DNA of 64,000 nt from an uncultured Dehalococcoidia bacterium (GTDB lineage: Bacteria > Chloroflexota > Dehalococcoidia > Lucifugimonadales > Australimonadaceae): assembly GCA_958295525.1 (NCBI GenBank), contig OY282355.1:62001-126000 (forward strand), given 5' to 3'. Both the position numbers and the translations under genes were made by a program. Below the pieces are notes generated by a model. The model was not told where the DNA came from, made no database searches, and saw nothing but the letters and a program-made list of their open reading frames with translations. Shown here piece after piece: positions 1 through 64,000 of the stretch. Every line of letters starts with the position of its first letter. Within the stretch, counting starts at the first letter, position 1.

Positions 1-296
1 CCCTGCAAGACAAATACCAATGGGGAACCTATGGCTCCGGGGAGCGCTCCTGCGAGCGCGCCAATGAGCACGCGCAGGCGTCCGTTCAACGCCAAGAGCG
101 CGCCTCCAACAACCCATATGCACCCCATTGGCGTGATCAGATAGAGGATGATATTCGCCATCGGGTCCAAGTCATGGCCGTAAGGGTGTATTCCGTCTTG
201 TCTCGCAATCCCGACGCCAACGCCGCAAATCACAGCAGGCAACGCTCCGGCGAGCGCGCCAACCAAGACTCGGCGCCACTTGCTGACGCCCATCAT
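1..296 (-). CDS. Small integral membrane protein, C-terminus beyond window
   Basis: The minus strand reads open from an ATG at 296 (or the adjacent in-frame ATG at 293) to the window edge, giving at least 98 residues. The product starts MMGVSKWRRVLVGALAGALP and has three or so hydrophobic stretches separated by short polar loops. Two of these carry the near-repeat VGALAGALPAV and IGALAGALPGA, so the protein is internally repetitive. The ATG overlaps the TGA stop of the lipoprotein gene upstream (ATGA), which implies translational coupling as the last visible gene of the minus-strand operon that begins near 4228. I do not recognise the family and infer only a membrane location. Confidence 0.55.
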   Translation of the reverse strand, partial: MMGVSKWRRVLVGALAGALPAVICGVGVGIARQDGIHPYGHDLDPMANIILYLITPMGCIWVVGGALLALNGRLRVLIGALAGALPGAIGSPLVFVLQ

Positions 297-988
297 TGAA
301 CCTCCGGCATTTGACGATCAGCCTGTATAACGAGTTTCAGCATTTTCAAACCATTATTCTCCAGAGGGATTCTCCATATATCATCCGTGACGATGGCATC
401 CAAATGTGGACGCTCCACCATGCGTAGCCCTTCGGCTTGCTTTGCGCACTTTTCCAGATAGCAAACTTCCGTCTCAGTGCGTACTCTTGGAGCATTGATC
501 CTCTTCGGAAATTCATACAACGAAGCGAGGAGAGGAGTTATGCCGTCAGGGGAAATGTATGCATTGGATTCATACGTCTCTGTTGATATGACATCCGTGA
601 CGGAGTCGTAAGCCCTGTAGGCCAAGCCTTGTTGCTCCTCCCACGACCCGGCGGCGCTGAACTCGCCGTAAGGCGTTGTCATAGAATCCGCATCTAGCGT
701 TTCAATACGCCAATCATCAAGGGCAGCCCATCGGATTTTCTTGACCTCGCCCTCGTATTCATAAGTCGCCTCGAACGAAGGCCACTTGACGAGATCGAGG
801 CACGCTCCTCCCTGGCAACCAGGTATCCGCTGAGGCTTCTGCCCTGTAGGCGTCTCGACGCTTATGAGAGTCGCCGTAGGCGCTGCGCTAGGCGTTAGGG
901 TTGCGCTGGGCGTAGTCGGCGCCTCCCCGCATGCGGCGAGCGCGGCGCCCACGATGGCCAGCGCCAATATGATGCGGAGCGCAGTCAT
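293..988 (-). CDS. Secreted lipoprotein, unknown function (231 aa)
   Basis: The protein begins with a typical lipoprotein signal peptide ending in LAAC, with lipidated Cys20, followed by a Thr/Pro/Ala spacer and a soluble domain of about 180 residues. The domain has the alternating strand-like pattern of LolA/LppX-type lipid-carrier folds (FEATYEYEGEVKKIRWAALD), but this is a resemblance, not a family match. Two cysteines near residue 180 (CYLEKC) could form a disulfide. The first 20 residues are almost identical to those of the next gene upstream (985-1752), while the mature parts differ. The start overlaps the upstream stop by four bases, as does its own stop with the next gene, so it is translated within a coupled operon. 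Confidence 0.7.
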   Translation of the reverse strand: MTALRIILALAIVGAALAACGEAPTTPSATLTPSAAPTATLISVETPTGQKPQRIPGCQGGACLDLVKWPSFEATYEYEGEVKKIRWAALDDWRIETLDADSMTTPYGEFSAAGSWEEQQGLAYRAYDSVTDVISTETYESNAYISPDGITPLLASLYEFPKRINAPRVRTETEVCYLEKCAKQAEGLRMVERPHLDAIVTDDIWRIPLENNGLKMLKLVIQADRQMPEVQ

Positions 989-1752
989 GGCGCAGCCGTC
1001 GGGGTAGGGCTAGGAGTAGGCAGCACAGGCGCGGTGATGACGTTGGGCTCGCCGTAGCCGGAATAGGTCTCGTTAATGACAATCTGCGTAGGCGCCTCGT
1101 TCGTGGCTGCCCCGCTCGCTCCACCAAGTTGGCTTTCACCCGACGTGTCGTAAGTGTAGGTCGTGCGTCCACGAACAGGCCGTCCATCCCGGTTGATCCA
1201 CAATTCACGTAATACTGTCTCACCGGGAATTTCAGGTTGAGTCAAAGTGGAGGAGTAACGGCGTTCGGACGACGAACTACTTTGATCCATTCCACTCACA
1301 AAAGACTCTGGCGCGAAACAAGGAAGAGGTTCTGCTGGCGGCATGTCGCGTCCTATAATTTGCCAATCCCCTAGAATGTGCGGAGCGCTTTCGATGCTTT
1401 CTCGTGAATACAGGATTCCATCTATGCGGATTGCTTCCGCACGAGCAATTATCGCGCCGTTAGTTGTCATTCCCGTGTATACTTCATGGCTTTCCCCATC
1501 AGAAACACGGGCTTGTATGCTCATGCTTCCCTCAGGATTTACTGCAGTATAGGTGACATCGTAGTCTGAGGCAACCATGACTTCGCATGCGCGGTTCAAG
1601 GCCTCTTGCGCGTTGATAGGCGTCTCGACGCTTATGAGAGTCGCTGTCGGCGCTGCGCTAGGCGTCGCCGCAGGCGTAGCCGACGCATCCCCGCACGCGG
1701 CGAGCGCGACGCCCACGACGGCCAACGCCAATATGATGCGGAGCGCGGTCAT
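985..1752 (-). CDS. Secreted lipoprotein, LppX/LolA-like pattern (255 aa)
   Basis: The signal peptide is MTALRIILALAVVGVALAAC with lipid-modified Cys20, followed by a Thr-Pro-Ala spacer shared with both neighbouring lipoproteins. The mature domain (about residues 50-225) has a run of strand-like segments (YDVTYTAVNPEGSMSIQARV, then IRIDGILYSRE and DWQIIG). This resembles LprG/LppX-type lipoproteins that hold a lipid in a half-barrel; the assignment is tentative. The C-terminus is a disordered Thr-Pro tail (VLPTPSPTPTAAP), so it is low-complexity at both ends. It overlaps the stop of the SurA-like gene by four bases and is itself overlapped by the following lipoprotein. Confidence 0.7.
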   Translation of the reverse strand: MTALRIILALAVVGVALAACGDASATPAATPSAAPTATLISVETPINAQEALNRACEVMVASDYDVTYTAVNPEGSMSIQARVSDGESHEVYTGMTTNGAIIARAEAIRIDGILYSRESIESAPHILGDWQIIGRDMPPAEPLPCFAPESFVSGMDQSSSSSERRYSSTLTQPEIPGETVLRELWINRDGRPVRGRTTYTYDTSGESQLGGASGAATNEAPTQIVINETYSGYGEPNVITAPVLPTPSPTPTAAP

Positions 1753-2609
1753 GGCGCAGCCGCCGGAGTGAGGATGGAGGCAGGCGTAGGCGGGACAGCG
1801 AGAGATTCCGCCTCCTTCAGATAGGCTATGGCTTTTTCAGGCGAAGCGTCTATCTTGGGAGACCCGGTTAATTCGATTTCAACGGCGGCGACCGCAGCCC
1901 TTGAAGCCTTGAACAGCTCGGCGTTGGCGGCATTGAAGTCACTGGGGGCGACTCCCATACGCTCGTAGGATGCCCGCAAGTATTTGCCAATCAGCAAATT
2001 GCGCTCCGCCGAGAAGGTCACTCTATCTAAAAAGGCTTCTCTTCCGCCTGAATCAGCGAGGCTCTTCTCTATTTCGCTCTTGAATTCAGGATCGCTCAAC
2101 GCCATGTCAATGTTATCGCTTTGCTCTTTTATGAACGCAGCGATTTCATCCTCTGAAACTGCATGGCCGTCGCGGATTGCCGCCGCTGCTAAAGCGTATT
2201 CGTGAACTAGTTCGGAAAAAGCAACCGTATCATATCCATACTTCTTCATTATCGCTATTCGAACCTGCCATTCTTTGAGCAATATGGGATAGGATTCGCG
2301 GTCTATTTCGGAGTCAGGGTTCGGGAAAACGTCATAGACGTCGCGCTCCATGCTCGCTACGCTTTCCGCAACTATCGCTCTTCTGTCGAGGAACTCGGCG
2401 TGCGTGAGCGCGTGGCCTCCTATCCACGCCACGATGCTTGCGCTAGCCGCCGTAGGTGCTGCGCTCGGCGTTGGCGCTGGGATCGCCGTAGGCGATGGCG
2501 GCGCCTCCTCGCACGCGGCGAGCGCGGCGCCCACGACGGCCAACGCTAATGCGATGCGGAGCACGGCGAGTCCGCGGGCGCGCCTGATTGCTGTCGTTCG
2601 CTTGCTCAT
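1749..2609 (-). CDS. Lipoprotein with SurA/PpiC-type N-terminal chaperone-like domain
   Basis: A 286-residue lipoprotein with a longer basic N-terminus (MSKRTTAIRRAR) before the hydrophobic segment and lipobox LAAC (Cys33), then a Pro/Ala/Thr spacer. The mature part opens with IVAWIGGHALTHAEFLDRR, the pattern seen at the start of SurA N-terminal and trigger-factor-like domains (a hydrophobic strand, a Gly turn, then 'xxxEFxxR'), and continues as helices. No peptidyl-prolyl isomerase domain follows, so it would be a chaperone-only relative. The start at 2609 lies 10 bases after a TATACT box, giving an almost leaderless message. The first 12 codons lie inside a 49-base segment repeated at 3391-3439. 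Role inferred: extracytoplasmic folding or holdase function. Confidence 0.65.
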   Translation of the reverse strand: MSKRTTAIRRARGLAVLRIALALAVVGAALAACEEAPPSPTAIPAPTPSAAPTAASASIVAWIGGHALTHAEFLDRRAIVAESVASMERDVYDVFPNPDSEIDRESYPILLKEWQVRIAIMKKYGYDTVAFSELVHEYALAAAAIRDGHAVSEDEIAAFIKEQSDNIDMALSDPEFKSEIEKSLADSGGREAFLDRVTFSAERNLLIGKYLRASYERMGVAPSDFNAANAELFKASRAAVAAVEIELTGSPKIDASPEKAIAYLKEAESLAVPPTPASILTPAAAP

Positions 2610-2622
2610 CGTGTGGGGGAGT
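2574..2622 (-). repeat. 49-base direct repeat, copy 1 (start region of 286-aa lipoprotein)
   Basis: The 49 bases at 2574-2622 are identical to those at 3391-3439. On the minus strand the segment holds most of a TAnnCT box, ten spacer bases and codons for MSKRTTAIRRAR, so a promoter plus start region has been copied upstream of two different reading frames. Confidence 0.85.
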
Positions 2623-2625
2623 ATA
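2620..2625 (-). promoter_or_regulatory. Candidate -10 box (TATACT) for the lipoprotein genes
   Basis: On the minus strand the box TATACT is followed by ten bases and then the ATG of the SurA-like lipoprotein. There is no Shine-Dalgarno sequence between them, so a nearly leaderless transcript is inferred. It would be an internal promoter within the longer minus-strand operon. Confidence 0.4.
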
Positions 2626-2632
2626 CGCTATT

Positions 2633-3250
2633 CTATGATAGCCGGTTTCCTGGGATTAACAATAAGGAAAACAGATAGGAGAGCCCTCCTCCGAAAAGCG
2701 TGACCATATCGAGCACGGCCCAGTAGACGATCGGACGAATATACACAGAATCCGGGAGCGAAATAGGCGACGCATTCAAACGACTCTCGGCGCTGGCGCG
2801 CTTGCGAATCAACTGTCGCAACGAGTAAGCCAGCGCTGCGAGATTGACGAACGCCAGAGCTCCTGTGGTCAGCGTAAGAAATAGCGAGGCCAAGAAAGCG
2901 TCGCCTGCTCCCCATCCAATTAGAGCGGAAATCCCTGCGTAAGGCCCTAATATAATTGGCGATAACGTCCATCGAACGTAGAGCAACAGATAGGCTGCGT
3001 AAACGATGGATCGAGGGATTGGCCTATTCACCATACGCGCAGTTATGTATACCCAGGGGACCATCATGAGCGCGGAGGATGCGGCCGCGACCATTGAGCA
3101 TCTCGCCGCGTTCGGGAGTTCTGAGTTTCCTGCTATGCGCAGCCTGCGCCTAATCAGCAAGGTCACGCCAACGGCGACCGGAGCACACGCAATGCCTATC
3201 AGCATCAGCAGCGGGGCGGCGAATATGTATAGGAGGTCAAGGCGTATCAT
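2633..3250 (-). CDS. Integral membrane protein, unknown (205 aa)
   Basis: The sequence is strongly hydrophobic with about five membrane segments: residues 5-34, 55-72, 82-97, 105-135 and 178-197. Loops are short and basic (RRRLR, RQLIRKRASAE). It starts at an ATG overlapping the TGA of the 59-codon frame upstream (ATGA), and its stop lies 23 bases before the SurA-like lipoprotein start. The arrangement of segments and the Tyr/Trp-rich loops recall the 259-aa membrane protein at 3449-4228, so the two may be distant paralogues. No transporter signature is visible and function is unknown. Confidence 0.65.
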   Translation of the reverse strand: MIRLDLLYIFAAPLLMLIGIACAPVAVGVTLLIRRRLRIAGNSELPNAARCSMVAAASSALMMVPWVYITARMVNRPIPRSIVYAAYLLLYVRWTLSPIILGPYAGISALIGWGAGDAFLASLFLTLTTGALAFVNLAALAYSLRQLIRKRASAESRLNASPISLPDSVYIRPIVYWAVLDMVTLFGGGLSYLFSLLLIPGNRLS

Positions 3251-3426
3251 GACAAGGAAGGGGCGTTGACTTGCGCTGCGGCGCTGACGGTGAAAGAGTC
3301 GGTCTGCGCCTCGTAGAGGAGCGCGGCGAGCCCGGCGATGGCCGCATGCGGCCCGGACGGAGTCGGAGCCCCGTGCTCCACCCGAAGCCTGCGGGCGCGC
3401 CTGATTGCTGTCGTTCGCTTGCTCAT
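3247..3426 (-). CDS. Possible 59-aa protein sharing the MSKRTTAIRRAR start
   Basis: A 59-codon minus-strand frame runs from ATG 3426 to a TGA that overlaps the ATG of the 205-aa membrane protein. Its first 12 residues, MSKRTTAIRRAR, are identical in amino acids and bases to those of the 286-aa lipoprotein; after that it diverges into RLRVEHGAPTPSGPHAAIAG and has no hydrophobic signal segment. Upstream is a TACACT box in place of TATACT and no clear Shine-Dalgarno. The ATGA coupling argues it may be translated. The absence of a signal peptide after a recycled start suggests instead the scar of a partial duplication. I cannot decide between the two. Confidence 0.4.
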   Translation of the reverse strand: MSKRTTAIRRARRLRVEHGAPTPSGPHAAIAGLAALLYEAQTDSFTVSAAAQVNAPSLS

Positions 3427-3439
3427 CGTGTGGGGGAGT
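3391..3439 (-). repeat. 49-base direct repeat, copy 2
   Basis: Identical to 2574-2622. This copy lies just beyond the stop codon of the 259-aa membrane protein and supplies the start of the 59-codon frame. Confidence 0.85.
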
Positions 3440-3448
3440 GTAGCAGGT

Positions 3449-4228
3449 TCATGTGCTCCCGATCCCGTAGAAGATGCCCCACATCACCGGAAACATCAGA
3501 ATCCAGACACCGAAGAAAGCGAACGGCAATGCCTCCCGCCAGTCAGGGACAGTCGCCGCTTGTTCGGCATTGACTGCGCGACGCTGGACGCTGCGCCGGC
3601 AGAACACGCGCCACGCGGCGAACCCAATTGCAAGCATTGTCGTAGAGCCGAAATTTCCTATGCTGAAGAGCAGCGGAATCCATAGCGCGCAGAGCGTGTA
3701 CGGCAGCGCGTCGCGGGCAGTAGGGACGAGGATCTGTTTTATTCTATTTCCGCCTTCTCCAAACGATGAAAACCGCTCGGAAATCAGGCCCAAAAGCGAA
3801 TATGCAAGCGTGACGAAACAGGCGGTTATCGTGGCGACGAAAGCAATGGTTGTCCGCAAGCCAATACCCACGTTGCCTCGACTGCTTTCCTCAATGGAGT
3901 AGTTGTACTCGATAGCATTGAACCCCCAGTAAACGTACAAACCGATCATTGCAATCCACAAGAGATACAACGCCGTGTACAGCGCAATTGTGACGCCGCT
4001 CGGAATTCGCGCGCCATCTATGCGCGCCATGAGGTAGCACCACGGCAAGAAAAGCGCCGCCCAATAAGCGGCGCCGATGCAAAGGTTAACCTTTTTCATT
4101 CCTTCGGCGCGCGCGGAACGGTGGAAACAATACACAGATACTGGCGTCGCCGCATAGCCCAGCAGGAGCACGAATATGACCATGTAGATCAGTGACCACA
4201 AGGCATCATCGACAAAACTGGTTTCCAT
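3449..4228 (-). CDS. Polytopic membrane protein, unknown (259 aa)
   Basis: The start is placed at ATG 4228 (METSFVDDALWSLIYMVIF) because a purine-rich AGGGAGAGG Shine-Dalgarno lies 6-10 bases upstream and the longer frame adds only Arg-rich sequence. Six or seven hydrophobic segments follow, with aromatic-rich sequence such as WAALFLPWCYLMAR and YLLWIAMIGLYVYWGF. It is probably the first gene of the minus-strand operon running down to base 1. No ATP-binding, transporter or enzyme motif is seen. The association with three lipoproteins suggests an envelope role, which is inference. Confidence 0.65.
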   Translation of the reverse strand: METSFVDDALWSLIYMVIFVLLLGYAATPVSVYCFHRSARAEGMKKVNLCIGAAYWAALFLPWCYLMARIDGARIPSGVTIALYTALYLLWIAMIGLYVYWGFNAIEYNYSIEESSRGNVGIGLRTTIAFVATITACFVTLAYSLLGLISERFSSFGEGGNRIKQILVPTARDALPYTLCALWIPLLFSIGNFGSTTMLAIGFAAWRVFCRRSVQRRAVNAEQAATVPDWREALPFAFFGVWILMFPVMWGIFYGIGST

Positions 4229-4393
4229 ATGCGCCCCTCTCCCTGCGCGGCGCGGGCCGCCATCACCGATGCTCACGCGAAAGCGCCTACGCGGGGAATC
4301 TATCACCCGCCCGCCTGCGCGTCAATCGCAAGCGGGGCTTGCTGACGCGGCGAACGCGGCGCCCCGCCGGGGGCGGCTTCCTAACCGATCAGG

Positions 4394-5158
4394 TCAGCGG
4401 GCGGTCCAGGCGAGGTCTATCGCATAGGCGGAGCCGGTGATCGCGGATGCGGCGTCGGACGCGAGAAAAAGCGCGAGTTCCGCGACTTCCTCCGGCTCGA
4501 TGAGGCGCTTCACCGACGCCTGCGCGAGCACGACTTGCTCGACGACGTCCTCCAACGCGACGCCGGACGCGCGGGCGAGATCGGGCAACTGGTTCTCGAC
4601 GAGCGGCGTGCGGACGAACGACGGGCAAATCGCGTTCGCGGTTACGCCGCGCGCCCCGGCCTCGACCGCGACGGCCTTCGTGAATCCGACGAGCCCGTGC
4701 TTGGCGGCGATGTAGGCGGACTTGTTCGGGCTGGCGATGAGCCCGTGCACCGACGACATATTGATGACGCGCCCCCAGCCGCGCTCCGCCATCCCCGGCA
4801 GCAAGCGCTTCGTCAGCAGAAACGGCGCGGTGAGCATTATGCGGAGCATCCGCTCCCACTCCTCGTCCGGGAACTCCTCGACGGGAGAGACGTGCTGCAC
4901 GCCCGCGTTGTTGACGAGAACGTCCACACTGCCGAAGTCGCGGACGGCCTGCTCCGCGAGCGAGCGCGTCTGCTCCGCGTCGGCGAGGTCGGCTCGGATG
5001 AACGCGCCGCCGATAGCCTCGGCGGTCTCGCGCCCCGACTCGTTCACGTCGTTGACGATGACGCGCGCGCCTTCCGCCGCGAAGCGCTTGGCGATAGCCT
5101 TGCCGATGCCGCTCGCGCCGCCGGTGACGAGGGCCGTTCTCCCTGCGAGTTTGGTCAT
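4394..5158 (-). CDS. bdhA: Short-chain dehydrogenase, 3-hydroxybutyrate dehydrogenase type
   Basis: A 254-residue classical SDR. The cofactor loop is TGGASGIG (residues 11-18), the NAG motif is VNNAGVQHV, and the catalytic set is Ser in NMSSVHG plus YIAAK (YxxxK). The segments GVQHVSPVEEFP and ICPSFVRTPLVENQLPD are characteristic of D-3-hydroxybutyrate dehydrogenases, which interconvert 3-hydroxybutyrate and acetoacetate with NAD. Length is normal for the family. A TACCAT box at 5166-5171 lies seven bases before the ATG with no Shine-Dalgarno, so a leaderless transcript is likely. It is divergent from the FAH-family gene. Subfamily assignment is fairly secure; substrate is inferred. Confidence 0.85.
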   Translation of the reverse strand: MTKLAGRTALVTGGASGIGKAIAKRFAAEGARVIVNDVNESGRETAEAIGGAFIRADLADAEQTRSLAEQAVRDFGSVDVLVNNAGVQHVSPVEEFPDEEWERMLRIMLTAPFLLTKRLLPGMAERGWGRVINMSSVHGLIASPNKSAYIAAKHGLVGFTKAVAVEAGARGVTANAICPSFVRTPLVENQLPDLARASGVALEDVVEQVVLAQASVKRLIEPEEVAELALFLASDAASAITGSAYAIDLAWTAR

Positions 5159-5165
5159 AGCGTGA

Positions 5166-5171
5166 ATGGTA
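5166..5171 (-). promoter_or_regulatory. Candidate -10 box (TACCAT), leaderless start of SDR gene
   Basis: The minus-strand box TACCAT, preceded by GC, stands seven bases before the ATG at 5158. Transcription starting at the usual distance would begin at or next to the A of the start codon. Confidence 0.45.
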
Positions 5172-5227
5172 GCGGCCAGCGGGGCGGCGCGCCAGTAGGA
5201 GGTTGCGGATTGCGGATCGGGGTGCGC

Positions 5228-5233
5228 TATCCT
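5228..5233 (+). promoter_or_regulatory. Candidate -10 box (TATCCT) for the FAH-family gene
   Basis: The box TATCCT with the GC prefix seen at other promoters here is followed about 29 bases later by ATG 5263, with a GGGAGGAG ribosome-binding site between them. Confidence 0.4.
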
Positions 5234-5262
5234 AGCCGCAGCCGCGTTGGGAGGAGCCGCCG

Positions 5263-6183
5263 ATGAAACTGTGTCTGTTCGAGCGCCCGGACAAGCCGTG
5301 GGACAAACTCACGGGAGCGCTCGTCGAGGGAGGAGTGGCCGACCTCTCTCCCACGTTGGGCATCGTCGCTCTCCTGGGGCTCGATCTCCGCATGCAGTCG
5401 CTGATCTCGCGTTTCAACGAACTTCGGGAGGGCTGCGAAAAGATCGCGGCGGCGGGGCCAACCTACCCCGACGGCTCGTTCCGCTTGCTGCCTCCGCTTC
5501 CCAAGCCCGGCAAGATGCTCTGCTGCATCGGCAACTACTGGGAGCACGCCGAGCGCGAGCCGCGCCCGCTCAATATGTTCCTCAAGTCCCCGGACGCGGT
5601 GATCGGCCCGGGCGGCACGGTCATCCTTCCGCCGACCACCGAGCCGTGGGTGTTTCAGCACGAGGCGGAACTGGCCGTTGTGATCAAGGGCCCCGCGAAG
5701 AACGTCAGCGAGGAGAACTACGCCGACGCCGTGTTCGGCTACACCGCGCTGATAGACGTCTCCGCGCGCGGCGAGGGCCGCAGAACGTGGCGCTCCGGAA
5801 GTTGGATGGGCAAGTCATTCGACACGTTCGCCCCGCTCGGCCCCGTCATCGTCACCGCCGACGAGATTCCCGACCCCAACAACCTTCACGTGCGATTCTG
5901 GAACGACGGCCAACTGCGCCACGACTACAACACTGACGATATGGAGCACCGGGTTCCCGAACTGATCGCGTTCGCTTCCGGCATTATGACGCTGCAATCG
6001 GGCGACTTGCTCAGCTGCGGCACCAACCACGAGGGGCTTGGGCCTCTGCAGGACGGCGAGACGGCGGAGATCGAGATCGAGCGCATCGGCAAAATGGCCG
6101 TTCAGGTGGCGGATCCGCTCAAGCGCGTCTGGGAGCGCGGCATCTATATGGGGCCGGACTCCACCGCCCGCCGCCCGGGCTGA
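5263..6183 (+). CDS. Fumarylacetoacetate hydrolase (FAH) family protein
   Basis: A 306-residue member of the FAH superfamily, metal-dependent enzymes that hydrolyse, decarboxylate or hydrate dicarbonyl acids in aromatic and related catabolism. The metal ligands are visible as HEAEL (Glu134, Glu136) and GYTALIDVSARG (Asp165). The variable N-terminal 75 residues precede PGKMLCCIGNYWEHA, the usual start of the catalytic fold. The ATG has a strong GGGAGGAG Shine-Dalgarno. Exact substrate cannot be read from sequence; acylpyruvate hydrolase, oxaloacetate decarboxylase and 2-keto-pentenoate hydratase relatives all fit. With the divergent hydroxybutyrate-type dehydrogenase it suggests small ketoacid metabolism. 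Confidence 0.85.
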   Translation: MKLCLFERPDKPWDKLTGALVEGGVADLSPTLGIVALLGLDLRMQSLISRFNELREGCEKIAAAGPTYPDGSFRLLPPLPKPGKMLCCIGNYWEHAEREPRPLNMFLKSPDAVIGPGGTVILPPTTEPWVFQHEAELAVVIKGPAKNVSEENYADAVFGYTALIDVSARGEGRRTWRSGSWMGKSFDTFAPLGPVIVTADEIPDPNNLHVRFWNDGQLRHDYNTDDMEHRVPELIAFASGIMTLQSGDLLSCGTNHEGLGPLQDGETAEIEIERIGKMAVQVADPLKRVWERGIYMGPDSTARRPG

Positions 6184-6247
6184 CGCGGTCAGCGCTCCCG
6201 GCAGGTTTTCCCTCTAGAGGTCAGGGCGCGCCCGTCCGAGGGGCGTC

Positions 6248-6267
6248 ATTCCCGCCTACGCGGGAAT
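6248..6267 (+). repeat. dRS3-like palindrome, single copy (forward)
   Basis: One copy of the 20-base palindrome with loop CTAC, followed by GACGG. It lies between two plus-strand genes. Confidence 0.9.
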
Positions 6268-6315
6268 GACGGTACACATGGGGCGGGAACGACGGGGGAC
6301 GCAAGGCGGCGGCGC

Positions 6316-6321
6316 TATCCT
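6316..6321 (+). promoter_or_regulatory. Candidate -10 box (TATCCT), leaderless start
   Basis: TATCCT with a GC prefix ends exactly six bases before ATG 6328 and no Shine-Dalgarno is present, so the transcript probably begins at the start codon. Confidence 0.5.
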
Positions 6322-6327
6322 TGCGGT

Positions 6328-7038
6328 ATGACTCCTCGCCGCGACTCCGCTCCGATGCGCCGCTCCCCCCGAATCGCGCGCCTGCTGGCGGAGGTCTACG
6401 AGCGGCTGCTGGCCCATTACGGTCCGCAGGGGTGGTGGCCTGGCGACGGCCCATTCGAGACGGTCGTCGGGGCGATTCTCACGCAGAACACGGCGTGGAC
6501 GAACGCGGCGCGCGCTATCCAGAACCTCAAGGCGGCGGGCGCGATGTCTCCTGCGGCGCTGCGCGCGGCGTCGGAGTCGGACTTGGCGGAACTCGTTCGG
6601 CCAAGCGGGTATTTCAACGCGAAGGCGCGCAAACTCAAGGCGATGGCGGACTACCTCGAGCGTTACGGCGACGACGTGGCGGCGATGGGGGGCAAGGACG
6701 TCCGCGCGCTCCGCTCCGAGTTGCTGGCGGTGCACGGCGTCGGGCCGGAGACGGCGGACGACATTGCGCTCTACGCCGTTGGGCTGCCGTCGTTCGTGAT
6801 CGACGTCTATACGCAGCGCATCGTCGACCGGATGCTGCCGCGCCGCCGGCTGCGGGGCTACGACGCCTACCAGGAGTTGTTCGAGCGTCATCTGCCTCGT
6901 GACGCGGCGATGTTCAACGAGTATCACGCGCTGCTGGACGCGCACGCGAAGGAGGTTTGCCTGAAGCGCGAGCCTCGCTGCGGATCCTGCGTGCTGGCCG
7001 GCCTCTGCGCTACGGGGCGGCGGGCGGGAGGCGGGTAG
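6328..7038 (+). CDS. Endonuclease III-related HhH-GPD DNA glycosylase with 4Fe-4S cluster
   Basis: A 236-residue base-excision repair glycosylase of the Nth/HhH-GPD superfamily. The family motif GAILTQNTAW is at residues 49-58, the helix-hairpin-helix VHGVGPETAD at 135-144, the catalytic aspartate in FVIDVYTQR (Asp159), and the iron-sulfur ligands Cys211, Cys218, Cys221 and Cys227 (C-X6-C-X2-C-X5-C). In classic endonuclease III the hairpin carries the lyase lysine (GVGRKTA); here it is Glu. The enzyme may therefore be a monofunctional glycosylase or use another residue, as in other endonuclease III-related proteins. It is followed by ispD. Confidence 0.85.
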   Translation: MTPRRDSAPMRRSPRIARLLAEVYERLLAHYGPQGWWPGDGPFETVVGAILTQNTAWTNAARAIQNLKAAGAMSPAALRAASESDLAELVRPSGYFNAKARKLKAMADYLERYGDDVAAMGGKDVRALRSELLAVHGVGPETADDIALYAVGLPSFVIDVYTQRIVDRMLPRRRLRGYDAYQELFERHLPRDAAMFNEYHALLDAHAKEVCLKREPRCGSCVLAGLCATGRRAGGG

Positions 7039-7073
7039 GAAGAGGCGGCGGCGGCGCAGGGGGCAGGGGCGAG

Positions 7074-7093
7074 GTTCCCGCCTACGCGGGAAC
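7074..7093 (+). repeat. dRS3-like palindrome, single copy (forward)
   Basis: Variant copy with both outer bases changed (GTTCCCGC...GCGGGAAC), which preserves the palindrome, followed by GACGG. Confidence 0.85.
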
Positions 7094-7161
7094 GACGGGG
7101 CAGGGACGGGAACGCCCGCCGCGCCACGACTGCCATTCGCGCCCGCCGCGCTCGCTGGCGC

Positions 7162-7167
7162 TATCCT
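7162..7167 (+). promoter_or_regulatory. Candidate -10 box (TATCCT), leaderless ispD start
   Basis: TATCCT ends six bases before ATG 7174, the same spacing as at the upstream gene. This favours 7174 over the ATG at 7168, which lies immediately after the box. Confidence 0.5.
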
Positions 7168-7173
7168 ATGCGT

Positions 7174-8517
7174 ATGGCTACATCCCTGCCTAACGCCAAA
7201 GTCGGCGCGATCATCGTCGCGGCGGGCGCGAGTTCGCGCATGGGCGCCGCAGGCGACAAGACGCTCGCCGATCTCGGCGGCGAGCCGCTCATCGCGCGGA
7301 CGGTCGACGTCTTTGAGCGCTGCGCCGCCGTCGCCTGCGTGGCGCTCGTCGTTTCGGAGCGCAACCGTGACGCGGTGGCCGCTCTCCGCGAGGAGAAAGG
7401 TTGGCGCAAGACGGCGCCCCCCGTGCTCGGCGGCGCGAGGCGGCAGGACAGCGTGCGCGCCGGGCTCGAGGCGCTTCCGAAAGATTGCGGTTGGGTGGTC
7501 GTTCACGACGGAGCGCGCCCGTTCGTGACCCAGGAGATGATCGAGGCCGGCCTCGAGGCGGCGCATCCCACCGGCGCGGCGGTCGCCGTCGTTCCCGCGT
7601 TCGACACCGTGAAGCGCGTCGCGCCTGACGGCGGCGTTGTCGAGACGCTCGATCGCTCCGAATTGCGGATGGCGCAGACGCCGCAGGTGTTCCGCCGCGA
7701 CGTCCTCGAGCGCGCCCACGCCGAGGTTGCGGACGACGCGACCGACGACGCGGCGATGGCGGAGCACCTCGGCGTCGAGGTTCGGACGTTCGCGGGGGCA
7801 CGCGCGAACTACAAGATCACGACGGCGGAGGATTTGGAAGCGGGGGGAGGGGTTGAAGGAATGAGCACGGCAAGAATTATTCGAGAGTTGCACGGCTATG
7901 AATTGGGCCTTTTGAATAGCGCATTTGCACATGCTGCGGATAGTTTGCAAGACGCTCCAAGTACGAATGATGATTTGAATGAGGCAATGGTGTTGCTAGC
8001 AGGAAAAATCTTCAACGGTTTGTACAGCGCTATACTCTTGCTGAGTTACGGCCGTTACGATCAGTCGATGACGTTGATTCGAAGCAGTTTGGAATGCAAA
8101 ATAACGGCTCTTCATGCAAAAGAGCATCCGGAAACTATAAAGAAAGTGTTAGAGGGAAAGGCCGTTAATTTTTACCAAATGGCTACAGATCTAGGACAGG
8201 TTGACCTGTGGCGCAACATATACAAAACACTCAGCCATTCCGCGCATCCATCAGGCGCCCGCGAACAGGAGATCCTTTCATCAGAAGGAACGCGGATGCT
8301 CCCAGTTGGTAATGGCAATTATGATCAATTCAGAGTGGTTCATACTCTCCAAGATGTAGTGATAGAATTGCTTAACTTACGAAAGATTATGCAGTGGGTT
8401 AATGCGAAATTTAGAGGTGGGGTTCCAGCAAGCACTGATGCTGCATGGCAAGAATTACTAGATTTGGATGAGTACTTGCAGGAGCGTTACCCGCATTGCT
8501 TTGTCCAAACACCGTAA
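7174..8517 (+). CDS. ispD: IspD cytidylyltransferase fused in frame to an AT-rich accessory domain
   Basis: Residues 1-225 are IspD, which makes CDP-methylerythritol in the MEP isoprenoid pathway. Visible are the CTP-binding IIVAAGASSRMG, GGARRQDSVRAGL, VVHDGARPFV, and QTPQVFRRD. The final IspD helix that normally follows NYKITTAEDL is missing: at about 7850 the sequence changes to MSTARIIRELHGYELGLLNS and about 220 mostly helical residues with much lower GC, resembling DUF5677-type proteins (CKITALHAKEHPET, SHSAHPSG). No stop separates the parts. ATG 7861, with GGGGAGG and GAAGGA upstream, could also start the second part independently. The partner ispF is 16 kb away. Start chosen from the 6-base leaderless spacing. 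Whether a fusion or two proteins are made is open. Confidence 0.8.
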   Translation: MATSLPNAKVGAIIVAAGASSRMGAAGDKTLADLGGEPLIARTVDVFERCAAVACVALVVSERNRDAVAALREEKGWRKTAPPVLGGARRQDSVRAGLEALPKDCGWVVVHDGARPFVTQEMIEAGLEAAHPTGAAVAVVPAFDTVKRVAPDGGVVETLDRSELRMAQTPQVFRRDVLERAHAEVADDATDDAAMAEHLGVEVRTFAGARANYKITTAEDLEAGGGVEGMSTARIIRELHGYELGLLNSAFAHAADSLQDAPSTNDDLNEAMVLLAGKIFNGLYSAILLLSYGRYDQSMTLIRSSLECKITALHAKEHPETIKKVLEGKAVNFYQMATDLGQVDLWRNIYKTLSHSAHPSGAREQEILSSEGTRMLPVGNGNYDQFRVVHTLQDVVIELLNLRKIMQWVNAKFRGGVPASTDAAWQELLDLDEYLQERYPHCFVQTP

Positions 8518-8616
8518 GGAGATACTACTCCAGCGCCACTCGCCCCTTGCGCGTTGCGCGGCGCCCGCCTACGATAGAGACGCGCTAGGCGCGAAAGGAG
8601 CGAGCGGCGAGACGCG

Positions 8617-10134
8617 ATGACGACGGCCAGCGATACGGCAAGCGGCGCCGATGCGACCTTCGGCAGGCACGTCGCGCCCAGCACGATCTTCACGGCGGAC
8701 AACCTGGACGTGCTGCGCGGGATGAACAGCGCGTGCGTCGACCTGATCTACCTCGACCCGCCGTTCAACAGCAACGCGCAGTACCAGAACCCGTTCGACC
8801 CGGAGGCGCGGTTCCACGATGTCTGGTCGATGGACCGGGTTCGGAAGGGCTGGATGCTGGAACTGCGGCTGAAGCAGCCGCCTCTGCACCACATCATCAC
8901 GGCGGCGGCGGTGACGCACGGGGAGACGATGCAGGCGTACCTCGCCTATATGAGCGTTCGCCTGATCGAGATGCGCCGCGTCCTGAAAGACAGCGGGGCG
9001 ATCTACCTCCATTGCGACCCGAACGCGAGCCACTACCTCAAGGCGGCGATGGACTACGTGTTCGGCCACCGGAACTTCGTGGACGAGATCATCTGGCACT
9101 ACGGCACGCCATCGGGAGGGCGGACGGCGGGCAAGAAGCCGGTCAAGGTTCACGACACGCTGCTGGTCTACGCCAAGTCCTACGGCGATCACGTCTACAA
9201 CGCGCAGTACCTCGCGTATTCGGAGAAGTACGTCAGGGAGCGGTTCACGCATACGGATGAGGACGGACGGGTCTACCGAACGCGCAAACGGGCAGGCGGG
9301 CGCGTGGACAGGCAATACTTGGACGAGTCCAAGGGCGTTCCGCTGTCCAACGTCTGGTCGGATATGAAGCAGTTGTACGCCTATCACCTCGTGCATCGGA
9401 AGCGCGAAGAGACGGGATTTCCCACGCAGAAGCCGCGCGCGCTGCTGGAGCGCATCATTCGCGCGTCCACCAACCCGGGCGACGTCGTGCTCGATCCGTT
9501 CTGCGGCTGCGCGACGGCCTGCGTCGCGGCGGAGGGGATGACGAATGGGCGGAATCCCACGCTGCCGGAGAAGCGCCGCTGGATCGGCGTGGACGTGAGC
9601 GCCAAAGCCTACGAGATGGTCGTCCTCCGTATGGAGGCCGAGTTGGGAATGAAGGAGACGGGGAAGAGCGGGCGGCTCCTCACGCACGCGGGCGAACTGC
9701 GGCATAAGGTGATTTTCTACGAGAAAGAGGATGCGAAAGGCAACCTCTGGCGGCGCACGGGCGGCGACGTTCCCGTTCGGACGGACGCGCCGCAGCCGTT
9801 CGACCTGACGTTCGGGGAGCCGGAGACGCGCTCGCCGAATATCCGCGAGATTCGCTACATCGACCAGGAGGGGCGCTGCGCCGCCGACGGGGAATCGCTG
9901 GCGCTCCGCCACCTCAACACGGAGCATATCGTGTCTCGGAAGAGGCACGACGGCCCGGATGTCGACGGCAACATTCAGTTGATGTGCCAGAGCCACAACA
10001 GCGTCAAGGCGGAAGGGACAATGAGGGAACTGGACGAGAAGATGCGGAGCAGAGGCGAGGAGCCGTGGGAGGACCGCCCGTCGTTCATTCTCGCCGCCGA
10101 GCGCAAGTATCTCCCGCCGCGCCTCCGCCCCTGA
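8617..10134 (+). CDS. Beta-class DNA methyltransferase with C-terminal HNH-like domain
   Basis: A 505-residue protein. The N-terminal part is an amino-methyltransferase (N6-adenine or N4-cytosine) with motif IV first, LIYLDPPFNSN (DPPF at 47-50), and the AdoMet-binding motif VVLDPFCGCATAC near 290, an order typical of the beta class. After residue 400 comes a region resembling an HNH nuclease: GRCAADG, then TEHIVSRKRHDGPDVDGN and IQLMCQSHNSVKAEG. The His-Asn-His/Asn framework is present, but the zinc-binding CxxC pairs are incomplete (only one Cys at each site). It stands alone, with no separate restriction or specificity gene. It may be a one-chain restriction-modification enzyme or a methylase with a non-cutting recognition domain. 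Confidence 0.8.
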   Translation: MTTASDTASGADATFGRHVAPSTIFTADNLDVLRGMNSACVDLIYLDPPFNSNAQYQNPFDPEARFHDVWSMDRVRKGWMLELRLKQPPLHHIITAAAVTHGETMQAYLAYMSVRLIEMRRVLKDSGAIYLHCDPNASHYLKAAMDYVFGHRNFVDEIIWHYGTPSGGRTAGKKPVKVHDTLLVYAKSYGDHVYNAQYLAYSEKYVRERFTHTDEDGRVYRTRKRAGGRVDRQYLDESKGVPLSNVWSDMKQLYAYHLVHRKREETGFPTQKPRALLERIIRASTNPGDVVLDPFCGCATACVAAEGMTNGRNPTLPEKRRWIGVDVSAKAYEMVVLRMEAELGMKETGKSGRLLTHAGELRHKVIFYEKEDAKGNLWRRTGGDVPVRTDAPQPFDLTFGEPETRSPNIREIRYIDQEGRCAADGESLALRHLNTEHIVSRKRHDGPDVDGNIQLMCQSHNSVKAEGTMRELDEKMRSRGEEPWEDRPSFILAAERKYLPPRLRP

Positions 10135-10190
10135 CGGCCGAGTCGGCGTAGGCTGCGACGCGGCGCGCAGTTCCTGGGCTAGCGCGTTCC

Positions 10191-11474
10191 CTACGCCCGG
10201 GCGACGAGATGCTCGCGGGCGTCGTTCTCGATGGTCGCGGTCTTCGGCATCACGAGGTCGAGCGAGCGGACGCGGAAGGCTCCGCCGTTGCGCGCTTCGG
10301 GCGGCTCCTGCCCTTCCTGCAGTTCGCGGACGGAGCGCAGCAGCCTGCGGCGCACCTGAATGATGGCGGCGTCGCTGCTCACCAGCCGCTCGCGCGTCCG
10401 GTCGGAGACGGGGCCGCCGTGCTGAACCTCGGTCACGGCGAAGTCCTGCGCGGGGATGGACTTGATGCCCGTGAAGGAGTAATGCCGCTGCTGCGCCCGG
10501 TCGATCCTGTAGTCGTTGGCCTTGTTCTCCCGCGTTCGGAACTCGCCCGGGATCATTTCGGGGAAGAGGACGCCTTTGTCGCGGTAGACGGCGAGTTCCT
10601 CCGGCGTGAGGGGGCGGTCGGCGTGCCAGCGGACGCGGAAGGCGACGGCATGCTCGTCGTCCACGGGGACTTTCACCTGGCAGAGGACGGTGTCGCCGGG
10701 GCGGGCGGCGATCATCGTGTAGAAGGGAATCATCCACTGATTGACGCGCCAGTAGTAGTTGTCGCCGGCGTCGCGGCGGGCGGTCAGCATCGCGCCGTAG
10801 TCGGTGTCTTTGACCGTCCATGAGGGGGCGCGGTCGGCGGCGGCGAAGTCCTCGATGCCGTTCGCGCGTCCGTCTATGACCGCGCGGCCTACGACCGTGC
10901 CGCCCTTGACGTAACTATGGAGGAAGCCGAGGTGAGAGGAGTCAATGTCGGCCTCCATCGTTTGGAGGTAGTTGCAGTCGAGGAACATTTTGGAGATATA
11001 GCGGTGGGAGTCGGGGACGCGCGTCCACTCCATTTCGGGGAAGTCGGGGACGCTCTCCGGCGGCCCGAGGTAGCCCCAGACGACGCCTCCGCGCTCGACG
11101 GCGGGGTAGGCGCGGGCGCGCACTTTCTCGCGGAACGTCGCGCCCTCAGGGGCGTTCGGAACGTCCAAACAGGAGCCGGCGACGTCGAACTTCCAGCCGT
11201 GGTAGACGCAGCGCAGGCCGGCCTCCTCGTTGCGCCCGAAGAAGAGGTCGGCGCCGCGGTGGGGGCACCACGCCTCCAGCAGGCCGACCGCGCCGTTGGA
11301 GTCTTTGAACGCGACGAGGTCTTCGCCGAGGATGCGGACGCGGACGGGGTCGCAGTCGGCGGCGGGCAGTTCGCTTGCGAGGAGGAGGGGCGTCCAGAAG
11401 CGGCGCGCGAGTTCGCCCATCGGCGCGCCGGGGCCGACTTTCGTGATGAGGTCGTTCTCTTCCTGGCTCAGCAT
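10191..11474 (-). CDS. Rieske non-heme iron oxygenase, alpha subunit (phthalate dioxygenase-like)
   Basis: A 427-residue ring-hydroxylating oxygenase. The Rieske [2Fe-2S] ligands are CPH (Cys70, His72) and CVYH (Cys89, His92). The mononuclear iron site is ADIDSSHLGFLHS (Asp178 bridging, His181, His186). The long form with GAPMGELARRFWTP at the N-terminus matches the phthalate 4,5-dioxygenase / carbazole-type group rather than the short dioxygenases. A TTGGAGGG ribosome-binding site precedes the ATG and a TAGAAT box lies at 11511-11516. No ferredoxin or reductase partner is adjacent. The substrate, an aromatic or O/N-methyl compound, is unknown. Confidence 0.9.
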   Translation of the reverse strand: MLSQEENDLITKVGPGAPMGELARRFWTPLLLASELPAADCDPVRVRILGEDLVAFKDSNGAVGLLEAWCPHRGADLFFGRNEEAGLRCVYHGWKFDVAGSCLDVPNAPEGATFREKVRARAYPAVERGGVVWGYLGPPESVPDFPEMEWTRVPDSHRYISKMFLDCNYLQTMEADIDSSHLGFLHSYVKGGTVVGRAVIDGRANGIEDFAAADRAPSWTVKDTDYGAMLTARRDAGDNYYWRVNQWMIPFYTMIAARPGDTVLCQVKVPVDDEHAVAFRVRWHADRPLTPEELAVYRDKGVLFPEMIPGEFRTRENKANDYRIDRAQQRHYSFTGIKSIPAQDFAVTEVQHGGPVSDRTRERLVSSDAAIIQVRRRLLRSVRELQEGQEPPEARNGGAFRVRSLDLVMPKTATIENDAREHLVARA

Positions 11475-11556
11475 CGCCGCCCTCCAAGTTCGAGATTGCG
11501 TTCGCCCGCGATTCTACATCGCTTCGCGCTGCGGGGCGGGAACGAGGCAGGGCGAG

Positions 11557-12048
11557 GTTCCCGCCTACGCGGGAATGACGTGGCGCCTGGGGTGATTTGG
11601 AGACGAGGCGCGTAGCGCATCGTCCGGCGCTGGGGCGCCTCTGGATTCCCGCCTACGCGGGAATGACGAATGCAAGGGGGCGCTTGCGCTTGCGGGTGAC
11701 GGGGCGAGGGGTTCGCGGCTGCGCGGGAATGACGGCGCTCCAGTAGGTTCCTGCATTCGCGGGAATGACGTGGCGTCGGGGGTGATTTGGAGACGATGCG
11801 CTACGCGCATTCGTCCGGCGCTGGGGCGCCTCTGGATTCCCGCCTACGCGGGAATGACGATGAGGATGGGCGGCGTCTGCAGGCGAGGCGTCCATGATTC
11901 CTGGATTCCCGCCTACGCGGGAATGACGGCGCTCCAGTAGGTTCCCGCTTTCGCGGGAATGACGTGGCGCCTGGGGCGCTAAGGAGACGATGCGCTACGC
12001 GCCTCGTCCGGCGCTGCGCGCCGACTGGGTTCCCGCCTACGCGGGAAT
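11557..12048 (+). repeat. Cluster of nine dRS3-like palindromes in 190-base higher-order units
   Basis: This fills most of a 767-base gene-free stretch (11475-12241). Full or nearly full copies begin at 11557, 11645, 11836, 11905, 11941 and 12029; degenerate ones begin near 11645-11766 as the loop and arms decay (around 11710 and 11747). All share one orientation (GGGAATGACG on the right). A longer unit recurs at about 11581, 11769 and 11964: a TGGCG(C/T)C-GGGG start, GGAGACGA, a GCGCTACGCGC-like palindrome, CGTCCGGCGCTG, and then a palindrome. No coding potential is evident here. Confidence 0.85.
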
Positions 12049-12078
12049 GACGGGACGGAGAGAGGGAATGAGGAATGC

Positions 12079-12140
12079 AAGGGGGCGGTACGAATTGTCG
12101 GCATTCGACAAGGGGGCGATACGAATTATCGGCATTTGAC
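12079..12140 (+). repeat. Two tandem 31-base repeats abutting a promoter
   Basis: Units 12079-12109 and 12110-12140 are directly adjacent and differ at three of 31 positions. Each contains the AT-rich core TACGAATTNTCGGCATT. The end of unit 2 forms the TTGAC of a -35 box, so the pair looks like a tandem operator. Confidence 0.8.
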
Positions 12141-12164
12141 TTGACTGTTATGGCGTGTTAGGGT
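12136..12164 (+). promoter_or_regulatory. Candidate promoter of the secreted-protein/ABC operon
   Basis: TTGACT (12136-12141) and TAGGGT (12159-12164) are 17 bases apart. The -35 box overlaps the last bases of the second 31-base repeat. About 75 bases of leader follow before ATG 12242. Confidence 0.5.
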
Positions 12165-12241
12165 TGCCGCGACGGCTGGCAAGGCGGGGGCGCGGCGTTT
12201 TTGCGGCGCGCTATTGCGGAAAGCGGAAGTTGGAGGGAGCG

Positions 12242-12865
12242 ATGAGAGCGCGATTGGTGGTCCCACTCGGCGTCAGAAACCTGCTTCTGCTGGGCCTTGC
12301 CCTCGCCCTCGCTGCGGCGGCTTGGGCCGCGCTTGGCCCGCTCTCTCCGTCGCGGGATGCGTCGGCCGCCAACGTGAACCAGTCGGCGGCGGCGGGGGAG
12401 GGCGTGTCGTTCCGCGTGTTCCCGCCCATCGTGCGGATACCGGACGAGCGCATGCGCGACCATGGGGTTTGGTTCCTCGGTTCCGGGTTGGAGCCGGATC
12501 AGCCGATCCGGATCAGCATCGCCTGGGGGCTGGAGGGGCTGGAGAGCCGGGTGACGGCGGTGCTCTACGGGGCGCGGGACTTGTGGCGCGAGTATGAGGA
12601 GTTGCCTGCGGCCAACGCGGCGGGCGCGTTCGCGTGGGGCCTCGATGCGGGCTTCGACCCCCGCGAGGGCGAGGACTTTATCTTCTACGGGCGGTTCGAC
12701 CCGGTCACCGTGAGCCTTTGGGATGACGCCACCGGCGAACTCCTCGCCACCACGCCGCTCGTAGTGTGCGGAGGCGACAGGGGGCAGCCGTGGTGCGACG
12801 CCGCGGAGGATCTGCTGCCGCTGGGCGACCCCAACGGGCCCGCCGGGTACCTGTCCCCTGAGTAG
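12242..12865 (+). CDS. Secreted protein, unknown (207 aa)
   Basis: The start is ATG 12242 because GGAGGG precedes it by five bases and the product then begins with a classic signal peptide (basic MRARLVVPLGVR, then a Leu/Ala-rich core). The exported part of about 170 residues begins near residue 40 and contains FRVFPPIVRIPDERMRDHGV, WFLGSGLEPDQPIRIS and a late Cys pair (VCGGDRGQPWC). The strand-rich pattern with GLEPDQPIRI resembles bacterial IPT/Ig-like or surface domains. I do not recognise a family. It is the first gene after the tandem-repeat promoter and 59 bases before the binding protein, so it may be an accessory extracellular component of that transporter. Confidence 0.65.
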   Translation: MRARLVVPLGVRNLLLLGLALALAAAAWAALGPLSPSRDASAANVNQSAAAGEGVSFRVFPPIVRIPDERMRDHGVWFLGSGLEPDQPIRISIAWGLEGLESRVTAVLYGARDLWREYEELPAANAAGAFAWGLDAGFDPREGEDFIFYGRFDPVTVSLWDDATGELLATTPLVVCGGDRGQPWCDAAEDLLPLGDPNGPAGYLSPE

Positions 12866-12924
12866 CGGCGCCGGATATGCGCCGACGGGTTCCGCGATTC
12901 GCGTTGAACGGGGAGGATGAGCAA

Positions 12925-14217
12925 ATGCGCAGGGGAACGCTTACGAAACGCCTGATCATCGGATTGGCTGCGGTCGCGGCGCTCGCGGCGGGGTGCGGGA
13001 GCGACCCGACGGCCACGCCTACGCCTACCGTAGTTCCGCCGACTCCGACGCCCGCCGACTCCGCCGCGCCGGCCGCCCCCGCGGCCACCCCCACCGCCAC
13101 CCCCGACACGTCGTTCGAGGCGCAGTGGGACCGCCTCGTCAGCGACTGCCAGGCGGAGGGCGAACTCGTGGTGGCTATGGGCGGGAGCGACTCCGCGGTC
13201 GGGCGCCCGATGCTGCAGTGGTTCCAGGACAAGTACGGCGTGCGCGTCATCGCCAGCACGGGCAGCGGGAGCCGGAACGCCGACCGCATCATCGCGGAGC
13301 GCTCGCGGGGGCGCTACACCGTCGACATCAGCCAGGTCGGCACCAGTTCGCTGGAGCGTCTGCGGCAGGCGGAAGCCCTCGCTCCCATCGAGCCGCTCAT
13401 CATCGACCCCACCATCCTCAACCGGACGTCCGAAAACTGGTACCTCTACGACAAGGTCTATTGGACGGACCGCGACAACAAGTACTCGCTCGCGGACACG
13501 CTCCGGTCGGCCAACCTAATAGACGTGTTCTACAACACTGATCTGGTGAGCGCGGAGGAGGCCGCCGCCATCACCTCTTACAACGACCTCCTCGATCCGA
13601 AGTGGCGGGGGAAGATCGGCACGGTTGGGCAGGCGGGCTCCGGGGCGGCCACGACCCGGACGCGGATGTGGATCGTGCTCGGGCCGGAGTTCTACGACAA
13701 ACTGTACTTCGACGCGGAGATTGACGCGGTGGGCTCCGACAACGACCGCGAATTGGCGGACGGGCTGGCGCGCGGCAAGTGGCACATCGCGCTCGGGGGC
13801 GGCAGCGAACCCTACACGCTGATGGAGTTGGGCCTTCCCATCGCGTCCATAACGGACAGCATTGTGATGGAGGAGGGGCTCGCGACGGAGGTTCGGGGGA
13901 CGCTGAGCGCGATCGACCAGCCTCCGAACCCGAAGTGCCAGCAACTGTTCTACAACTGGTACTACTCGCAGGAAGGACAGGAGATCTACCAGACGATCAC
14001 GCTCGACCCGTCGCCGTCGCCGAGCCTGCGCTCCGACGTGCCGCAGGGCCGCGTGCCGGACCGTGAGTGGGAGCAGGTGCAGTTGGTGCCTCAACTCGTG
14101 CGGGAAGGCAGGATCAACGTGATCGACCAGGGTTCGGAGGCGTTCGCGGAGGCAACCGACGCGTCGCTCGCCCGGCTGGTGGAGATCTACACGCAGCGCG
14201 GCCTTTCCATCGGGTAG
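12925..14217 (+). CDS. ABC transporter substrate-binding lipoprotein, Fe3+/family 1 type
   Basis: The start is ATG 12925, with GGGGAGG nine bases upstream. A 430-residue lipoprotein results: lipobox LAAGC, a long Thr-Pro-Ala linker, then a periplasmic binding fold beginning DRLVSDCQAEGELVVAMGGS. Segments such as QWFQDKYGVRVIASTGSGSR, NTDLVSAEEAAAITSYNDLL and DPKWRGKIG are characteristic of the iron(III)/thiamine/spermidine-like binding group (family 1). The double-domain permease that follows supports an iron- or small-molecule-uptake role. No ATPase gene follows in this operon. The tyrosine ligands of ferric-binding proteins are not clearly recognisable, so the substrate is left open. Confidence 0.85.
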   Translation: MRRGTLTKRLIIGLAAVAALAAGCGSDPTATPTPTVVPPTPTPADSAAPAAPAATPTATPDTSFEAQWDRLVSDCQAEGELVVAMGGSDSAVGRPMLQWFQDKYGVRVIASTGSGSRNADRIIAERSRGRYTVDISQVGTSSLERLRQAEALAPIEPLIIDPTILNRTSENWYLYDKVYWTDRDNKYSLADTLRSANLIDVFYNTDLVSAEEAAAITSYNDLLDPKWRGKIGTVGQAGSGAATTRTRMWIVLGPEFYDKLYFDAEIDAVGSDNDRELADGLARGKWHIALGGGSEPYTLMELGLPIASITDSIVMEEGLATEVRGTLSAIDQPPNPKCQQLFYNWYYSQEGQEIYQTITLDPSPSPSLRSDVPQGRVPDREWEQVQLVPQLVREGRINVIDQGSEAFAEATDASLARLVEIYTQRGLSIG

Positions 14218-14237
14218 GGGGCGCGAAAAGGCGGGAA

Positions 14238-14260
14238 GGGGCGGCGCGCCGCGCCGCCCC
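14238..14260 (+). terminator. GC-rich hairpin after the binding-protein gene
   Basis: A perfect 10-bp stem (GGGGCGGCGC / GCGCCGCCCC) with a 3-base loop lies 21 bases after the stop codon. There is no U-tract. It may protect or process the binding-protein mRNA so that it exceeds the permease level, or partly terminate transcription. Confidence 0.5.
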
Positions 14261-14339
14261 CCCTAGACCTTATGCGGACGCCGCTTCGCCGCCGCAGGGA
14301 GTCCGCGTGGCTCCCCGGACGGCGGGCCCGGACGGCGGG

Positions 14340-14365
14340 GCGGAGCGGGGCGCGTCCCGCTCCGC
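14340..14365 (+). terminator. Second hairpin before the permease gene
   Basis: A perfect 10-bp stem (GCGGAGCGGG / CCCGCTCCGC) with loop GCGCGT sits in the 217-base gap between binding protein and permease. No U-run follows; an mRNA-stability or attenuation element is as likely as a terminator. Confidence 0.4.
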
Positions 14366-14434
14366 AGGGGTCCGGGCCGTTGGCGCGGATATTCGGAAGG
14401 CGAGGCAGTCTCCTGAGGGAGCGGCGAGGATGAG

Positions 14435-16240
14435 ATGACGACGGGAGCCGCGCGGATGCTTCCCGCCGCTTGGCGGAAGCCGGAGACCGGCACGATCGTG
14501 ATGTTCATCGTGATCGTGGCCCTGGGCAGTTACCTCATCTACCCGATGATCCTGCTGCTCATCCTGAGTTTCGACACCTCGGCGGAGATACTGGCGGGGC
14601 AGCGCGAGTGGGGGTTCTCCAACTGGATCGAGGCGTGGGACAACCCGCTGCTGCTCGAGGCGATCGGCAACTCGTTCCTCGTTTGGTTTCTCGGCGCGCT
14701 CGTCAGTTTCCCGGTCGCCATCGCCATTTCGCTCGTTCTCGCCCGAACCCGCCTTCCGTTCACCTACGGCATCGAGTATCTGTTCTGGGTCGCGTTTATG
14801 TTCCCGGGCTTGGCGACGACCATCGGCTGGATGATGCTGATGGACCCCGACGTCGGCTTGCTCAACTCTCTCGTCGAGCGGCTGCCGTTCGTCGAGGAGG
14901 GGCCGTTCAACATTTTTGGGCTGGCGGGCATCGTTTGGGCGAATCTTATGGGCAACGGCATCGCCTACAAGGTCATTCTCCTGACGCCCGCGTTCCGCAA
15001 TATGGACGTGGCGCTGGAGGAGGCGGCGCGGGTCTCCGGCGCGTCGAAGATCAGCGCGCTCGCGCGGGTGACCTTGCCTGTGATGATCTCTCCGATCATC
15101 CTGGTGTTCGCTCTTCAACTGCTGCGCGTGTTCAGCGGATTCGAGACGGAGCAGTTGCTCGGCGCGCGCGTGGGCTTCTACGTGTTCTCCACGCTCATCT
15201 ACCGCCAGACGACCACGGAGATACCTCCCGACTATGCGGACGCCATTGTGCTCGCCAGCCTCACGCTCATTCTCATCGCGTTCATCTTCCCGCTTCAGCG
15301 GTGGGTCACCAACCGCCGCCACTACACCACGATCACGGGGCGGTTCCGGCCCGGCCTCATAGACCTGGGCGCATGGAAATGGCCGATTTTCGGCGGGGTC
15401 GCCCTCGTGCTCGCGCTGCTGACCGCCCTCCCGTTCGTCGTCATCGTGATGGGCAGTTTTATGACGCGGGTCGGCTTCTTCAACGCCGTCCCTCTCTGGA
15501 CGTTCGCGCACTGGCAGAACGTTCTCACGGATCCGTTGTTTCTCAAGGCGACGCGGACGACGCTCATTCTCGCGGTGACCGCGGGGGTCGGCAGCCCGCT
15601 GCTTTTCTCGGTCGTCGCCTATCTGATCGCGCGGACGCGATGGCGCGGGCGTTCCGTGCTGGACTCCATCATCTGGGTGTCCGCCGCCTTCCCGGGCATC
15701 ATCTCCTCGCTGGGGCTGCTGCTGCTGTTCCTGGACACGCCGGGGCTCTCCTGGCTCTACGGCTCCATTTGGGCGCTGATACTCGTCGTCATCATCTCCG
15801 GCAACACGACGGGCACCAACGTTTTCAAGGGCATCATGGTGCAGATCGGGGCGGATATGGAGGAGGCGGGGCGCGTGGCGGGGGCGGGATGGCTCCGCAC
15901 GTACTTCCGCATCGTCATTCCCGTGCTGATGCCGACGATGGTCCTCATTGGGGCGCTCAACTTCATCTCCGCCGCCTCGACGACCGCGAGCATCGTGCTT
16001 TTGGCCTCCCGCGACACGCTCACGCTGTCGCTGCTGGCGCTGGAGCGCGCTTCGGCGGGCATCAACCGCGTCGAGGAGGCGGGGATCATCACGCTCGTTA
16101 TTATGTTCCTGACGCTCGGCCTCGCGCTGGTCGCCCGGCAGTTCGGGCTTCGCATAGGCGTGCGGCAGGACGCGAAAGCGAAGGACGCGGCGCAGCCGCA
16201 GCGCGCGGAAGGCCGTCAGGCCGCCGCCGGAATGCGTTAG
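14435..16240 (+). CDS. ABC transporter permease, two fused membrane domains (FbpB/ThiP-like)
   Basis: A 601-residue inner-membrane permease of the iron(III)/thiamine type, in which two permease domains are fused. Each half has about six membrane segments and the EAA loop that docks the ATPase: EEAARVSGASKISALARVTLP near residue 200 and EEAGRVAGAGWLRTYFRIVI near 475. The start ATG has GAGGATGAG upstream. It pairs with the upstream binding protein. No ATP-binding gene is found beside it; an ATPase elsewhere in the genome would have to energise it, or a shared one is used. Confidence 0.85.
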   Translation: MTTGAARMLPAAWRKPETGTIVMFIVIVALGSYLIYPMILLLILSFDTSAEILAGQREWGFSNWIEAWDNPLLLEAIGNSFLVWFLGALVSFPVAIAISLVLARTRLPFTYGIEYLFWVAFMFPGLATTIGWMMLMDPDVGLLNSLVERLPFVEEGPFNIFGLAGIVWANLMGNGIAYKVILLTPAFRNMDVALEEAARVSGASKISALARVTLPVMISPIILVFALQLLRVFSGFETEQLLGARVGFYVFSTLIYRQTTTEIPPDYADAIVLASLTLILIAFIFPLQRWVTNRRHYTTITGRFRPGLIDLGAWKWPIFGGVALVLALLTALPFVVIVMGSFMTRVGFFNAVPLWTFAHWQNVLTDPLFLKATRTTLILAVTAGVGSPLLFSVVAYLIARTRWRGRSVLDSIIWVSAAFPGIISSLGLLLLFLDTPGLSWLYGSIWALILVVIISGNTTGTNVFKGIMVQIGADMEEAGRVAGAGWLRTYFRIVIPVLMPTMVLIGALNFISAASTTASIVLLASRDTLTLSLLALERASAGINRVEEAGIITLVIMFLTLGLALVARQFGLRIGVRQDAKAKDAAQPQRAEGRQAAAGMR

Positions 16241-16280
16241 GCGCCCGCCGCATAGAATCGGAATCGCAAAGGAGGACGCT

Positions 16281-17417
16281 ATGAGCACGACGCAGCAAGA
16301 GAAACCCCACACGAACAGCTGGTGGAAGTCGCCCTACGACGAGTGGCTCGCCGCTCAGGACGTTCCCGTCGTCTCCGGTTACTACATCGAGGACGCGCGG
16401 ACGCTGGAACTGGGCTGGTGGACGCTGCGCGGCTGCGAGGGGGCGGTGCTGAACCTCGTGGGGCACCAGGGCGTGACGGAGGCGCACGTCCTCCGGACGC
16501 CGCCGGGCGGCGAGATCCCGCCCTTCCGGATGGCCGTCGAGGAGGTCGTCTACGTGGTCGAGGGGCAGGGGCTGACCACCGTCTGGGCCGAGGGCCGCCC
16601 CAAGATCAACTTCGAGTGGCAGAAGCACAGCCTCTTCCGCATCCCCGCCAACCACTACTATCAGCTCAGCAACGCCCGGGGCGACCGCCCCGCGCTCACG
16701 CTGCACGTGAGTTACTTGCCGATGGCGATGGGCATCCAGCCCCGCGAGGCGTTCTTCTTCAACAACGAATTCGTCGACACGACGGAGTTGTACAGCGACG
16801 ACGGCAATCCCTACGGCGCCGAAGCCTACGCCGTCCGCGAGTTGGTGGACCGCGGCGGGGAGAAGCATTACACGAACCGCTGGTACGCCAACTTCTTCCC
16901 CGACCTGACCGTCTGGGACCGCCTCACGCCTTACGGCGGGCCGAACCGGCGCGCGCTCGGCGCGGGCATCACGTTCCCCAACTCCGCCATCCGCACGGGG
17001 ATGATGGTTCTTCCTCCGCAGCGTTACCGCTCCGCCCACCGCCACGGCCCGGGCGTCACCATCGTCGGCGTTTCGCCCGGCAACGGGTTCGCCGTGATGT
17101 ACCCGGAAGGCGGCGAGAAGATACTTTGCCCGTGGACGGAGGCGAGCGTGTTCGTTCCGCCGAACAACTGGTTCCATCAGCACGTCAACCCCGGCGCGAC
17201 CGAGAACCGGCAACTCCGCGTCTTCCCGCCCAAGGCGTTGATGGGCTACGACGGCGGCCTGAACAGGGAGATTCCGTTCATCGAGGAAGACCCCTGGGTG
17301 CGCGAGCAGTTCGAGGCGGCGCTCGCCCGCAACGGCGTCCCCTCGCTGATGCCCCGCGAGATCTACGAAGACCCCAACTTCGTTTGGGACGACCCGGAGT
17401 TGAGCGGCGAGGGCTAG
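16281..17417 (+). CDS. Bicupin protein, gentisate dioxygenase-like
   Basis: A 378-residue protein with two cupin barrels. The first holds HVLRTPPGGEIPPFRMAVEE and VVYVVEGQGLTTVW (about residues 73-112). The second holds YRSAHRHGPGVTIVGVSPGN (about 248-270) and WFHQHVNPG, giving His residues in the arrangement of a metal site. Cupins of this layout include gentisate/hydroxynaphthoate dioxygenases and related ring-cleaving enzymes; the exact chemistry cannot be assigned. A strong AAAGGAGG site precedes the ATG, and TAGAAT at about 16254 may provide its own promoter. It follows the permease by 40 bases and is closed by a strong hairpin, so transport and oxidation of one compound is a reasonable inference. 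Confidence 0.75.
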   Translation: MSTTQQEKPHTNSWWKSPYDEWLAAQDVPVVSGYYIEDARTLELGWWTLRGCEGAVLNLVGHQGVTEAHVLRTPPGGEIPPFRMAVEEVVYVVEGQGLTTVWAEGRPKINFEWQKHSLFRIPANHYYQLSNARGDRPALTLHVSYLPMAMGIQPREAFFFNNEFVDTTELYSDDGNPYGAEAYAVRELVDRGGEKHYTNRWYANFFPDLTVWDRLTPYGGPNRRALGAGITFPNSAIRTGMMVLPPQRYRSAHRHGPGVTIVGVSPGNGFAVMYPEGGEKILCPWTEASVFVPPNNWFHQHVNPGATENRQLRVFPPKALMGYDGGLNREIPFIEEDPWVREQFEAALARNGVPSLMPREIYEDPNFVWDDPELSGEG

Positions 17418-17442
17418 CGCGCCGCATTCTCTCTAGCGCAGG

Positions 17443-17475
17443 GCGACGCTCCCGCGAAAGCGGGAGCGTCGCTTT
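17443..17475 (+). terminator. Intrinsic terminator of the ABC/cupin operon
   Basis: A perfect 13-bp stem (GCGACGCTCCCGC / GCGGGAGCGTCGC) closes on a GAAA tetraloop and is followed by TTTG. It lies 26 bases after the cupin stop codon. The very stable stem compensates for the short T-run. Confidence 0.75.
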
Positions 17476-17506
17476 GATGCGGCGCAGCGTCGTTCCGCGC
17501 AGGCGG

Positions 17507-17539
17507 GAATGCAGTCGGCGCGCCGCCGCGCCCCTTGCC
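17507..17539 (+). repeat. 33-base direct repeat, copy 1
   Basis: Identical to 18221-18253 and directly following a decayed dRS3-like palindrome (around 17491-17510). The two copies bracket the 172-aa membrane protein gene. Confidence 0.8.
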
Positions 17540-17592
17540 GCCGAGCGGAAAACCTGCGGGCGGCGCGCTCCGCAAGCGGCGGAGCCCCGCGC

Positions 17593-17598
17593 TATACT
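17593..17598 (+). promoter_or_regulatory. Candidate -10 box (TATACT)
   Basis: GC-prefixed TATACT about 27 bases before the TTG start at 17625, leaving a short leader that contains the GAGG ribosome-binding site. Confidence 0.45.
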
Positions 17599-17624
17599 CA
17601 TGCTTCGAAATAGCGAGGTCATCT

Positions 17625-18140
17625 TTGGACGTCTTTCCGCTAGTCATCTTCTTCGCGGTCGCCGGCGCGTTGGTTCTCTTGGCGGCGCACATAAGCCGCA
17701 AGCGCATCGTTGCGATGCGGCCTCGCGGGCCGCAGTACGTCTGGATCGCCGTCATCAGCCGTCCCCTGGGGGGGCGGGGTCCCATCTACACTCGACAAAA
17801 CGCCGAATCCACGAAGGGAACGCATCGCGCCGCCTACCTGCTGATGCGAGCGGGGCTCCGCATGCGGCTCGTTATGGCCAGAATTCACATCGAGCACGGA
17901 GACCCGACTGGTTGGGCGAGCCACCGGATCGCGGAGCGCGCGTCCTACTCGACCGAGGCGTTTCGTCCGCATAAGGCCGACATTCGGTCGCTGGAGGATT
18001 TCTCTCGCTACGCGCCCTATCGCGCCGACTGGCTCATGCATCTGTCCGTTCACCCGGAAGACGTCCAGGAAGCCGTCCGGCTGCTCCAAGAGGCTGGCCT
18101 CGTCGTCGAACTGCCCCCGGGGAGGCATTGGTGGCATTAG
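17625..18140 (+). CDS. Membrane-anchored protein, unknown (172 aa)
   Basis: The start is taken as TTG 17625 because GCGAGG lies just upstream and the protein then begins with a membrane anchor (DVFPLVIFFAVAGALVLLAA); further upstream the frame is low-complexity Arg/Pro. The cytoplasmic remainder of about 140 residues includes GPQYVWIAVISRPLGGRGP and RLVMARIHIEHGDPTG and ends in a helical motif, HPEDVQEAVRLLQEAGLVVE. This resembles small ligand-binding or winged-helix folds but is not identifiable. It is bracketed by two identical 33-base repeats and does not belong to an operon. Confidence 0.6.
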   Translation: MDVFPLVIFFAVAGALVLLAAHISRKRIVAMRPRGPQYVWIAVISRPLGGRGPIYTRQNAESTKGTHRAAYLLMRAGLRMRLVMARIHIEHGDPTGWASHRIAERASYSTEAFRPHKADIRSLEDFSRYAPYRADWLMHLSVHPEDVQEAVRLLQEAGLVVELPPGRHWWH

Positions 18141-18431
18141 AAGGCGTCCAATGAGCGCAATAAGCGTCTTATTCGTCGGGAGCCTTGCGCCACTTGCCGC
18201 TCTTCCCGCGCAAGCGGGGGGAATGCAGTCGGCGCGCCGCCGCGCCCCTTGCCTAGAACCGCGCGCCTCTGCTAGAGTATCCGACGCTACAGCGTTTGAT
18301 GCACGGGATGCGCGTTCCGCGCTCGTGACCTATCAAGCACAGATCGGAGGGCCGTGCGCCCTCCTGATGAGTCACATCCCGGGCAAGCGCTGTAGCAAGC
18401 ACCTTCGCTCTGTGCCACAGGAGGGTCTTGC
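18141..18431 (+). promoter_or_regulatory. 291-base leader region of the RCC1-like lipoprotein gene
   Basis: Contains a decayed dRS3-like palindrome at about 18203-18223, the second 33-base repeat at 18221-18253, and a TAGAGT box at 18273-18278. From there about 150 bases run to ATG 18432. A GGAGGG at 18343-18350 is too far from the start to serve it; AGGAGGG at 18420-18426 is well placed. No small gene is evident. Confidence 0.4.
18221..18253 (+). repeat. 33-base direct repeat, copy 2
   Basis: Identical to 17507-17539, 714 bases downstream. Confidence 0.8.
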
Positions 18432-20222
18432 ATGCTCCGCTCGCTCTTGGCCGTTGGCCTCATCCTGATAATGCTGGTCGCCGCGTGCGGCACTTCCAGC
18501 GCTCCCGGAACTCCCACCCCTACGCCTCCGTGGTTCGGCATATCCGTGTCCGGGTGGCACGTGGACTCTTTCCATCGTGGATCAGGGACGCTCACCCTTA
18601 AGTCGGACAGCGGCTCTATTACCTCGACTGGCTATCTGCTCGAAGGCGCATCAGGCAATTCCTACGATGGAACGATTGTTGATGAAGAAACCTACGGCTC
18701 GGTCACTATTTCATTCTCTGTTCCTGTGTGGGAGACCAACCTCCGCGTCACACGCAGGAAAACAGACTGGGAAACGAACTGGGTGGATCTCGGAGTCGAC
18801 AAGGAACGAGACTACATCCCACTTGACTTATTTTCAGACCCTGATCCATCTGTCGCTGACTCCGTTTTCACCCCCGACGAAATCCTTGCATCCTTCCGCA
18901 CCAACCCCAATCGCGCGGGCTGGCGCTTCATTGCCAGCGGTCCGGTCAACATTGAGGGCGCTGTCCACAGCATCGGTGATACTCCACCAGCAACTCCGAC
19001 TCCATTGTCTACCCCAGACAGCCCGATGGAAGCCGCCGTCACCGAACAAGTGCGCGGCTTGGGTTACATGGCCGACTCTCTCGCCAGGAGTTTCGGAGTA
19101 GCCGAAACTCCGCTCATCTACCTTTCTCAGACGCCCCAGCAAGCCCGAGAGGCAGGGCCTGGGAACAGCGGCTACCGCGTCTTTTCCTTCCGGCACGCCA
19201 ACCCGAAAGAATTCGCCGTCGGCGAGACGATCAGCGTTCGCTGCAAGATTAGCATTACGAAATTAACTTACACTCTGCGAGAAGTTGTTTGTGACCCTGT
19301 CGAGCCTACGCCTACGCCAATCCCAACGCCAACGCCGGGTTTCCACGCGCCTGAGCAACACACGACGCTCAGCGTCGGCCGTTCATACACTTGCGCCCTG
19401 CAGCAGGACGGAACTCCCGTTTGTTGGGGAGAGGACGAGTTCGGCCAAGCGTGGCCACCGGGGGGCGAGCGGTTCGTTTCCATCAGCATCGGTTCTACGA
19501 GCACTTGCGCCTTGCGTCCCGACGGATCGCCCGTCTGCTGGTCATATTCACCCCTTGCTTCGCTTCCTTGGGACATCCTTGGAGACCGCCTTGCTCAGGC
19601 CTCGCCACAGGACGAGCGATTTGTTTCCATCAGCAGTGAAAGCTGGCACGCCTGCGCCTTGCGCCATGACGGCTCGCCCATCTGCTGGGGGGATAACGAG
19701 GACGGCGAAGCGTCGCCGCCAGAGAACGAGAGGTTCGCTTCCATTAGCAGCGGCTATAGCCATATCTGCGCACTGCGTCCCGACGGCTCGCCTGTTTGCT
19801 GGGGAAACAACAAGTTCGGCCAAGCGTCGCCGCCGCGAGGCGCGCAGTTCGCCACCATTAGCAGCGGCAGTAACCATACCTGCGCGCTGCGCCCCGACGG
19901 CTCGCCTGTTTGCTGGGGGCTCAATGGGAACGACCAAGCGTCGCCGCCGCAAGGCGCGCAGTTCGCTTCCATTAGCAGCGGCAGTAGCCACACCTGCGCG
20001 CTTCGGCAGGACGGTTCGCCCGTCTGCTGGGGAGCTAATGGCGCTGGCCAAGCATCGCCGCCACAAGGCGCGGAGTTCGCCATCATCAGCAGCGGCGGAG
20101 GGCACACCTGCGCGCTGCGCCGCGACGGATCGCCTGTCTGCTGGGGATATGACGGGGATGGCCAAGCGTCGCCGCCGGAGGGCGAGCGGTTCGCCGTGGG
20201 GCGCGTGGACGCGGGGGGTTGA
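18432..20222 (+). CDS. RCC1-like beta-propeller lipoprotein with seven Cys-rich repeats
   Basis: A 596-residue exported lipoprotein: lipobox LVAAC near residue 17, then a Thr-Pro spacer. Residues 30-300 are a domain of unknown type (with RTNPNRAGWRFIASGPVNIE), followed by a Pro-Thr linker (PTPTPIPTPTPG). Residues 315-590 are seven tandem repeats of about 39 residues with consensus HTCALRPDGSPVCWGxNxxG followed by QASPP. This is the RCC1/BLIP-II-type propeller repeat; seven blades would close one propeller. Each repeat carries two cysteines (CAL and VCWG), so fourteen are regularly spaced, consistent with a disulfide-stabilised extracellular structure. AGGAGGG precedes the ATG. The ligand is unknown. 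Confidence 0.8.
   Translation: MLRSLLAVGLILIMLVAACGTSSAPGTPTPTPPWFGISVSGWHVDSFHRGSGTLTLKSDSGSITSTGYLLEGASGNSYDGTIVDEETYGSVTISFSVPVWETNLRVTRRKTDWETNWVDLGVDKERDYIPLDLFSDPDPSVADSVFTPDEILASFRTNPNRAGWRFIASGPVNIEGAVHSIGDTPPATPTPLSTPDSPMEAAVTEQVRGLGYMADSLARSFGVAETPLIYLSQTPQQAREAGPGNSGYRVFSFRHANPKEFAVGETISVRCKISITKLTYTLREVVCDPVEPTPTPIPTPTPGFHAPEQHTTLSVGRSYTCALQQDGTPVCWGEDEFGQAWPPGGERFVSISIGSTSTCALRPDGSPVCWSYSPLASLPWDILGDRLAQASPQDERFVSISSESWHACALRHDGSPICWGDNEDGEASPPENERFASISSGYSHICALRPDGSPVCWGNNKFGQASPPRGAQFATISSGSNHTCALRPDGSPVCWGLNGNDQASPPQGAQFASISSGSSHTCALRQDGSPVCWGANGAGQASPPQGAEFAIISSGGGHTCALRRDGSPVCWGYDGDGQASPPEGERFAVGRVDAGG
19372..20200 (+). repeat. Seven tandem coding repeats of about 117 bases
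   Basis: The coding repeats of the propeller lipoprotein. Repeats 4-7 are very similar at the base level, which points to recent amplification or conversion; repeat 2 carries an insertion (YSPLASLPWDILGDRL). Confidence 0.8.
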
Positions 20223-20286
20223 CGGGGCGGGATGGGGGAGGGTAGGGTTGGGGTTGCGCCGACAGTGCCGAGACTAGGAGGGCGAG

Positions 20287-20586
20287 ATGATGGAAGAAAT
20301 TACGCAAGAAGGGATGAAAGACGACCTCATCCGTATGCTCAAAGAGGCGTTGGCTGAAAGCGAAAGGCCTTCCCCAGACAATGACTTAATTTTGGATCGG
20401 TTGCACAGGGCTAAGAGTCGCCTTGGTTCCCTTGACATGACCGACGCACAGAAGGGCGAAAGCCTCCGGTTAGATATGGCGATCCGGGAGACGGCGCGCC
20501 GGAACTACGTCGGTGCGCAAAGTGCCATCCGTGGAACCATCAATGCCTTCGGAGGCAACACCTCAACAGAAGAGGCTGAGACCTAG
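20287..20586 (+). CDS. Small helical protein upstream of Fic (99 aa)
   Basis: A hydrophilic, mostly helical protein without signal peptide, containing LIRMLKEALAESERPSPDND and LDMAIRETARRNYVGAQSAI. GGAGGG lies just upstream of a double ATG (20287 and 20290). It ends 62 bases before the Fic gene on the same strand, so co-expression is plausible. It lacks the (S/T)xxxE(G/N) motif of known small Fic antitoxins, and the Fic protein carries its own inhibitory helix, so an antitoxin role is not supported. I do not recognise the family. Confidence 0.6.
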   Translation: MMEEITQEGMKDDLIRMLKEALAESERPSPDNDLILDRLHRAKSRLGSLDMTDAQKGESLRLDMAIRETARRNYVGAQSAIRGTINAFGGNTSTEEAET

Positions 20587-20648
20587 CAGCACGCCTCGCG
20601 CCCCCGCGAGATCAACTACGTGGGGCTAGCATCGGTGGGAGGCAAGAC

Positions 20649-22136
20649 GTGGTCGCGCATTACTGGAGTCCTATCACTCCGATGTCGGAGGAAGAGCAGG
20701 CGATTGACCTGTCGTTGCAGCCGTTGTACGGGGCGTGGTACGCCTCCCAGGCAGGGTTGCAGGCGTCTAGGGGGGATAACCTCAAGGCGTTCAACGAACG
20801 CCTCATACGCCGGATGAGCGTCGAGACGGGAATCATCGAACGCTTGTACGACGTGGACAGGGGCACGACGGAGACCATCGTTGAGGCAGGGTTCAACGTG
20901 GATCTCGTGCCGCCGTTGAGCACGGACACCGAGCCTGCGCGCCTTATAGAGATGCTCAAAGGGCACGAAAACGCATACGGTTTGCTTATGGATTGCGTGA
21001 GCGGCCAGCGCGAGTTAACCGTCGGTTTCATCCGCGACGTCCATCACGCCTTCACGCTGCATCAGGATACGATCACCGCCCCTGACATGTTTGGCGTGAT
21101 GCGTAAAATCCCGCTTCTCAAGGGCGAATACAAAAAGTTGCCGAATAACCCAAACCGTCCGGACGGCTTAGTGCATCAGTATTGTCCTCCGGAGCAAGTC
21201 GCTTCAGAGATGGAGAACCTGCTCCGCTACCTGGCGGAGTGCGATAATCTCGATCCTGTGCTGGTGTCCGCGTGGCTGCACCATCGCTTTACGCAGATAC
21301 ATCCTTTTCAGGACGGCAATGGCCGAGTCGCCCGCGGGCTCGTTACGCTGCTGCTTATGAAAGCAAACCTCCTTCCGATAGTGATTGACCGGGATATGAG
21401 GTCCGCATACATCACCGCGCTTGAGGAGGCGGATGCCGGCCATTTGGCAGCGCTGGCCGATCTCTTCGCCGAACAGGAACGGAGGCTCATCATAAAGGCT
21501 CTCAGCCTCGAAGCCGAGGGCGAGCAAAAGCCTTTCGCTGCTTCGGCGGTGATAGAGGACATAGGGGCGCGATTGCGGCGGAGGCAAGAAGAGAGAACAG
21601 CGGCGTTCGCTCAGGTCAATCAGGTCGCGCTGCGCCTGCGAGAGAACGCGCGCGCGATGATTGAAGGAACGCTGTCCGAGTTGCGGCAAAGCGTGCTTGA
21701 TTCCGCGCAAAGTATGCAAGTCGAATCCGTCTATGTCGACCTGGGCGGGCCTGAAGAGGGCAACGCGCATTGGTACAGGCAGGACGTCATCAATTCGACG
21801 CAAGACAGCAAGACGTTTGTGAACTTCAACGAGCCGCATTACTTTGTCAAAGGAGCCTTTAGGGCAGGGCGGGAGCGGCTTGTGTTCGTGGTGTCGTTTC
21901 ACCACGTGGGGCGTGATTTGTCCGGCGTGATGGAAGCGACGGCGTTCGCGCAGTTCGAATCATACGAGGCGTCCGAGGAGCCCCACAGCAAGAGCGTGGA
22001 TTTCGCGCTGTGCTCGAGGTCTCCATTCGTGTTCGCTTACGAAACGCAACCGGAGGTCGTGGCGGAATTATTCTTCGGGGAGTGGCTCGACCACGCGCTT
22101 GCGCTTGCGATGGGGGATTGGGGAAGGCGACTGTAG
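20649..22136 (+). CDS. Fic domain protein, predicted AMP-transferase with internal inhibitory helix
   Basis: A 495-residue protein with the Fic motif HPFQDGNGRVAR at about 218-229 (HPFx[D/E]GNGRxxR), complete for transfer of AMP from ATP to target hydroxyls. An N-terminal helix SVETGIIERLYDVDRG (about 57-72) has the TxxxE pattern of the autoinhibitory helix in class II Fic proteins. After the catalytic domain, residues 290-495 are an additional helical and mixed domain ending in FFGEWLDHALALAMGDWG. Start: GTG 20649 has GGGAGG eight bases upstream; ATG 20682 is an alternative. It follows a small helical gene. Target proteins are unknown. Confidence 0.85.
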   Translation: MVAHYWSPITPMSEEEQAIDLSLQPLYGAWYASQAGLQASRGDNLKAFNERLIRRMSVETGIIERLYDVDRGTTETIVEAGFNVDLVPPLSTDTEPARLIEMLKGHENAYGLLMDCVSGQRELTVGFIRDVHHAFTLHQDTITAPDMFGVMRKIPLLKGEYKKLPNNPNRPDGLVHQYCPPEQVASEMENLLRYLAECDNLDPVLVSAWLHHRFTQIHPFQDGNGRVARGLVTLLLMKANLLPIVIDRDMRSAYITALEEADAGHLAALADLFAEQERRLIIKALSLEAEGEQKPFAASAVIEDIGARLRRRQEERTAAFAQVNQVALRLRENARAMIEGTLSELRQSVLDSAQSMQVESVYVDLGGPEEGNAHWYRQDVINSTQDSKTFVNFNEPHYFVKGAFRAGRERLVFVVSFHHVGRDLSGVMEATAFAQFESYEASEEPHSKSVDFALCSRSPFVFAYETQPEVVAELFFGEWLDHALALAMGDWGRRL

Positions 22137-22180
22137 CCTGCCCCGGGCAAGAGGCCGGGCTAGCCTTGCCGCGGGTCGGC

Positions 22181-22186
22181 TAGAAT
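22181..22186 (+). promoter_or_regulatory. Candidate -10 box (TAGAAT) for the MetE-like gene
   Basis: GC-prefixed TAGAAT about 47 bases before ATG 22234, with GGCAGGAGG as ribosome-binding site between them. Confidence 0.45.
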
Positions 22187-22233
22187 GGCGCGGACGGCGG
22201 GCGCGACCGCAACGCCGTCGGCAGGAGGCGCCG

Positions 22234-23406
22234 ATGCCGGATTTGGACTTGCTCCGCGTTGACCATATCGGAAGCCTGGCGCGGCCCCGCGCCTTGCTGG
22301 AGATGCACGCGCGATTCGACGCCGGAGACGCCTCGCTCGAGGAGTTGACCGCGCTCGAGGACGAGGCGATACGAGACGTCGTCGCCAAGCAGGAGGGCGT
22401 CGGCTTTCCCGTCGTCAACGACGGGGAGTTCCGCCGCCGGAATTTCCAGGACAGTTTCGGCGCGGTGGTCTCCGGCTACGACGCCCCGGAGAGCCGTGAG
22501 GAATACGAACGATGGCAAGAGGGCTCCAGGTCGCAGCGCGAGGAGCGCGTCGAGTCCGGTCCGCAGGTCGCGGGGCCGCCTGTGGTCACGCGCCGCGCCG
22601 CGAGGGAGCGTCTCGTTTTGCGGCGCAACCTTCCGCTCGAGGAGCATCGGTTCGTCGCGAGCATCGCGGGCGCGCCCGACAAGGTGACGCTCATTGGCCC
22701 CGACCGCGTCGCTCAGCGATTCGACTGGCAAGCGTCGGAGGGCGTCTACGCCGGATTGGACGATTTCACGAGCCACGTCGCGGAGATCGAGCGCGAGATG
22801 GTTCTGCAGTTGGCGGAGGCGGGCTGCGGGTACGTGCAGATAGACGCGCCGGGCTACACGGCCTACGTGGACGAGCCGTCGCTTGCGGCGATGCGGGCGC
22901 GCGGCGAAGACCCGGCGGAGAATCTCGCGCGCTCCATCGCGGCGGACAACCGCGTCATCGAGGGCGTCGAGGGGGTTACGTTCGGCATTCACGTGTGCCG
23001 GGGCAACTCGCGGGCGGTGGATCCCGCGACGGGGCGGATGGTTCCGCAGTGGCACCGCGAGGGGCATTACGACGCCATCGCGGAGCAACTTTTCACGGGG
23101 CTGCGCCACAAGCGCCTTCTCTTGGAGTACGACAGCGACCGCGCCGGAAGTTTCGAGCCGCTGCGCTTCGCGCCGAAGGACAAGGTCGTCGTGCTTGGGC
23201 TCGTGACGACGAAGAGCCCGGAGGCGGAGCGCCCGGACGACCTGCTGCGCCGGATCGAGGAGGCGTCGCGCTACATCGGCGTCGAGCAACTGGCGCTCAG
23301 TCCGCAGTGCGGGTTCGCAAGCGGCGCGGCGGAGACGCTGCCGGAGGACGCGCAGTGGCGCAAGTTGGAGGCGATACTCGAAACCGCCGCCCGCGTCTGG
23401 GGTTAG
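22234..23406 (+). CDS. Cobalamin-independent methionine synthase-like methyltransferase (MetE C-terminal family)
   Basis: A 390-residue, single-barrel protein equivalent to the C-terminal half of MetE. The zinc ligands are visible as GIHVCRGNSR (His253, Cys255) and LSPQCGFASG (Cys359). The N-terminal half of full MetE is absent, as in YxjG/YxjH-like and archaeal enzymes, so the methyl donor need not be polyglutamyl methyltetrahydrofolate. The start is ATG 22234, with AGGAGG upstream and DHIGSLARP, the usual family opening, close to the N-terminus; a longer open frame upstream is low-complexity. It probably transfers a methyl group to homocysteine or another thiol. Confidence 0.85.
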   Translation: MPDLDLLRVDHIGSLARPRALLEMHARFDAGDASLEELTALEDEAIRDVVAKQEGVGFPVVNDGEFRRRNFQDSFGAVVSGYDAPESREEYERWQEGSRSQREERVESGPQVAGPPVVTRRAARERLVLRRNLPLEEHRFVASIAGAPDKVTLIGPDRVAQRFDWQASEGVYAGLDDFTSHVAEIEREMVLQLAEAGCGYVQIDAPGYTAYVDEPSLAAMRARGEDPAENLARSIAADNRVIEGVEGVTFGIHVCRGNSRAVDPATGRMVPQWHREGHYDAIAEQLFTGLRHKRLLLEYDSDRAGSFEPLRFAPKDKVVVLGLVTTKSPEAERPDDLLRRIEEASRYIGVEQLALSPQCGFASGAAETLPEDAQWRKLEAILETAARVWG

Positions 23407-23416
23407 AGGGGGCGAG

Positions 23417-23580
23417 ATTCCCGCCTACGCGGGAATGACGATGCGCTGCGCGCCCCGTCTGGGGGCGAGGTTCCCGCCTGCGCGGGAATGACGGGGCCAG
23501 GGGCGAGATTCCCGCTTTCGCGGGAATGACGGGGCGCTGCACGCCCCGTCTAGGGGCGCGATTCCCGCCTACGCGGGAAT
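23417..23580 (+). repeat. Cluster of four dRS3-like palindromes (forward)
   Basis: Copies begin at 23417, 23470, 23508 and 23561, spaced 38-53 bases, with loops CTAC, CTGC, TTTC and CTAC. All read GGGAATGACG on the right. They lie in the 258-base gap before ispF. The intervals contain a CGCTGC(A/G)CGCCCCGTC-type unit repeated near 23440 and 23535. Confidence 0.9.
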
Positions 23581-23644
23581 GACGGGAATGAGGCGGGAAC
23601 GGCGGGGCAAGGGGAGGGATGGGGGGACGGCGGCGGAACTGGGT

Positions 23645-23650
23645 TAGAAT
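23645..23650 (+). promoter_or_regulatory. Candidate -10 box (TAGAAT) for ispF
   Basis: TAGAAT ends 14 bases before ATG 23665 and there is no Shine-Dalgarno, so the leader would be only a few bases long. Confidence 0.45.
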
Positions 23651-23664
23651 GCGGCGCCGCTAAT

Positions 23665-24189
23665 ATGACCACCCGATTCGGCATAGGCTACGACGCGCAC
23701 CGGCTCGCCGAGGGCGTTCCTCTCGTGCTGGGCGGCGAGCGCGTTCCCTCGGAGCGCGGGCTCGCCGGGCACAGCGACGGCGACGCGGCGGCGCACGCCG
23801 TCGTGGACGCGCTCCTCGGCGCGGCGGCGCTCGGCGACATCGGCGCGCGCTTCCCCGAGGACGATCCCGCCACGCCGCGCGGCGTCTCGAGCCTCGTTCT
23901 TCTCGAGCGGACGTCGGCGCTTCTGCGCGAGGCCGGCTGGCGCGTGGTCAACGTGGATGCTACAATCGTTCTTCAGCGTCCCCGGCTCGCGGATCATCTT
24001 CCCGCGATGCGGGCCAACTTCGCCGCCGCCATTGGCGTGGACGTCTCCGCCGTGAGCGTCAAGGCGACCACCGAGGACGGGCTCGGCTTCACGGGGGCGG
24101 GCGACGGCGCGTCCGCTATGGCGGTCGCCTCAATTACGGACGATTCCGGCATCACGGACGCCTCCGGCTCTATGGACGATTCCGCATGA
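23665..24189 (+). CDS. ispF: 2-C-methyl-D-erythritol 2,4-cyclodiphosphate synthase
   Basis: IspF catalyses the cyclisation step of the MEP isoprenoid pathway. Signature segments are IGYDAHRL (metal ligands Asp and His), HSDGDAAAHAVVDALLGAAA with the third metal His, and DIGARFPEDDP, followed by the CTP/substrate region VSVKATTEDGLGFTG. The usual enzyme of about 158 residues ends near ASITD; here a 15-residue tail with the imperfect repeat TDDSG-ITDASG-SMDDS follows. The last four bases overlap the cysS start (ATGA), so the two are translationally coupled. The usual upstream partner ispD is 16 kb away. Confidence 0.95.
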   Translation: MTTRFGIGYDAHRLAEGVPLVLGGERVPSERGLAGHSDGDAAAHAVVDALLGAAALGDIGARFPEDDPATPRGVSSLVLLERTSALLREAGWRVVNVDATIVLQRPRLADHLPAMRANFAAAIGVDVSAVSVKATTEDGLGFTGAGDGASAMAVASITDDSGITDASGSMDDSA

Positions 24190-25553
24190 AACTCTCCGAC
24201 ACGCTGACCGGCCAGAAGCGCGAGTTCGCGCCTTCCGGCGACGAGGTTCGCATCTATGTCTGCGGCGTGACGCCCTACTCGTCGGCGCACGTCGGCCACG
24301 CGATGAGTTACATCGTCTTCGACGCGCTCCACCGCTATTTGGAGTTCCGCGGCTTCCGGGTGCGGCGCGTTCAGAATTTCACGGACATAGACGACAAACT
24401 CATCGAGCGCGCCGCGCAAGAGGGAACGACGGTCGAGGCGCTCGCGGAGAAGCACGTCGCCGAGTACTTCGAGAATATGGCCGCTCTCAATGTCCGCGAG
24501 GCCGACGTCTACCCTCGCGCGACGCAGGAACTGCCTAAGATCGTCGAGATGATCGCCGGCCTCGTCGCCTCGGGGCACGCCTACGAGTCGGGGGGCGACG
24601 TCTATTTCCGCGTCCGCAGCGACGAGGAGTACGGCAAGTTGAGCCGGCGGTCGCTGGACGCGATGCGGGCGGGGGCGCGGGTGGAGCCGGGCGTGAGCAA
24701 GGAGCATCCGATGGACTTCGCGCTTTGGAAGTCCGCGAAAGCGGGCGAGCCCGCGTGGGAGAGTCCCTGGGGAGCGGGCCGTCCGGGCTGGCACATCGAG
24801 TGCTCCGCGATGGCGCTGCGCTATCTGGGCGAGAGCGTGGACATCCACGGCGGGGGGCAGGACCTCGTCTTTCCGCATCATGAGAACGAAATCGCCCAGA
24901 GCGAGGCGTTCACCGGCAAGCGTCCGTTCGCCCGTTTTTGGCTGCACAACGGCCTGCTCAATATGGACGCGCAGAAGATGAGCAAGTCGCTGGGCAACTT
25001 GGTGACGATCAGCGAGGCGCTGGCGCGCTATTCGGCGGACGCCATTCGTCTCTCCGTGCTGAACGCGCACTACCGCAGCCCTGGCTACTACTCCGACGAG
25101 GCGCTCGCGGGGTCGGAGCGCGCCGCGGCCCGCCTCCGGCAGGCGCTCGCCGCTCCCGCGAACGGGGACGCGGGCGCCGCCCTCGATCCGCAGCCCGCCC
25201 GCGAGCGGTTCGTCGAGGCGATGGACGACGACCTCAACACGCCGCAGGCGGTCGCCGCGCTGTTCGACCTCGCGCGGGAGGTCAACCGCGAGTCGGCGGA
25301 GGGGCGAGGGGTCGCGGGGGCGCAGGAGACGCTGCGCGAATTGGCGGGCGTGCTTGGCCTCACGCTGCGCGAGCCGGAGTCGGCGGTGGACGCGGGATTC
25401 GCCGCCCGCGTGGACGCGCTCGTCGCCCGCCGCAGCGAACTCCGCGCCGCGCGCGATTTCGCAGGCGCCGACGGCGTCCGCGCCGAACTCGCCGCGATGG
25501 GGATCGAACTCACCGACTCCCCGTCGGGCACGACGTGGCGCGCAGCCGGGTGA
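24186..25553 (+). CDS. cysS: Cysteinyl-tRNA synthetase
   Basis: A 455-residue class I aminoacyl-tRNA synthetase. Zinc ligand Cys is in IYVCGVTPY, the HIGH motif is SAHVGHA, GWHIECSAMA and DLVFPHHENEIAQSEA complete the zinc and active site, and AQKMSKSLGN is KMSKS. The C-terminal helical domain ends in RAELAAMGIELTDSPSGTTW. Length is normal. The start overlaps the ispF stop. Downstream lies the membrane protein/TIR cassette. Confidence 0.97.
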   Translation: MKLSDTLTGQKREFAPSGDEVRIYVCGVTPYSSAHVGHAMSYIVFDALHRYLEFRGFRVRRVQNFTDIDDKLIERAAQEGTTVEALAEKHVAEYFENMAALNVREADVYPRATQELPKIVEMIAGLVASGHAYESGGDVYFRVRSDEEYGKLSRRSLDAMRAGARVEPGVSKEHPMDFALWKSAKAGEPAWESPWGAGRPGWHIECSAMALRYLGESVDIHGGGQDLVFPHHENEIAQSEAFTGKRPFARFWLHNGLLNMDAQKMSKSLGNLVTISEALARYSADAIRLSVLNAHYRSPGYYSDEALAGSERAAARLRQALAAPANGDAGAALDPQPARERFVEAMDDDLNTPQAVAALFDLAREVNRESAEGRGVAGAQETLRELAGVLGLTLREPESAVDAGFAARVDALVARRSELRAARDFAGADGVRAELAAMGIELTDSPSGTTWRAAG

Positions 25554-25580
25554 CAGAGGGGGGGGGAGCGCCGAGCGAGT

Positions 25581-25586
25581 TACGAT
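25581..25586 (+). promoter_or_regulatory. Possible -10 box (TACGAT) before the membrane/TIR cassette
   Basis: TACGAT lies 28 bases after the cysS stop and about 67 bases before ATG 25654. No matched -35 box is obvious, so this is a weak call. Confidence 0.3.
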
Positions 25587-25653
25587 GGCAGCGTAAAGGG
25601 GGGTATAGGCGGCGGGCGGACTACGTGGAGCTTCAGCAGGAAAGAGATGGACT

Positions 25654-26121
25654 ATGGCTCTCCGATCGCTCCACAACGCTGACTCCTCGTCCGTCCAAGC
25701 CCACCTGACCATTATGCAAGGCGTGGTCCAGCGGATGGCGGAGAACAGCCGCGCGTGCAAAGTCTGGTGTGTCACGCTCGTTTCCGCGATCCTCGTGCTC
25801 GTGGCGCGCACTGGCGAGCCCCGGCATGCGTTGCTCGCGCTTGCCCCCGTTGCGCTCTTCTGGCTGCTGGACGCCTACTACCTCGCGCTGGAGCGGGCGC
25901 TCCGCAAGTCATATGAGGCGTTCGTTTCCAAACTGCACGCGGGCAACTTGGCGACGGCTGACTTGTACCGCGTGAAACCCACGAAGATGAGCGCCAGGCT
26001 CTTCGCGGCGTGCATCAGATCGTTCTCGGTTTGGCTGTTCTACGTCGTCTTGCTCGTTACGATTGTGCTCGCGTGGCTGCTTGTGCTACCATCGGATTCG
26101 ATGCTGGCGAGAGGAGAATAG
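25654..26121 (+). CDS. Three-helix membrane protein, partner of TIR-like effector (155 aa)
   Basis: A small membrane protein with an N-terminal amphipathic stretch AHLTIMQGVVQRMAENS, a first hairpin of two membrane segments (about 36-51 and 59-74) separated by a short loop, a cytoplasmic helix (LERALRKSYEAFVSKLHAGN) and a third membrane segment (about 125-145). The pattern RMAxNSxxxK followed by FWxLDAYYL...ERxxRxxYE belongs to a small membrane family that, from memory, sits next to TIR-like genes. It ends two bases before the TIR gene, whose ribosome-binding site (GAGGAGAA) is embedded in its last codons, so the two are one translational unit. It could be a sensor, anchor or pore. Confidence 0.75.
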   Translation: MALRSLHNADSSSVQAHLTIMQGVVQRMAENSRACKVWCVTLVSAILVLVARTGEPRHALLALAPVALFWLLDAYYLALERALRKSYEAFVSKLHAGNLATADLYRVKPTKMSARLFAACIRSFSVWLFYVVLLVTIVLAWLLVLPSDSMLARGE

Positions 26122-26123
26122 CG

Positions 26124-26699
26124 ATGGAGACAATAGTTCCGAGGCACAATGTGTTCATCAGCTACCACGTTCAAGACAAACGGAGCAAAGACGAGTTTGT
26201 CCAGATGATGGGCGATAGCATCGTGGACAAGTCGGTTAACGTTGGAGACATCGATGACACGGGAGACATCACGCTTGACGCAGTTCGCCAGAGGATCCGC
26301 GATGAGTTCATCGCTCCTGCGAGCGTCACGGTCGTATTGATTGGTCCGTGTACGTGGCGGCGCAAGCATGTGGATTGGGAGATCGCGTCGAGCATCAGCG
26401 AGACTAGCAAAAACTTTAGGTGTGGATTGCTTGGCATCTTCCTCCCGAACCACCCGAACTACAACGAATCCACGTATGACTCCCATCTGATTCCTCCAAG
26501 GCTTGCGGACAATTGCAACGGGGACGATCCTTTCGCGCTTGTCTATGACTTGCCGCAATGGAACAGACAATCCGTTGTAGAGATTCAGGGTTGGATACAC
26601 AAAGCGTTCAACAGGCGAAAGGGCGCCCCGCCGAACAACCGGAGGCCGCAGTTCGGCAAGAACTGGAAAGGTCCGTGTTCAGCAGGGTGGCAAGGCTAG
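26124..26699 (+). CDS. TIR-like domain protein (MTH538/DUF1863, ThsB-like)
   Basis: A 191-residue single-domain protein. It opens with RHNVFISYHVQDKRSKDEF (residues 7-25), the first strand and loop of the MTH538/ThsB TIR-like fold, continues with ASVTVVLIGPCTWRRKHVDW and the helix glutamate in DWEIASSI (Glu86) that in TIR enzymes is the NAD-cleaving residue, and has LLGIFLP as a later strand. ATG 26124 has GAGGAG upstream. By analogy it may cleave NAD or produce a cyclic ADP-ribose signal. No ThsA-type effector is nearby, so this is not a canonical Thoeris system. Base composition is lower in GC than the flanking cysS and fabI. Confidence 0.8.
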   Translation: METIVPRHNVFISYHVQDKRSKDEFVQMMGDSIVDKSVNVGDIDDTGDITLDAVRQRIRDEFIAPASVTVVLIGPCTWRRKHVDWEIASSISETSKNFRCGLLGIFLPNHPNYNESTYDSHLIPPRLADNCNGDDPFALVYDLPQWNRQSVVEIQGWIHKAFNRRKGAPPNNRRPQFGKNWKGPCSAGWQG

Positions 26700-26765
26700 C
26701 GGAGCGATTTGCCGCTCACGCTTGCACGGGCATTTTGGAGGCGCGGGCGGCGGCGCCGCCCTCCC

Positions 26766-27539
26766 CTACACTCCCATTACGTTGTAGCCCGCGTCCACGT
26801 AGAGCACGTGCCCGGTGACGCCGGACGCGAGCGGGCTCGCCAGGAACAACGCCGCCGCGCCGACCTCCTCCTGCGTGATGTTCCGGCGGAGCGGCGACCG
26901 GCTCGCGTGAATCTCGTGCATATTGGAGAAGCCGGAGATGCCCCGCGCCGCCAGCGTGTTCAGCGGCCCCGCCGAGACCGCGTTCACCCGGATGCCGCGC
27001 GGGCCGTACTCCGCCGCGAGTTGCTTCACTTCGTTCTCCAGCGCGGCTTTGGCGACGCCCATTACGTTGTAGCCGGGGTACACCTTGTCCGCCGCGTGGA
27101 ACGTCAGCGTCAGAATGCTGCCGCCCTCGCTCATTCGCTCCGCCGCCGCGCGCGCCACCGGAAGCAGCGAGTACGCGCTGACCTCCAGCGCGGTGCGGAA
27201 CCCTTCGACGCCCGTCGCCGAAAACGCCCCGTCCAAGTCCTCCCGATTTGCGAAGGCGACGCTGTGCGCCGCGACCGCCAGGGGCGCCGTGTCCGCCGCC
27301 TGCGCCACCGCCGCCTGCGCCGCCGCCTCGTCCAGCACGTCGCACTCCACCGCCTGCGCGCGCTCCATCCCCTCCACGAGCCCGAGCGCGGAGCGCCCCA
27401 TCCGCTCGTTTTGGTAGGTGATTGTCAGCGCGGCGCCAGCGGCGTGCAACTGCCGAGCGATCGCCCACGCGATGCTCCGCTGATTCGCCACGCCGAACAC
27501 GACGGCGCTCCGGCCGGAGAGGTCTATCGCAACCGCCAT
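26766..27539 (-). CDS. fabI: Enoyl-[acyl-carrier-protein] reductase (NADH)
   Basis: A 257-residue FabI, the final reductase of the fatty-acid elongation cycle. The nonstandard Rossmann start is VVFGVANQRSIAWAIARQL (GxxxxxSxxxA), and the catalytic Tyr/Lys pair is in YPGYNVMGVAKAALE (Y-X6-K). The region SRSPLRRNITQEEVG and the C-terminus HVLYVDAGYNVMGV are typical. AAGGAG precedes the ATG. It follows the EVE gene by 13 bases on the minus strand and is probably transcribed with it. Confidence 0.95.
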   Translation of the reverse strand: MAVAIDLSGRSAVVFGVANQRSIAWAIARQLHAAGAALTITYQNERMGRSALGLVEGMERAQAVECDVLDEAAAQAAVAQAADTAPLAVAAHSVAFANREDLDGAFSATGVEGFRTALEVSAYSLLPVARAAAERMSEGGSILTLTFHAADKVYPGYNVMGVAKAALENEVKQLAAEYGPRGIRVNAVSAGPLNTLAARGISGFSNMHEIHASRSPLRRNITQEEVGAAALFLASPLASGVTGHVLYVDAGYNVMGV

Positions 27540-27552
27540 GCGCGCCCGCTCC

Positions 27553-28083
27553 TTACAGCCTGCCCGTGAACTGCGCCTCGCGGGCGCGCGGCCCGTGCCT
27601 CGGGTCGGGAACGAGCGCGACCTCGGGGCGGACTCGCCCGCGCCGCAACTCGTGCTCGATCAACAGGAAATCGCGTTTCGGGATCAGGTGCAGCAGCCCC
27701 TGGAACGCGAGCGGCCACTCCTCGGGCGGCCAGCGCTTCACGTACTCCAGGCGCGGCGCGATCAGGCGCGCGTCCACTGCGCGGTCGGCGTCCGTCGTAA
27801 CGTCCGGCTTCGTCTTGACGCGCCACGCGAGCGGCTCCTTCGGGTCCGGCGACGGCCAGCGCGGATTCCGATCCTCGAAGTACGTGCCCGTGATGGTCAC
27901 GGTCGCCCCGAACACCATGCGCTCGGTCACGTAGAACAGCGCGCGGTCGCCCACTTCCATCCGCTGGGCGCGTCGGCGGTGCGGACGCCCCACTCCAAGC
28001 AGCGTGAACCCGTCTTCAACGCAGACGTCGTAATACTCCGGCCACACGGAGAGCATCCAATAGTTGCGGGGCGCGTTCGCCAT
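27553..28083 (-). CDS. EVE domain protein (PUA-like)
   Basis: A 176-residue single-domain protein with NYWMLSVWPEYYDVCVEDGF at the start, GDRALFYVTERMVFGATVTI in the middle and YVKRWPPEEWPLAFQGLLH toward the end. EVE domains are PUA-like folds that bind modified nucleobases in RNA or DNA and are frequent partners of restriction systems; here the neighbour is fabI rather than a nuclease. The TAGAAT box at 28090-28095 ends six bases before the ATG, so a leaderless start is likely. Function beyond nucleic-acid binding is not assignable. Confidence 0.8.
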   Translation of the reverse strand: MANAPRNYWMLSVWPEYYDVCVEDGFTLLGVGRPHRRRAQRMEVGDRALFYVTERMVFGATVTITGTYFEDRNPRWPSPDPKEPLAWRVKTKPDVTTDADRAVDARLIAPRLEYVKRWPPEEWPLAFQGLLHLIPKRDFLLIEHELRRGRVRPEVALVPDPRHGPRAREAQFTGRL

Positions 28084-28089
28084 AGCCCC

Positions 28090-28095
28090 ATTCTA
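28090..28095 (-). promoter_or_regulatory. Candidate -10 box (TAGAAT), leaderless EVE-fabI transcript
   Basis: The minus-strand TAGAAT is followed by exactly six bases and ATG 28083, the spacing seen at 6316 and 7162. Confidence 0.5.
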
Positions 28096-28114
28096 CCACG
28101 CCCCCTGTTCCGTC

Positions 28115-28133
28115 ATTCCGTGTAGGCGGGAAT
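28115..28133 (-). repeat. Decayed dRS3-like palindrome (reverse)
   Basis: One base shorter than the standard copy and with a damaged left arm (ATTCCGTG), followed by CTCGCCC as in the other reverse-oriented copies. Confidence 0.7.
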
Positions 28134-28271
28134 CTCGCCCCCAGACGCAGCGCGCCGCGCGCGGATTTAAGAAACGACGGATGGGGGCGGGAACGACGAG
28201 GCGCCCTGCGCCCGTCCGCGATGCGGATTCGTTGCGCGGGCGGGGCGGCGCGTATCATGCCCGTCAGCAAG

Positions 28272-29558
28272 ATGCGCGCGCTGCGGAGCAATCTGACGCT
28301 GGGGATGGCGGCGCTCGCCGTCGCGCTGCTGATCGCCGCGGGAGCGGGGCGCGGCGGGACGATCAGCGAGTTGCGCCTCGCCACCGCCGCCTACGAGCAA
28401 GACCTCGTCCGCTGGGAAATCGTCCATTTCCCGCAGAAGTGGCTGCGCTTGGCGGCGGGCGCGTTCCGGAGCGCGCCCGGCCCGGAGGAGCGGCAGGCGC
28501 GGGCCGAGGAGTTCTTCGCGCTCGGCGGGGAGATCGCGGCGCGGCGCGGCGAGTTGGAGCGCGCGATGGCGGCGCAGGCCGCGCAGGACAAGGCCGCCTC
28601 CGCGCAGGACGCGGTCGCCGCGCTCGAACGCAGGCGGGCGGCGCTCGCGCCCGATGTCGAGGAGACGCTCGAGGCCGCCCTCACGAACGCCCTCGACGAG
28701 TTGGGCGTCATTGCCCGGTACGGCCCCGTCCGCTGGCCGCCCGTGGACTTCACGTTCGAGGAGGGCGGCCACGTTCTCGTCCGCTCCCCCCGCGGCGCCG
28801 TCGTCCGCTTGCAAGACCGCCTGCTGAGCGCGGAGATGAGCCTGCCGCGGCAAGCGGCGCTGGAGCGCGCGGTCGAGGAGATGGACGCGGGCGTATCGGC
28901 TATCGTGGTTCGCATCGGCGGGCTCGCCACCTATCCGGCGCAGGTTACGCCGCATACCTCGCTCCACGGCGCGCTGTCCGTCGCGGCGCACGAATGGATG
29001 CACCACTGGCTCGCGTTCCGTCCGCTGGGCCGCAAGTGGGCAGCCGGGGGCGAACTGATGAGCGTCAACGAAACCGTCGCCAACATCGCCGCTGAGGAGA
29101 TCAGCGACCTGACGTTCGAGCGGCTCACCGGCGAGGCCGTCGCGCGCCCGCCTTGGCAGCCGCCGGGGGCGGAGGGAGAGGAAGAGGCGCCGCGCCCGAC
29201 CCCGGAGCCGGGCGAGTTCGACTTCCGCCGCGAGATGCGGGAGACCCGCGAGACGCTCGACGCGCTGCTCGCCGGAGGGGACGTTTCGGGCGCGGAGGCG
29301 TATCTGGAGGAGCGGCGGCGCGAATTCACGGCCAACGGCTTTCCGATCCGCAGGCTGAACACGGCGTGGTTCGCCTTCTACGGAACCTACGCCGACGGCC
29401 CGGCGTCCGGGAGCAGCCCCATCGATCCGCAACTGCGGACGCTCCGGGCGGACTCCTCCGGCCTCGCCGCGTTCCTCGACCGCGCCGCCGCCATAGACGA
29501 GGTGGGCGAGTTGGAGCGGCTCGCCCGCGAGGCTGGCTGGCGCCCCGACTCGCAGTAG
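28272..29558 (+). CDS. Membrane-anchored zinc metallopeptidase-like protein (HExxH)
   Basis: A protein of about 428 residues. An N-terminal membrane anchor (LTLGMAALAVALLIAAGAG) is followed by an Ala/Arg-rich coiled-coil-like helix region (about 85-150). A catalytic-type segment reads AAHEWMHHWLAF (HEWMH, HExxH), and a later VNETVANIAAEE offers the third-ligand glutamate of gluzincin peptidases. The C-terminal third is helical. ATG 28272 is chosen because TATCAT at 28253-28258 lies 13 bases before it and there is no Shine-Dalgarno; ATG 28257 overlaps that box. No close family is recognised. Confidence 0.65.
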   Translation: MRALRSNLTLGMAALAVALLIAAGAGRGGTISELRLATAAYEQDLVRWEIVHFPQKWLRLAAGAFRSAPGPEERQARAEEFFALGGEIAARRGELERAMAAQAAQDKAASAQDAVAALERRRAALAPDVEETLEAALTNALDELGVIARYGPVRWPPVDFTFEEGGHVLVRSPRGAVVRLQDRLLSAEMSLPRQAALERAVEEMDAGVSAIVVRIGGLATYPAQVTPHTSLHGALSVAAHEWMHHWLAFRPLGRKWAAGGELMSVNETVANIAAEEISDLTFERLTGEAVARPPWQPPGAEGEEEAPRPTPEPGEFDFRREMRETRETLDALLAGGDVSGAEAYLEERRREFTANGFPIRRLNTAWFAFYGTYADGPASGSSPIDPQLRTLRADSSGLAAFLDRAAAIDEVGELERLAREAGWRPDSQ

Positions 29559-29607
29559 GTTCCCTCGCGCTGAGGCTCGTCGAAGGAGCTCCGATGCTAT
29601 TCCAGGC

Positions 29608-29613
29608 TATAAT
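29608..29613 (+). promoter_or_regulatory. Consensus -10 box (TATAAT)
   Basis: A perfect TATAAT about 28 bases before ATG 29642, with AAGGAGA as ribosome-binding site in the leader. No good -35 box is visible 17 bases upstream. Confidence 0.55.
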
Positions 29614-29641
29614 GAGCGCAGTTTGCAAGGAGAATCGCTCC

Positions 29642-30076
29642 ATGACGACTACTCCAATTGCGCCGATAGAGCCTCACGCCGTTCACAGCGAACGGCTGCT
29701 CGCCCACGCGCGGGAGATGATTGAGAAGGGCGACCGGCTGCAGGCGTCCGAAAAGATCTGGGGAGCGGTTGTTCACGCCATTAAGGCCGTCGCGCGCGAA
29801 CGCGGTTGGAGTTTCACCAAACACCGGGGCTTCAACGAGGTCGTTCGGCATTTGGCGGAAGCGGCGGGGGAAGACAAGTTGGCGATGAACCGCCTCTACC
29901 GCAGTGTGGACTCGTTTCATACGAATTTCTACGGCGACACGAAGGAGCCTGCGGAGTTGGAGGAGGGGCTGGAGGACGCAACGGAGTTGATCCGCCTCCT
30001 GCATCGGGCGGACGAGAAGGCGCCGCGCAACCTCTCCGCTCCCCCCGGCGTCAACCGGCGCGGCGGCGCCCAGTAG
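29642..30076 (+). CDS. PaREP1/HEPN-like helical protein (144 aa)
   Basis: The pattern GDRLQASEKIWGAVVHAIKA followed by ERGWSFTKHRGFNEVVRHLA is the PaREP1-type signature, related to HEPN helical bundles. ATG 29642 has AAGGAGAATC upstream; a longer frame upstream lacks a signal. HEPN proteins are often toxins or RNases acting with a nucleotidyltransferase, but no MNT gene is nearby and the RxxxxH RNase motif is not clearly present, so this is best regarded as an orphan of unknown role. The C-terminal 15 residues are Pro/Gly/Arg-rich and probably disordered. Confidence 0.7.
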   Translation: MTTTPIAPIEPHAVHSERLLAHAREMIEKGDRLQASEKIWGAVVHAIKAVARERGWSFTKHRGFNEVVRHLAEAAGEDKLAMNRLYRSVDSFHTNFYGDTKEPAELEEGLEDATELIRLLHRADEKAPRNLSAPPGVNRRGGAQ

Positions 30077-30092
30077 GCTCCTCTGCCCCGCC

Positions 30093-30267
30093 ATTCCCGC
30101 GAAGGCGGGAATCTCGCCCCCGTCCGTAGCGCGCAGCGCATCGTCCTTCCCGCACACTGCCCCCGTCGTTCCCGCGTAGGCGGGAATCCCGCCCCCTCTG
30201 CATCGTCGTTCCCGCGTAGGCGGGAATCTCGCCCCCGCCTCCCTGTCGTTCCCGCGCAGGCGGGAAT
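30093..30267 (-). repeat. Cluster of four dRS3-like palindromes (reverse)
   Basis: Copies begin at 30093, 30168, 30208 and 30248 with loops GAAG, GTAG, GTAG and GCAG, each followed by CTC(G/A)CC or CCCGCC. The cluster fills the gap between two convergent genes. Confidence 0.9.
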
Positions 30268-30268
30268 C

Positions 30269-31456
30269 TCACCCCCGCCCACGTCCGCCCGTTTCGCGGG
30301 CGAACGCCGCCAGCAGAACCGTCGCGGCGAGCAGCAGCGCCCCCATCGTGAAGAACGCCGTCTGCGGAAAGAGATAGTGGTACAGCCCCGCGAGCAGCGC
30401 AGGCCCCGCGACCGCTCCGACGGACTGCGCCAGCGTGGACAGCCCCATATACAGCCCGCGCTCCTCCGCCCCTGCGAGGTCCATCGCATAGGTCTGCGTC
30501 GTGCCGAGCCCCATCGCCTCGCCGACGCCGATCAGCGCGACGGCGATCAGCAGCGCGCCGTAAGTCTCGCTCGCCCCCAGCGCCGCCGCCGCCGCCCCCA
30601 TCGCCAGCAACCCGGGCGCAAGCGACCACTTCCGCCCGTAGCGGTCGGCGATGACTCCGTTCGGAAACGCCCACAGCGTCGTCACCAACGAGGTCAGGCT
30701 GATCAGAGACCCTATCGCCAACGCGTCGAGTCCCAGCGGCCCGGCGGCGTGCACCGGCACGAGCGTCTGCATAATCCCCGCCGTCCCCATTGCGAACACC
30801 GCCGTCGCCGCCGCCACCGCCGCGAACGTCCGGTCGCGGAACGGCGCGAGCGAAAGGCCGCCCCGGCTCCGGCGCGCCCCGCCGACCTCCTCTTGCGGGC
30901 GCGTCTCCTTCACCATCACTAGCACCACGACCACGATGACCGCCTTGCTCACGCCGTTCAGCAAAAAGACGGACTCCAGCCCGAACGCCGCCGCGAACGC
31001 GCCCCCCACCGCCGGCCCCGCCACGAAGCCAAGCCGCGTCGCCATATGCCGCAGCGCGAGCACGCGCCCACGGCTCGCCGTCTGCGTCACGTCCGAGAGC
31101 AACACGTTCGAACTCGTCGCCCACATCGCCACGCCGACCTGCCCAATCAATTCCAACACGAGGAACGTCACATAATCGTCCGCGAAAAACTGCCCAATGT
31201 TGGTCGCCCCGCGCACGATCGGCGCCGTGAGCACGAGCGGCTTGCGCCCGAACCGCTCCGTGAGGAACCCCGTGATCGGCCCCGTGAACGCGCGCGGCAG
31301 CGCGTTCGCCGCCAGCATCACGCCCACCAAGAACACGTTGCCCGTAACCGCGAACGCGAACAGCGGGCGCCCCAGATTCTGCGCGCCCGTCCCGAATCCC
31401 CACGTGAAAAAGGAGAAGAATATCGGCGCGTGAGCGAGACGCGACGAGGAACGCAT
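30269..31456 (-). CDS. MFS transporter, drug-efflux-like (395 aa)
   Basis: A major facilitator protein with twelve hydrophobic segments. The loop GFLTERFGRKPLVLTAPIVR is the MFS loop 2-3 motif (GxLTERFGRKP), and NGVIADRYGRKWSLAPGLLA is its echo in the second half. It probably exports small molecules using the proton gradient; substrate is unknown. I take ATG 31456 (MRSSSRLAHAPIFFSFFTWG); the TTG upstream adds only Arg-rich residues. It lies behind the conserved leader 31479-31582, which encodes a 19-residue peptide, and ends immediately beside a dRS3-like cluster. Confidence 0.85.
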   Translation of the reverse strand: MRSSSRLAHAPIFFSFFTWGFGTGAQNLGRPLFAFAVTGNVFLVGVMLAANALPRAFTGPITGFLTERFGRKPLVLTAPIVRGATNIGQFFADDYVTFLVLELIGQVGVAMWATSSNVLLSDVTQTASRGRVLALRHMATRLGFVAGPAVGGAFAAAFGLESVFLLNGVSKAVIVVVVLVMVKETRPQEEVGGARRSRGGLSLAPFRDRTFAAVAAATAVFAMGTAGIMQTLVPVHAAGPLGLDALAIGSLISLTSLVTTLWAFPNGVIADRYGRKWSLAPGLLAMGAAAAALGASETYGALLIAVALIGVGEAMGLGTTQTYAMDLAGAEERGLYMGLSTLAQSVGAVAGPALLAGLYHYLFPQTAFFTMGALLLAATVLLAAFARETGGRGRG

Positions 31457-31478
31457 CAGAAGGCCGCCGCCGCGCGGC

Positions 31479-31538
31479 CTACGCTCGCCCCGGCGGCCAA
31501 TCCTCAATGCGTTCCATGAGCGGACGGCGTTCGGTCAC
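31479..31538 (-). CDS. 19-aa leader peptide, copy A (ERIEDWPPGR core)
   Basis: A 20-codon frame begins GTG at 31538, preceded by AGGAG about ten bases upstream, and ends TAG at 31479, 22 bases before the MFS start. It encodes MTERRPLMERIEDWPPGRA. A second leader at 36149-36253 encodes the same core ahead of a different MFS gene. Several differences between copies are synonymous, which suggests translation. Confidence 0.5.
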   Translation of the reverse strand: MTERRPLMERIEDWPPGRA

Positions 31539-31582
31539 GGCTGACGGCTCCTGCGGAGGGCGCTTACTCGCGCCGCAGTCTA
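31479..31582 (-). promoter_or_regulatory. Conserved MFS leader, copy A
   Basis: On the minus strand the element begins with the -10-like TAGACT (31577-31582), then GCGGCGCGAG, an AGGAGCCGTCAG ribosome-binding region and the leader-peptide frame. It aligns almost without gaps with 36223-36300 (copy B). A possible translation-controlled attenuator. Confidence 0.5.
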
Positions 31583-31623
31583 ACAGGGGCGGCGAGTGAT
31601 AACATCCGGGCACGGCAAACGCT

Positions 31624-34600
31624 ATGACTGAGACGCCCACCGCAACCGACGTCGCCGGACCCCCCCGCTGGCAACAGGCTAGAGAGGTCGTCGCGCAACT
31701 GCGCGAGATGCCCCGGCAGGCGGCGGAAGCGGAGGCGGAAGTTCGGCTGTATACGTTGCTGGGGCATCTGTTCCCCGCTCTCCGCTACCCGGAGATAGCC
31801 GTGCAATACCCCTCCGGCGACGGCCCGATCGACGTCTACTGCCGCAACGTCGTTTTCGAGACCAAGCGGGAAGGCAAGAAGGACGACGCCCACCCCAAAC
31901 CGGACGGCTCCACGGAGACGCCGGAGGAGCAGGCCGTCCGCTATTTGGACGCCCTAACCGAGAAGCCGAGTTTGTTCTCCTCCGTCGCCAACGGCTGGCG
32001 GGCGGGAATCACGGACGGCAAAGTATGGACGTTCTACGCCTACAACCCCGACCGCGCCGTTCCGCAGGAGAGCCGCCTCACGCCGGTTCGGGAGATACGT
32101 CTGAGCGAGCCTGCGGACGACGACGAATTGCTGGCGTATCTGCGCGGATTCGTCAACCGAACCGTGAAGTCGCCTCCGCCCACCGACGACGAGGGGTGGG
32201 CTAGGGGGCTGGCGCAGCCGTTCATAGACTTGGCGGCGGCATGCGAGCGCAACCCCGGCTACGACGTGAAGCGAATCCTCTGGCGGGACGTGCTGCGGGG
32301 GGCGTACATCGCGCCGCCGTTGGAGAACACCGCTGGAGAGCGCGTCCTTTTCGCGCAGCACACGATGCTCGTGGTCGTCGCCCGCGCCGTCGCGGAGACT
32401 ATCCGCCCCCCCGGCCAGCGGGCGGCGGGGCGGGAGGAACTCCGGCGCGCGCTCACGGAAGGCTTCGCGGCCTGGCTGCTGGATGCGGCGGGCGGCGAGG
32501 GCTTGCGCCGATTGGACGCGGCGATGCAAGAAGTCGACCGCTACGAGTGGCGCGCGCCGAACCGCGACATGCTGAAGAATCTCTACCACGCCGTCATTCC
32601 CCAGAATCTCCGTCACGACTTCGGCGAGTACTACACGCCCGACTGGCTTGCCCGCGCCGTTTGCGAGGAGGTTCTCGACGCTGACTGGCGCAAGGAAACC
32701 ATCGCGAAGGCCGTGGCAGGGGAATCCGCCGGCCCCGCCGTGCTCGACCCCGCCTGCGGTTCGGGCACGTTTTTGTTTCACGCGACGCAACTGCTGCTGG
32801 AGGACGCCCGTCAACATTTGGCGTTGCAAGGCAGCGCCGAGGCGCAGGTCGAAGTTGTCAACAGCCTCGTCGCCGGAATGGACTTGCACCCCGTCGCAGT
32901 CGAACTGGCGAAAACGACAAAGATGCTCGCGCTCGCGGAAGCGACGCCGGACATTGCTTCCGCAAGCGCGAGCATTCCCGCCGACCTGCGCGTCTACCTC
33001 GGTGACAGCCTGCAATGGGAGACGCGCCGCAACGAAGTGCTCCTCGAGGTCGGCGACCGGGTTGATATTCCCACCGACGACCCCGAGGCTCCGCTTTCGC
33101 TGCCTCATTCCTTCGTGACCTCCGAACATTTCACGGAGCGCATTGAACGCATTTTCTCCTACGCCGAAAAGCCGGAGGATGACGGAACCGAACGGCGCTT
33201 AATGGACGAAATTGGCCTCCGTTCCAGCAAAGAGCGGGAGCCTGTCATCGCTGCCTACCGCAGGTTCCGATCCTACATATCTGACCGGCGCAACCACGTT
33301 TGGCGTTGGTATCTTACCCAGCGCGCGCAGCCCATCCGCTTCGCGCAGATCCCGGCGTCCCGATTGGTGGGCAACCCCCCGTGGGTGGTCTACAACGCAA
33401 TGGCTCCCGACCGGCAAGACGAATTCCGCGCCCACGCAGTGGACAGGAACGTCTGGGCGGGGCGCCACCTCGCCACGCAGAACGACCTCGCGGCCACATT
33501 CGTCGCCACGTGCGTCGACTACTACCTGGCGACGGGCGGCGCGTTCGCCTTCGTTCTGCCCTACGCCGCTTTGCGAGCCCGTCATTGGGCGCCCTTCCGC
33601 GAGGGCAATTGGACTTCCACGCAGAATCAAGCGCGGGGCACGCACGTCGACCTGAGCCGCGACGCGTGGGATATGTCCCGCGTCAACGCTCCGCCGTTCC
33701 CTCAAGCCCACTCGTCGGTGGTGTTCGGCGGGAAAGCGCCGGTCGAGAGCAAACCCAACGGCAACATCAAGCCTTTGCGCGGCGCGCTCGAGGCGTCCGG
33801 CTCCGGCGTCTCCACCGGGATGGCGTGGGAAGACGTGAAGCCGCTGCTGCGCTGGGAGCGGCGAACGGAGCGCGCGGTCGCCCGCAGCCCCGCCTACGCC
33901 GACGCTTTTCGGAACGGCGCGACGCTCTTTCCGCAGCCCCTTGCCGTTTTCGAGCGGCCCAAGTCGCAGGCGCGGGGCGTCGTCTACTTCCGCACCAACA
34001 AGGGCAAGGGGAATTGGCGCGGCTGCGAAAGAGACGGCGACGTCGAGGAGCAATTCGTCAAACCCGCGCTCTTCTCGCGGCTGCTGATTCCGTTCGGAAC
34101 GCTCGGCTACTCCCACGTCATCGCCCCGTTTGCGAAAGACGGGAAGAGTTTGCTCGCCAGGTCGCCGCAGGGCTCCGGCGCCCACCGCTTCCGCTCGTTC
34201 TGGGGTTGGGCCGACGAGCAGTGGCGCGGCAACGGCAGCGGACGCCCGCCGCTTACGCTGATTGGCCAGATAAACTACCAAGGCAAACTGTCGGCGCAAC
34301 TCGGGGTCGACTACTCGTCATGGAAGGTTGTCTACCCCAAGTCAGGTTCGTGGCTTGCGGCGGCTGTGATTCCTTCCTCAATCATTGCGGATGGAACGTG
34401 TTACTGGCGCGTGAGCGCAAGGGATGAATCGCACTACCTATCCGCTGTTTTCAACGCGCGGCCGCTGGCGGCCTTCTTCAATGAGCAATGCCGCAATTCC
34501 GATCGAGACTTTCACAAGGGGCCGGTGGAGAATCTGCCGATCCCTGCCTACGAGAGGAGCGACAGGCATCACATCAACCTGACGCGGCAGTCGCGGCGGG

Positions 34601-34752
34601 CGCACGAGCGCGTCGCGGCGCTGGTCGCGGAGCGGCAGTCGGCGGGGAGACGGATTGGGCGCAACGACGTCCTGCGCGACCCGGCGATGCAGCCGATTCT
34701 CGCCAGCATAGACGAATCAGCGCGGGCCATCCTGCCGGACTATTGCGCCTGA
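31624..34752 (+). CDS. Type IIG restriction-modification enzyme (single chain)
   Basis: A 1042-residue bifunctional enzyme. The N-terminal nuclease of PD-(D/E)xK type shows GPIDVYCRNVVFETKREGKK (Glu79-Thr-Lys81). A helical connector follows, then a gamma-class N6-adenine methyltransferase with motif I VLDPACGSGTFLFHA (about 374-388) and motif IV GNPPWVVYNA (NPPW near 584). The last 350 residues carry the target-recognition domain (IGQINYQGKLSAQLGVDYSS). Fused nuclease, methylase and specificity on one chain is the Eco57I/MmeI arrangement, requiring no partner. It is divergent from the MFS gene. Recognition sequence cannot be predicted. Confidence 0.85.
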   Translation: MTETPTATDVAGPPRWQQAREVVAQLREMPRQAAEAEAEVRLYTLLGHLFPALRYPEIAVQYPSGDGPIDVYCRNVVFETKREGKKDDAHPKPDGSTETPEEQAVRYLDALTEKPSLFSSVANGWRAGITDGKVWTFYAYNPDRAVPQESRLTPVREIRLSEPADDDELLAYLRGFVNRTVKSPPPTDDEGWARGLAQPFIDLAAACERNPGYDVKRILWRDVLRGAYIAPPLENTAGERVLFAQHTMLVVVARAVAETIRPPGQRAAGREELRRALTEGFAAWLLDAAGGEGLRRLDAAMQEVDRYEWRAPNRDMLKNLYHAVIPQNLRHDFGEYYTPDWLARAVCEEVLDADWRKETIAKAVAGESAGPAVLDPACGSGTFLFHATQLLLEDARQHLALQGSAEAQVEVVNSLVAGMDLHPVAVELAKTTKMLALAEATPDIASASASIPADLRVYLGDSLQWETRRNEVLLEVGDRVDIPTDDPEAPLSLPHSFVTSEHFTERIERIFSYAEKPEDDGTERRLMDEIGLRSSKEREPVIAAYRRFRSYISDRRNHVWRWYLTQRAQPIRFAQIPASRLVGNPPWVVYNAMAPDRQDEFRAHAVDRNVWAGRHLATQNDLAATFVATCVDYYLATGGAFAFVLPYAALRARHWAPFREGNWTSTQNQARGTHVDLSRDAWDMSRVNAPPFPQAHSSVVFGGKAPVESKPNGNIKPLRGALEASGSGVSTGMAWEDVKPLLRWERRTERAVARSPAYADAFRNGATLFPQPLAVFERPKSQARGVVYFRTNKGKGNWRGCERDGDVEEQFVKPALFSRLLIPFGTLGYSHVIAPFAKDGKSLLARSPQGSGAHRFRSFWGWADEQWRGNGSGRPPLTLIGQINYQGKLSAQLGVDYSSWKVVYPKSGSWLAAAVIPSSIIADGTCYWRVSARDESHYLSAVFNARPLAAFFNEQCRNSDRDFHKGPVENLPIPAYERSDRHHINLTRQSRRAHERVAALVAERQSAGRRIGRNDVLRDPAMQPILASIDESARAILPDYCA

Positions 34753-34778
34753 GGAGGCCCTCGCCCCATCCTCCCGTC

Positions 34779-34798
34779 ATTCCCGCGAAGGCGGGAAT
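34779..34798 (-). repeat. dRS3-like palindrome, single copy (reverse)
   Basis: One copy with loop GAAG followed by CTCGCCCC, between the convergent type IIG and MFS genes. Confidence 0.9.
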
Positions 34799-34822
34799 CT
34801 CGCCCCCGCTCGCCCCCGCCCC

Positions 34823-36130
34823 CTACGCCCCTCCCCCAGGCTTGCGCGGCGGCTTCGCCAGCGCCACCGCGAACAGCGCGGCCAGCAGCGCCACGAGAAA
34901 AATGAGAAACGCCAGCGTGTAACTCTCGCGCGCGTCGTAGATCCACCCGGCCAAAATCGCCCCCGTCGCCGCGAACGGGCCCGACAGCAACTGCGAGAGC
35001 CCCCGTATCGCCCCCAAATGCCGCCGCCCGAAATAGTTGGCGAACAGCACCACCTGCGCCACCGTCCATCCGCCCGTCCCCAGCCCGAACACCACCCCGA
35101 ACGCCGCCGCCATCGGAATGTTGTCCGCGAAGATCAGCATCGCCATCGCAACGCAGGACAGCGCCGTCGCGAGCGCCGCGCCCCAGCGCGCGTGGAACTT
35201 GTCCATCAGCGCTCCCCATCCGTAGGCCGACACCGCCGCCGTTCCCATAATGATGAAAACGAACGCCCCGGAGAACTCCCGCGGCGCCCCTCGCGCCTCC
35301 ACGCTCGGCACCGCGTGCACGTTCACCGCCGTCTGCGCGAAAAAGACGATCATCGTGGCGACCGTCAGCAGCCAGAACGCCGGCGTCCGCCGCGCCTCCG
35401 CCAGCGTGAACGAAACCTCCCCGCTCGCGTCCGCCCCGCCTGCCCGCCGCGGGTCCGCCGCGCTCGCGGGCGCGCCGTCCGGCAGCATCCCGTAGTCCTC
35501 CGGCCTCCGCCGGATGAACAGCCAGCCGGGAATCACGATCAGCGCGAACGTCATCACCGCCAGCGCGGCGTAGGCGTGCCGCCACGAATACGCGATGATC
35601 AGCGGCGTCGCCACCGCCAGCGGAACCAGCGCCTGCCCGGCGCGCAGCCCGATGCTGATGAACGAAACGGCGCGCCCCCGCTTGCTCACGAACCAGTTGC
35701 CCACCGCCACCATCGTCCCCATATGCACGCCCGTGAGCGCCGCCGTCCGCCCGACGCCGAACAGCGCCCAAAACTGCCAAACCTCCTGCATCAACGCCAG
35801 CCCCGCGAGCGCCGCCGTGATCGTCAGCCCCGCGATCACAATCGCCATCCGCGCCCCGTAGCGGTCGAGGCTGCTTCCGATGGCCGCCGCCCCCGCCGCC
35901 CCGCACAAACTGCCGATGGCGAACGCCGCCGAAATCTCCGCCCGCGTCCAGCCCAACTCCTCGCTGATCGGCGTCACGAACACGGAGAGCACGGTCCCGT
36001 ACATCGGCACCTGCGCGAACGCGATGACCGTCGACGCCGAGACGATCCCCCAGCCGAAAAAGACGCGCTTGAACGGCCAGAACGCGGGCGCGGCGGGGCG
36101 CGGTGGCGGGCGCATCGAATGGCCGCTCAC
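34823..36130 (-). CDS. MFS transporter, MCT/oxalate-formate antiporter type
   Basis: A 435-residue major facilitator. It opens with FFGWGIVSASTVIAFAQVPM and SVFVTPISEELGWTRAEIS, patterns of the monocarboxylate/oxalate-formate antiporter subgroup, with IGSSLDRYGARMAI in loop 2-3 and a long central loop after RRRPEDYGMLPDG. It probably moves a small carboxylate. The GTG at 36130 has an AAGGTAAGG stretch about 18 bases upstream; ATG 36115 is an equally possible start. It is preceded by the second copy of the ERIEDWPPGR leader, although this MFS is of a different subfamily from the one behind copy A. Confidence 0.85.
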   Translation of the reverse strand: MSGHSMRPPPRPAAPAFWPFKRVFFGWGIVSASTVIAFAQVPMYGTVLSVFVTPISEELGWTRAEISAAFAIGSLCGAAGAAAIGSSLDRYGARMAIVIAGLTITAALAGLALMQEVWQFWALFGVGRTAALTGVHMGTMVAVGNWFVSKRGRAVSFISIGLRAGQALVPLAVATPLIIAYSWRHAYAALAVMTFALIVIPGWLFIRRRPEDYGMLPDGAPASAADPRRAGGADASGEVSFTLAEARRTPAFWLLTVATMIVFFAQTAVNVHAVPSVEARGAPREFSGAFVFIIMGTAAVSAYGWGALMDKFHARWGAALATALSCVAMAMLIFADNIPMAAAFGVVFGLGTGGWTVAQVVLFANYFGRRHLGAIRGLSQLLSGPFAATGAILAGWIYDARESYTLAFLIFLVALLAALFAVALAKPPRKPGGGA

Positions 36131-36148
36131 GCGAACCCGGCGGCGCCC

Positions 36149-36253
36149 TTACCTTCCGGCGGAGCGCGCCGCCTCTCGCGGGCGCCCCCCAACGGCGCCG
36201 CGACCCGGCGGCCAATCCTCGATGCGTTCCCTGAACGGGCGGCGTCCAATCAC
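36149..36253 (-). CDS. 34-aa leader peptide, copy B (ERIEDWPPGR core)
   Basis: A GTG-started frame beginning MIGRRPFRERIEDWPPGRGA and ending TAA 36149, 18 bases before the GTG of the MFS gene. The ribosome-binding AGGAG is at the same distance as in copy A. Beyond the core the peptide continues with an Arg/Gly/Ala-rich tail absent from copy A. Confidence 0.45.
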   Translation of the reverse strand: MIGRRPFRERIEDWPPGRGAVGGRPREAARSAGR

Positions 36254-36300
36254 GTCTGACGGCTCCTGCGGATGCGCTTCCTCGCGCCGCAGTCTAGCAG
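36223..36300 (-). promoter_or_regulatory. Conserved MFS leader, copy B
   Basis: TAGACT (36291-36296) overlaps the TAG stop codon of the helicase gene, followed by GCGGCGCGAG, the AGGAGCCGTCAG region and the peptide start, in the same order and spacing (within one base) as copy A. Confidence 0.5.
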
Positions 36301-38597
36301 ACCGGCGAGCCGCGCCCGAGCAGCCCGCGCAGCAGGTCGGACGCCACGCGCTTGTCCAACGGAAAATTGTTGTTGCCGCACTTCGGCGACTGAATGCAGG
36401 AAGGGCAGCCCTCCGCGCAGCCGCACTCCTCCACCACGCCCAGCGTCGCGTCCAGCAACTCCTCGATGATCGCGTAGGCGTGCTCCGCGATGCCGACGCC
36501 CCCAGGATGGCCGTCGTAGATGAACACCTGCGGCGCGCCCGTGTCCGGGTGCATCGCCGTGGACACGCCGCCGATGTCGTTGCGGTCGCACAGCGCGAAC
36601 AGCGGCAGAACGCCAATCGCCGCGTGCTCCGCCGCGTGCAGCCCGCCGGGGAGGTCGAGGCGTTCCTGTTTGACGCGCGCCTCCAGATCCGGCGGAAGGT
36701 CGAACCACACCGCCGTCGTGGGGAAGACGAAGGGAGGCAAACGGAGCCCGGTTTCGCCCAGGCTTTCGTCCCGCCGCTCCGCCGAATAGAAGTTGCGCTT
36801 GCGGAACCCCACCACCTGCCGCGAAACCTCCACCTCGCCGAAGCAGACCTCCGCGCCCCGCAGCGCCTTCGCCGTTTTCGCCTTCGTGACGCGGATGTCC
36901 GTCACCTCCCGGGCGTCCGTGTAGTAGGCGGCGTCGCTCCGCGTCAGGTAGGCCGTCCGCGCCTCGATGTTCAGCGACTCCACGACGTAGGATTCGCCGA
37001 GGTGCAGATAGACCGCGCCCGGGTGCAACTGGCTGAACGCCGACGCCTCGTCCACGCTCTCCATAACGCGCCCCGACCGCGACTCCACCACGGCGTACTC
37101 CGACCGCGTCGCGGAGCGGATGTTCACGTCCGCCGCCGGATAGCGGACGGAGGGGTCAACGAACCATCGCCCGTTCTCCCGCCGCAGCGCGCCCTCCTTG
37201 CCGAGCGCCTCGGCCTGCGCCGCGAACTCCTCGCCGAACAGCGGCCCGTCGTCCTCGTCGCGCAAGGGGAGTTCGTAGGCGGCCGCCTTGAGATGCGGGC
37301 CCAGCACGTAGGGGTTCTCGGGCCGGATGCGCGCGTGCTCGTGCGAACGTCCGAAAACGAAGTCGGGGCGGCGCATCAGATACTGGTCCAACGGGCCGTC
37401 CCGCGCGATGAGCACGCTCAGGGAACTCTCTTGCGCGCGCCCGCTGCGCCCCGCCTGCTGCCACGTGCTCGCCACGCTTCCCGGATACCCCGCGAGCGCC
37501 GTCGCGTCCAGCCCGCCGACGTCTATTCCCAACTCCAGCGCGTTCGTCGCCACCACTCCCAGCAGTTCGCCCTCCAGCATTCCTCGCTCCACGGCGCGCC
37601 GCTCCTCCGGCAGATACGTTCCCCGGTACGGGCGGACGCGCTCCGCCAGCGCCGCGTCGTCCGTTCGCAGACGGTCGCGCGCCGCCATGTAGACCAACTC
37701 CGCCTGCCGCCGCGTCCGCACGAACACGAGCGTCCTCGCGCCGCGCCGCATCAGCGTCTCCAGCAGCGTCGCCGCCGCGCTGGGGGCGGACGCCCGCGAC
37801 CCTTCCGCGTCTATCACGGGCGGATTCCAAAAGACGAACTGCTTCTCGCCGCGCGGCGCGCCGTCCTCGTCTATCACCTCCGCCGGCCTGCCGGTCAGCC
37901 GCTCCGCGAGTTCCCCTGCGTTGGCGATCGTCGCCGAGCAGAGAACGAACGACGGATCGCTTCCGTACTGCGCGCAGAGCCGCCGCAACCGCCGCAGCAC
38001 GTTCGCCACGTGCGACCCGAACACGCCCCTGTAGACGTGCATCTCGTCTATGACAACGTAGCGCAGCGACCGGAGCAGCCGCGCCCAAAGCGAATGGTTC
38101 GGCAGAAGCCCCACGTGCAGCATATCGGGGTTCGTGAACACTACCCGCGCCGACCGCCGTATCGCGCTCCGCTCCCCCGACGGCGTGTCGCCGTCGAATA
38201 TCTCCACCTGGGACGCGAGTTTCGACGGCAGCAGCCCGCGCAATCCGCGCAACTGGTCTTGCGTGAGCGCTTTCGTCGGGAAGAGGTAGAGCGCGCGGGC
38301 GGAGGGGTCGGTCAGCAGCGCCTGCGCGACCGGAACGTGATAGCACAGGCTCTTGCCGCTCGCCGTGGGCGTGACGAGCGCGACGTCCCGCCCTTGCAGC
38401 GCCGCGTCCACAGCCTGCGCCTGGTGCGTGTAGAGCGGCAGCAGCCCGCGTTCGCCCAGCGCGGCCTCGATGCGCGGGTCGAGGCTCTTCGGCGTCTCTC
38501 CGCTCGATGCCGTCCGGGCCGCGATCTCCTGGACGTGCGCCAGTTCCCCGCGCAGCGCGCCGGTTCGGAGATGCTCCACGAAGCGCGCCGCGTCCAC
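36294..38597 (-). CDS. DEAD/DEAH-box helicase with DUF1998 (MrfA/YprA type)
   Basis: A 767-residue superfamily 2 DNA helicase. Walker A is TPTASGKSLCYHVP, the Walker B box is VIDEMHVYRGVFGSHVANVL (DEMH), and helicase domain 2 carries LELGIDVGGLDATALAGYPG and QQAGRSGR. The C-terminal MZB/DUF1998 region ends in CGCAEGCPSC...CGNNNF, four metal-binding cysteines. MrfA of Bacillus subtilis has this layout and takes part in excision repair of mitomycin lesions; the same role is inferred. It overlaps nothing but begins one base after the DUF503 gene ends, so the two are co-transcribed. Confidence 0.9.
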   Translation of the reverse strand: MDAARFVEHLRTGALRGELAHVQEIAARTASSGETPKSLDPRIEAALGERGLLPLYTHQAQAVDAALQGRDVALVTPTASGKSLCYHVPVAQALLTDPSARALYLFPTKALTQDQLRGLRGLLPSKLASQVEIFDGDTPSGERSAIRRSARVVFTNPDMLHVGLLPNHSLWARLLRSLRYVVIDEMHVYRGVFGSHVANVLRRLRRLCAQYGSDPSFVLCSATIANAGELAERLTGRPAEVIDEDGAPRGEKQFVFWNPPVIDAEGSRASAPSAAATLLETLMRRGARTLVFVRTRRQAELVYMAARDRLRTDDAALAERVRPYRGTYLPEERRAVERGMLEGELLGVVATNALELGIDVGGLDATALAGYPGSVASTWQQAGRSGRAQESSLSVLIARDGPLDQYLMRRPDFVFGRSHEHARIRPENPYVLGPHLKAAAYELPLRDEDDGPLFGEEFAAQAEALGKEGALRRENGRWFVDPSVRYPAADVNIRSATRSEYAVVESRSGRVMESVDEASAFSQLHPGAVYLHLGESYVVESLNIEARTAYLTRSDAAYYTDAREVTDIRVTKAKTAKALRGAEVCFGEVEVSRQVVGFRKRNFYSAERRDESLGETGLRLPPFVFPTTAVWFDLPPDLEARVKQERLDLPGGLHAAEHAAIGVLPLFALCDRNDIGGVSTAMHPDTGAPQVFIYDGHPGGVGIAEHAYAIIEELLDATLGVVEECGCAEGCPSCIQSPKCGNNNFPLDKRVASDLLRGLLGRGSPVC

Positions 38598-38598
38598 G

Positions 38599-38898
38599 TC
38601 AATCCCACTCCCCGGCGGCCACCGACCGCTCGGCGCTCACCAGTTCCGCGTCCGCCGGATGCGCCTCCGCGAACACGGCGGCCTTGTCCAGCATCTCGAC
38701 CGCGTGGGAATAGTCGTTGCTGACGCAGACGACGCCGATCACCAGGCGGCGATGCTCGTCCATCGCGTCCACCTCCGCAGCGGCCAAGTTGAACCGGCCG
38801 CGCAGCCGCTCGATGAGCGACCGCGACGCCCGGCGCTTGCCCTTGAGCGAATCGTTGCCCGGCAGCCGGAAGGTGAGGCGGCAGGAGCCAATGTACAA
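38599..38898 (-). CDS. DUF503 (YlxP-like) small protein
   Basis: A 99-residue protein beginning YIGSCRLTFRLPGNDSLKGK, with RRASRSLIERLRGRFNLAAA and VIGVVCVSNDYSHAVEMLDK, matching the DUF503/YlxP family, a ferredoxin-like fold of unknown role often found near ribosome-maturation genes. The start codon is TTG without a strong Shine-Dalgarno; TATAGT at 38931-38936 is the likely -10 box. Here it is paired with the MrfA-type helicase. Confidence 0.85.
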   Translation of the reverse strand: MYIGSCRLTFRLPGNDSLKGKRRASRSLIERLRGRFNLAAAEVDAMDEHRRLVIGVVCVSNDYSHAVEMLDKAAVFAEAHPADAELVSAERSVAAGEWD

Positions 38899-39048
38899 GG
38901 CTAATCCACAGGGTCGGGGATTCGGGCCCCACTATAGCGCTCCCTCTGCGCCGCTCCGCCATTCCCGAGCGTCCGAATCCGCGGGGCCCCCCGCGTTCCC
39001 TATGCCGTTCCCTCCGCGTCCTTGTCCCCCCGGTTGCGAGCCTGCTGC

Positions 39049-39071
39049 TATCATTCACAAACGCTTCACAA
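39049..39071 (+). promoter_or_regulatory. rex promoter with two TTCACAA half-sites
   Basis: TATCAT at 39049-39054 is a -10 candidate. TTCACAA occurs at 39054-39060 and 39065-39071, in direct orientation and 11 bases start to start, i.e. one helical turn. TTCACAA is half of the usual Rex operator (TTGTGAA-N6-TTCACAA), so autoregulation by Rex is likely, with an unusual half-site arrangement. Confidence 0.55.
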
Positions 39072-39087
39072 TCGGAGGGCGAGCGGT

Positions 39088-39783
39088 ATGTCCACTGATG
39101 CGCCGGTTCCCGGCGTGGTTGTCGAACGCCTGCCCCAGTACCTTCGCGCCCTGTCCCACCTCGACGAAATGGGGCTGAAAGTCATCAGTTCTCAGCAACT
39201 GGGCGAGTTCTTGCAGATCACTCCCGCCCAGATACGCAAAGACCTCAGCTACTTCGGGCGCTTCGGGAAGCAGGGCAGAGGATACGGCGTCCAATGGCTG
39301 ATCCGGCAACTCCGCCACATTCTCGGTTTGGACAAAACGTGGAACGTGGCCGTCGTGGGCGTCGGGCGGCTGGGCAGGTCCATCATCAGTTACCCGGGAT
39401 TCGCGCCCGAAGGCTTCCGCGTCGTCTGCGCGTTCGACTCGAACCCGCAAGTCATCGGTCAGATGGCGGGCGGGCTCCTCGTGCACGACGTCGCCAACTT
39501 CCGCGAGGTCGCCGACGCGGAGGGCGTCTCGATAGCCATCGTCGCCGTCCCTGCAAACGCCGCGCAGGAGGTGATAGACCGCCTCGTCGAGGCTGAGGTG
39601 AAGGCGATTCTGAATTACGCCCCCAAGTCCGCCGTCGTTCCCAGCGGCGTGCGCGTGCAGCACGTCGACCCGGTCGTCTCGCTCCAGTCTATGACCTACT
39701 ACTTGAATCCGCCCGGCGGCGGCGCGCATTCAGGCAAAAGCCATTCGCATACGGCAGGGCGCCTAACTACGCAATGCGACTGA
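39088..39783 (+). CDS. rex: Redox-sensing transcriptional repressor Rex
   Basis: A 231-residue NADH/NAD ratio sensor. The N-terminal winged helix has QYLRALSHLDEMGLKVISSQ and ITPAQIRKDLSYFGRFGKQG, which is diagnostic. The Rossmann domain begins VAVVGVGRLGRSI (GxGxxG near residue 91-96) and ends with IPS-like NYAPKSAVVPSGVRVQHVDP. The C-terminus adds a short His/Ser-rich tail (HSGKSHSHTAGR). ATG 39088 has GGAGGG upstream. Rex usually controls respiration and fermentation genes. Its own promoter carries TTCACAA half-sites. Confidence 0.95.
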   Translation: MSTDAPVPGVVVERLPQYLRALSHLDEMGLKVISSQQLGEFLQITPAQIRKDLSYFGRFGKQGRGYGVQWLIRQLRHILGLDKTWNVAVVGVGRLGRSIISYPGFAPEGFRVVCAFDSNPQVIGQMAGGLLVHDVANFREVADAEGVSIAIVAVPANAAQEVIDRLVEAEVKAILNYAPKSAVVPSGVRVQHVDPVVSLQSMTYYLNPPGGGAHSGKSHSHTAGRLTTQCD

Positions 39784-39861
39784 TGGACTAAGTCTGAGGA
39801 GCGTAGTGCGCAGGCGGAATCCGTCTCCTGCGGCGCCGCCTCGCCGTCCGCTATCGTCCGC

Positions 39862-39867
39862 TATACT
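39862..39867 (+). promoter_or_regulatory. Candidate -10 box (TATACT) for glyS
   Basis: GC-prefixed TATACT about 53 bases before ATG 39921, with AAGGAGAT as ribosome-binding site. Confidence 0.45.
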
Positions 39868-39920
39868 GCAAGGCGAGCCCGGCGCGGCGGCCAGCCGCGC
39901 GGCGCAAGGAGATAATCCCT

Positions 39921-41261
39921 ATGCCTGCCCCCGACCTCGCCCGCATCGTCTCCCTCGCCAAGCGGCGGGGCTTCGTCTTTCCCTCCAGCGAAATCTACGG
40001 GGGCATCGGCTCCAGTTGGGACTACGGCCCGCTCGGCGTCGAACTCAAGCGCAACGTCAAGGAAGCGTGGTGGCGCTCGATGGTCTACGAGCGCGACGAC
40101 GTCGTCGGCCTCGACAGCGCCATCATTCAGAACCCGCAGGTCTGGGTCGCCAGCGGCCACGCCGACAACTTCACCGACCCGCTCGCCGAGTGCCCTTCCT
40201 GCCACAAGCGCTACCGCCCCGACCACCTCGACGACCCCGAAAAGTGCCCCGACGACGGCGCCGCCCTCTCCCCCGCGCGTCTGTTCAACCTGATGTTCAA
40301 AACGTTCGCCGGACCCGTCGAGGACTCCGCGAGCCAGGTGTGGCTGCGCCCCGAAACCGCGCAGGGCATCTTCATCAACTTTGACAACGTGCTCACCGCC
40401 GCGCGCGCCAAACTCCCTTTCGGCATCGCCCAGATCGGCAAGTCGTTCCGCAACGAAATCACCCCGGGCAACTTCATCTTCCGCACCCGCGAGTTCGAGC
40501 AAATGGAGATGGAGTTCTTCGTCAAGCCCGGCGACGACGAGCGCTGGCACGCCCACTGGATCGAGGAGCGCCTCGCCTGGTACAAGGCGCTCGGCATCCG
40601 CGAGGAGAACCTCCGCCTGCGCGCCCACGAACCCGGCGAACTCGCTCATTACGCCAAAGCCACCTCCGACGTCGAGTACCGCTTCCCCTGGGGATGGGGC
40701 GAACTCGAAGGCGTCGCCAACCGAACCGACTTCGACCTCAGCCAGCACGAGGCCGCCTCCGGCAAGACGATGAAGTACTTCGATCAGGAGGCCAACGAGC
40801 ATTACTTCCCCTATGTCATCGAACCCGCTGCGGGCGCCGACCGCGCCGCCCTCACCTTCCTCTTCGACGCCTACGACGAGGACGCCGCCCCCACCGGCGA
40901 CGGCAAAGAGGAGACGCGCGTCGTTCTGCGCTTCCACCCCGACGTCGCGCCCGTGCAGGTCGCCGTCCTCCCTCTGAGCCGCAACGCGAAACTCACGCCG
41001 ACCGCCCGCGCCGTCCACGCCCAGGTGCGCCGCGCCTTCCGCGCCCAATACGACGACGCCCAATCCATAGGCCGCCGCTACCGCAGGCAGGACGAGATCG
41101 GCTCTCCCCTCTGCGTGACCATCGACTTCCAAACCGTCGAGAGCGACAACGCCGTAACCATCCGCAACCGCGACACGATGGCGCAAGAGCGCGTCCCAAT
41201 CGCCGAACTCACCGACGCTCTCCGCAGCGCTCTCCGCGCAATGGGCAGCGCCCGCGTCTGA
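39921..41261 (+). CDS. glyS: Glycyl-tRNA synthetase, dimeric (alpha2) type
   Basis: A 446-residue class II synthetase. It begins [20 protein letters not shown] then [20 protein letters not shown], typical of the alpha2 form found in archaea, eukaryotes and several bacterial phyla. Motif 2 is [20 protein letters not shown], motif 3 is in [20 protein letters not shown], and the anticodon-binding domain starts near [14 protein letters not shown] zinc-like CPSCHK lies near residue 94, its partner loop containing a single Cys. AAGGAGAT precedes the ATG. Confidence 0.95.
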
Positions 41262-41324
41262 CACCCTGGGCGGCGATAGGCCGCCGCGCCTCCGCCTCAA
41301 ACCGGAATGAGGTTCCCGTAACCG

Positions 41325-42629
41325 ATGCGCCTTCTCCACATCGCAGACATCCACGTCGGCGTCGAAACTTACGGACGCCCCGCGTCCCAAGCCGACCTCG
41401 ACGCTTTGCCCGACTACTTCGCCCCGGGCGAGGACCGCAAGCAGTTCCTCGGCGCGAACACGCGGCTGCTCGACTTCCTCGCCGCGATGGACTACGCCGT
41501 TGATTACGCCATCACGCGCGAGGTTGACCTCGTGCTCTTCGCGGGCGACGCCTACAAAGCGCGCAACCCCACGCAAACCCACCAGCGCGAGTTCGCCCGC
41601 CGCATCGCCCGCCTCTCCGCCGCGGGCGTCCCCGTCTTCCTCACCGTCGGCAACCACGACCTTCCCCACGTCGTCAACCGCGCCAGCGCCCTCGAAATCT
41701 TCCCCACGCTCAACGTCGCCAACGTTGCGGTCGGCGACTCGCTCGCCCTGCATCGCGTCCGCACGAAAGCGGGAGACGCGCAGGTCGTCGCTCTCCCGTG
41801 GGTTCGCATCGGCCAATATATGGCGCGGGAGGACACGCGCGGCAAAACGCTGGAGGAGATCAAGCGCGACGTGGAGGTCAGCCTGACGAACATCCTGCGG
41901 GAAGAAGTCGCCAAACTCGACCCGGCGGAGCCCGCCGTCCTCTGCGCGCACGTCAACGTCGCGGGCGCGAAAGCGGCGTCCGAGCAATCAATGATGCTCG
42001 GCAACGACCACGTCGTCAGCCTCGGCGCGGTCGCCATTCCGCAGTTCGACTACGTCGCGCTCGGCAACATCCACAAGCATCAGACGCTTACGGAGCATCC
42101 GCCGGTCGTCTACGCGGGCAGCATTGAGCGCGTGGACTTCAGCGAGGAGCGCGAGGACAAAGGATTCGTCGTGGCGGACCTCGATCCGTCGCGCCCGCAG
42201 GGGGAGCGGCTTCTGCGCTGGGAGTTCGTCGCCGTTCCCGCCCGCCCGATGCTCACGATAACCGCCGACGCCCGCCAATCCGGCGACCCCACGTCCGCCG
42301 CGCTCGCCGCCGTCGCAAAGCGCGACGCCGACCTGCCGGGAGCGATTGTCCGCCTTCGCGTCGAGATGCAAGCGGAGCAGGAGCCGCTGTTCCGCGAGCC
42401 CGAGGTTCGGCAGGCGCTCGCGGCGGCGTTCACCATCGCCGGAATTGAGCGCCGCGTCGAGCGCGAGCGCCGCGCCCGCCTTCCCGTCGGCGACGCGGAG
42501 CGCATCGAGCCTCTCGACGCTCTTCGCCGCTACTTCCAATCGAAAGCCACGCCGGAGGCCCGTGAGCGCGCGCTGCTGCAGTACGCCGAGAACCTCCTGC
42601 AGGAAGAGATGGCGGAGCGCGAGGGCTAG
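41325..42629 (+). CDS. sbcD: SbcD/Mre11-type DNA exonuclease
   Basis: A 434-residue metallophosphoesterase. Metal ligands are visible in LLHIADIHVG (Asp8, His10), LVLFAGDAYKARNPT, FLTVGNHDLPHV (near 109) and VALGNIHKHQ. The capping domain follows from about residue 270. SbcD acts with the ATPase SbcC in trimming DNA ends; no sbcC gene is adjacent, where it usually would be. It begins 63 bases after glyS. Confidence 0.9.
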   Translation: MRLLHIADIHVGVETYGRPASQADLDALPDYFAPGEDRKQFLGANTRLLDFLAAMDYAVDYAITREVDLVLFAGDAYKARNPTQTHQREFARRIARLSAAGVPVFLTVGNHDLPHVVNRASALEIFPTLNVANVAVGDSLALHRVRTKAGDAQVVALPWVRIGQYMAREDTRGKTLEEIKRDVEVSLTNILREEVAKLDPAEPAVLCAHVNVAGAKAASEQSMMLGNDHVVSLGAVAIPQFDYVALGNIHKHQTLTEHPPVVYAGSIERVDFSEEREDKGFVVADLDPSRPQGERLLRWEFVAVPARPMLTITADARQSGDPTSAALAAVAKRDADLPGAIVRLRVEMQAEQEPLFREPEVRQALAAAFTIAGIERRVERERRARLPVGDAERIEPLDALRRYFQSKATPEARERALLQYAENLLQEEMAEREG

Positions 42630-42681
42630 CGCGTCAGCCGCCCCGCCATTAGGCGCGGAAGCCTGCCGCGCTTCTCGCCCG

Positions 42682-43890
42682 CTAGCGGAGCGGAGCCGCG
42701 TAGATCTGCCCGCCCTTCGGGCAGCCGCCGCACGGGGCGGCGGACCACAGCGCGTTGCGCCCGCCCTCGCGCGCCACGCCGACGGGAGTTACGTTGCGGT
42801 CGTAGATCTCGGCGTAGTTGCCGACTTGCCGGATGACGTCCCGCGCGAAGCCCGGCTCCAGCCCCATATCCGTCTGCCCGAACGAGCCGGAGAAGCCGAA
42901 GAGCCGGTCGACGGCGGTGTCGCCCGTCTCGGAGGTCGGAACGTTGGCGGAGGTTACGCCGTAAGCCTCGGCGTAGACGATCACGGCCATCGTCGTCCGC
43001 ACCACGTCGTACCAGCGCTCGTCGCCGTGGGGAACGACGGGGCTGAGCGGCTCCTCGGAGATCGTGCCGGGGAGAATGACGTGCGCGCCCGGATCGTCGA
43101 AGCCGGAGCGTATCGCGGCAAGCCCCGACGTGTCGGTCGTGTAGGCGTCGCACTGGCCGTTGCGGTACGCCTCCTGCGCGCCTACGTTGTCGGGGAAGGT
43201 GACGATTTGGAAGTTCAGCCCCCGCTCGGCGCCGAAGTCCTGCAGGTTCTGCTCCGTCGTTGTGGCCTGCAGCACGCAGACGGACGCGCCGGTCAGGTCG
43301 TCGAGTTCGGCGATGCCGGAGTCGGCGAGGCGCTTCGGAATCATAAAGCCTTGCCCGTCGTAGAACATCGTGGGGACGAAGTTGCCCCACGTCGCGTCGC
43401 GCGTGCTCGTCCACGTTGTGTTGCGCGACACCATATCCACCTCGCCCGCCTGCAGCAGCGGGCCGCGCTCAGGGCCGGCGACGGGGTGATAGCGCACTGC
43501 GTCCGCGTCGCCGAGCGCCGCCGCGGCGACGGCGCGGCAGAGGTCGACGTCGAATCCGCGGTTGCGCCCGTCCGCGTCGAGGTAGCCGAAACCGGGGAGG
43601 CTCGTGTGAACGGCGCAGATGAGTTCGCCGCGCTCTTGCACGAGTTCGAGGCGGTTGGACTCCAATTCCCGGGCGGCCATTCCCTCGAGTTCGGCGACGC
43701 GGGCTTGGAGGCGCTCGATCTCCGCCGACTGGCCGCCGCCGCCGCCCTCAGGGGCGGCCATTCCCTCGAGTTCGGCGACGCGGGCTTGGAGGCGCTCGAC
43801 CTCCGCCGACTGGTCGCCGCCGCTGCAGGCGGCGAGCGCGAGGAGCGCGGCGGCGAGGCCGACCACTGCGAGCGGAATGCGGGTTTTCAC
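42682..43890 (-). CDS. Amino-acid ABC transporter substrate-binding lipoprotein (AapJ-like) with coiled-coil spacer
   Basis: A 402-residue lipoprotein. The lipobox is LALAAC (Cys22). Residues 28-74 hold two nearly identical copies of QSAE(V/I)ERLQARVAELEGM, a heptad coiled coil like that of Braun lipoprotein, before the binding domain. This begins ELICAVHTSLPGFGYLDADG and RGFDVDLCRAVAAAALGDAD and contains NTTWTSTRDA, as in AapJ/BztA general L-amino-acid binding proteins. GTG start with AAGGAG upstream. No permease or ATPase gene is adjacent. The coiled coil may trimerise the protein or hold it away from the membrane. Confidence 0.85.
   Translation of the reverse strand: MKTRIPLAVVGLAAALLALAACSGGDQSAEVERLQARVAELEGMAAPEGGGGGQSAEIERLQARVAELEGMAARELESNRLELVQERGELICAVHTSLPGFGYLDADGRNRGFDVDLCRAVAAAALGDADAVRYHPVAGPERGPLLQAGEVDMVSRNTTWTSTRDATWGNFVPTMFYDGQGFMIPKRLADSGIAELDDLTGASVCVLQATTTEQNLQDFGAERGLNFQIVTFPDNVGAQEAYRNGQCDAYTTDTSGLAAIRSGFDDPGAHVILPGTISEEPLSPVVPHGDERWYDVVRTTMAVIVYAEAYGVTSANVPTSETGDTAVDRLFGFSGSFGQTDMGLEPGFARDVIRQVGNYAEIYDRNVTPVGVAREGGRNALWSAAPCGGCPKGGQIYAAPLR
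43671..43813 (-). repeat. Two 62-base repeats encoding the coiled coil
   Basis: 43671-43732 and 43752-43813 differ at one position and have an 81-base period. They encode the duplicated heptads of the binding-protein spacer, indicating recent duplication. Confidence 0.8.
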
Positions 43891-43955
43891 GGGCGGACTC
43901 CTTGTCGGGTTGCGCGCGCTACGCTACCCCAACGCGGCGCCCTTGTCAAAGCGTC

Positions 43956-44138
43956 ATTCCCACGTAGGCGGGAATCTCGCCCCCGTGGACGGGGCGCAAC
44001 GCGCCCCGTCTCCAAAGCGCCCCACGCGCCACGTCATTCCCGCGAAAGCGGGAACCTACTGGGAGCGCCTCCGTTGCGCGGCGGGGCGCAGCGCATCGTC
44101 CCGCCCCCTCCTATCGTCATTCCCGCGCAGGCGGGAAT
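43956..44138 (-). repeat. dRS3-like palindromes in a 326-base gene-free gap (reverse)
   Basis: Copies begin at 43956, 44036 and 44119, plus a half copy at about 44157 (ATTCCCGCG, then unrelated sequence). The gap 43891-44216 between divergent genes also holds GGGGCGCAACGCGCCCCGTC, a perfect-looking hairpin at 43990-44009, and a GCGCATCGTC stretch. No gene is evident. Confidence 0.85.
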
Positions 44139-44182
44139 CTCGCCCCCTGCATCGCCATTCCCGCGCTATGCGCCGCCCGTGC

Positions 44183-44188
44183 TACACT
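44183..44188 (+). promoter_or_regulatory. Candidate -10 box (TACACT) for the Uma2 gene
   Basis: GC-prefixed TACACT about 28 bases before ATG 44217; the leader contains GGCGAAGGCG but no strong Shine-Dalgarno. Confidence 0.4.
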
Positions 44189-44216
44189 GCACGCAGACCT
44201 TGGCGAAGGCGCGAAT

Positions 44217-44801
44217 ATGACCACCGCAACGGCAACCCACATCGCCCGCAATACGGCGCGCGAACTCCTCACGGCGGACGACTTGCTACGTCTCTACTCC
44301 GAGGGCGTCCGCGGCGAATTGATCAGAGGGGCGTTGAGCGAAACAATGCCAGCAGGACTCCGACACGGCCAAATCGTGGTGAGGTTGGCGGCCCGCTTGC
44401 ACAACTTTGTAGACTCCAAGAAGTTGGGCGTTCTCGCCGCGTCCGACTCCGGCGTTTGGCTGGAGCGCGACCCCGACACCGTCCGCGAGCCCGACGTCGC
44501 CTTCTTCTCCGCGGAGAAGATTCCGCTCGACGCGGATATCCCCGGCTACGCGGAAGTCGCCCCCGACCTCGTGGTTGAGATCGTCTCGCCGACCGACCGC
44601 CTCGTCGCCGTCAACGACAAGGCGCTGATGTGGCTGCGCTACGGCGTCCGCCTCGTGTGGGTCGTCCGCCCGGAAGAGCGTCTCGTCGACGTCCACCGCG
44701 ACGGCCATCCCGCCGTAACGCTCGATGAGAGCGGCGCGCTCGACGGGCTGGACGTCCTCCCTGGCTTCGCCTGCCCCGTCCGCGAGGTCTTTGAGGGGTA
44801 G
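44217..44801 (+). CDS. Uma2 family predicted nuclease (DUF820)
   Basis: A 194-residue PD-(D/E)xK superfamily protein with LLTADDLLRLYSEGVRGELI at the start, VREPDVAFFSAEKIP and APDLVVEIVSPTDRLVAV with the catalytic Asp and Glu, and a later Lys (DKALMWLRYGVRLVW). These genes are abundant in cyanobacteria and Chloroflexota, usually as solitary genes with no demonstrated role. The gene stands alone between two repeat clusters. Confidence 0.9.
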   Translation: MTTATATHIARNTARELLTADDLLRLYSEGVRGELIRGALSETMPAGLRHGQIVVRLAARLHNFVDSKKLGVLAASDSGVWLERDPDTVREPDVAFFSAEKIPLDADIPGYAEVAPDLVVEIVSPTDRLVAVNDKALMWLRYGVRLVWVVRPEERLVDVHRDGHPAVTLDESGALDGLDVLPGFACPVREVFEG

Positions 44802-44835
44802 GCGCCGCCCCCTGCCCGCCCCCCTTGCAATCGTC

Positions 44836-44955
44836 ATTCCCGCCCCCTTGCCCCGTCATTCCCGCGCAGGCGGGAATCTCGCTCCTTGTCTCGTCATTCC
44901 CGCGTAGGCGGGAATCCCGCCCCCCTCCTATCGCCATTCCCGCGCAGGCGGGAAT
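44836..44955 (-). repeat. dRS3-like palindromes before the type III system (reverse)
   Basis: Full copies begin at 44858, 44896 and 44936 with loops GCAG, GTAG and GCAG; a half copy at 44836 (ATTCCCGC followed by CCCCTTG) has lost its right arm. Period about 38-40 bases. Confidence 0.9.
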
Positions 44956-45020
44956 CTAGCCCCCCTTGCCCGCGCCGCGGGACAGGACACAAGGCGCTTT
45001 CGCAAGGCGCCCCAACCCGC

Positions 45021-45026
45021 TATAGT
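45021..45026 (+). promoter_or_regulatory. Candidate -10 box (TATAGT) for the type III mod gene
   Basis: GC-prefixed TATAGT 56 bases before ATG 45083; AAGGAG is the ribosome-binding site. Confidence 0.45.
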
Positions 45027-45082
45027 GCCCCCAGCCTAGCGAATCGCCCCCCAACCTCCCGCCGACGAAGGAGCGCAGCCCG

Positions 45083-46699
45083 ATGCCCCACTTGGAGTTC
45101 AAGGGGAAGCACAGCGTCTACTCCCACCACCTGACCGCCCCCCACCATCCGCTCGTCCCCGACCCCGCGCGCTCCCTCGACCCGCAGGGCGCCGACGACA
45201 ACCTCATCGTCCACGGCGACAACCTCCTCGCCCTCAAGTCCCTCCTCCCACGCTACGCCGAGCGCGTCACGTGCGTCTACATAGACCCCCCCTACAACAC
45301 CGGCAACGAAGGCTGGCGCTACAACGACAAAGTCAACAGCCCCCTAATGCGGACGTGGCTGCAGGCCGCCGTCGACCGCGACGACCTCGAACGCCACGAC
45401 AAGTGGTGCTGCATGATGTGGCCCCGCCTCCAGATCCTCCGCGAACTCCTCGCCGACGACGGCGTGATCTTCATCTCCATTGACGACAACGAGCAGCATC
45501 ACCTCCGGATGCTGATGGACGAGATCTTCGGCGAGGAGAATTTCTTCGCGGTTCTCACCCGGAGAGCGATGCACACCGTTCGCAATTCGAGCAAGGATTT
45601 CAACCTGAACGCCGACTACGCGCTCGTCTACGCAAAAGAAAAGTCTTGGTTCGCGTCCGACCCAAGCCGGTACATTCGCTATATCAACGACAAGACGGCA
45701 AGTTATCCCTATGATGACGAGGACGGACGCGGGAAGTACAAACTCGACCCCCTCCACGCGCGCAACTACTACGAGCCCTACACGTTCGTATTCTCGAACG
45801 GAATTGAATGGTCTCCGCCCTCGGGCAGGTATCCGGCATATTCGGAAGAGTCGTTGCATGGGATGGAGTTGGAAGGGCGCATTGACTTTTCGGGGAGCGA
45901 GCCACGAGCGAAACGCTACTTAGTGGATGTTCAAGAAGGCCAGCCCCCCGACGCCGTCCTCCCGCCCGAATTGGTCGGATTCAACGCCGACGGCACACGG
46001 GAACTCCGCGAAATCTTCGGAGAAGGCGGCGTGTTTTCGCAACCGAAGCCGTCAAAATTGGTGAAGTTCCTGCTGGAAATTATCCGCTCGAAAGACGCCA
46101 TCGTCCTCGACTCGTTCGCAGGCAGCGGAACGACGGCGCACGCCGCGCTTGCGCTCAACAAAGAGGACGGCGGGAACCGCAAGTTTATTCTCGTGGAGTG
46201 CGAGGACTACGCGGACACGGTCACGGCGGAGCGCGTCCGGCGGGTGATTCGCGGCGTTCCGGGCGCGCGGGACGCGGCGCTGCGCGAGGGCTTGGGCGGG
46301 TCGTTCACGTACTGCGAGTTGGGCGAGGCGATAGGGTTGGAGGAGATGATCAGAGGAGACGCGCTGCCCGCCTACGAATCGCTCGCGGCCTATCTGCTGT
46401 ACGCGGCGTCGGGCATATCGGCGGGCCCGGACAGTTTGGAGCGGCGGGACGACCTCGGGCTGTTCCACCAAACGGAGAAAGTCAACTACCACTTGCTGTG
46501 GGAGCCGGACGTGGAGTGGCTGCGGAGCGCCGAAGCCGTGCTGAACTCGGCGCGGGCGGAGCGCGTCGGCGCTCGCTGCCGCGCCGAAGGGCGCAAGGCG
46601 GTCGTGTTCGCGGCGGCGAAGTACATCGGCCAGCGCGACTTGACCGACTTGGGCGTCACGTTCTGCCAGTTGCCCTACGAACTGCCGGTTCGGGGATAG
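45083..46699 (+). CDS. Type III restriction-modification methyltransferase (Mod)
   Basis: A 538-residue beta-class N6-adenine methylase. Motif IV YIDPPYNTGNEGW (DPPY near 68-71) precedes motif I LDSFAGSGTTAHAA (near 342-355), with GDNLLALKSLLPRYAERV upstream, as in EcoP15I-like Mod proteins. It recognises DNA and methylates one strand, and provides specificity to the Res partner that follows by 11 bases. Central recognition region (about 155-300) is lower in GC than the rest (KSWFASDPSRYIRYINDK), as expected of an exchangeable specificity domain. Confidence 0.9.
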   Translation: MPHLEFKGKHSVYSHHLTAPHHPLVPDPARSLDPQGADDNLIVHGDNLLALKSLLPRYAERVTCVYIDPPYNTGNEGWRYNDKVNSPLMRTWLQAAVDRDDLERHDKWCCMMWPRLQILRELLADDGVIFISIDDNEQHHLRMLMDEIFGEENFFAVLTRRAMHTVRNSSKDFNLNADYALVYAKEKSWFASDPSRYIRYINDKTASYPYDDEDGRGKYKLDPLHARNYYEPYTFVFSNGIEWSPPSGRYPAYSEESLHGMELEGRIDFSGSEPRAKRYLVDVQEGQPPDAVLPPELVGFNADGTRELREIFGEGGVFSQPKPSKLVKFLLEIIRSKDAIVLDSFAGSGTTAHAALALNKEDGGNRKFILVECEDYADTVTAERVRRVIRGVPGARDAALREGLGGSFTYCELGEAIGLEEMIRGDALPAYESLAAYLLYAASGISAGPDSLERRDDLGLFHQTEKVNYHLLWEPDVEWLRSAEAVLNSARAERVGARCRAEGRKAVVFAAAKYIGQRDLTDLGVTFCQLPYELPVRG

Positions 46700-46710
46700 G
46701 GGCGCGCGCG

Positions 46711-49257
46711 ATGGAACTGAAAGAGTACCAAGCCGCCGCGCTGGACGCTTTCGTCCGATGGCGCGACGCGCTCGAAAAAGCGCGGGAGCAGGCGGACGCC
46801 CTCGCCGCCGTGATGGAGAGCATAGCGGACGCCGTCGTTCCTCCCGACATTCAGAACTATCCGAAAGCGGCGTGGACGGCGCTGACGCAGGCGGGAGGCG
46901 TCGCCGACGGCGCGGGCGTCTACGTGAGCCGGACGGACGAGGCGGGCCGCCCGATTCCGCACGTTTGCTTCAAAGTCCCCACCGGCGGCGGCAAGACGCT
47001 GCTCGCGGCGGCGGCGCTGGAGCGCCTCAACCGCCCCAACGGCCTCGTCCTCTGGATAACCCCGACAAAGGCGATCTACGCCCAAACGAAGGCCGCCCTC
47101 CGCGACCGCGAGCATCCCTACCGCCAAATGCTGGAGCGCGCCAGCGGCGGGCGCGTCAAACTGATGGAGAAAGACAACCCGCTTACCCGTCAGGACGCCG
47201 CCGACCGCCTTTGCGTAATGCTGCTGTCGCTTCCGGCGGCCAACCGGCAAAAGAGCCGCGACTTCCTGCGGATGTTCCGCGACTCCGGCCGCTACCCCAC
47301 CCTCTTCCCCGACGGCGACGACCCGCTGGGCAACGGCCGGCTGCTCGCGGACTTCCCCGACTTGGAGCGCGCCCCGGACGGCGGCCCCGTTATCCAGAGC
47401 CTGTTCAACGTGTTCAAAATCCTCCGGCCGGCGGTGATTCTCGACGAGGCGCACAAGGCTTACGGGAAGCCGGACGCGGCGCGGGAGTTCGTGCGCGTGA
47501 TCAACCGCCTCGATCCGAGCCTCGTCATCGAGTTGTCGGCGACCCCCCACCGGGGCGTCAGCAATCTGCTGGTGGACATCACCGGCGAGGCGCTGAAGAA
47601 AGAGGAGATGATCAAACTGCCCGTGCGCGTCGAGTCGTGGCCGAACGCCGAATGGAAGACGACGCTCGCCGACGCCGCGGCCCAACTGGAGCGGCTGACC
47701 GCCGAGGCGCGTTCGCTGCAGGCGAGCGAAGGGCGCTACGTCCGCCCCATCGCCGTCGTCCGCGTCGAGCGCACCGGCCGCGACCAGCGCGACGGCGAGC
47801 GCGTTCACGCCGAGGACGTCCGCGACTACTTGACGCTCAACTTGGGCGTTCCGGCCAGCGCCGTGAAAGTGAAGTCGTCCGAACTGGACGAGTTGGCGGG
47901 GCTCGACCTGCTGTCGGAGATCTGCCCGGTTCAGTGGATCATCACTAAAGCCGCCCTGATGGAGGGGTGGGACTGCCCGTTCGCGTATCTCCTCGTGATG
48001 CTGGACAACACCCGGTCGGAGCGCGCCCTCACGCAGTTGACGGGCCGTGTGATGCGCCAGCCCCACGCCCGCCGCACCGGACGGGAGGCGCTCGACCAGT
48101 GCTACGTCTACTGCTGGAAGACCGACGTCAGCGCCGCCGTCGCGCAGGTCAAGCGCGGGCTCGAGCAGGAAGGGCTGACAGGGCTGGGCGAGGACGTGCT
48201 GGGCGGCTCCGCCGAATTCCGCGGCACGCTCTTCGAGCGCAGGCCCCAGTTCCGAGGCAAAGACATCTTCTTGCCGCTCGTGCGGCACAAAGACGAAGGG
48301 CGCGAAGACGGAGAGGGCTGGCGCGAGTTGGACTATCAGCGCCACATCCTGCCCGCCATCGACTGGGACGCGATCGCCGCGCCCGACCCGCAAAGTTCGA
48401 TGCCCGACCGCGTCCGCCGGCAATCCGCGACCGTCGACGTCGGCGCCCAACCCCCGGTCTTCCACGGCGAGACGGAGTTGTCGCTGGACAAAACGCTCAG
48501 CGTCTCCTGGTTCGCCCGCCGCCTCGCCGACGTGATTCCGAACCCCTGGCAAGCCGCCCGCGTCGCCCAAGACCTCCTGAAGCGCCTGCGCGACAACGGC
48601 GACTCCGACGAGCATATCTACGACCGGCGCTCCTACCTCTCGTTCGCCTTGCGGGAGCACGTCAGAGACGAAGTCGAAAAGCAAGCCGAGCAGGTGTTCG
48701 CGGACAAACTGATCGAAGGGGCGATTCGCTTCGACTTGGACGTCGGCGAGCCGAAGTTCACAATGGTCGACGACTTCGAGTTGCCTATTCCTGTCCGCGC
48801 GGGCCTGCTTCCCAGCGAGGACGGGCGGACGACGATGCAGATCAGCCTGTTCGAGCCCGTGTACGACCACGGACTCAACGCGCTCGAGCGGAAGTTCGCC
48901 CAGTACCTCGACAAGCAGAAGGCGCTGCGGTGGTGGCATCGCGTGGCGGCGCGGCAGCGCGGCGACTACTACCTGCGCGGATGGAAGCAAGACCGCATCT
49001 GGCCGGACTTCATCGCTATGGCCGACGCTTCCGGCGCCAAGCCGCGCGTGCTCGTGTTCGAGACCAAAGGCGAGCATCTGCGCGGAAATCCCGACACGGA
49101 CTACAAGCAGCGCGTGATGGACACGCTGCAAGACGCGCTCAGTTATGGCGTAATGCGCGTGAACGGCGGCCCGCTCGAGGGAACGTTCCAACTCGTCTTC
49201 AGCGAGGACGACTTCCCCCGCGCAATGGCCCGCGCCTCCGCAGAGAACGAGCCGTAA
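46711..49257 (+). CDS. Type III restriction endonuclease/helicase subunit (Res)
   Basis: An 848-residue helicase-nuclease. The start is ATG 46711 (MELKEYQAAALDAFVRWRD); GGGGATAGGGG upstream is purine-rich. Walker A is VPTGGGKTLLA (about 90-100), the DEAH box is VILDEAHKAYGKP (near 245), and the C-terminal PD-(D/E)xK nuclease has WPDFIAMAD and LVFETKGEHLRGN (Glu784, Lys786). Helicase motif VI is RALTQLTGRVMRQP. It needs Mod for site recognition and cuts after translocation or diffusion between sites. It is intact at normal length. Confidence 0.9.
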   Translation: MELKEYQAAALDAFVRWRDALEKAREQADALAAVMESIADAVVPPDIQNYPKAAWTALTQAGGVADGAGVYVSRTDEAGRPIPHVCFKVPTGGGKTLLAAAALERLNRPNGLVLWITPTKAIYAQTKAALRDREHPYRQMLERASGGRVKLMEKDNPLTRQDAADRLCVMLLSLPAANRQKSRDFLRMFRDSGRYPTLFPDGDDPLGNGRLLADFPDLERAPDGGPVIQSLFNVFKILRPAVILDEAHKAYGKPDAAREFVRVINRLDPSLVIELSATPHRGVSNLLVDITGEALKKEEMIKLPVRVESWPNAEWKTTLADAAAQLERLTAEARSLQASEGRYVRPIAVVRVERTGRDQRDGERVHAEDVRDYLTLNLGVPASAVKVKSSELDELAGLDLLSEICPVQWIITKAALMEGWDCPFAYLLVMLDNTRSERALTQLTGRVMRQPHARRTGREALDQCYVYCWKTDVSAAVAQVKRGLEQEGLTGLGEDVLGGSAEFRGTLFERRPQFRGKDIFLPLVRHKDEGREDGEGWRELDYQRHILPAIDWDAIAAPDPQSSMPDRVRRQSATVDVGAQPPVFHGETELSLDKTLSVSWFARRLADVIPNPWQAARVAQDLLKRLRDNGDSDEHIYDRRSYLSFALREHVRDEVEKQAEQVFADKLIEGAIRFDLDVGEPKFTMVDDFELPIPVRAGLLPSEDGRTTMQISLFEPVYDHGLNALERKFAQYLDKQKALRWWHRVAARQRGDYYLRGWKQDRIWPDFIAMADASGAKPRVLVFETKGEHLRGNPDTDYKQRVMDTLQDALSYGVMRVNGGPLEGTFQLVFSEDDFPRAMARASAENEP

Positions 49258-49288
49258 CCCCCGCCGCCCTCCCCCTTGCCCATTCGTC

Positions 49289-49347
49289 ATTCCCGCGCAG
49301 GCGGGAATCTCGCCCCCTTGCCCCGTCATTCCCGCGCAGGCGGGAAT
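49289..49347 (-). repeat. Two dRS3-like palindromes (reverse)
   Basis: Copies at 49289-49308 and 49328-49347, both with loop GCAG and followed by CTCGCCCC, 39 bases apart. They follow the Res gene. Confidence 0.9.
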
Positions 49348-49442
49348 CTCGCCCCCTGACGTGGCGAGCAGGATCAGAGGCGAGCCCGGCGCGTAGCGCC
49401 TCCCCTCCCTCCTTCCCATTCGTCCCGTTAACGTAATCGGGC

Positions 49443-49494
49443 TTGACGCGCCGCCTGCGGAGGCGTATACCTTAGCGAGAATGGTTATCGCTAA
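49443..49494 (+). promoter_or_regulatory. fur promoter with operator palindrome over the start codon
   Basis: TTGACG (49443-49448), a 17-base spacer and TATACC (49466-49471) form a good promoter. Immediately after it, TTAGCGA (49472-49478) and TCGCTAA (49488-49494) are perfect inverted arms around nine bases that include ATG 49481. The layout suggests repression of the gene by its own Fur-family product. Confidence 0.7.
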
Positions 49495-49978
49495 CGACAT
49501 CACGGATGAACGGAGCGCGCGCGTCGGGGAAGCGACTGCTCGCCTGCGCGCCGCCGGACGCCGCGTCGGGCCGACCCGCATGGCCGTTCTGCAGGCGCTG
49601 ATCGGCAGCGACGCGCACCCCGGCGCGGAGGAGATCTTCGCGGAGGCGCGCAAGGCCCGCCCGTCGCTCAGCCGCGGGGCGGTCTACCGCGCGCTGGACG
49701 CGCTGCGCGAGACGGGCGGAGCGCTGGAGTTGGGCTTCCACGACGGCGCCCTGTCCGCCAACCGCTACGACGGCCTGCGCCCCTACCCGCACCCCCACTT
49801 CGTCTGCCTCGCGTGCGGCGCGATCCACGACGTGGCCGCCGGCGGCGCCGGCGAGCGCATCGCGGAAGAGGCGGAGCGCGCAGGCTTTCGCGTCGAGCGC
49901 TATCGTATGGACCTGTACGGCAAGTGTCCTGCCTGCCAGCCCGGGGAAACGGAACCGGAGCGGCGGCGAAACCCGTAG
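49481..49978 (+). CDS. Fur/PerR family transcriptional regulator
   Basis: A 165-residue metalloregulator. The winged helix is AAGRRVGPTRMAVLQAL with RGAVYRALDALRETGG as recognition region. The second domain has HPHFVCLACGAIHDV and YGKCPACQPG, two CxxC pairs forming the structural zinc site. It is followed by rubrerythrin, so a peroxide-responsive (PerR-like) role is favoured over iron uptake control; the residue that separates the two types is not decisive here. The start ATG lies inside a perfect inverted repeat after a 17-base-spaced promoter, giving a leaderless, probably self-repressed message. Confidence 0.9.
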   Translation: MVIANDITDERSARVGEATARLRAAGRRVGPTRMAVLQALIGSDAHPGAEEIFAEARKARPSLSRGAVYRALDALRETGGALELGFHDGALSANRYDGLRPYPHPHFVCLACGAIHDVAAGGAGERIAEEAERAGFRVERYRMDLYGKCPACQPGETEPERRRNP

Positions 49979-50009
49979 GACAACGATTCCCCCCAGAGGA
50001 GGAGAAGAA

Positions 50010-50432
50010 ATGGCGACATTGCAAGGCACCCAGAGCGAGAGCAACCTGAAGGCGGCGTTCGCCGGAGAGTCGCAGGCCAACCGGCGCTACCTCTACTTCG
50101 CGCGCCGCGCCGACATCGAGGGCTACCCGGAGGTCGGCGGCCTCTTCCGCGACATCTCCGAGGCCGAGACCGGCCACGCCTTCGGCCACCTCGACTTCCT
50201 GAAGGAGACGGGCGACCCGGCCACCGGCGAGCCCATCGGCAACACCGAAGCCAACCTCAAGTCCGCCGTCGCCGGCGAGACCTACGAGTACACCGAAATG
50301 TACCCCGGCTTCGCCCGCACCGCCCGCGACGAGGGGTTCGACGAACTCGCCGAGTGGTTCGAAACGCTCGCCCGGGCCGAGCGCTCCCACGCGGGGCGCT
50401 TCACGAAGGGCGCGGAGTCCCTCTCGCTCTAA
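50010..50432 (+). CDS. Rubrerythrin without rubredoxin domain
   Basis: A 140-residue ferritin-like diiron protein reducing peroxides. Diiron ligands are in [50 protein letters not shown] and [11 protein letters not shown]. Standard rubrerythrins add a C-terminal rubredoxin-like domain with four cysteines; this protein has no cysteine there and ends after ESLSL, so electrons must come from a separate carrier. AGGAGGAG precedes the ATG. It lies 31 bases after the Fur-family gene. Confidence 0.92.
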
Positions 50433-50443
50433 CCCGCGAGCAA

Positions 50444-50487
50444 CCGGCGCGCCCTCCGTTCCTTTCGGAGCGCGGAGGGCGCGCCGG
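50444..50487 (+). terminator. Long hairpin after the rubrerythrin gene
   Basis: A perfect 15-bp stem (CCGGCGCGCCCTCCG / CGGAGGGCGCGCCGG) with a 14-base loop begins 12 bases after the stop. There is no U-run. It may end part of the transcription, so that rubrerythrin is made in excess of the Fe-S protein. Confidence 0.55.
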
Positions 50488-50513
50488 CGAGCGCCCCACC
50501 GAGCGACGCGACG

Positions 50514-51800
50514 ATGCCATCCCCCGTCTACAACACGACCGACCCCCGCTACTGGGACGAGGACGACCTGCTCGCCGAGCAGCGCCGCCAGTACGACGTC
50601 TGCCACGGGTGCAGGCTCTGCTGGAACCTCTGCCCGATGTTCCCCGACCTCTTCGACCTCACGGACTCCGTCGAGGGAGAAATGGAGCGGATCGGCGCGG
50701 AGCGGTTCGCCAAGACCGAAGACCTCTGCTTCCAGTGCAAGTTGTGCTGGGTCGTCTGTCCGTACACCGCGCCGCACGAGTACGACCTCGACGTGCCGCG
50801 CCTCGTCGCGCGCGCCAAGTTCCAGCGCGCCAAGAAAGAGGGCGTCGGCCTCGCCAAAAAACTCACCGCCGATCAGGACAGGCTCGCCAAACTCGCGGGA
50901 GGCCCGTTCGCGCCCCTAACGAACTTCGCCAACAAGTTCCCCCCAACGCGGCTTGCGTCGCAGGCCGTGCTCGGCATTCACCGCAAGGCGAAACTGCCGG
51001 AGTACCGCGTTGGAACCTTCACCTCGTGGTTCCGCAAGCGCTACGGCCAGGCGATGCGCCCCTCCGAGCAGCCCGCCGGCAAAGTCGCGCTCTTCCCCGG
51101 CTGCACGTCGGACTACAGCGACGTCCAAATCGCCCGCGCCGCCGTCGCCGTCTTCGAGCGCAACAACGTAGAGGTCGTCCTGCCCGAGCATCAGTGCTGC
51201 GGAATGCCGCTGATGGACGCCGGCGACTACAAAGGCGCTGCCAAGAAGCGCGATTACAACCTGCGCCGCCTCTCCGCGCTCGTGGACGACGGCTGCGACA
51301 TCGTAAGCCTCCAGCCCACCTGCACGCTCGTGCTCCGCGACGAATACCCCCGAATGTCCGAAGATGCGGAGGCGGCGCGCAAAGTGTCCGAGCGCGTGTA
51401 CGAGGCCGGAGCCTACCTCGCGCGGATGGCGCGGGAGAAAACGCTGCGGCGCGACTTCCAACGCGAACTGGGCAAGGTCGCCTTTCACGTCGCCTGCCAC
51501 ACGCGGGCGCAGGCGGCGGGCGTCTACTCGCCCCGCATCCTCGCCCTCGTCCCCGGCACGGCGGTCGAGACGGTCGAGAGTTGCTCCGGCCACGACGGAA
51601 CCTGGGGCATCAGCAAGAAATACTTCCCGATGGCGCTGAAGGTCGGCGAGAAACTCTTCTCCAACCTCCAAAAGAACGCGCCCGACCTCCTCGTGTCGGA
51701 CTGCCCGCTCGCGGCGCGGCACATTGAGATCGGAACGGGCAGGCGGCCTATCCACACGATGCAGGCGCTCGCCGCCGCCTACGGCGTCGCGGAGCCGTAG
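50514..51800 (+). CDS. Fe-S/heterodisulfide reductase-like protein (GlpC-like)
   Basis: A 428-residue protein with two 4Fe-4S ferredoxin motifs, CHGCRLCWNLCP and CFQCKLCWVVCP, in the first 90 residues, followed by two cysteine-rich CCG domains: PEHQCCGMPLMDAGD near 230 and ESCSGHDGTWG near 360. Such proteins are GlpC-like electron-transfer subunits. The order rubrerythrin / this gene / DUF3501 is a recurrent cluster in my recollection, and the probable role is electron supply to rubrerythrin in peroxide defence. No catalytic GlpA subunit is adjacent. Confidence 0.88.
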   Translation: MPSPVYNTTDPRYWDEDDLLAEQRRQYDVCHGCRLCWNLCPMFPDLFDLTDSVEGEMERIGAERFAKTEDLCFQCKLCWVVCPYTAPHEYDLDVPRLVARAKFQRAKKEGVGLAKKLTADQDRLAKLAGGPFAPLTNFANKFPPTRLASQAVLGIHRKAKLPEYRVGTFTSWFRKRYGQAMRPSEQPAGKVALFPGCTSDYSDVQIARAAVAVFERNNVEVVLPEHQCCGMPLMDAGDYKGAAKKRDYNLRRLSALVDDGCDIVSLQPTCTLVLRDEYPRMSEDAEAARKVSERVYEAGAYLARMAREKTLRRDFQRELGKVAFHVACHTRAQAAGVYSPRILALVPGTAVETVESCSGHDGTWGISKKYFPMALKVGEKLFSNLQKNAPDLLVSDCPLAARHIEIGTGRRPIHTMQALAAAYGVAEP

Positions 51801-51804
51801 CGCG

Positions 51805-52392
51805 ATGCGCCCGCTCACGCTCAACGACGTCGTGGACATCGCGGCCTACGAAGCCGAGCGTCCCGCTTTCCGCGAGCGCGTCATCGCGCTCAAGAAGCGC
51901 CGCCGCGCCCAAGTCGGCGGCCTCGTGACGCTCGTGTTCGAGAACCGCGACACCGTGCGCTTTCAGGCGCAGGAGATGATGCGGGCGGAGCGCATCGTCG
52001 CCCCGGAGCGCATTCAGGAGGAGTTGGACACGTACAACCAACTCATTCCCGGCCCCAACGAACTGCGCGCGACACTCCTCATCGAGATCACGGAGCAGGA
52101 GCGCTTGCGCGAAATCCTCGACAGATTCATCGGCGTGGACAAGGGCGGCACGACCTTCCTCGTCATCGGCAGAGAGCGCGTCGAAGCCGAATACGAGGGC
52201 GGGCGCAGCAAGGAAGACCGCATCAGCGCGGTGCACTACGTCACCTTCCCGATGACCCCGGCGCAGGCGCAAGCGTTCGCGGAAGGAGACGCCCCCGCGT
52301 CGTTGGAGGTGTCGCACCGCGGCTACGAAGCGTCCTGCCCCGTGTCCCCGGAGATGCGCGCCTCCCTCGCCGAGGATCTGCGCGCGGCGTAG
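51805..52392 (+). CDS. DUF3501 family protein
   Basis: A 195-residue protein starting MRPLTLNDVVDIAAYEAERP, with LVTLVFENRDTVRFQAQEMM and LIEITEQERLREILDRFIGV, the family pattern. ATG 51805 comes four bases after the Fe-S gene stop and is preceded by GGAGCC. Function is unknown; constant linkage to the rubrerythrin and Fe-S genes indicates an accessory role in oxidative-stress electron transfer. Confidence 0.88.
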   Translation: MRPLTLNDVVDIAAYEAERPAFRERVIALKKRRRAQVGGLVTLVFENRDTVRFQAQEMMRAERIVAPERIQEELDTYNQLIPGPNELRATLLIEITEQERLREILDRFIGVDKGGTTFLVIGRERVEAEYEGGRSKEDRISAVHYVTFPMTPAQAQAFAEGDAPASLEVSHRGYEASCPVSPEMRASLAEDLRAA

Positions 52393-52468
52393 GCTGCCCG
52401 CCGCAAGTCACCTCTCTTGCAATAGGCGCGGTCGTTCGCGCAGCAGCGGGGCGCGCCTGGTTGGCCTC

Positions 52469-52497
52469 TTTACAATTAGACCAACCCTGCTTATGAT
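52469..52497 (+). promoter_or_regulatory. Promoter of the AccI-like restriction gene
   Basis: TTTACA (52469-52474) and TATGAT (52492-52497) are separated by 17 bases. The inverted repeat GGTTGG (52459-52464) / CCAACC (52481-52486) brackets the -35 box. The stretch is notably AT-rich for this genome. Confidence 0.6.
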
Positions 52498-52535
52498 ATT
52501 GTAGATACCAATCGCGCCCAAGAGCAGGAGGTTTT

Positions 52536-53501
52536 GTGAGTCCACTCGCGAGGCTGAGCGCGTTCGACAAGGCGTTGAGCGTAGCCAGAGAGGATTTGGA
52601 GATCGAACTGGCGGGAAGGTTGTGCATCCCGTCGGAGGATTTCTTCCTAAACCCGCGCCGTCTGCGGGGCAGCGACTTCCTGATGCGCTGGAACCAGGGC
52701 GTCTGGAGCGAGCGCAAGGTCATAGACGCGGTCAACGCCTCTGGAGAATTCTACGCCATCCCTTACGGACCAAGCGGAACAGCCCCTAACGACATTCGGG
52801 GGTACGAGATCTACTTCGAGCGACTGGAGGCGGCCGGGCTAGCCGACAACAAGCGGCCGGACATTCTCGTTTTCGCAGCAAAGGACAAGACCGAAGTCAT
52901 TAGGGCGCTCTCGACATTGGGCGGCAAGCAAGAACTCCCGTTTATATCAGAAGAGAACGCAACGTTGAAAGCGTTGGTTAGCAAAGCGATCGTAGCAGTC
53001 GAGTGCGAGAACAGCCTGTGGCTCGCAAAGTCTATGCCCGATTATGGATCTAAATTAAGGCCAATGAAAAGGCTTCAGAGCAAAAACGGGTTGCCAAAAA
53101 ATGCGGTAGTCCCTACAATTATCTTAAAGGAAGAAGACCGAGAACGCCTACTGGCTTGGCAGAACCAGAGCGGAATTCCGATCCACATCTGGCATCTTTT
53201 CCATGACTTGGCCTTCGGAATTAGCCTGAAGGAAGCGAGTCGGCTGATCAGCGAAGGACTTATCCAGTCGACCAGTCAGACCTTTCATGCTCCAAGCGGC
53301 GCGAGTTCCATAAAGTCCATCTACAAAATCTATCACCATTATGCATACCAATTGGGCAACATGGTTAAAAAGCCTTCTTTGCTAGCGGAATCCATTACGG
53401 ATCCGAATGGGCATATTATGCCCTATGTGAAGTTCGAAGGCGGCAAACTGAGCATCAGCGAGGAATCTATTGATGTGCTCAAGGGAGTGATGGGTGAGTA
53501 G
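52536..53501 (+). CDS. Type II restriction endonuclease, AccI-like
   Basis: A 321-residue protein resembling the AccI endonuclease family: DFLMRWNQGVWSERKVIDAV, YGPSGTAPNDIRGYEIYFER, KRPDILVFAAKD, AIVAVECENSLWLAKSMPDY and GHIMPYVKFEGGKLSISEES. The PD...(E)xE arrangement around residues 108 and 151 provides the metal site. A GTG start with AGGAGG upstream. It overlaps the methylase gene by eight bases and has AT-rich codon use compared with the DUF3501 gene before it, so acquisition by transfer is likely. If the match is correct the site would be of the GTMKAC type, which needs testing. Confidence 0.7.
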   Translation: MSPLARLSAFDKALSVAREDLEIELAGRLCIPSEDFFLNPRRLRGSDFLMRWNQGVWSERKVIDAVNASGEFYAIPYGPSGTAPNDIRGYEIYFERLEAAGLADNKRPDILVFAAKDKTEVIRALSTLGGKQELPFISEENATLKALVSKAIVAVECENSLWLAKSMPDYGSKLRPMKRLQSKNGLPKNAVVPTIILKEEDRERLLAWQNQSGIPIHIWHLFHDLAFGISLKEASRLISEGLIQSTSQTFHAPSGASSIKSIYKIYHHYAYQLGNMVKKPSLLAESITDPNGHIMPYVKFEGGKLSISEESIDVLKGVMGE

Positions 53502-55029
53502 TATGCCAAAAGCATTACAAGGAATCGAAAGGTTGCCGGCTAATGGGCCTCAGCGGGAAGCTCTCCGCGAGAAGGGTCAGTTCTGGACGCCGGAGTGGAT
53601 CGCTGACGCTATGGTGACGTATGCCCTCGACGGGGGCTACAACGATCTGCTCGACCCTGCCGTTGGGTTAGGCGCTTTCTTCCATGCCGCTCGAAGGATT
53701 GAGGCCGAACAAGGGCGCGCTATCGGGCTACATGGGTTTGAGATCGACCCTGCCGTTGTTGCGGATGCGGCGAGGAAGGGCCTGCGGGCGGACGACCTCA
53801 ACTGCATCATTGTGCGGGATTTCGTCCTGCAGCCGCCCCAGACCTCCTACGGCGCAATCGTCGCCAACCCCCCGTACATTCGCCATCACAGGCTGCCGCA
53901 GGAGACAAAGAGGCAACTCAAGCAGATCGGCGCAACGACCTTCGGTGCGGCGCTTGATGGGCGGGCAGGTTTGCACATCTATTTCTTGGTGCGGGCGCTG
54001 CAAATTCTCAAGGAAGGCGGACGCCTTTCTTTCATAATGCCTGCAGACACTTGCGAGGGCGTATTCTCTCCTATCTTGTGGAACTGGATTGCTAATAACT
54101 TCCGACTCGACGCTGTAGTTACTTTCGCGCCCGAAGCGACTCCATTTCCAGGCGTAGACACCAACCCTATGATATTTATGATTGCCAACGAACGCCCTGA
54201 GAAGACGTTTAAATGGGTGAAATGTCTCAATTCCCACCCAAACGCGCTTATGGATTGGGTTAGGTCTGGAAGCCAAACAGGCGATATTGACATTCGCGAA
54301 CGCGATCTCGAGGAAGGTCTGTCCACCGGTTTCTCACGCCCTCCGCAAGCAAGCAGGCAAGTTGCAATCAGAACTTTGGGAGACTATGCAGAAGTAATTC
54401 GAGGTATCGCAACGGGCGCAAATAACTTCTTTTTCCTAACGAAAAAACAATTGGATTCTCTCAGAATACCTAGCGAATTCATCGTGCATTCAATTGGACG
54501 GACACGCGATATAACTGAAAGCGAAATTAGCCGAAAAGCGTTGGATGACCTTGAAATTCAAGGCAAACCTACGTTTCTCTTGTCTCTTGACAGCAGGCCG
54601 TTCGATCAGTTCCCTTCGTCTGTGCAAGAGTACCTCATGCAAGGCGTGTTGCAAGGGGTTCACAGAAGACCGCTCATTGCGACAAGGAACCCGTGGTACA
54701 AAACGGAGACCCGTATGCCTCCGCCCTTCCTGTTCGCCTATCTCGGGCGCCGCAGTTCGAGGTTCATTTACAACAAAGAGCGAACTGTCCCGCTATCCTG
54801 CTTCCATTGCGTGTATCCAAGATCCAATGACGCGGAATTTACGGAGAGGCTCTGGACTATCCTGCGGCACCCCGATACTGTCGCCAATCTGTCGCTTGTG
54901 GGCAAGTCTTACGGGTCAGGAGCCATCAAGGTCGAGCCGCGGGCGTTGGAACGACTGCCCCTCCCCAACCATGTTGTCGCCTCCAGCGGCATAGATCAGG
55001 CCGGATACCCCGTGCAGCACAGGTTCTAA
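53494..55029 (+). CDS. Type II N6-adenine DNA methyltransferase, partner of the AccI-like enzyme
   Basis: A 511-residue gamma-class methylase. It begins REKGQFWTPEWIADAMVTYA (motif X), with motif I LLDPAVGLGAFFHAARRIEA and motif IV VANPPYIRHHRLP; the C-terminal half is the recognition domain (RVASSGIDQAGYPV end). It would protect host DNA from the endonuclease encoded just upstream. The GTG at 53494 overlaps that gene; ATG 53503 after GGGTGAG is an alternative start. The C-terminus is GC-poor. Confidence 0.85.
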   Translation: MSSMPKALQGIERLPANGPQREALREKGQFWTPEWIADAMVTYALDGGYNDLLDPAVGLGAFFHAARRIEAEQGRAIGLHGFEIDPAVVADAARKGLRADDLNCIIVRDFVLQPPQTSYGAIVANPPYIRHHRLPQETKRQLKQIGATTFGAALDGRAGLHIYFLVRALQILKEGGRLSFIMPADTCEGVFSPILWNWIANNFRLDAVVTFAPEATPFPGVDTNPMIFMIANERPEKTFKWVKCLNSHPNALMDWVRSGSQTGDIDIRERDLEEGLSTGFSRPPQASRQVAIRTLGDYAEVIRGIATGANNFFFLTKKQLDSLRIPSEFIVHSIGRTRDITESEISRKALDDLEIQGKPTFLLSLDSRPFDQFPSSVQEYLMQGVLQGVHRRPLIATRNPWYKTETRMPPPFLFAYLGRRSSRFIYNKERTVPLSCFHCVYPRSNDAEFTERLWTILRHPDTVANLSLVGKSYGSGAIKVEPRALERLPLPNHVVASSGIDQAGYPVQHRF

Positions 55030-55046
55030 CGCCCCTGCCCCGCCCC

Positions 55047-55967
55047 TCACCCCAGCGCGGCGTCCAGCGCGTCCTCCAACTCCGCGAGGGCGGCGTACCC
55101 CTCGAAGCGCGACGCGACGCGGGCGTCCGTTCCGATCACGAACGTCCACGACTCGTTGCGGTAGTTGGGAACCTGATCGATGCCCCACTCAGCGAGATGC
55201 GGCGAGAGCACGCCCAGCGTAAGGTCGCCCTGAATCTCCTGCGGGTTGTCGTAGACCTCGACGTGAATGTAGTCCGCCGCGTCCGGGCGCGCTTCCCGCA
55301 GTTCCGTGACGGTGTCCACCTGCGGGCCGCAGGTCGCCGACGTGCAGAACGCGGGCGAGGCGAACACGGCCACCGTCGGCTTGCCGCTGAACAGCGACTC
55401 CGCGATGCTGACCTCGTAGAGCGCCGGGTCGGCGCGGTAGTGCGACGTGATGCTCGAAATATCGCCCTGGGCCGACCGCAGCGTCTTGGTGTCGCTGAAC
55501 GGCGCGATCTGCCCAATATCCCGCACGACGGACGTCTCGTCCACCTCAATGTCGAGCGACGCCTTGCCGCCGCCCGCCTCGATGTCCAGCCGCCACGCGC
55601 CCGCCTGCGGGAACGCGAGGGGCGTCACGTAGGAGCCCCGCGTGCCGAACGGCCATTCGTAAAACGCCGCCGTCGCGGTCTCGCCCTCCGCGTCCCCGTC
55701 GAGGTGCGACGTCCGGACGGTCGCCTGCGGAGCGCGAACCAGCGCCGTGCCGGACGCGAGCAGAAAAGCGACGCGCTGCGTTCCCGTCCGCAGGACGGTC
55801 GTGGCGAGGATGGCGGTGAGTTCGCCGGATTGCGCGGCGGGGGTCGGCGTTGGCGTCGGAGTCGGCGTAGGCGTGGCGGTCGGGGTCGGCGTAGGCGCGG
55901 CGCACGCGGCGGCGAGAGCGCACGCGGCGAGGGATGCGAGCGCCGTATGCAAGGGCGGGCGCGGCAT
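55047..55967 (-). CDS. Thioredoxin-fold lipoprotein (SCO1-like)
   Basis: A 306-residue lipoprotein with a lipobox ending LAAAC and a long Thr-Pro spacer (TPTPTATPTPTPTPT). The first domain is strand-rich (residues 45-140). The second is a thioredoxin-like fold beginning KPTVAVFASPAFCTSATCGP, where CTSATC is the CxxxC-type redox site of SCO1/peroxiredoxin-like proteins, and it closes with NYRNESWTFVIGTDARVASR. It is 13 bases after a TlpA/DipZ-like gene on the same strand, so the pair probably handles extracytoplasmic thiols or copper. Lipobox choice between Cys16 and Cys22 is ambiguous. Confidence 0.75.
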   Translation of the reverse strand: MPRPPLHTALASLAACALAAACAAPTPTPTATPTPTPTPTPTPAAQSGELTAILATTVLRTGTQRVAFLLASGTALVRAPQATVRTSHLDGDAEGETATAAFYEWPFGTRGSYVTPLAFPQAGAWRLDIEAGGGKASLDIEVDETSVVRDIGQIAPFSDTKTLRSAQGDISSITSHYRADPALYEVSIAESLFSGKPTVAVFASPAFCTSATCGPQVDTVTELREARPDAADYIHVEVYDNPQEIQGDLTLGVLSPHLAEWGIDQVPNYRNESWTFVIGTDARVASRFEGYAALAELEDALDAALG

Positions 55968-55980
55968 AGCGGAGGCGCTC

Positions 55981-57384
55981 CTAGTAGACCTCGTCGTAAG
56001 AGCCGAACGTCAGCGCGAACAGCGCGAATTCCGGGGAGTTGGACGCGAACTTGATTTCGGCGGCGCCGAACTCCGGCAGCGCGATGGCGTTATACAGATC
56101 GGGCTCGTCAACGACGAAGTAACTGCGCCCGCCTTCGATCACGATATGCTCCCCCGCCTCGTCCTCCGCGAGCGGACGGTACGCCAACTCCACCCCGGGA
56201 TCGGCGTCGGCGGGCGGCAGGTCGGCGATGGAGACGTCCACTTCGAACGGCTCAGTTCCCTCCGGAAAGCCGACCACGATGTTCACCGTGCGGGCGAGGA
56301 ACCGCAGGGCGATCCAATCCTCCAGATTTTCGGTCTCCCGCCCGTGGCTGATGGCCTCCAGATCGGAGCGCCACGAGCCGTTGAGATACGCGAACTGGTT
56401 GAGGTGAATCCCCGGGTCGCGGTAGAACTGCGTGAGGCCGAGGCCGTCGTAGTATTCCTGATGGCCAATGTAGAGGCCGGTCGGCGAGGAGTTGCGGTTC
56501 CATCCGCCGTAGATCTCGCGGGTCTGCCTATCCTCGAACGAGTCCACGTACGCTTTTGGGTCGGCCTCCGGCCCCGGGTCGGCGTTCACGGCGATGTCCG
56601 ACACGTCGGCGCCGGCTTCCTCCAGCAGTTCGCGGATGATGCGCTCCGTCTCGTCGTAAGCGCCCTCGCCGAAGTGCGTGTAGCGGACGACGCCGTTCGC
56701 GTCCACGAGATACTTGGCGGGCCAGTAGCGGTTGTCGTAGGCGCGCCAAGTGCGGAAATCGTTGTCTTGCGCCACCGGCCAAACGACGCTAAGTTCCTCC
56801 GATGCGTTGATCACGTTCTGCGTGACCTTCTCGTACTCGAACTCCGGCGTATGCACGCCGATCAGCGCGAGGCCCCGGTCGGCGTACTTGGCGTGCCAGT
56901 CGCGCAAATAGGGAAGCGTGCGAATGCAGTTGATGCAGGTGTACGTCCAGAAATCAATGAGCGTGACCTTGCCCCGCAGCCCTTCCATCGTCAGCGGCTC
57001 GCTGTTGAGCCACTGATCGATGCCGGTGAACTCCGGCGCGGAATCGCCCACGGCTCCGCCCACGTCGCCGGACATCGCGACCGGGGTGGAAGCGGGGCGC
57101 GGCGTCGGCGCGGCGTCCGCGGACCCGGAGATAGTCGGCGCTTCCGGCTCAGGCGTCGGCGCGGCGTCTTCCGATCCGCTGCAGCCCGCCGTCAGCAGCA
57201 TCGTCAAAACGACCGCCGCGATCACGGCGCCCGCCAGCGCGAGCCGCGTGAGCGCCTTCCTCCCGCGCGGCGTCCCGCCTCCGCCCGACGGTCGCGCCCC
57301 GCCTCCGCCTCCCGCCGGGCTCGCCCTGCGCTCCGGCGGTCGCGCCCCGCGCTCCCTATAGTAATCTCTGTCCGCTATGCCCAC
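55981..57384 (-). CDS. TlpA/DipZ-like thiol-disulfide lipoprotein
   Basis: A 467-residue protein with an unusually long Gly/Pro/Arg-rich cytoplasmic N-terminus (about 42 residues), a hydrophobic segment ending LLTAGC (Cys68), a Thr-Pro spacer, then a TlpA domain: GKVTLIDFWTYTCINCIRTL with redox CINC (Cys150, Cys153), DFRTWRAYDNRYWPAKYLVD and THFGEGAY. The last 170 residues match the C-terminal beta-sandwich of DipZ proteins (EIYGGWNRNSSPTGLYIG). No CcdA-type membrane domain is present. Role inferred: reduction of extracytoplasmic disulfides. Confidence 0.85.
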   Translation of the reverse strand: MGIADRDYYRERGARPPERRASPAGGGGGARPSGGGGTPRGRKALTRLALAGAVIAAVVLTMLLTAGCSGSEDAAPTPEPEAPTISGSADAAPTPRPASTPVAMSGDVGGAVGDSAPEFTGIDQWLNSEPLTMEGLRGKVTLIDFWTYTCINCIRTLPYLRDWHAKYADRGLALIGVHTPEFEYEKVTQNVINASEELSVVWPVAQDNDFRTWRAYDNRYWPAKYLVDANGVVRYTHFGEGAYDETERIIRELLEEAGADVSDIAVNADPGPEADPKAYVDSFEDRQTREIYGGWNRNSSPTGLYIGHQEYYDGLGLTQFYRDPGIHLNQFAYLNGSWRSDLEAISHGRETENLEDWIALRFLARTVNIVVGFPEGTEPFEVDVSIADLPPADADPGVELAYRPLAEDEAGEHIVIEGGRSYFVVDEPDLYNAIALPEFGAAEIKFASNSPEFALFALTFGSYDEVY

Positions 57385-57440
57385 GGCGCGCTCCTCCTCC
57401 GCGTCCGTCCCCGGCCTGCCCCGGCGACGCGCTTAAGCGT

Positions 57441-57446
57441 TATACT
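57441..57446 (+). promoter_or_regulatory. Candidate -10 box (TATACT) for pheT
   Basis: TATACT 38 bases before ATG 57485. The GCTTAAGC palindrome just upstream and the same TA-rich stretch on the other strand (TATAAC) may serve the divergent TlpA-like gene. Confidence 0.45.
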
Positions 57447-57484
57447 ATCCGAAAGCGCCGCCTCACGGAGCATCGCCCCTTCGC

Positions 57485-59893
57485 ATGAGAGTTCCTCTTT
57501 CTTGGCTCGCCGAATACGTTCCGCTGCGGACGCCCCCGGCGGAACTCGCCCATCGCCTAACCATCGCAGGGCTGGAGTCCGCCTTCGACCCCGGCCCGGG
57601 CGGCGGATGGCCGAACGTCGTCGTCGGGCGCGTCGAAGACGTCCGCCCCCACCCGAACGCCGACAGGCTGCGCCTGGCCGACGTCGACCTCGGCGCCGAC
57701 CGCCGCACGGTCGTGTGCGGCGCGCCCAACGTCGCCCCCGGACAAAAGATCGCGTTCGCCCGCGTCGGCGCCGTCCTCACGAACGGCAAAACCGGCGAGC
57801 CGATGGAGTTGACGGCGGCGGTCATCCGCGGCGTCGAGTCCGCCGGAATGGTCTGCTCGGAGCGCGAACTCGGCGTCAGCGAGGAGAGCGAGGGCATCCT
57901 CGAACTGAGCGCGGACGCCCCGGTCGGCGCGCCGCTCTCCGACGTCCTGCCCTCCCGCGGAGCGTTGGAGATAGAGGTCACGGCCAACCGCGGCGACTGC
58001 CTCTCGATGCTGGGCGTCGCGCATGAAGTCGCGGCGATCACGGGCGAGCGGGTCGCCGAGCCCCCCGCCGGTTACCCTGAAGCGGGCGGCCCCATAGAGG
58101 ACGCCGTGAGCGTCGAGATAACGGACGCGGATCTGTGCGCCCGCTACGCCTGCGCCCTCATCCGAGGCGTCCGCGTCGGGGCGTCGCCCGATTGGTTGCG
58201 GAAGCGCCTGCAGGACGCGGGGCATCGCCCCATCAACAACGTCGTGGACGTCACCAACTACGTGATGCTGGAGTACGGCCAGCCGCTGCACGCCTTCGAC
58301 CTGGACGAAGTCCGTGACGCGAGGATCATCGTCCGCCCCGCCGCCGAAGGCGAGCGCTTCACGAGCCTCGACGGCCAGGAACACGCGCTGCGCCCGCCGA
58401 TGCTGATGATCGCCGACCCGGAGCGCGCGATAGGGCTCGCGGGCGTGATGGGCGGCGCCAACTCCGAAATGACCGAATCCACCCGCAACGTCCTGCTGGA
58501 GTCCGCGACGTTCAACGCCATCAACACGCGCCGGACGGCGAACGCGCTCAAGTCGCGGACCGACGCCTCGCTGCGCTTCGAAAAAGGGCTCAACCCCGAA
58601 CTCGCGGAGCGGGCGCTGCGCCGCGCCGTTCGTCTCATCCTCGAAACGGCGGGCGGCGAGGCCGCGCAAGGCGTTTGCGACGTGTTCCCCGGCAAAAGCC
58701 CCGCGCCCCGCATCCCCTTCTCCCACGCCGGTTTGCGCCGCCTGCTCGGCGCCGACTTCCCCGAAACCCAAACGCGGAGCGCGCTGGAAGCGCTCGGCTT
58801 CGCCGTGGAGGACGCGGCGGACGGCGCAATGACCGTCACGCCCCCCTACTGGCGGACGGACGCGCATATCGAAGAGGACGTCATCGAAGAGGTCGCCCGC
58901 ATCATCGGCTACGACGCCATAGAAGGCGCGCCGCTGGAGGGGCCCGTCCCCAACGCGATCCCTCAGCCGGAGCGAACGCTCCGCGAGGAGGCGCGCGACG
59001 CGCTCGTCTCCTTCGGATTGCAGGAAACCATCTCCCGCGCGCTCGTGAGCCGCGAGGACGCCGCCCTGCCGGACGGGCGCGAGCCCCTCGCCGTCCACAA
59101 CCCGATGAGCCAAGAGCAGACGAGCCTGCGGACGTCGCTGCGTCCGGCGCTCCTGCGGGCGGCGGCCGCCGCAATCCGCGGGAAGAGCCTGGGCGCGATG
59201 TTCGAGACGGGCCGCGTGTTCATCCCGCGCCCCGGCGACCTGCCCGACGAACGCGAGATGGCGGTCGCCGTTCTCGGCGGCCCCCGCGAGGCGCCTCACT
59301 GGGCGGAGCGGGACGCCCCTGAAATGGCCGGCTTCTACGACGCGAAAGGCGTCGCGGAGGGGTTGCTGGCGCGCCTCGGCCTGAGCGCGTCATTCGAGCC
59401 CGCGAGCGATCCGATGCTCCACCCCGGCCGCGCAGCCTCCGTTGTCGTCAACGGCGAGCGCGTCGGCGTCGTTGGCGAATTGAGCGCGGACGCGGTCCGG
59501 GCGTATGACGTTCCCGCTCCTTGCGCCGCCCTCGCCGAAATTGACCTCAGCCGCCTCGCGCCCCTAGTCCCCGCGATGCGGTCGTCGTTCGCGCCGTTCT
59601 CGCGCTACCCCAGCGCGGCGCGCGACCTGTCGCCCGACTTGCCCGCCGCCGCGCCGGCGCAGGCCGCGCTCGACGTCATCGCCGCCCACCCGCTCGTCCG
59701 CCGCGCAACGCTGTTCGACCTGTTCGAAGGCGGAGCGCTGCCCGAAGGCGTAAAGTCGCTCACGTTCAACGTCGAGTTCCAATCCCCGGAACGAACGCTC
59801 ACGGCGGGCGAGGTCAACGACGCCGTCGCATCCATCCGCGAACGCTTGGAGAACGAATTGGGCGCGGCGTTCCGGGGCGTGGAGACCCAATGA
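57485..59893 (+). CDS. pheT: Phenylalanyl-tRNA synthetase beta subunit
   Basis: An 802-residue subunit. Order: MRVPLSWLAEYVPL start, an EMAP/OB tRNA-binding domain (VVVGRVEDVRPHPNADRLRL), B3/B4 editing domain (residues about 205-380), B5 domain, catalytic-like domain (TSLRPALLRAAAAAIRGKSL) and the C-terminal FDX-ACB anticodon-binding domain (SRYPSAARDLSPDLP). The pheS partner that normally precedes it is not present upstream; divergent tlpA-like DNA is there instead, and a separate promoter is visible. It overlaps moeA by four bases. Confidence 0.97.
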   Translation: MRVPLSWLAEYVPLRTPPAELAHRLTIAGLESAFDPGPGGGWPNVVVGRVEDVRPHPNADRLRLADVDLGADRRTVVCGAPNVAPGQKIAFARVGAVLTNGKTGEPMELTAAVIRGVESAGMVCSERELGVSEESEGILELSADAPVGAPLSDVLPSRGALEIEVTANRGDCLSMLGVAHEVAAITGERVAEPPAGYPEAGGPIEDAVSVEITDADLCARYACALIRGVRVGASPDWLRKRLQDAGHRPINNVVDVTNYVMLEYGQPLHAFDLDEVRDARIIVRPAAEGERFTSLDGQEHALRPPMLMIADPERAIGLAGVMGGANSEMTESTRNVLLESATFNAINTRRTANALKSRTDASLRFEKGLNPELAERALRRAVRLILETAGGEAAQGVCDVFPGKSPAPRIPFSHAGLRRLLGADFPETQTRSALEALGFAVEDAADGAMTVTPPYWRTDAHIEEDVIEEVARIIGYDAIEGAPLEGPVPNAIPQPERTLREEARDALVSFGLQETISRALVSREDAALPDGREPLAVHNPMSQEQTSLRTSLRPALLRAAAAAIRGKSLGAMFETGRVFIPRPGDLPDEREMAVAVLGGPREAPHWAERDAPEMAGFYDAKGVAEGLLARLGLSASFEPASDPMLHPGRAASVVVNGERVGVVGELSADAVRAYDVPAPCAALAEIDLSRLAPLVPAMRSSFAPFSRYPSAARDLSPDLPAAAPAQAALDVIAAHPLVRRATLFDLFEGGALPEGVKSLTFNVEFQSPERTLTAGEVNDAVASIRERLENELGAAFRGVETQ

Positions 59894-61311
59894 GCGATCA
59901 GGAACAGCGCGCCCACTCCCCTGCCCATGAACACGGGCGCGCCCACGCTCATGGCGAACGCGGCCACGCTCACGGCGAACACGAGCACGCCCGCGAGCAC
60001 GCGCATCCGCGAACGGCGGATATGCTCAGCGTCGAGGAAGCCCTCGAGCGCGTGCTGCGCCTCGTCGAGCGGCTCCCCTCCGCCCGCGTTCCGCTCCTCG
60101 ACGCCGACGGCCTGACGCTCACGGAAGACGTGCATTCCCCCTTCGACATTCCGTCGCTCGCCAACTCCGCGATGGACGGCTACGCAATGCGGGCGGCGGA
60201 CGCGCGGGGCGCGTCGGAAGCGTCGCCGGTTACGCTGAAGATCACCGGGCAAGTGCAGGCGGGGCAGGCGCCGGGCGCCGCCGTGCGCGAGGGCGCCTGC
60301 GCGAGGATTATGACCGGCGCCCCCGTGCCCGACGGCGCCGACGCCGTCGTCCCCTACGAATTCACCGACGAAGTCGAGCGCCGCGCCACCGGCCTCGCGC
60401 TCGACTACATCGCCGTGCGCCGCGCCCCGAGCGAGGGCGACCACGTGCGTCCGGCGGGCGAGGACGCAAGCGCGGGCGAACTGATCCTGCGGCGAGGGCG
60501 AACGCTCGATCCCCCCGCGCTGGGGCTGCTCGCCTCCTTCGGATTCGCCGACGCGCCCGTGACGCGCAGGCCGCGCGTCGCCATCCTCGCCACGGGCGAC
60601 GAAGTGCAAACGCCCGGCGAGCCCCCGCAGCCCGGGCGGCTGTTCGATAGCAACAGTTACGGCGCGGCGGCGGCGGTCCGCCGGTGGGGAGCCGAGCCCG
60701 TTATGCTCGGCGTCGCCCGCGACAATATGGACGACCTCCGCGCCAAGATACGGCTCGGGCTGAACTCCGACCTGCTGATCACGTCGGCGGGCGTGAGCGC
60801 GGGCGCGTTCGATATGGTCAAAGAAGCGCTGGGCGAATTGGGAAGCATGGACTTCTGGTCGGTGCGAATGCGTCCGGCGCGCCCCATCGCGTTCGGCCTG
60901 CTGAACGCGCCGGACGGCGGAAAGGTTCCGCACTTGGGCTTGCCCGGGAATCCGGTCAGCGCCCTCGTCGCGCTCGTGGAGTTCGCAAGGCCCGCGCTGG
61001 CCAAGATGATGGGCCGCAGCCCCGCGCCGCTCCCCACCGTGAGCGCGGCGCTGGACGACGATTTGCTGAACGCGGACGAGCGGCGCGTCTACGCCCGCGT
61101 CACATTGGAGCGGCGGGACGGCGGCCTGCGCGCGCGGCTCACCGGCGGGCAAGGCTCCAATCTGCTCACCTCGATGGGTCTGGCGCAAGGACTGGCCATC
61201 TGTCCCGAGGACGTCCCCGTCCGCCGCGCCGGGGAGCGCGCCGTCGTGCAACTGCTGGACTGGCTCGACCACTCCGGCCTGCTCACGGAGCCGCTCGACA
61301 TTACGAAATAG
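59890..61311 (+). CDS. moeA: Molybdopterin molybdenumtransferase MoeA with His-rich N-terminus
   Basis: MoeA inserts molybdenum into molybdopterin. The conserved core begins at MLSVEEALERVLR (about residue 45), with FDIPSLANSAMDGYAMRAAD, GACARIMTGAPVPDGADAVV, FGFADAPVTRRPRVAILATG and GLPGNPVSALVALVEFARPA. The first 40 residues, absent from typical MoeA, contain 11 histidines (HEHGRAHAHGERGHAHGEHE), a likely metal-binding segment. The start overlaps pheT (ATGA), so the genes are coupled. Encoded far from other molybdenum-cofactor genes in this window. Confidence 0.93.
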   Translation: MSDQEQRAHSPAHEHGRAHAHGERGHAHGEHEHAREHAHPRTADMLSVEEALERVLRLVERLPSARVPLLDADGLTLTEDVHSPFDIPSLANSAMDGYAMRAADARGASEASPVTLKITGQVQAGQAPGAAVREGACARIMTGAPVPDGADAVVPYEFTDEVERRATGLALDYIAVRRAPSEGDHVRPAGEDASAGELILRRGRTLDPPALGLLASFGFADAPVTRRPRVAILATGDEVQTPGEPPQPGRLFDSNSYGAAAAVRRWGAEPVMLGVARDNMDDLRAKIRLGLNSDLLITSAGVSAGAFDMVKEALGELGSMDFWSVRMRPARPIAFGLLNAPDGGKVPHLGLPGNPVSALVALVEFARPALAKMMGRSPAPLPTVSAALDDDLLNADERRVYARVTLERRDGGLRARLTGGQGSNLLTSMGLAQGLAICPEDVPVRRAGERAVVQLLDWLDHSGLLTEPLDITK

Positions 61312-61341
61312 GCATAGCGAAATAGGCATGGAGGCAACGCA

Positions 61342-61770
61342 ATGACCGAAGACAAGGCGTCCGGCGCCGCATCCAACGGCGGCGGCGAAGAGAACCCGCG
61401 CTACGCCATCGTCCCCGCTCTGATCGAGCGGCAAGGGCGCTCGCTGGGCGTCGTGCTCGGCTCGCGCCTCTGCGAGGGAGCGAAAGCGAAAGCGTCCGGC
61501 GACCTCAGCGGAATGACCTACCCCGCGCTGCGGAAACTCTTCAAGGAGCGCTGCGCCGGGCAAGACGGCTACCTCTCCCCGCAGCATCCGACGCTCGAAA
61601 CCGTGCTTCGCGTGCTCCTCGCGGCGCCGGACGACGCGATGCGCCTCTCCGACATCTACGCCGCCGTCAACGACCTCTGGATGACGTCCGCATGGTCGCC
61701 GTCCATCGGCGAAAGCGGAATGCGCCGCCTGCTCGACAACGCCGCCTCCTACGGCATCGCCCGCGCGTAA
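61342..61770 (+). CDS. Conserved small protein, unknown (142 aa)
   Basis: A soluble helical protein without signal peptide. After a Gly/Ala-rich start it contains RYAIVPALIERQGRSLGVVL, TYPALRKLFKERCAGQDGYL and DAMRLSDIYAAVNDLWMTSA. It follows moeA by 30 bases with GGAGGC upstream and is probably the last gene of the pheT-moeA transcript. I do not recognise the family; the DLWMTS and RLLDNAASYG segments may help a search. Confidence 0.6.
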   Translation: MTEDKASGAASNGGGEENPRYAIVPALIERQGRSLGVVLGSRLCEGAKAKASGDLSGMTYPALRKLFKERCAGQDGYLSPQHPTLETVLRVLLAAPDDAMRLSDIYAAVNDLWMTSAWSPSIGESGMRRLLDNAASYGIARA

Positions 61771-61858
61771 GCGGCATCGCCCGCCCGGGGACATCGGCGC
61801 CTCCGGCGCGTAAGGCGCGCTGGAGACGAAAGGACGCGGGCGTTGCGCGCCTGACTGG

Positions 61859-62033
61859 ATTCCCGCCTGCGCCCGCTCGCCGCGTCAGGAGGCGAGGTTC
61901 CCGCCTGCGCGGGAATGACGGGACATAGGGGCGAGATTCCCGCCTACGCGGGAATGACGGAGCATAGGGGCGAGATTCCCGCCTGCGCGGGAATGACGGG
62001 ACATAGGGGCGAGGTTCCCGCATGCGCGGGAAC
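61859..62033 (+). repeat. dRS3-like palindromes before rpoC end (forward)
   Basis: Full copies begin at 61897, 61936, 61975 and 62014 with period 39 and loops CTGC, CTAC, CTGC and ATGC; a half copy at about 61859 is followed by CTGCGCCC. Units are separated by GACGGGACATAGGGGCGAG. This fills the 332-base gap 61771-62102 between convergent genes; nothing else is seen there. Confidence 0.9.
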
Positions 62034-62102
62034 GGCGATAGCGCGGCGGGAGCGCCGGGGCGAGCGCAAGAGCGGATCCCGCGCGCCGCCGCCGGGCTAC
62101 GC

Positions 62103-64000
62103 CTATTCCTCGCCGTCCTCGCCGCTGTCTCCGTCCTCGGCGATGCCTATCGGGCCGGCGCCCATCGGGCCGTCGAAGGGGTCTTCTATGTCGTCAGGCT
62201 CCAGGTCGGCGGGGTCGTCCTCGGTCTCTTCGTCGTCGCCGGACGCTGAAGCGCTCTCGCCGTCGGCGGCGACGGAATCCTCTGGCTCCGCGAGCGGGTC
62301 GTCATCGTCATCGTCGTCCGAGAGAAAGTCGTCGTCCTCCTCGTCCTCCTCGTCGTCGAGCGAGAAGTCAATGACGTTCGCCGGGCGGCGCGGGGCGAGG
62401 AAATCGTCGTCGTCGTCATCGTCGAAGGGCATACCGGGGACGCCCGAAATCAGGCCGCCCATCAGGCTTTCGAAATCGTCGACGGCGGCGCGGGCCGGGA
62501 GCCGCTCGGGAATGCCGAGCAAGTTGCGCCCCTCCTCGGAAGCGTCGAGCCTGGCGGGGATGAGCCTGCCGATGATGACGTTTTCCTTGAGGCCGCGCAG
62601 GTGGTCGACGTCGCCGGACATCGCCGCCTCCGTGAGCACGCGGGCGGTCTCTTGGAACGAGGCTTTGGCGAGGAAACTCTCCGTGTTGAGGGAGGCGCGC
62701 GTAACGCCGCGAATGTCGGGCTTGCCGGTCGCGGGCTCGCCGCCCTCCGCCATCACGCGCTCGTTCACGCTTTGGAACGTGCCCCGGTCGACGGTCTGAT
62801 TCGGCAGGAAGTCCGTGTCGCCGATCGTTTCGACCTTCACCCAGCGCAGCATTTGGCCGATGACGGTCTCAATGTGCTTGTCGTTGATGTCCACGCCCTG
62901 GTTGCGGTAGACGGTCTGCACTTGCTCGTTGAGGTAGCGCAGCGTGGCCTCCGTTCCGAGGATGCGGAGAATGTCGTGCGGGTCTTTCACGCCGCTGGTG
63001 AGCCGCTGCCCGGCCTCCACTTTGTCGCCGGTGCGGACGAGCCGCTGCGCGGTGGCGTCCACGGGATGGTCGCGCAATTCGGTTTCGTAGGCGTCGATCT
63101 CCACCCGGCCGTCCACGACGCGCGCGGCGCCTGAGACGCGGGCGAGGATCGCCGTTGGCTCCTCCGTTTGCGCGGCGGGAACGGAGGCTTCGCCCTCGGC
63201 GGGCTCTTCCGCCTTCTTCGCCCTGCTTCGCTTCGGCTTCGGGGCGGGCTCCGCGATGGGCTGGCCCGCCTTGACCGTTTGCCCCTCTTTGACCGCGAGT
63301 TTGCGCCCCTCGCCGATTTCGTAGACGTCGGTGAAGGGGATGCGGTTCACGACGCGCACGACCGGCGCGAACGACACGGGCGGCGCGGCGATCTGCGGCG
63401 CGTCGGGCGGCGCTTCGTACTCGCCGACCAGTTGCCCGTTCTCGAACGCGAGCGCGTCGCCGTCGATCTCCGCGACGCGGGCCTTGCCTTTGGGAACGCG
63501 CGCTTCGAAGATCTCCTCGACGCGGGGGAGGCCGGTGGTGATGTCCAGTCCCGCGACGCCGCCCATATGGAACGTCCGCATCGTCAACTGGGTGCCGGGC
63601 TCGCCGATGGACTGCGCCGCGATGATGCCCACCGCGTCGCCGACCCGGACGAGTTTGCCCGTGGCCGGACTCCATCCGTAGCACTGCCGGCAGACGCCGT
63701 GCTTCGCCTCGCAAGTGAGCGGGCTGCGGACATGAACCTCGGAGACGCCCGCGTCCTGAATGCGCTGCGCGTCCGCCTTCTCGATCATCGCTCCCGCGTC
63801 CGCCAGAACCTCGCCGGTGGCGGGGTCGGCTACAGGCGCGGCGGCGACGCGGCCCGCGACGCGCTCGCCGAGGCGGGCGATCATCACGTCTTCGTCGGGC
63901 GAGGCGTCCGCGTAGATCGTCACGCCGCGCTCCGTCGCGCAGTCTTCTTCTTTGATGATGGCTTCCTGCGCGACGTCGATGAGACGGCGCGTGAGGTAGC
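62103..64000 (-). CDS. rpoC: RNA polymerase beta' subunit, C-terminal part, with acidic tail
   Basis: The frame continues beyond base 64000, so the N-terminal part is missing. Visible are CRQCYGWSPATGKLVRVGDA with zinc-ligand cysteines, GIIAAQSIGEPGTQLTMRTF (trigger-loop region) and the conserved C-terminal VKVETIGDTDFLPNQTVDRG and LTEAAMSGDVDHLRGLKENV. A lysine-rich insertion (PKPKRSRAKKAEEP) lies before the jaw. Normal RpoC ends soon after GRLIPAR; here about 108 further residues follow, dominated by Asp and Glu runs (DDDDDDDFL, LDDEEDEEDDDFL). rpoB would lie outside the window. Confidence 0.95.
   Translation of the reverse strand, partial: YLTRRLIDVAQEAIIKEEDCATERGVTIYADASPDEDVMIARLGERVAGRVAAAPVADPATGEVLADAGAMIEKADAQRIQDAGVSEVHVRSPLTCEAKHGVCRQCYGWSPATGKLVRVGDAVGIIAAQSIGEPGTQLTMRTFHMGGVAGLDITTGLPRVEEIFEARVPKGKARVAEIDGDALAFENGQLVGEYEAPPDAPQIAAPPVSFAPVVRVVNRIPFTDVYEIGEGRKLAVKEGQTVKAGQPIAEPAPKPKRSRAKKAEEPAEGEASVPAAQTEEPTAILARVSGAARVVDGRVEIDAYETELRDHPVDATAQRLVRTGDKVEAGQRLTSGVKDPHDILRILGTEATLRYLNEQVQTVYRNQGVDINDKHIETVIGQMLRWVKVETIGDTDFLPNQTVDRGTFQSVNERVMAEGGEPATGKPDIRGVTRASLNTESFLAKASFQETARVLTEAAMSGDVDHLRGLKENVIIGRLIPARLDASEEGRNLLGIPERLPARAAVDDFESLMGGLISGVPGMPFDDDDDDDFLAPRRPANVIDFSLDDEEDEEDDDFLSDDDDDDDPLAEPEDSVAADGESASASGDDEETEDDPADLEPDDIEDPFDGPMGAGPIGIAEDGDSGEDGEE

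Follow-up and report, generated by a model that had tools for sequence, protein, structure and literature searches.

Bifunctional enzymes in which IspD (2-C-methyl-D-erythritol 4-phosphate cytidylyltransferase, TIGR00453/PF01128) is fused to IspF are documented, for example in Campylobacter jejuni and Mesorhizobium loti (PMC5821942). A natural IspD-IspF fusion was also met among the loci read here, in Peptococcaceae bacterium 1109 (L058, 6606–6710), where the sequence GRGGGK occupies the place of the last IspD helix. For DUF5677 (PF18928), the only match in the full-text literature was a Salmonella clinical-severity study, with two mentions in its text, and no solved structure matching the domain by sequence was found.

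In the window, i.e., the whole 64,000-nucleotide stretch of an uncultured Dehalococcoidia bacterium analysed here (genome assembled as a single contig of 2.51 Mb), an ispD gene reads in frame into a DUF5677 domain. The arrangement resembles the IspDF enzymes in being a C-terminal extension of IspD, and the L058 example in lacking the last helix, but the partner is DUF5677 and not IspF; no YgbB (IspF domain) match was found in the joined open reading frame (ORF), which is thus not an IspDF, and ispF stands separately at 23665. With a probability of roughly two in three, we read the locus as two neighbouring genes, an acquired DUF5677 gene abutting ispD, the joined frame being a by-product of the junction that likely depends on a single base.

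The joined open reading frame

The ORF runs from 7168 to 8517 on the forward strand (449 aa) with no internal stops; the start at 7174 reported previously is its second in-frame ATG. As stated in an earlier note on this DNA, IspD continues in frame into an AT-rich DUF5677-like domain: the frame is continuous, both families score over their cut-offs when aligned, and the GC content falls from ~0.72 to ~0.45 across the junction, with the codon-usage coding signal lost at 7841. The ispD portion (7168–7836, forward strand) matches PF01128 over residues 13–224 (E=1.3e-54) and TIGR00453 at 209.2 bits, above the cut-off of 181.3. Against NF001186, the full-length equivalog IspD model, it reaches 207.7 bits versus a cut-off of 253, the match stopping at position 216 of 224. 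In the alignment to the solved IspD structures 5ddt and 2yc3, the segments AGxSxRM, HDxARP, TPQ and NxKxTTxxDL are all present and the core is complete up to NYKITTAEDL; IspD would therefore keep its catalytic core, judging from the sequence. It differs from other IspD proteins in what follows. The usual C-terminal helix and stop are absent, the motif [IV]AxA[LM]L found after EDL in most relatives is missing, in agreement with the loss of the final helix noted before, and eight codons for EAGGGVEG (7837–7860, forward strand), which include a G6-A-G4 tract at 7842–7852, stand in its place, after which the frame stays open.

The DUF5677 ORF proper (7861–8517, forward strand, 218 aa) has its own ATG, and GGAGG at 7846–7850, with a spacing of 10 bases, is its likely ribosome-binding site, so that the independent start suggested earlier is indeed plausible. 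The PF18928 match begins at residue 273 of the joined ORF (40–43 bits, best 43.3, cut-off 27.1). With its own Met and a length similar to that of free-standing homologues, this part resembles other DUF5677 proteins; it differs from them in that the upstream frame is open into ispD and the first ~13 residues of the homologues are absent. Structure predictions gave a mean pLDDT of 40 for the fusion and 39 for the domain alone, these low-confidence models being mainly helical.

Relatives of the two parts and the rearranged locus

An ispD was detectable in four of the five genus mates, at 75–79% identity, and no match was found in the fifth, a fragmented assembly. IspD ends 8 residues past EDL in L008 and L009, the two closest relatives, 12 past it in L010 and 13 in L011; in the remaining ispD loci read, the end falls no more than a few dozen residues from this position, L058 excepted. 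No IspD-DUF5677 fusion was found in the relatives read, nor any other copy of the junction in 16 genomes of the family, and a search of the full 449-aa protein against the genome contigs matched only one IspDF and one plain IspD. IspD relatives naturally carrying the domain, which would have made the arrangement an ordinary one, were thus not encountered.

DUF5677 was absent from all five genus mates. A further 97 relatives, together with 400 genomes drawn separately from the phylum, yielded only five distant DUF5677 proteins (26–35% identity). The homologous ORFs at these five loci (L003–L006 and L060), found within the order and class, have no IspD in any case; for L003, L004 and L060 the alignment starts at a Met of the homologue itself, close to where 7861 lies, and the ORF of L005 bears an N-terminal stretch resembling a helix-turn-helix. 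No DUF5677 relatives were found in plasmids, phages or viral contigs, and the DUF5677 part had no match in PHROGs or, for 7861–8514, among the known defence models of PADLOC. Its composition and its absence in the genus mates suggest that this DNA is of foreign origin.

The surrounding gene order is also altered. In genus mates ispF-cysS lies ~0.2 kb behind ispD, whereas in the window ispF (23665–24189) and cysS (24186–25553), both on the forward strand, are 15.8 kb away. The genes at 12877–17417, whose homologues precede ispD in genus mates (all three genes in L052–L054, only the third in the stretch of L055), are here placed between ispD and ispF. A dispersed palindromic repeat, TTCCCGCCTACGCGGGAA, is found at 7075–7092 (forward strand), with 42 matches on both strands at ≤2 mismatches (window 6249–62032) versus 0.01 expected and arrays at 11558–12047, 23418–23579, 30094–30266, 44859–44954 and elsewhere. 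Copies sit just upstream of both ispD and ispF and might have served as recombination points. The gene following the joined ORF (8617–10134, forward strand), starting 100 bases downstream, codes for an N6/N4 DNA methylase that also matches HNH weakly; it has 28 matches in the genome, one of them 74% identical at G000:C1:1570889-1572415, and is one of several paralogues.

The region 12877–23665 also holds an RCC1-repeat protein (18432–20222) and a Fic protein (20649–22136). An ORF with a ThsB-like TIR domain (PF08937) lies just after cysS at 25962–26699, and at 45026–49257 a DNA methylase ORF precedes a ResIII/DEAD ORF, in a layout resembling that of a type III restriction-modification pair.

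The junction and the one-base question

The codons after EDL read GAA GCG GGG GGA GGG GTT GAA GGA ATG, and the joined frame most likely hinges on one base adjoining the G-rich tract GCGGGGGGAGGGG. In the +1 frame a TGA (7862–7864) occurs exactly 8 codons past EDL, the length of the L008 and L009 IspD, and overlaps the ATG at 7861–7863 as ATGA; if one base is skipped, the match to the tail DNA of L008 moreover improves from 13/30 identical positions as read to 18/29. These observations favour an offset of one base, next to the G tract, that turned an overlapping gene pair into a single frame. The support is moderate, because an alternative-frame stop 7–13 codons on occurs in ~10% of cases in native genes and because the shifted tail still does not carry the IAxALL helix, which is restored in neither frame; a family HMM of IspD tails had no preference between the two. 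That the frame is open over the 8 codons of the junction is not remarkable in itself, since abutting ORFs lie in the same frame in about one case out of three. The offset would be due either to a recent mutation or to an error in sequencing; only reads would tell a base error from a recent indel or from a true breakpoint.

The frequency of such errors was sampled in the window together with 21 further stretches (about 0.46–0.48 Mb in all, 396 kb called coding), in which 84 pairs of abrupt same-strand frame switches were counted. Pfam analysis of nine of these pairs (four in the window, five elsewhere) and of a looser window pair at 25609–26696 retrieved no single family split in two; several pairs were clearly two different families, and others had a Pfam match for just one member of the pair or for none. 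Indel errors therefore do not look common in the sampled genome, which does not favour a random base error a priori; a single one at 7842–7852 may still be present, to be seen only in reads. On the minus strand of L071 (1283–3065), the coding frame of a ResIII-like ORF switches beside a C-run cluster, a possible frameshift or overlapping genes.

A further candidate concerned the start of the downstream ORF: ATGAGCACG at 7861 matches the ispF start of the family members L013 and L014, and might have been what is left of an ispD-ispF overlap. This reading was dropped because ispF in the window, 15.8 kb off, starts ATGACCACC, and because in L008, the one genus mate for which the start of ispF was read, ispF begins MTT ~0.2 kb past the ispD stop.

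Two abutting genes or one protein

Two abutting genes are preferred to a fusion since no relative carries the fusion and the DUF5677 homologues occur without IspD, three of them with their own Met near 7861; the break in GC content and codon usage at the junction and the broken ispD-ispF-cysS order point in the same direction. A foreign AT-rich DUF5677 gene would have come to sit immediately after ispD in a rearranged region, and ribosomes would start at ATG 7861 by means of GGAGG, probably aided by translation coming from ispD. The internal start would thus be used and two separate products made, IspD and DUF5677. The joined frame would not be a selected two-domain enzyme and most likely hangs on a single base within or close to the G-rich tract, ispD ending one frame over at the TGA within ATGA.

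Clearly less probable, and in our view doubtful, is a true fusion, in which recombination cut ispD after EDL(EA), with loss of the last helix and stop, and an open in-frame DUF5677 leader gave a 449-aa protein in addition to DUF5677 from its own start. The sequence as given does read as a single frame, the locus is rearranged, the sampled genome has no clear indel errors, and the residues after EDL are unlike the IspD helix in either frame; the glycine-rich GRGGGK of L058 indicates that IspD may tolerate such a loss. Against this stand the one-frame-over stop at native length, overlapping the downstream ATG, and the lack of any relative with IspD-DUF5677. The insertion proposed in the earlier note to explain the junction is accordingly retained in part: foreign-looking DUF5677 DNA lies at the ispD 3' end in a rearranged locus, but a clear removal of the ispD stop is not seen, as a TGA persists one frame over.

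That a genuine IspD-DUF5677 fusion is translated as an isoprenoid enzyme with a regulatory or defence-like domain is very improbable. The former idea of an essential enzyme tied to a possible defence protein found no support, given that no relative has the fusion, PADLOC gave no match and the homologues are separate genes. Least probable of all is a fusion selected for function, with DUF5677 regulating or localising IspD, or IspD acting as sensor for a defence effector: only the open frame and the DNA methylase gene next door speak for it, the defence idea resting on that neighbour alone as DUF5677 has no PADLOC or PHROGs match, whereas the arrangement occurs in one genome only, the AT-rich part is probably a recent acquisition, and the methylase is a paralogue among several that starts 100 bases further on.

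An automatic pipeline would enter this locus as one two-domain IspD of 449 aa, where two genes are probable, and caution is thus needed. If the fusion were true, it would show that IspD tolerates a foreign domain where its last helix normally lies.
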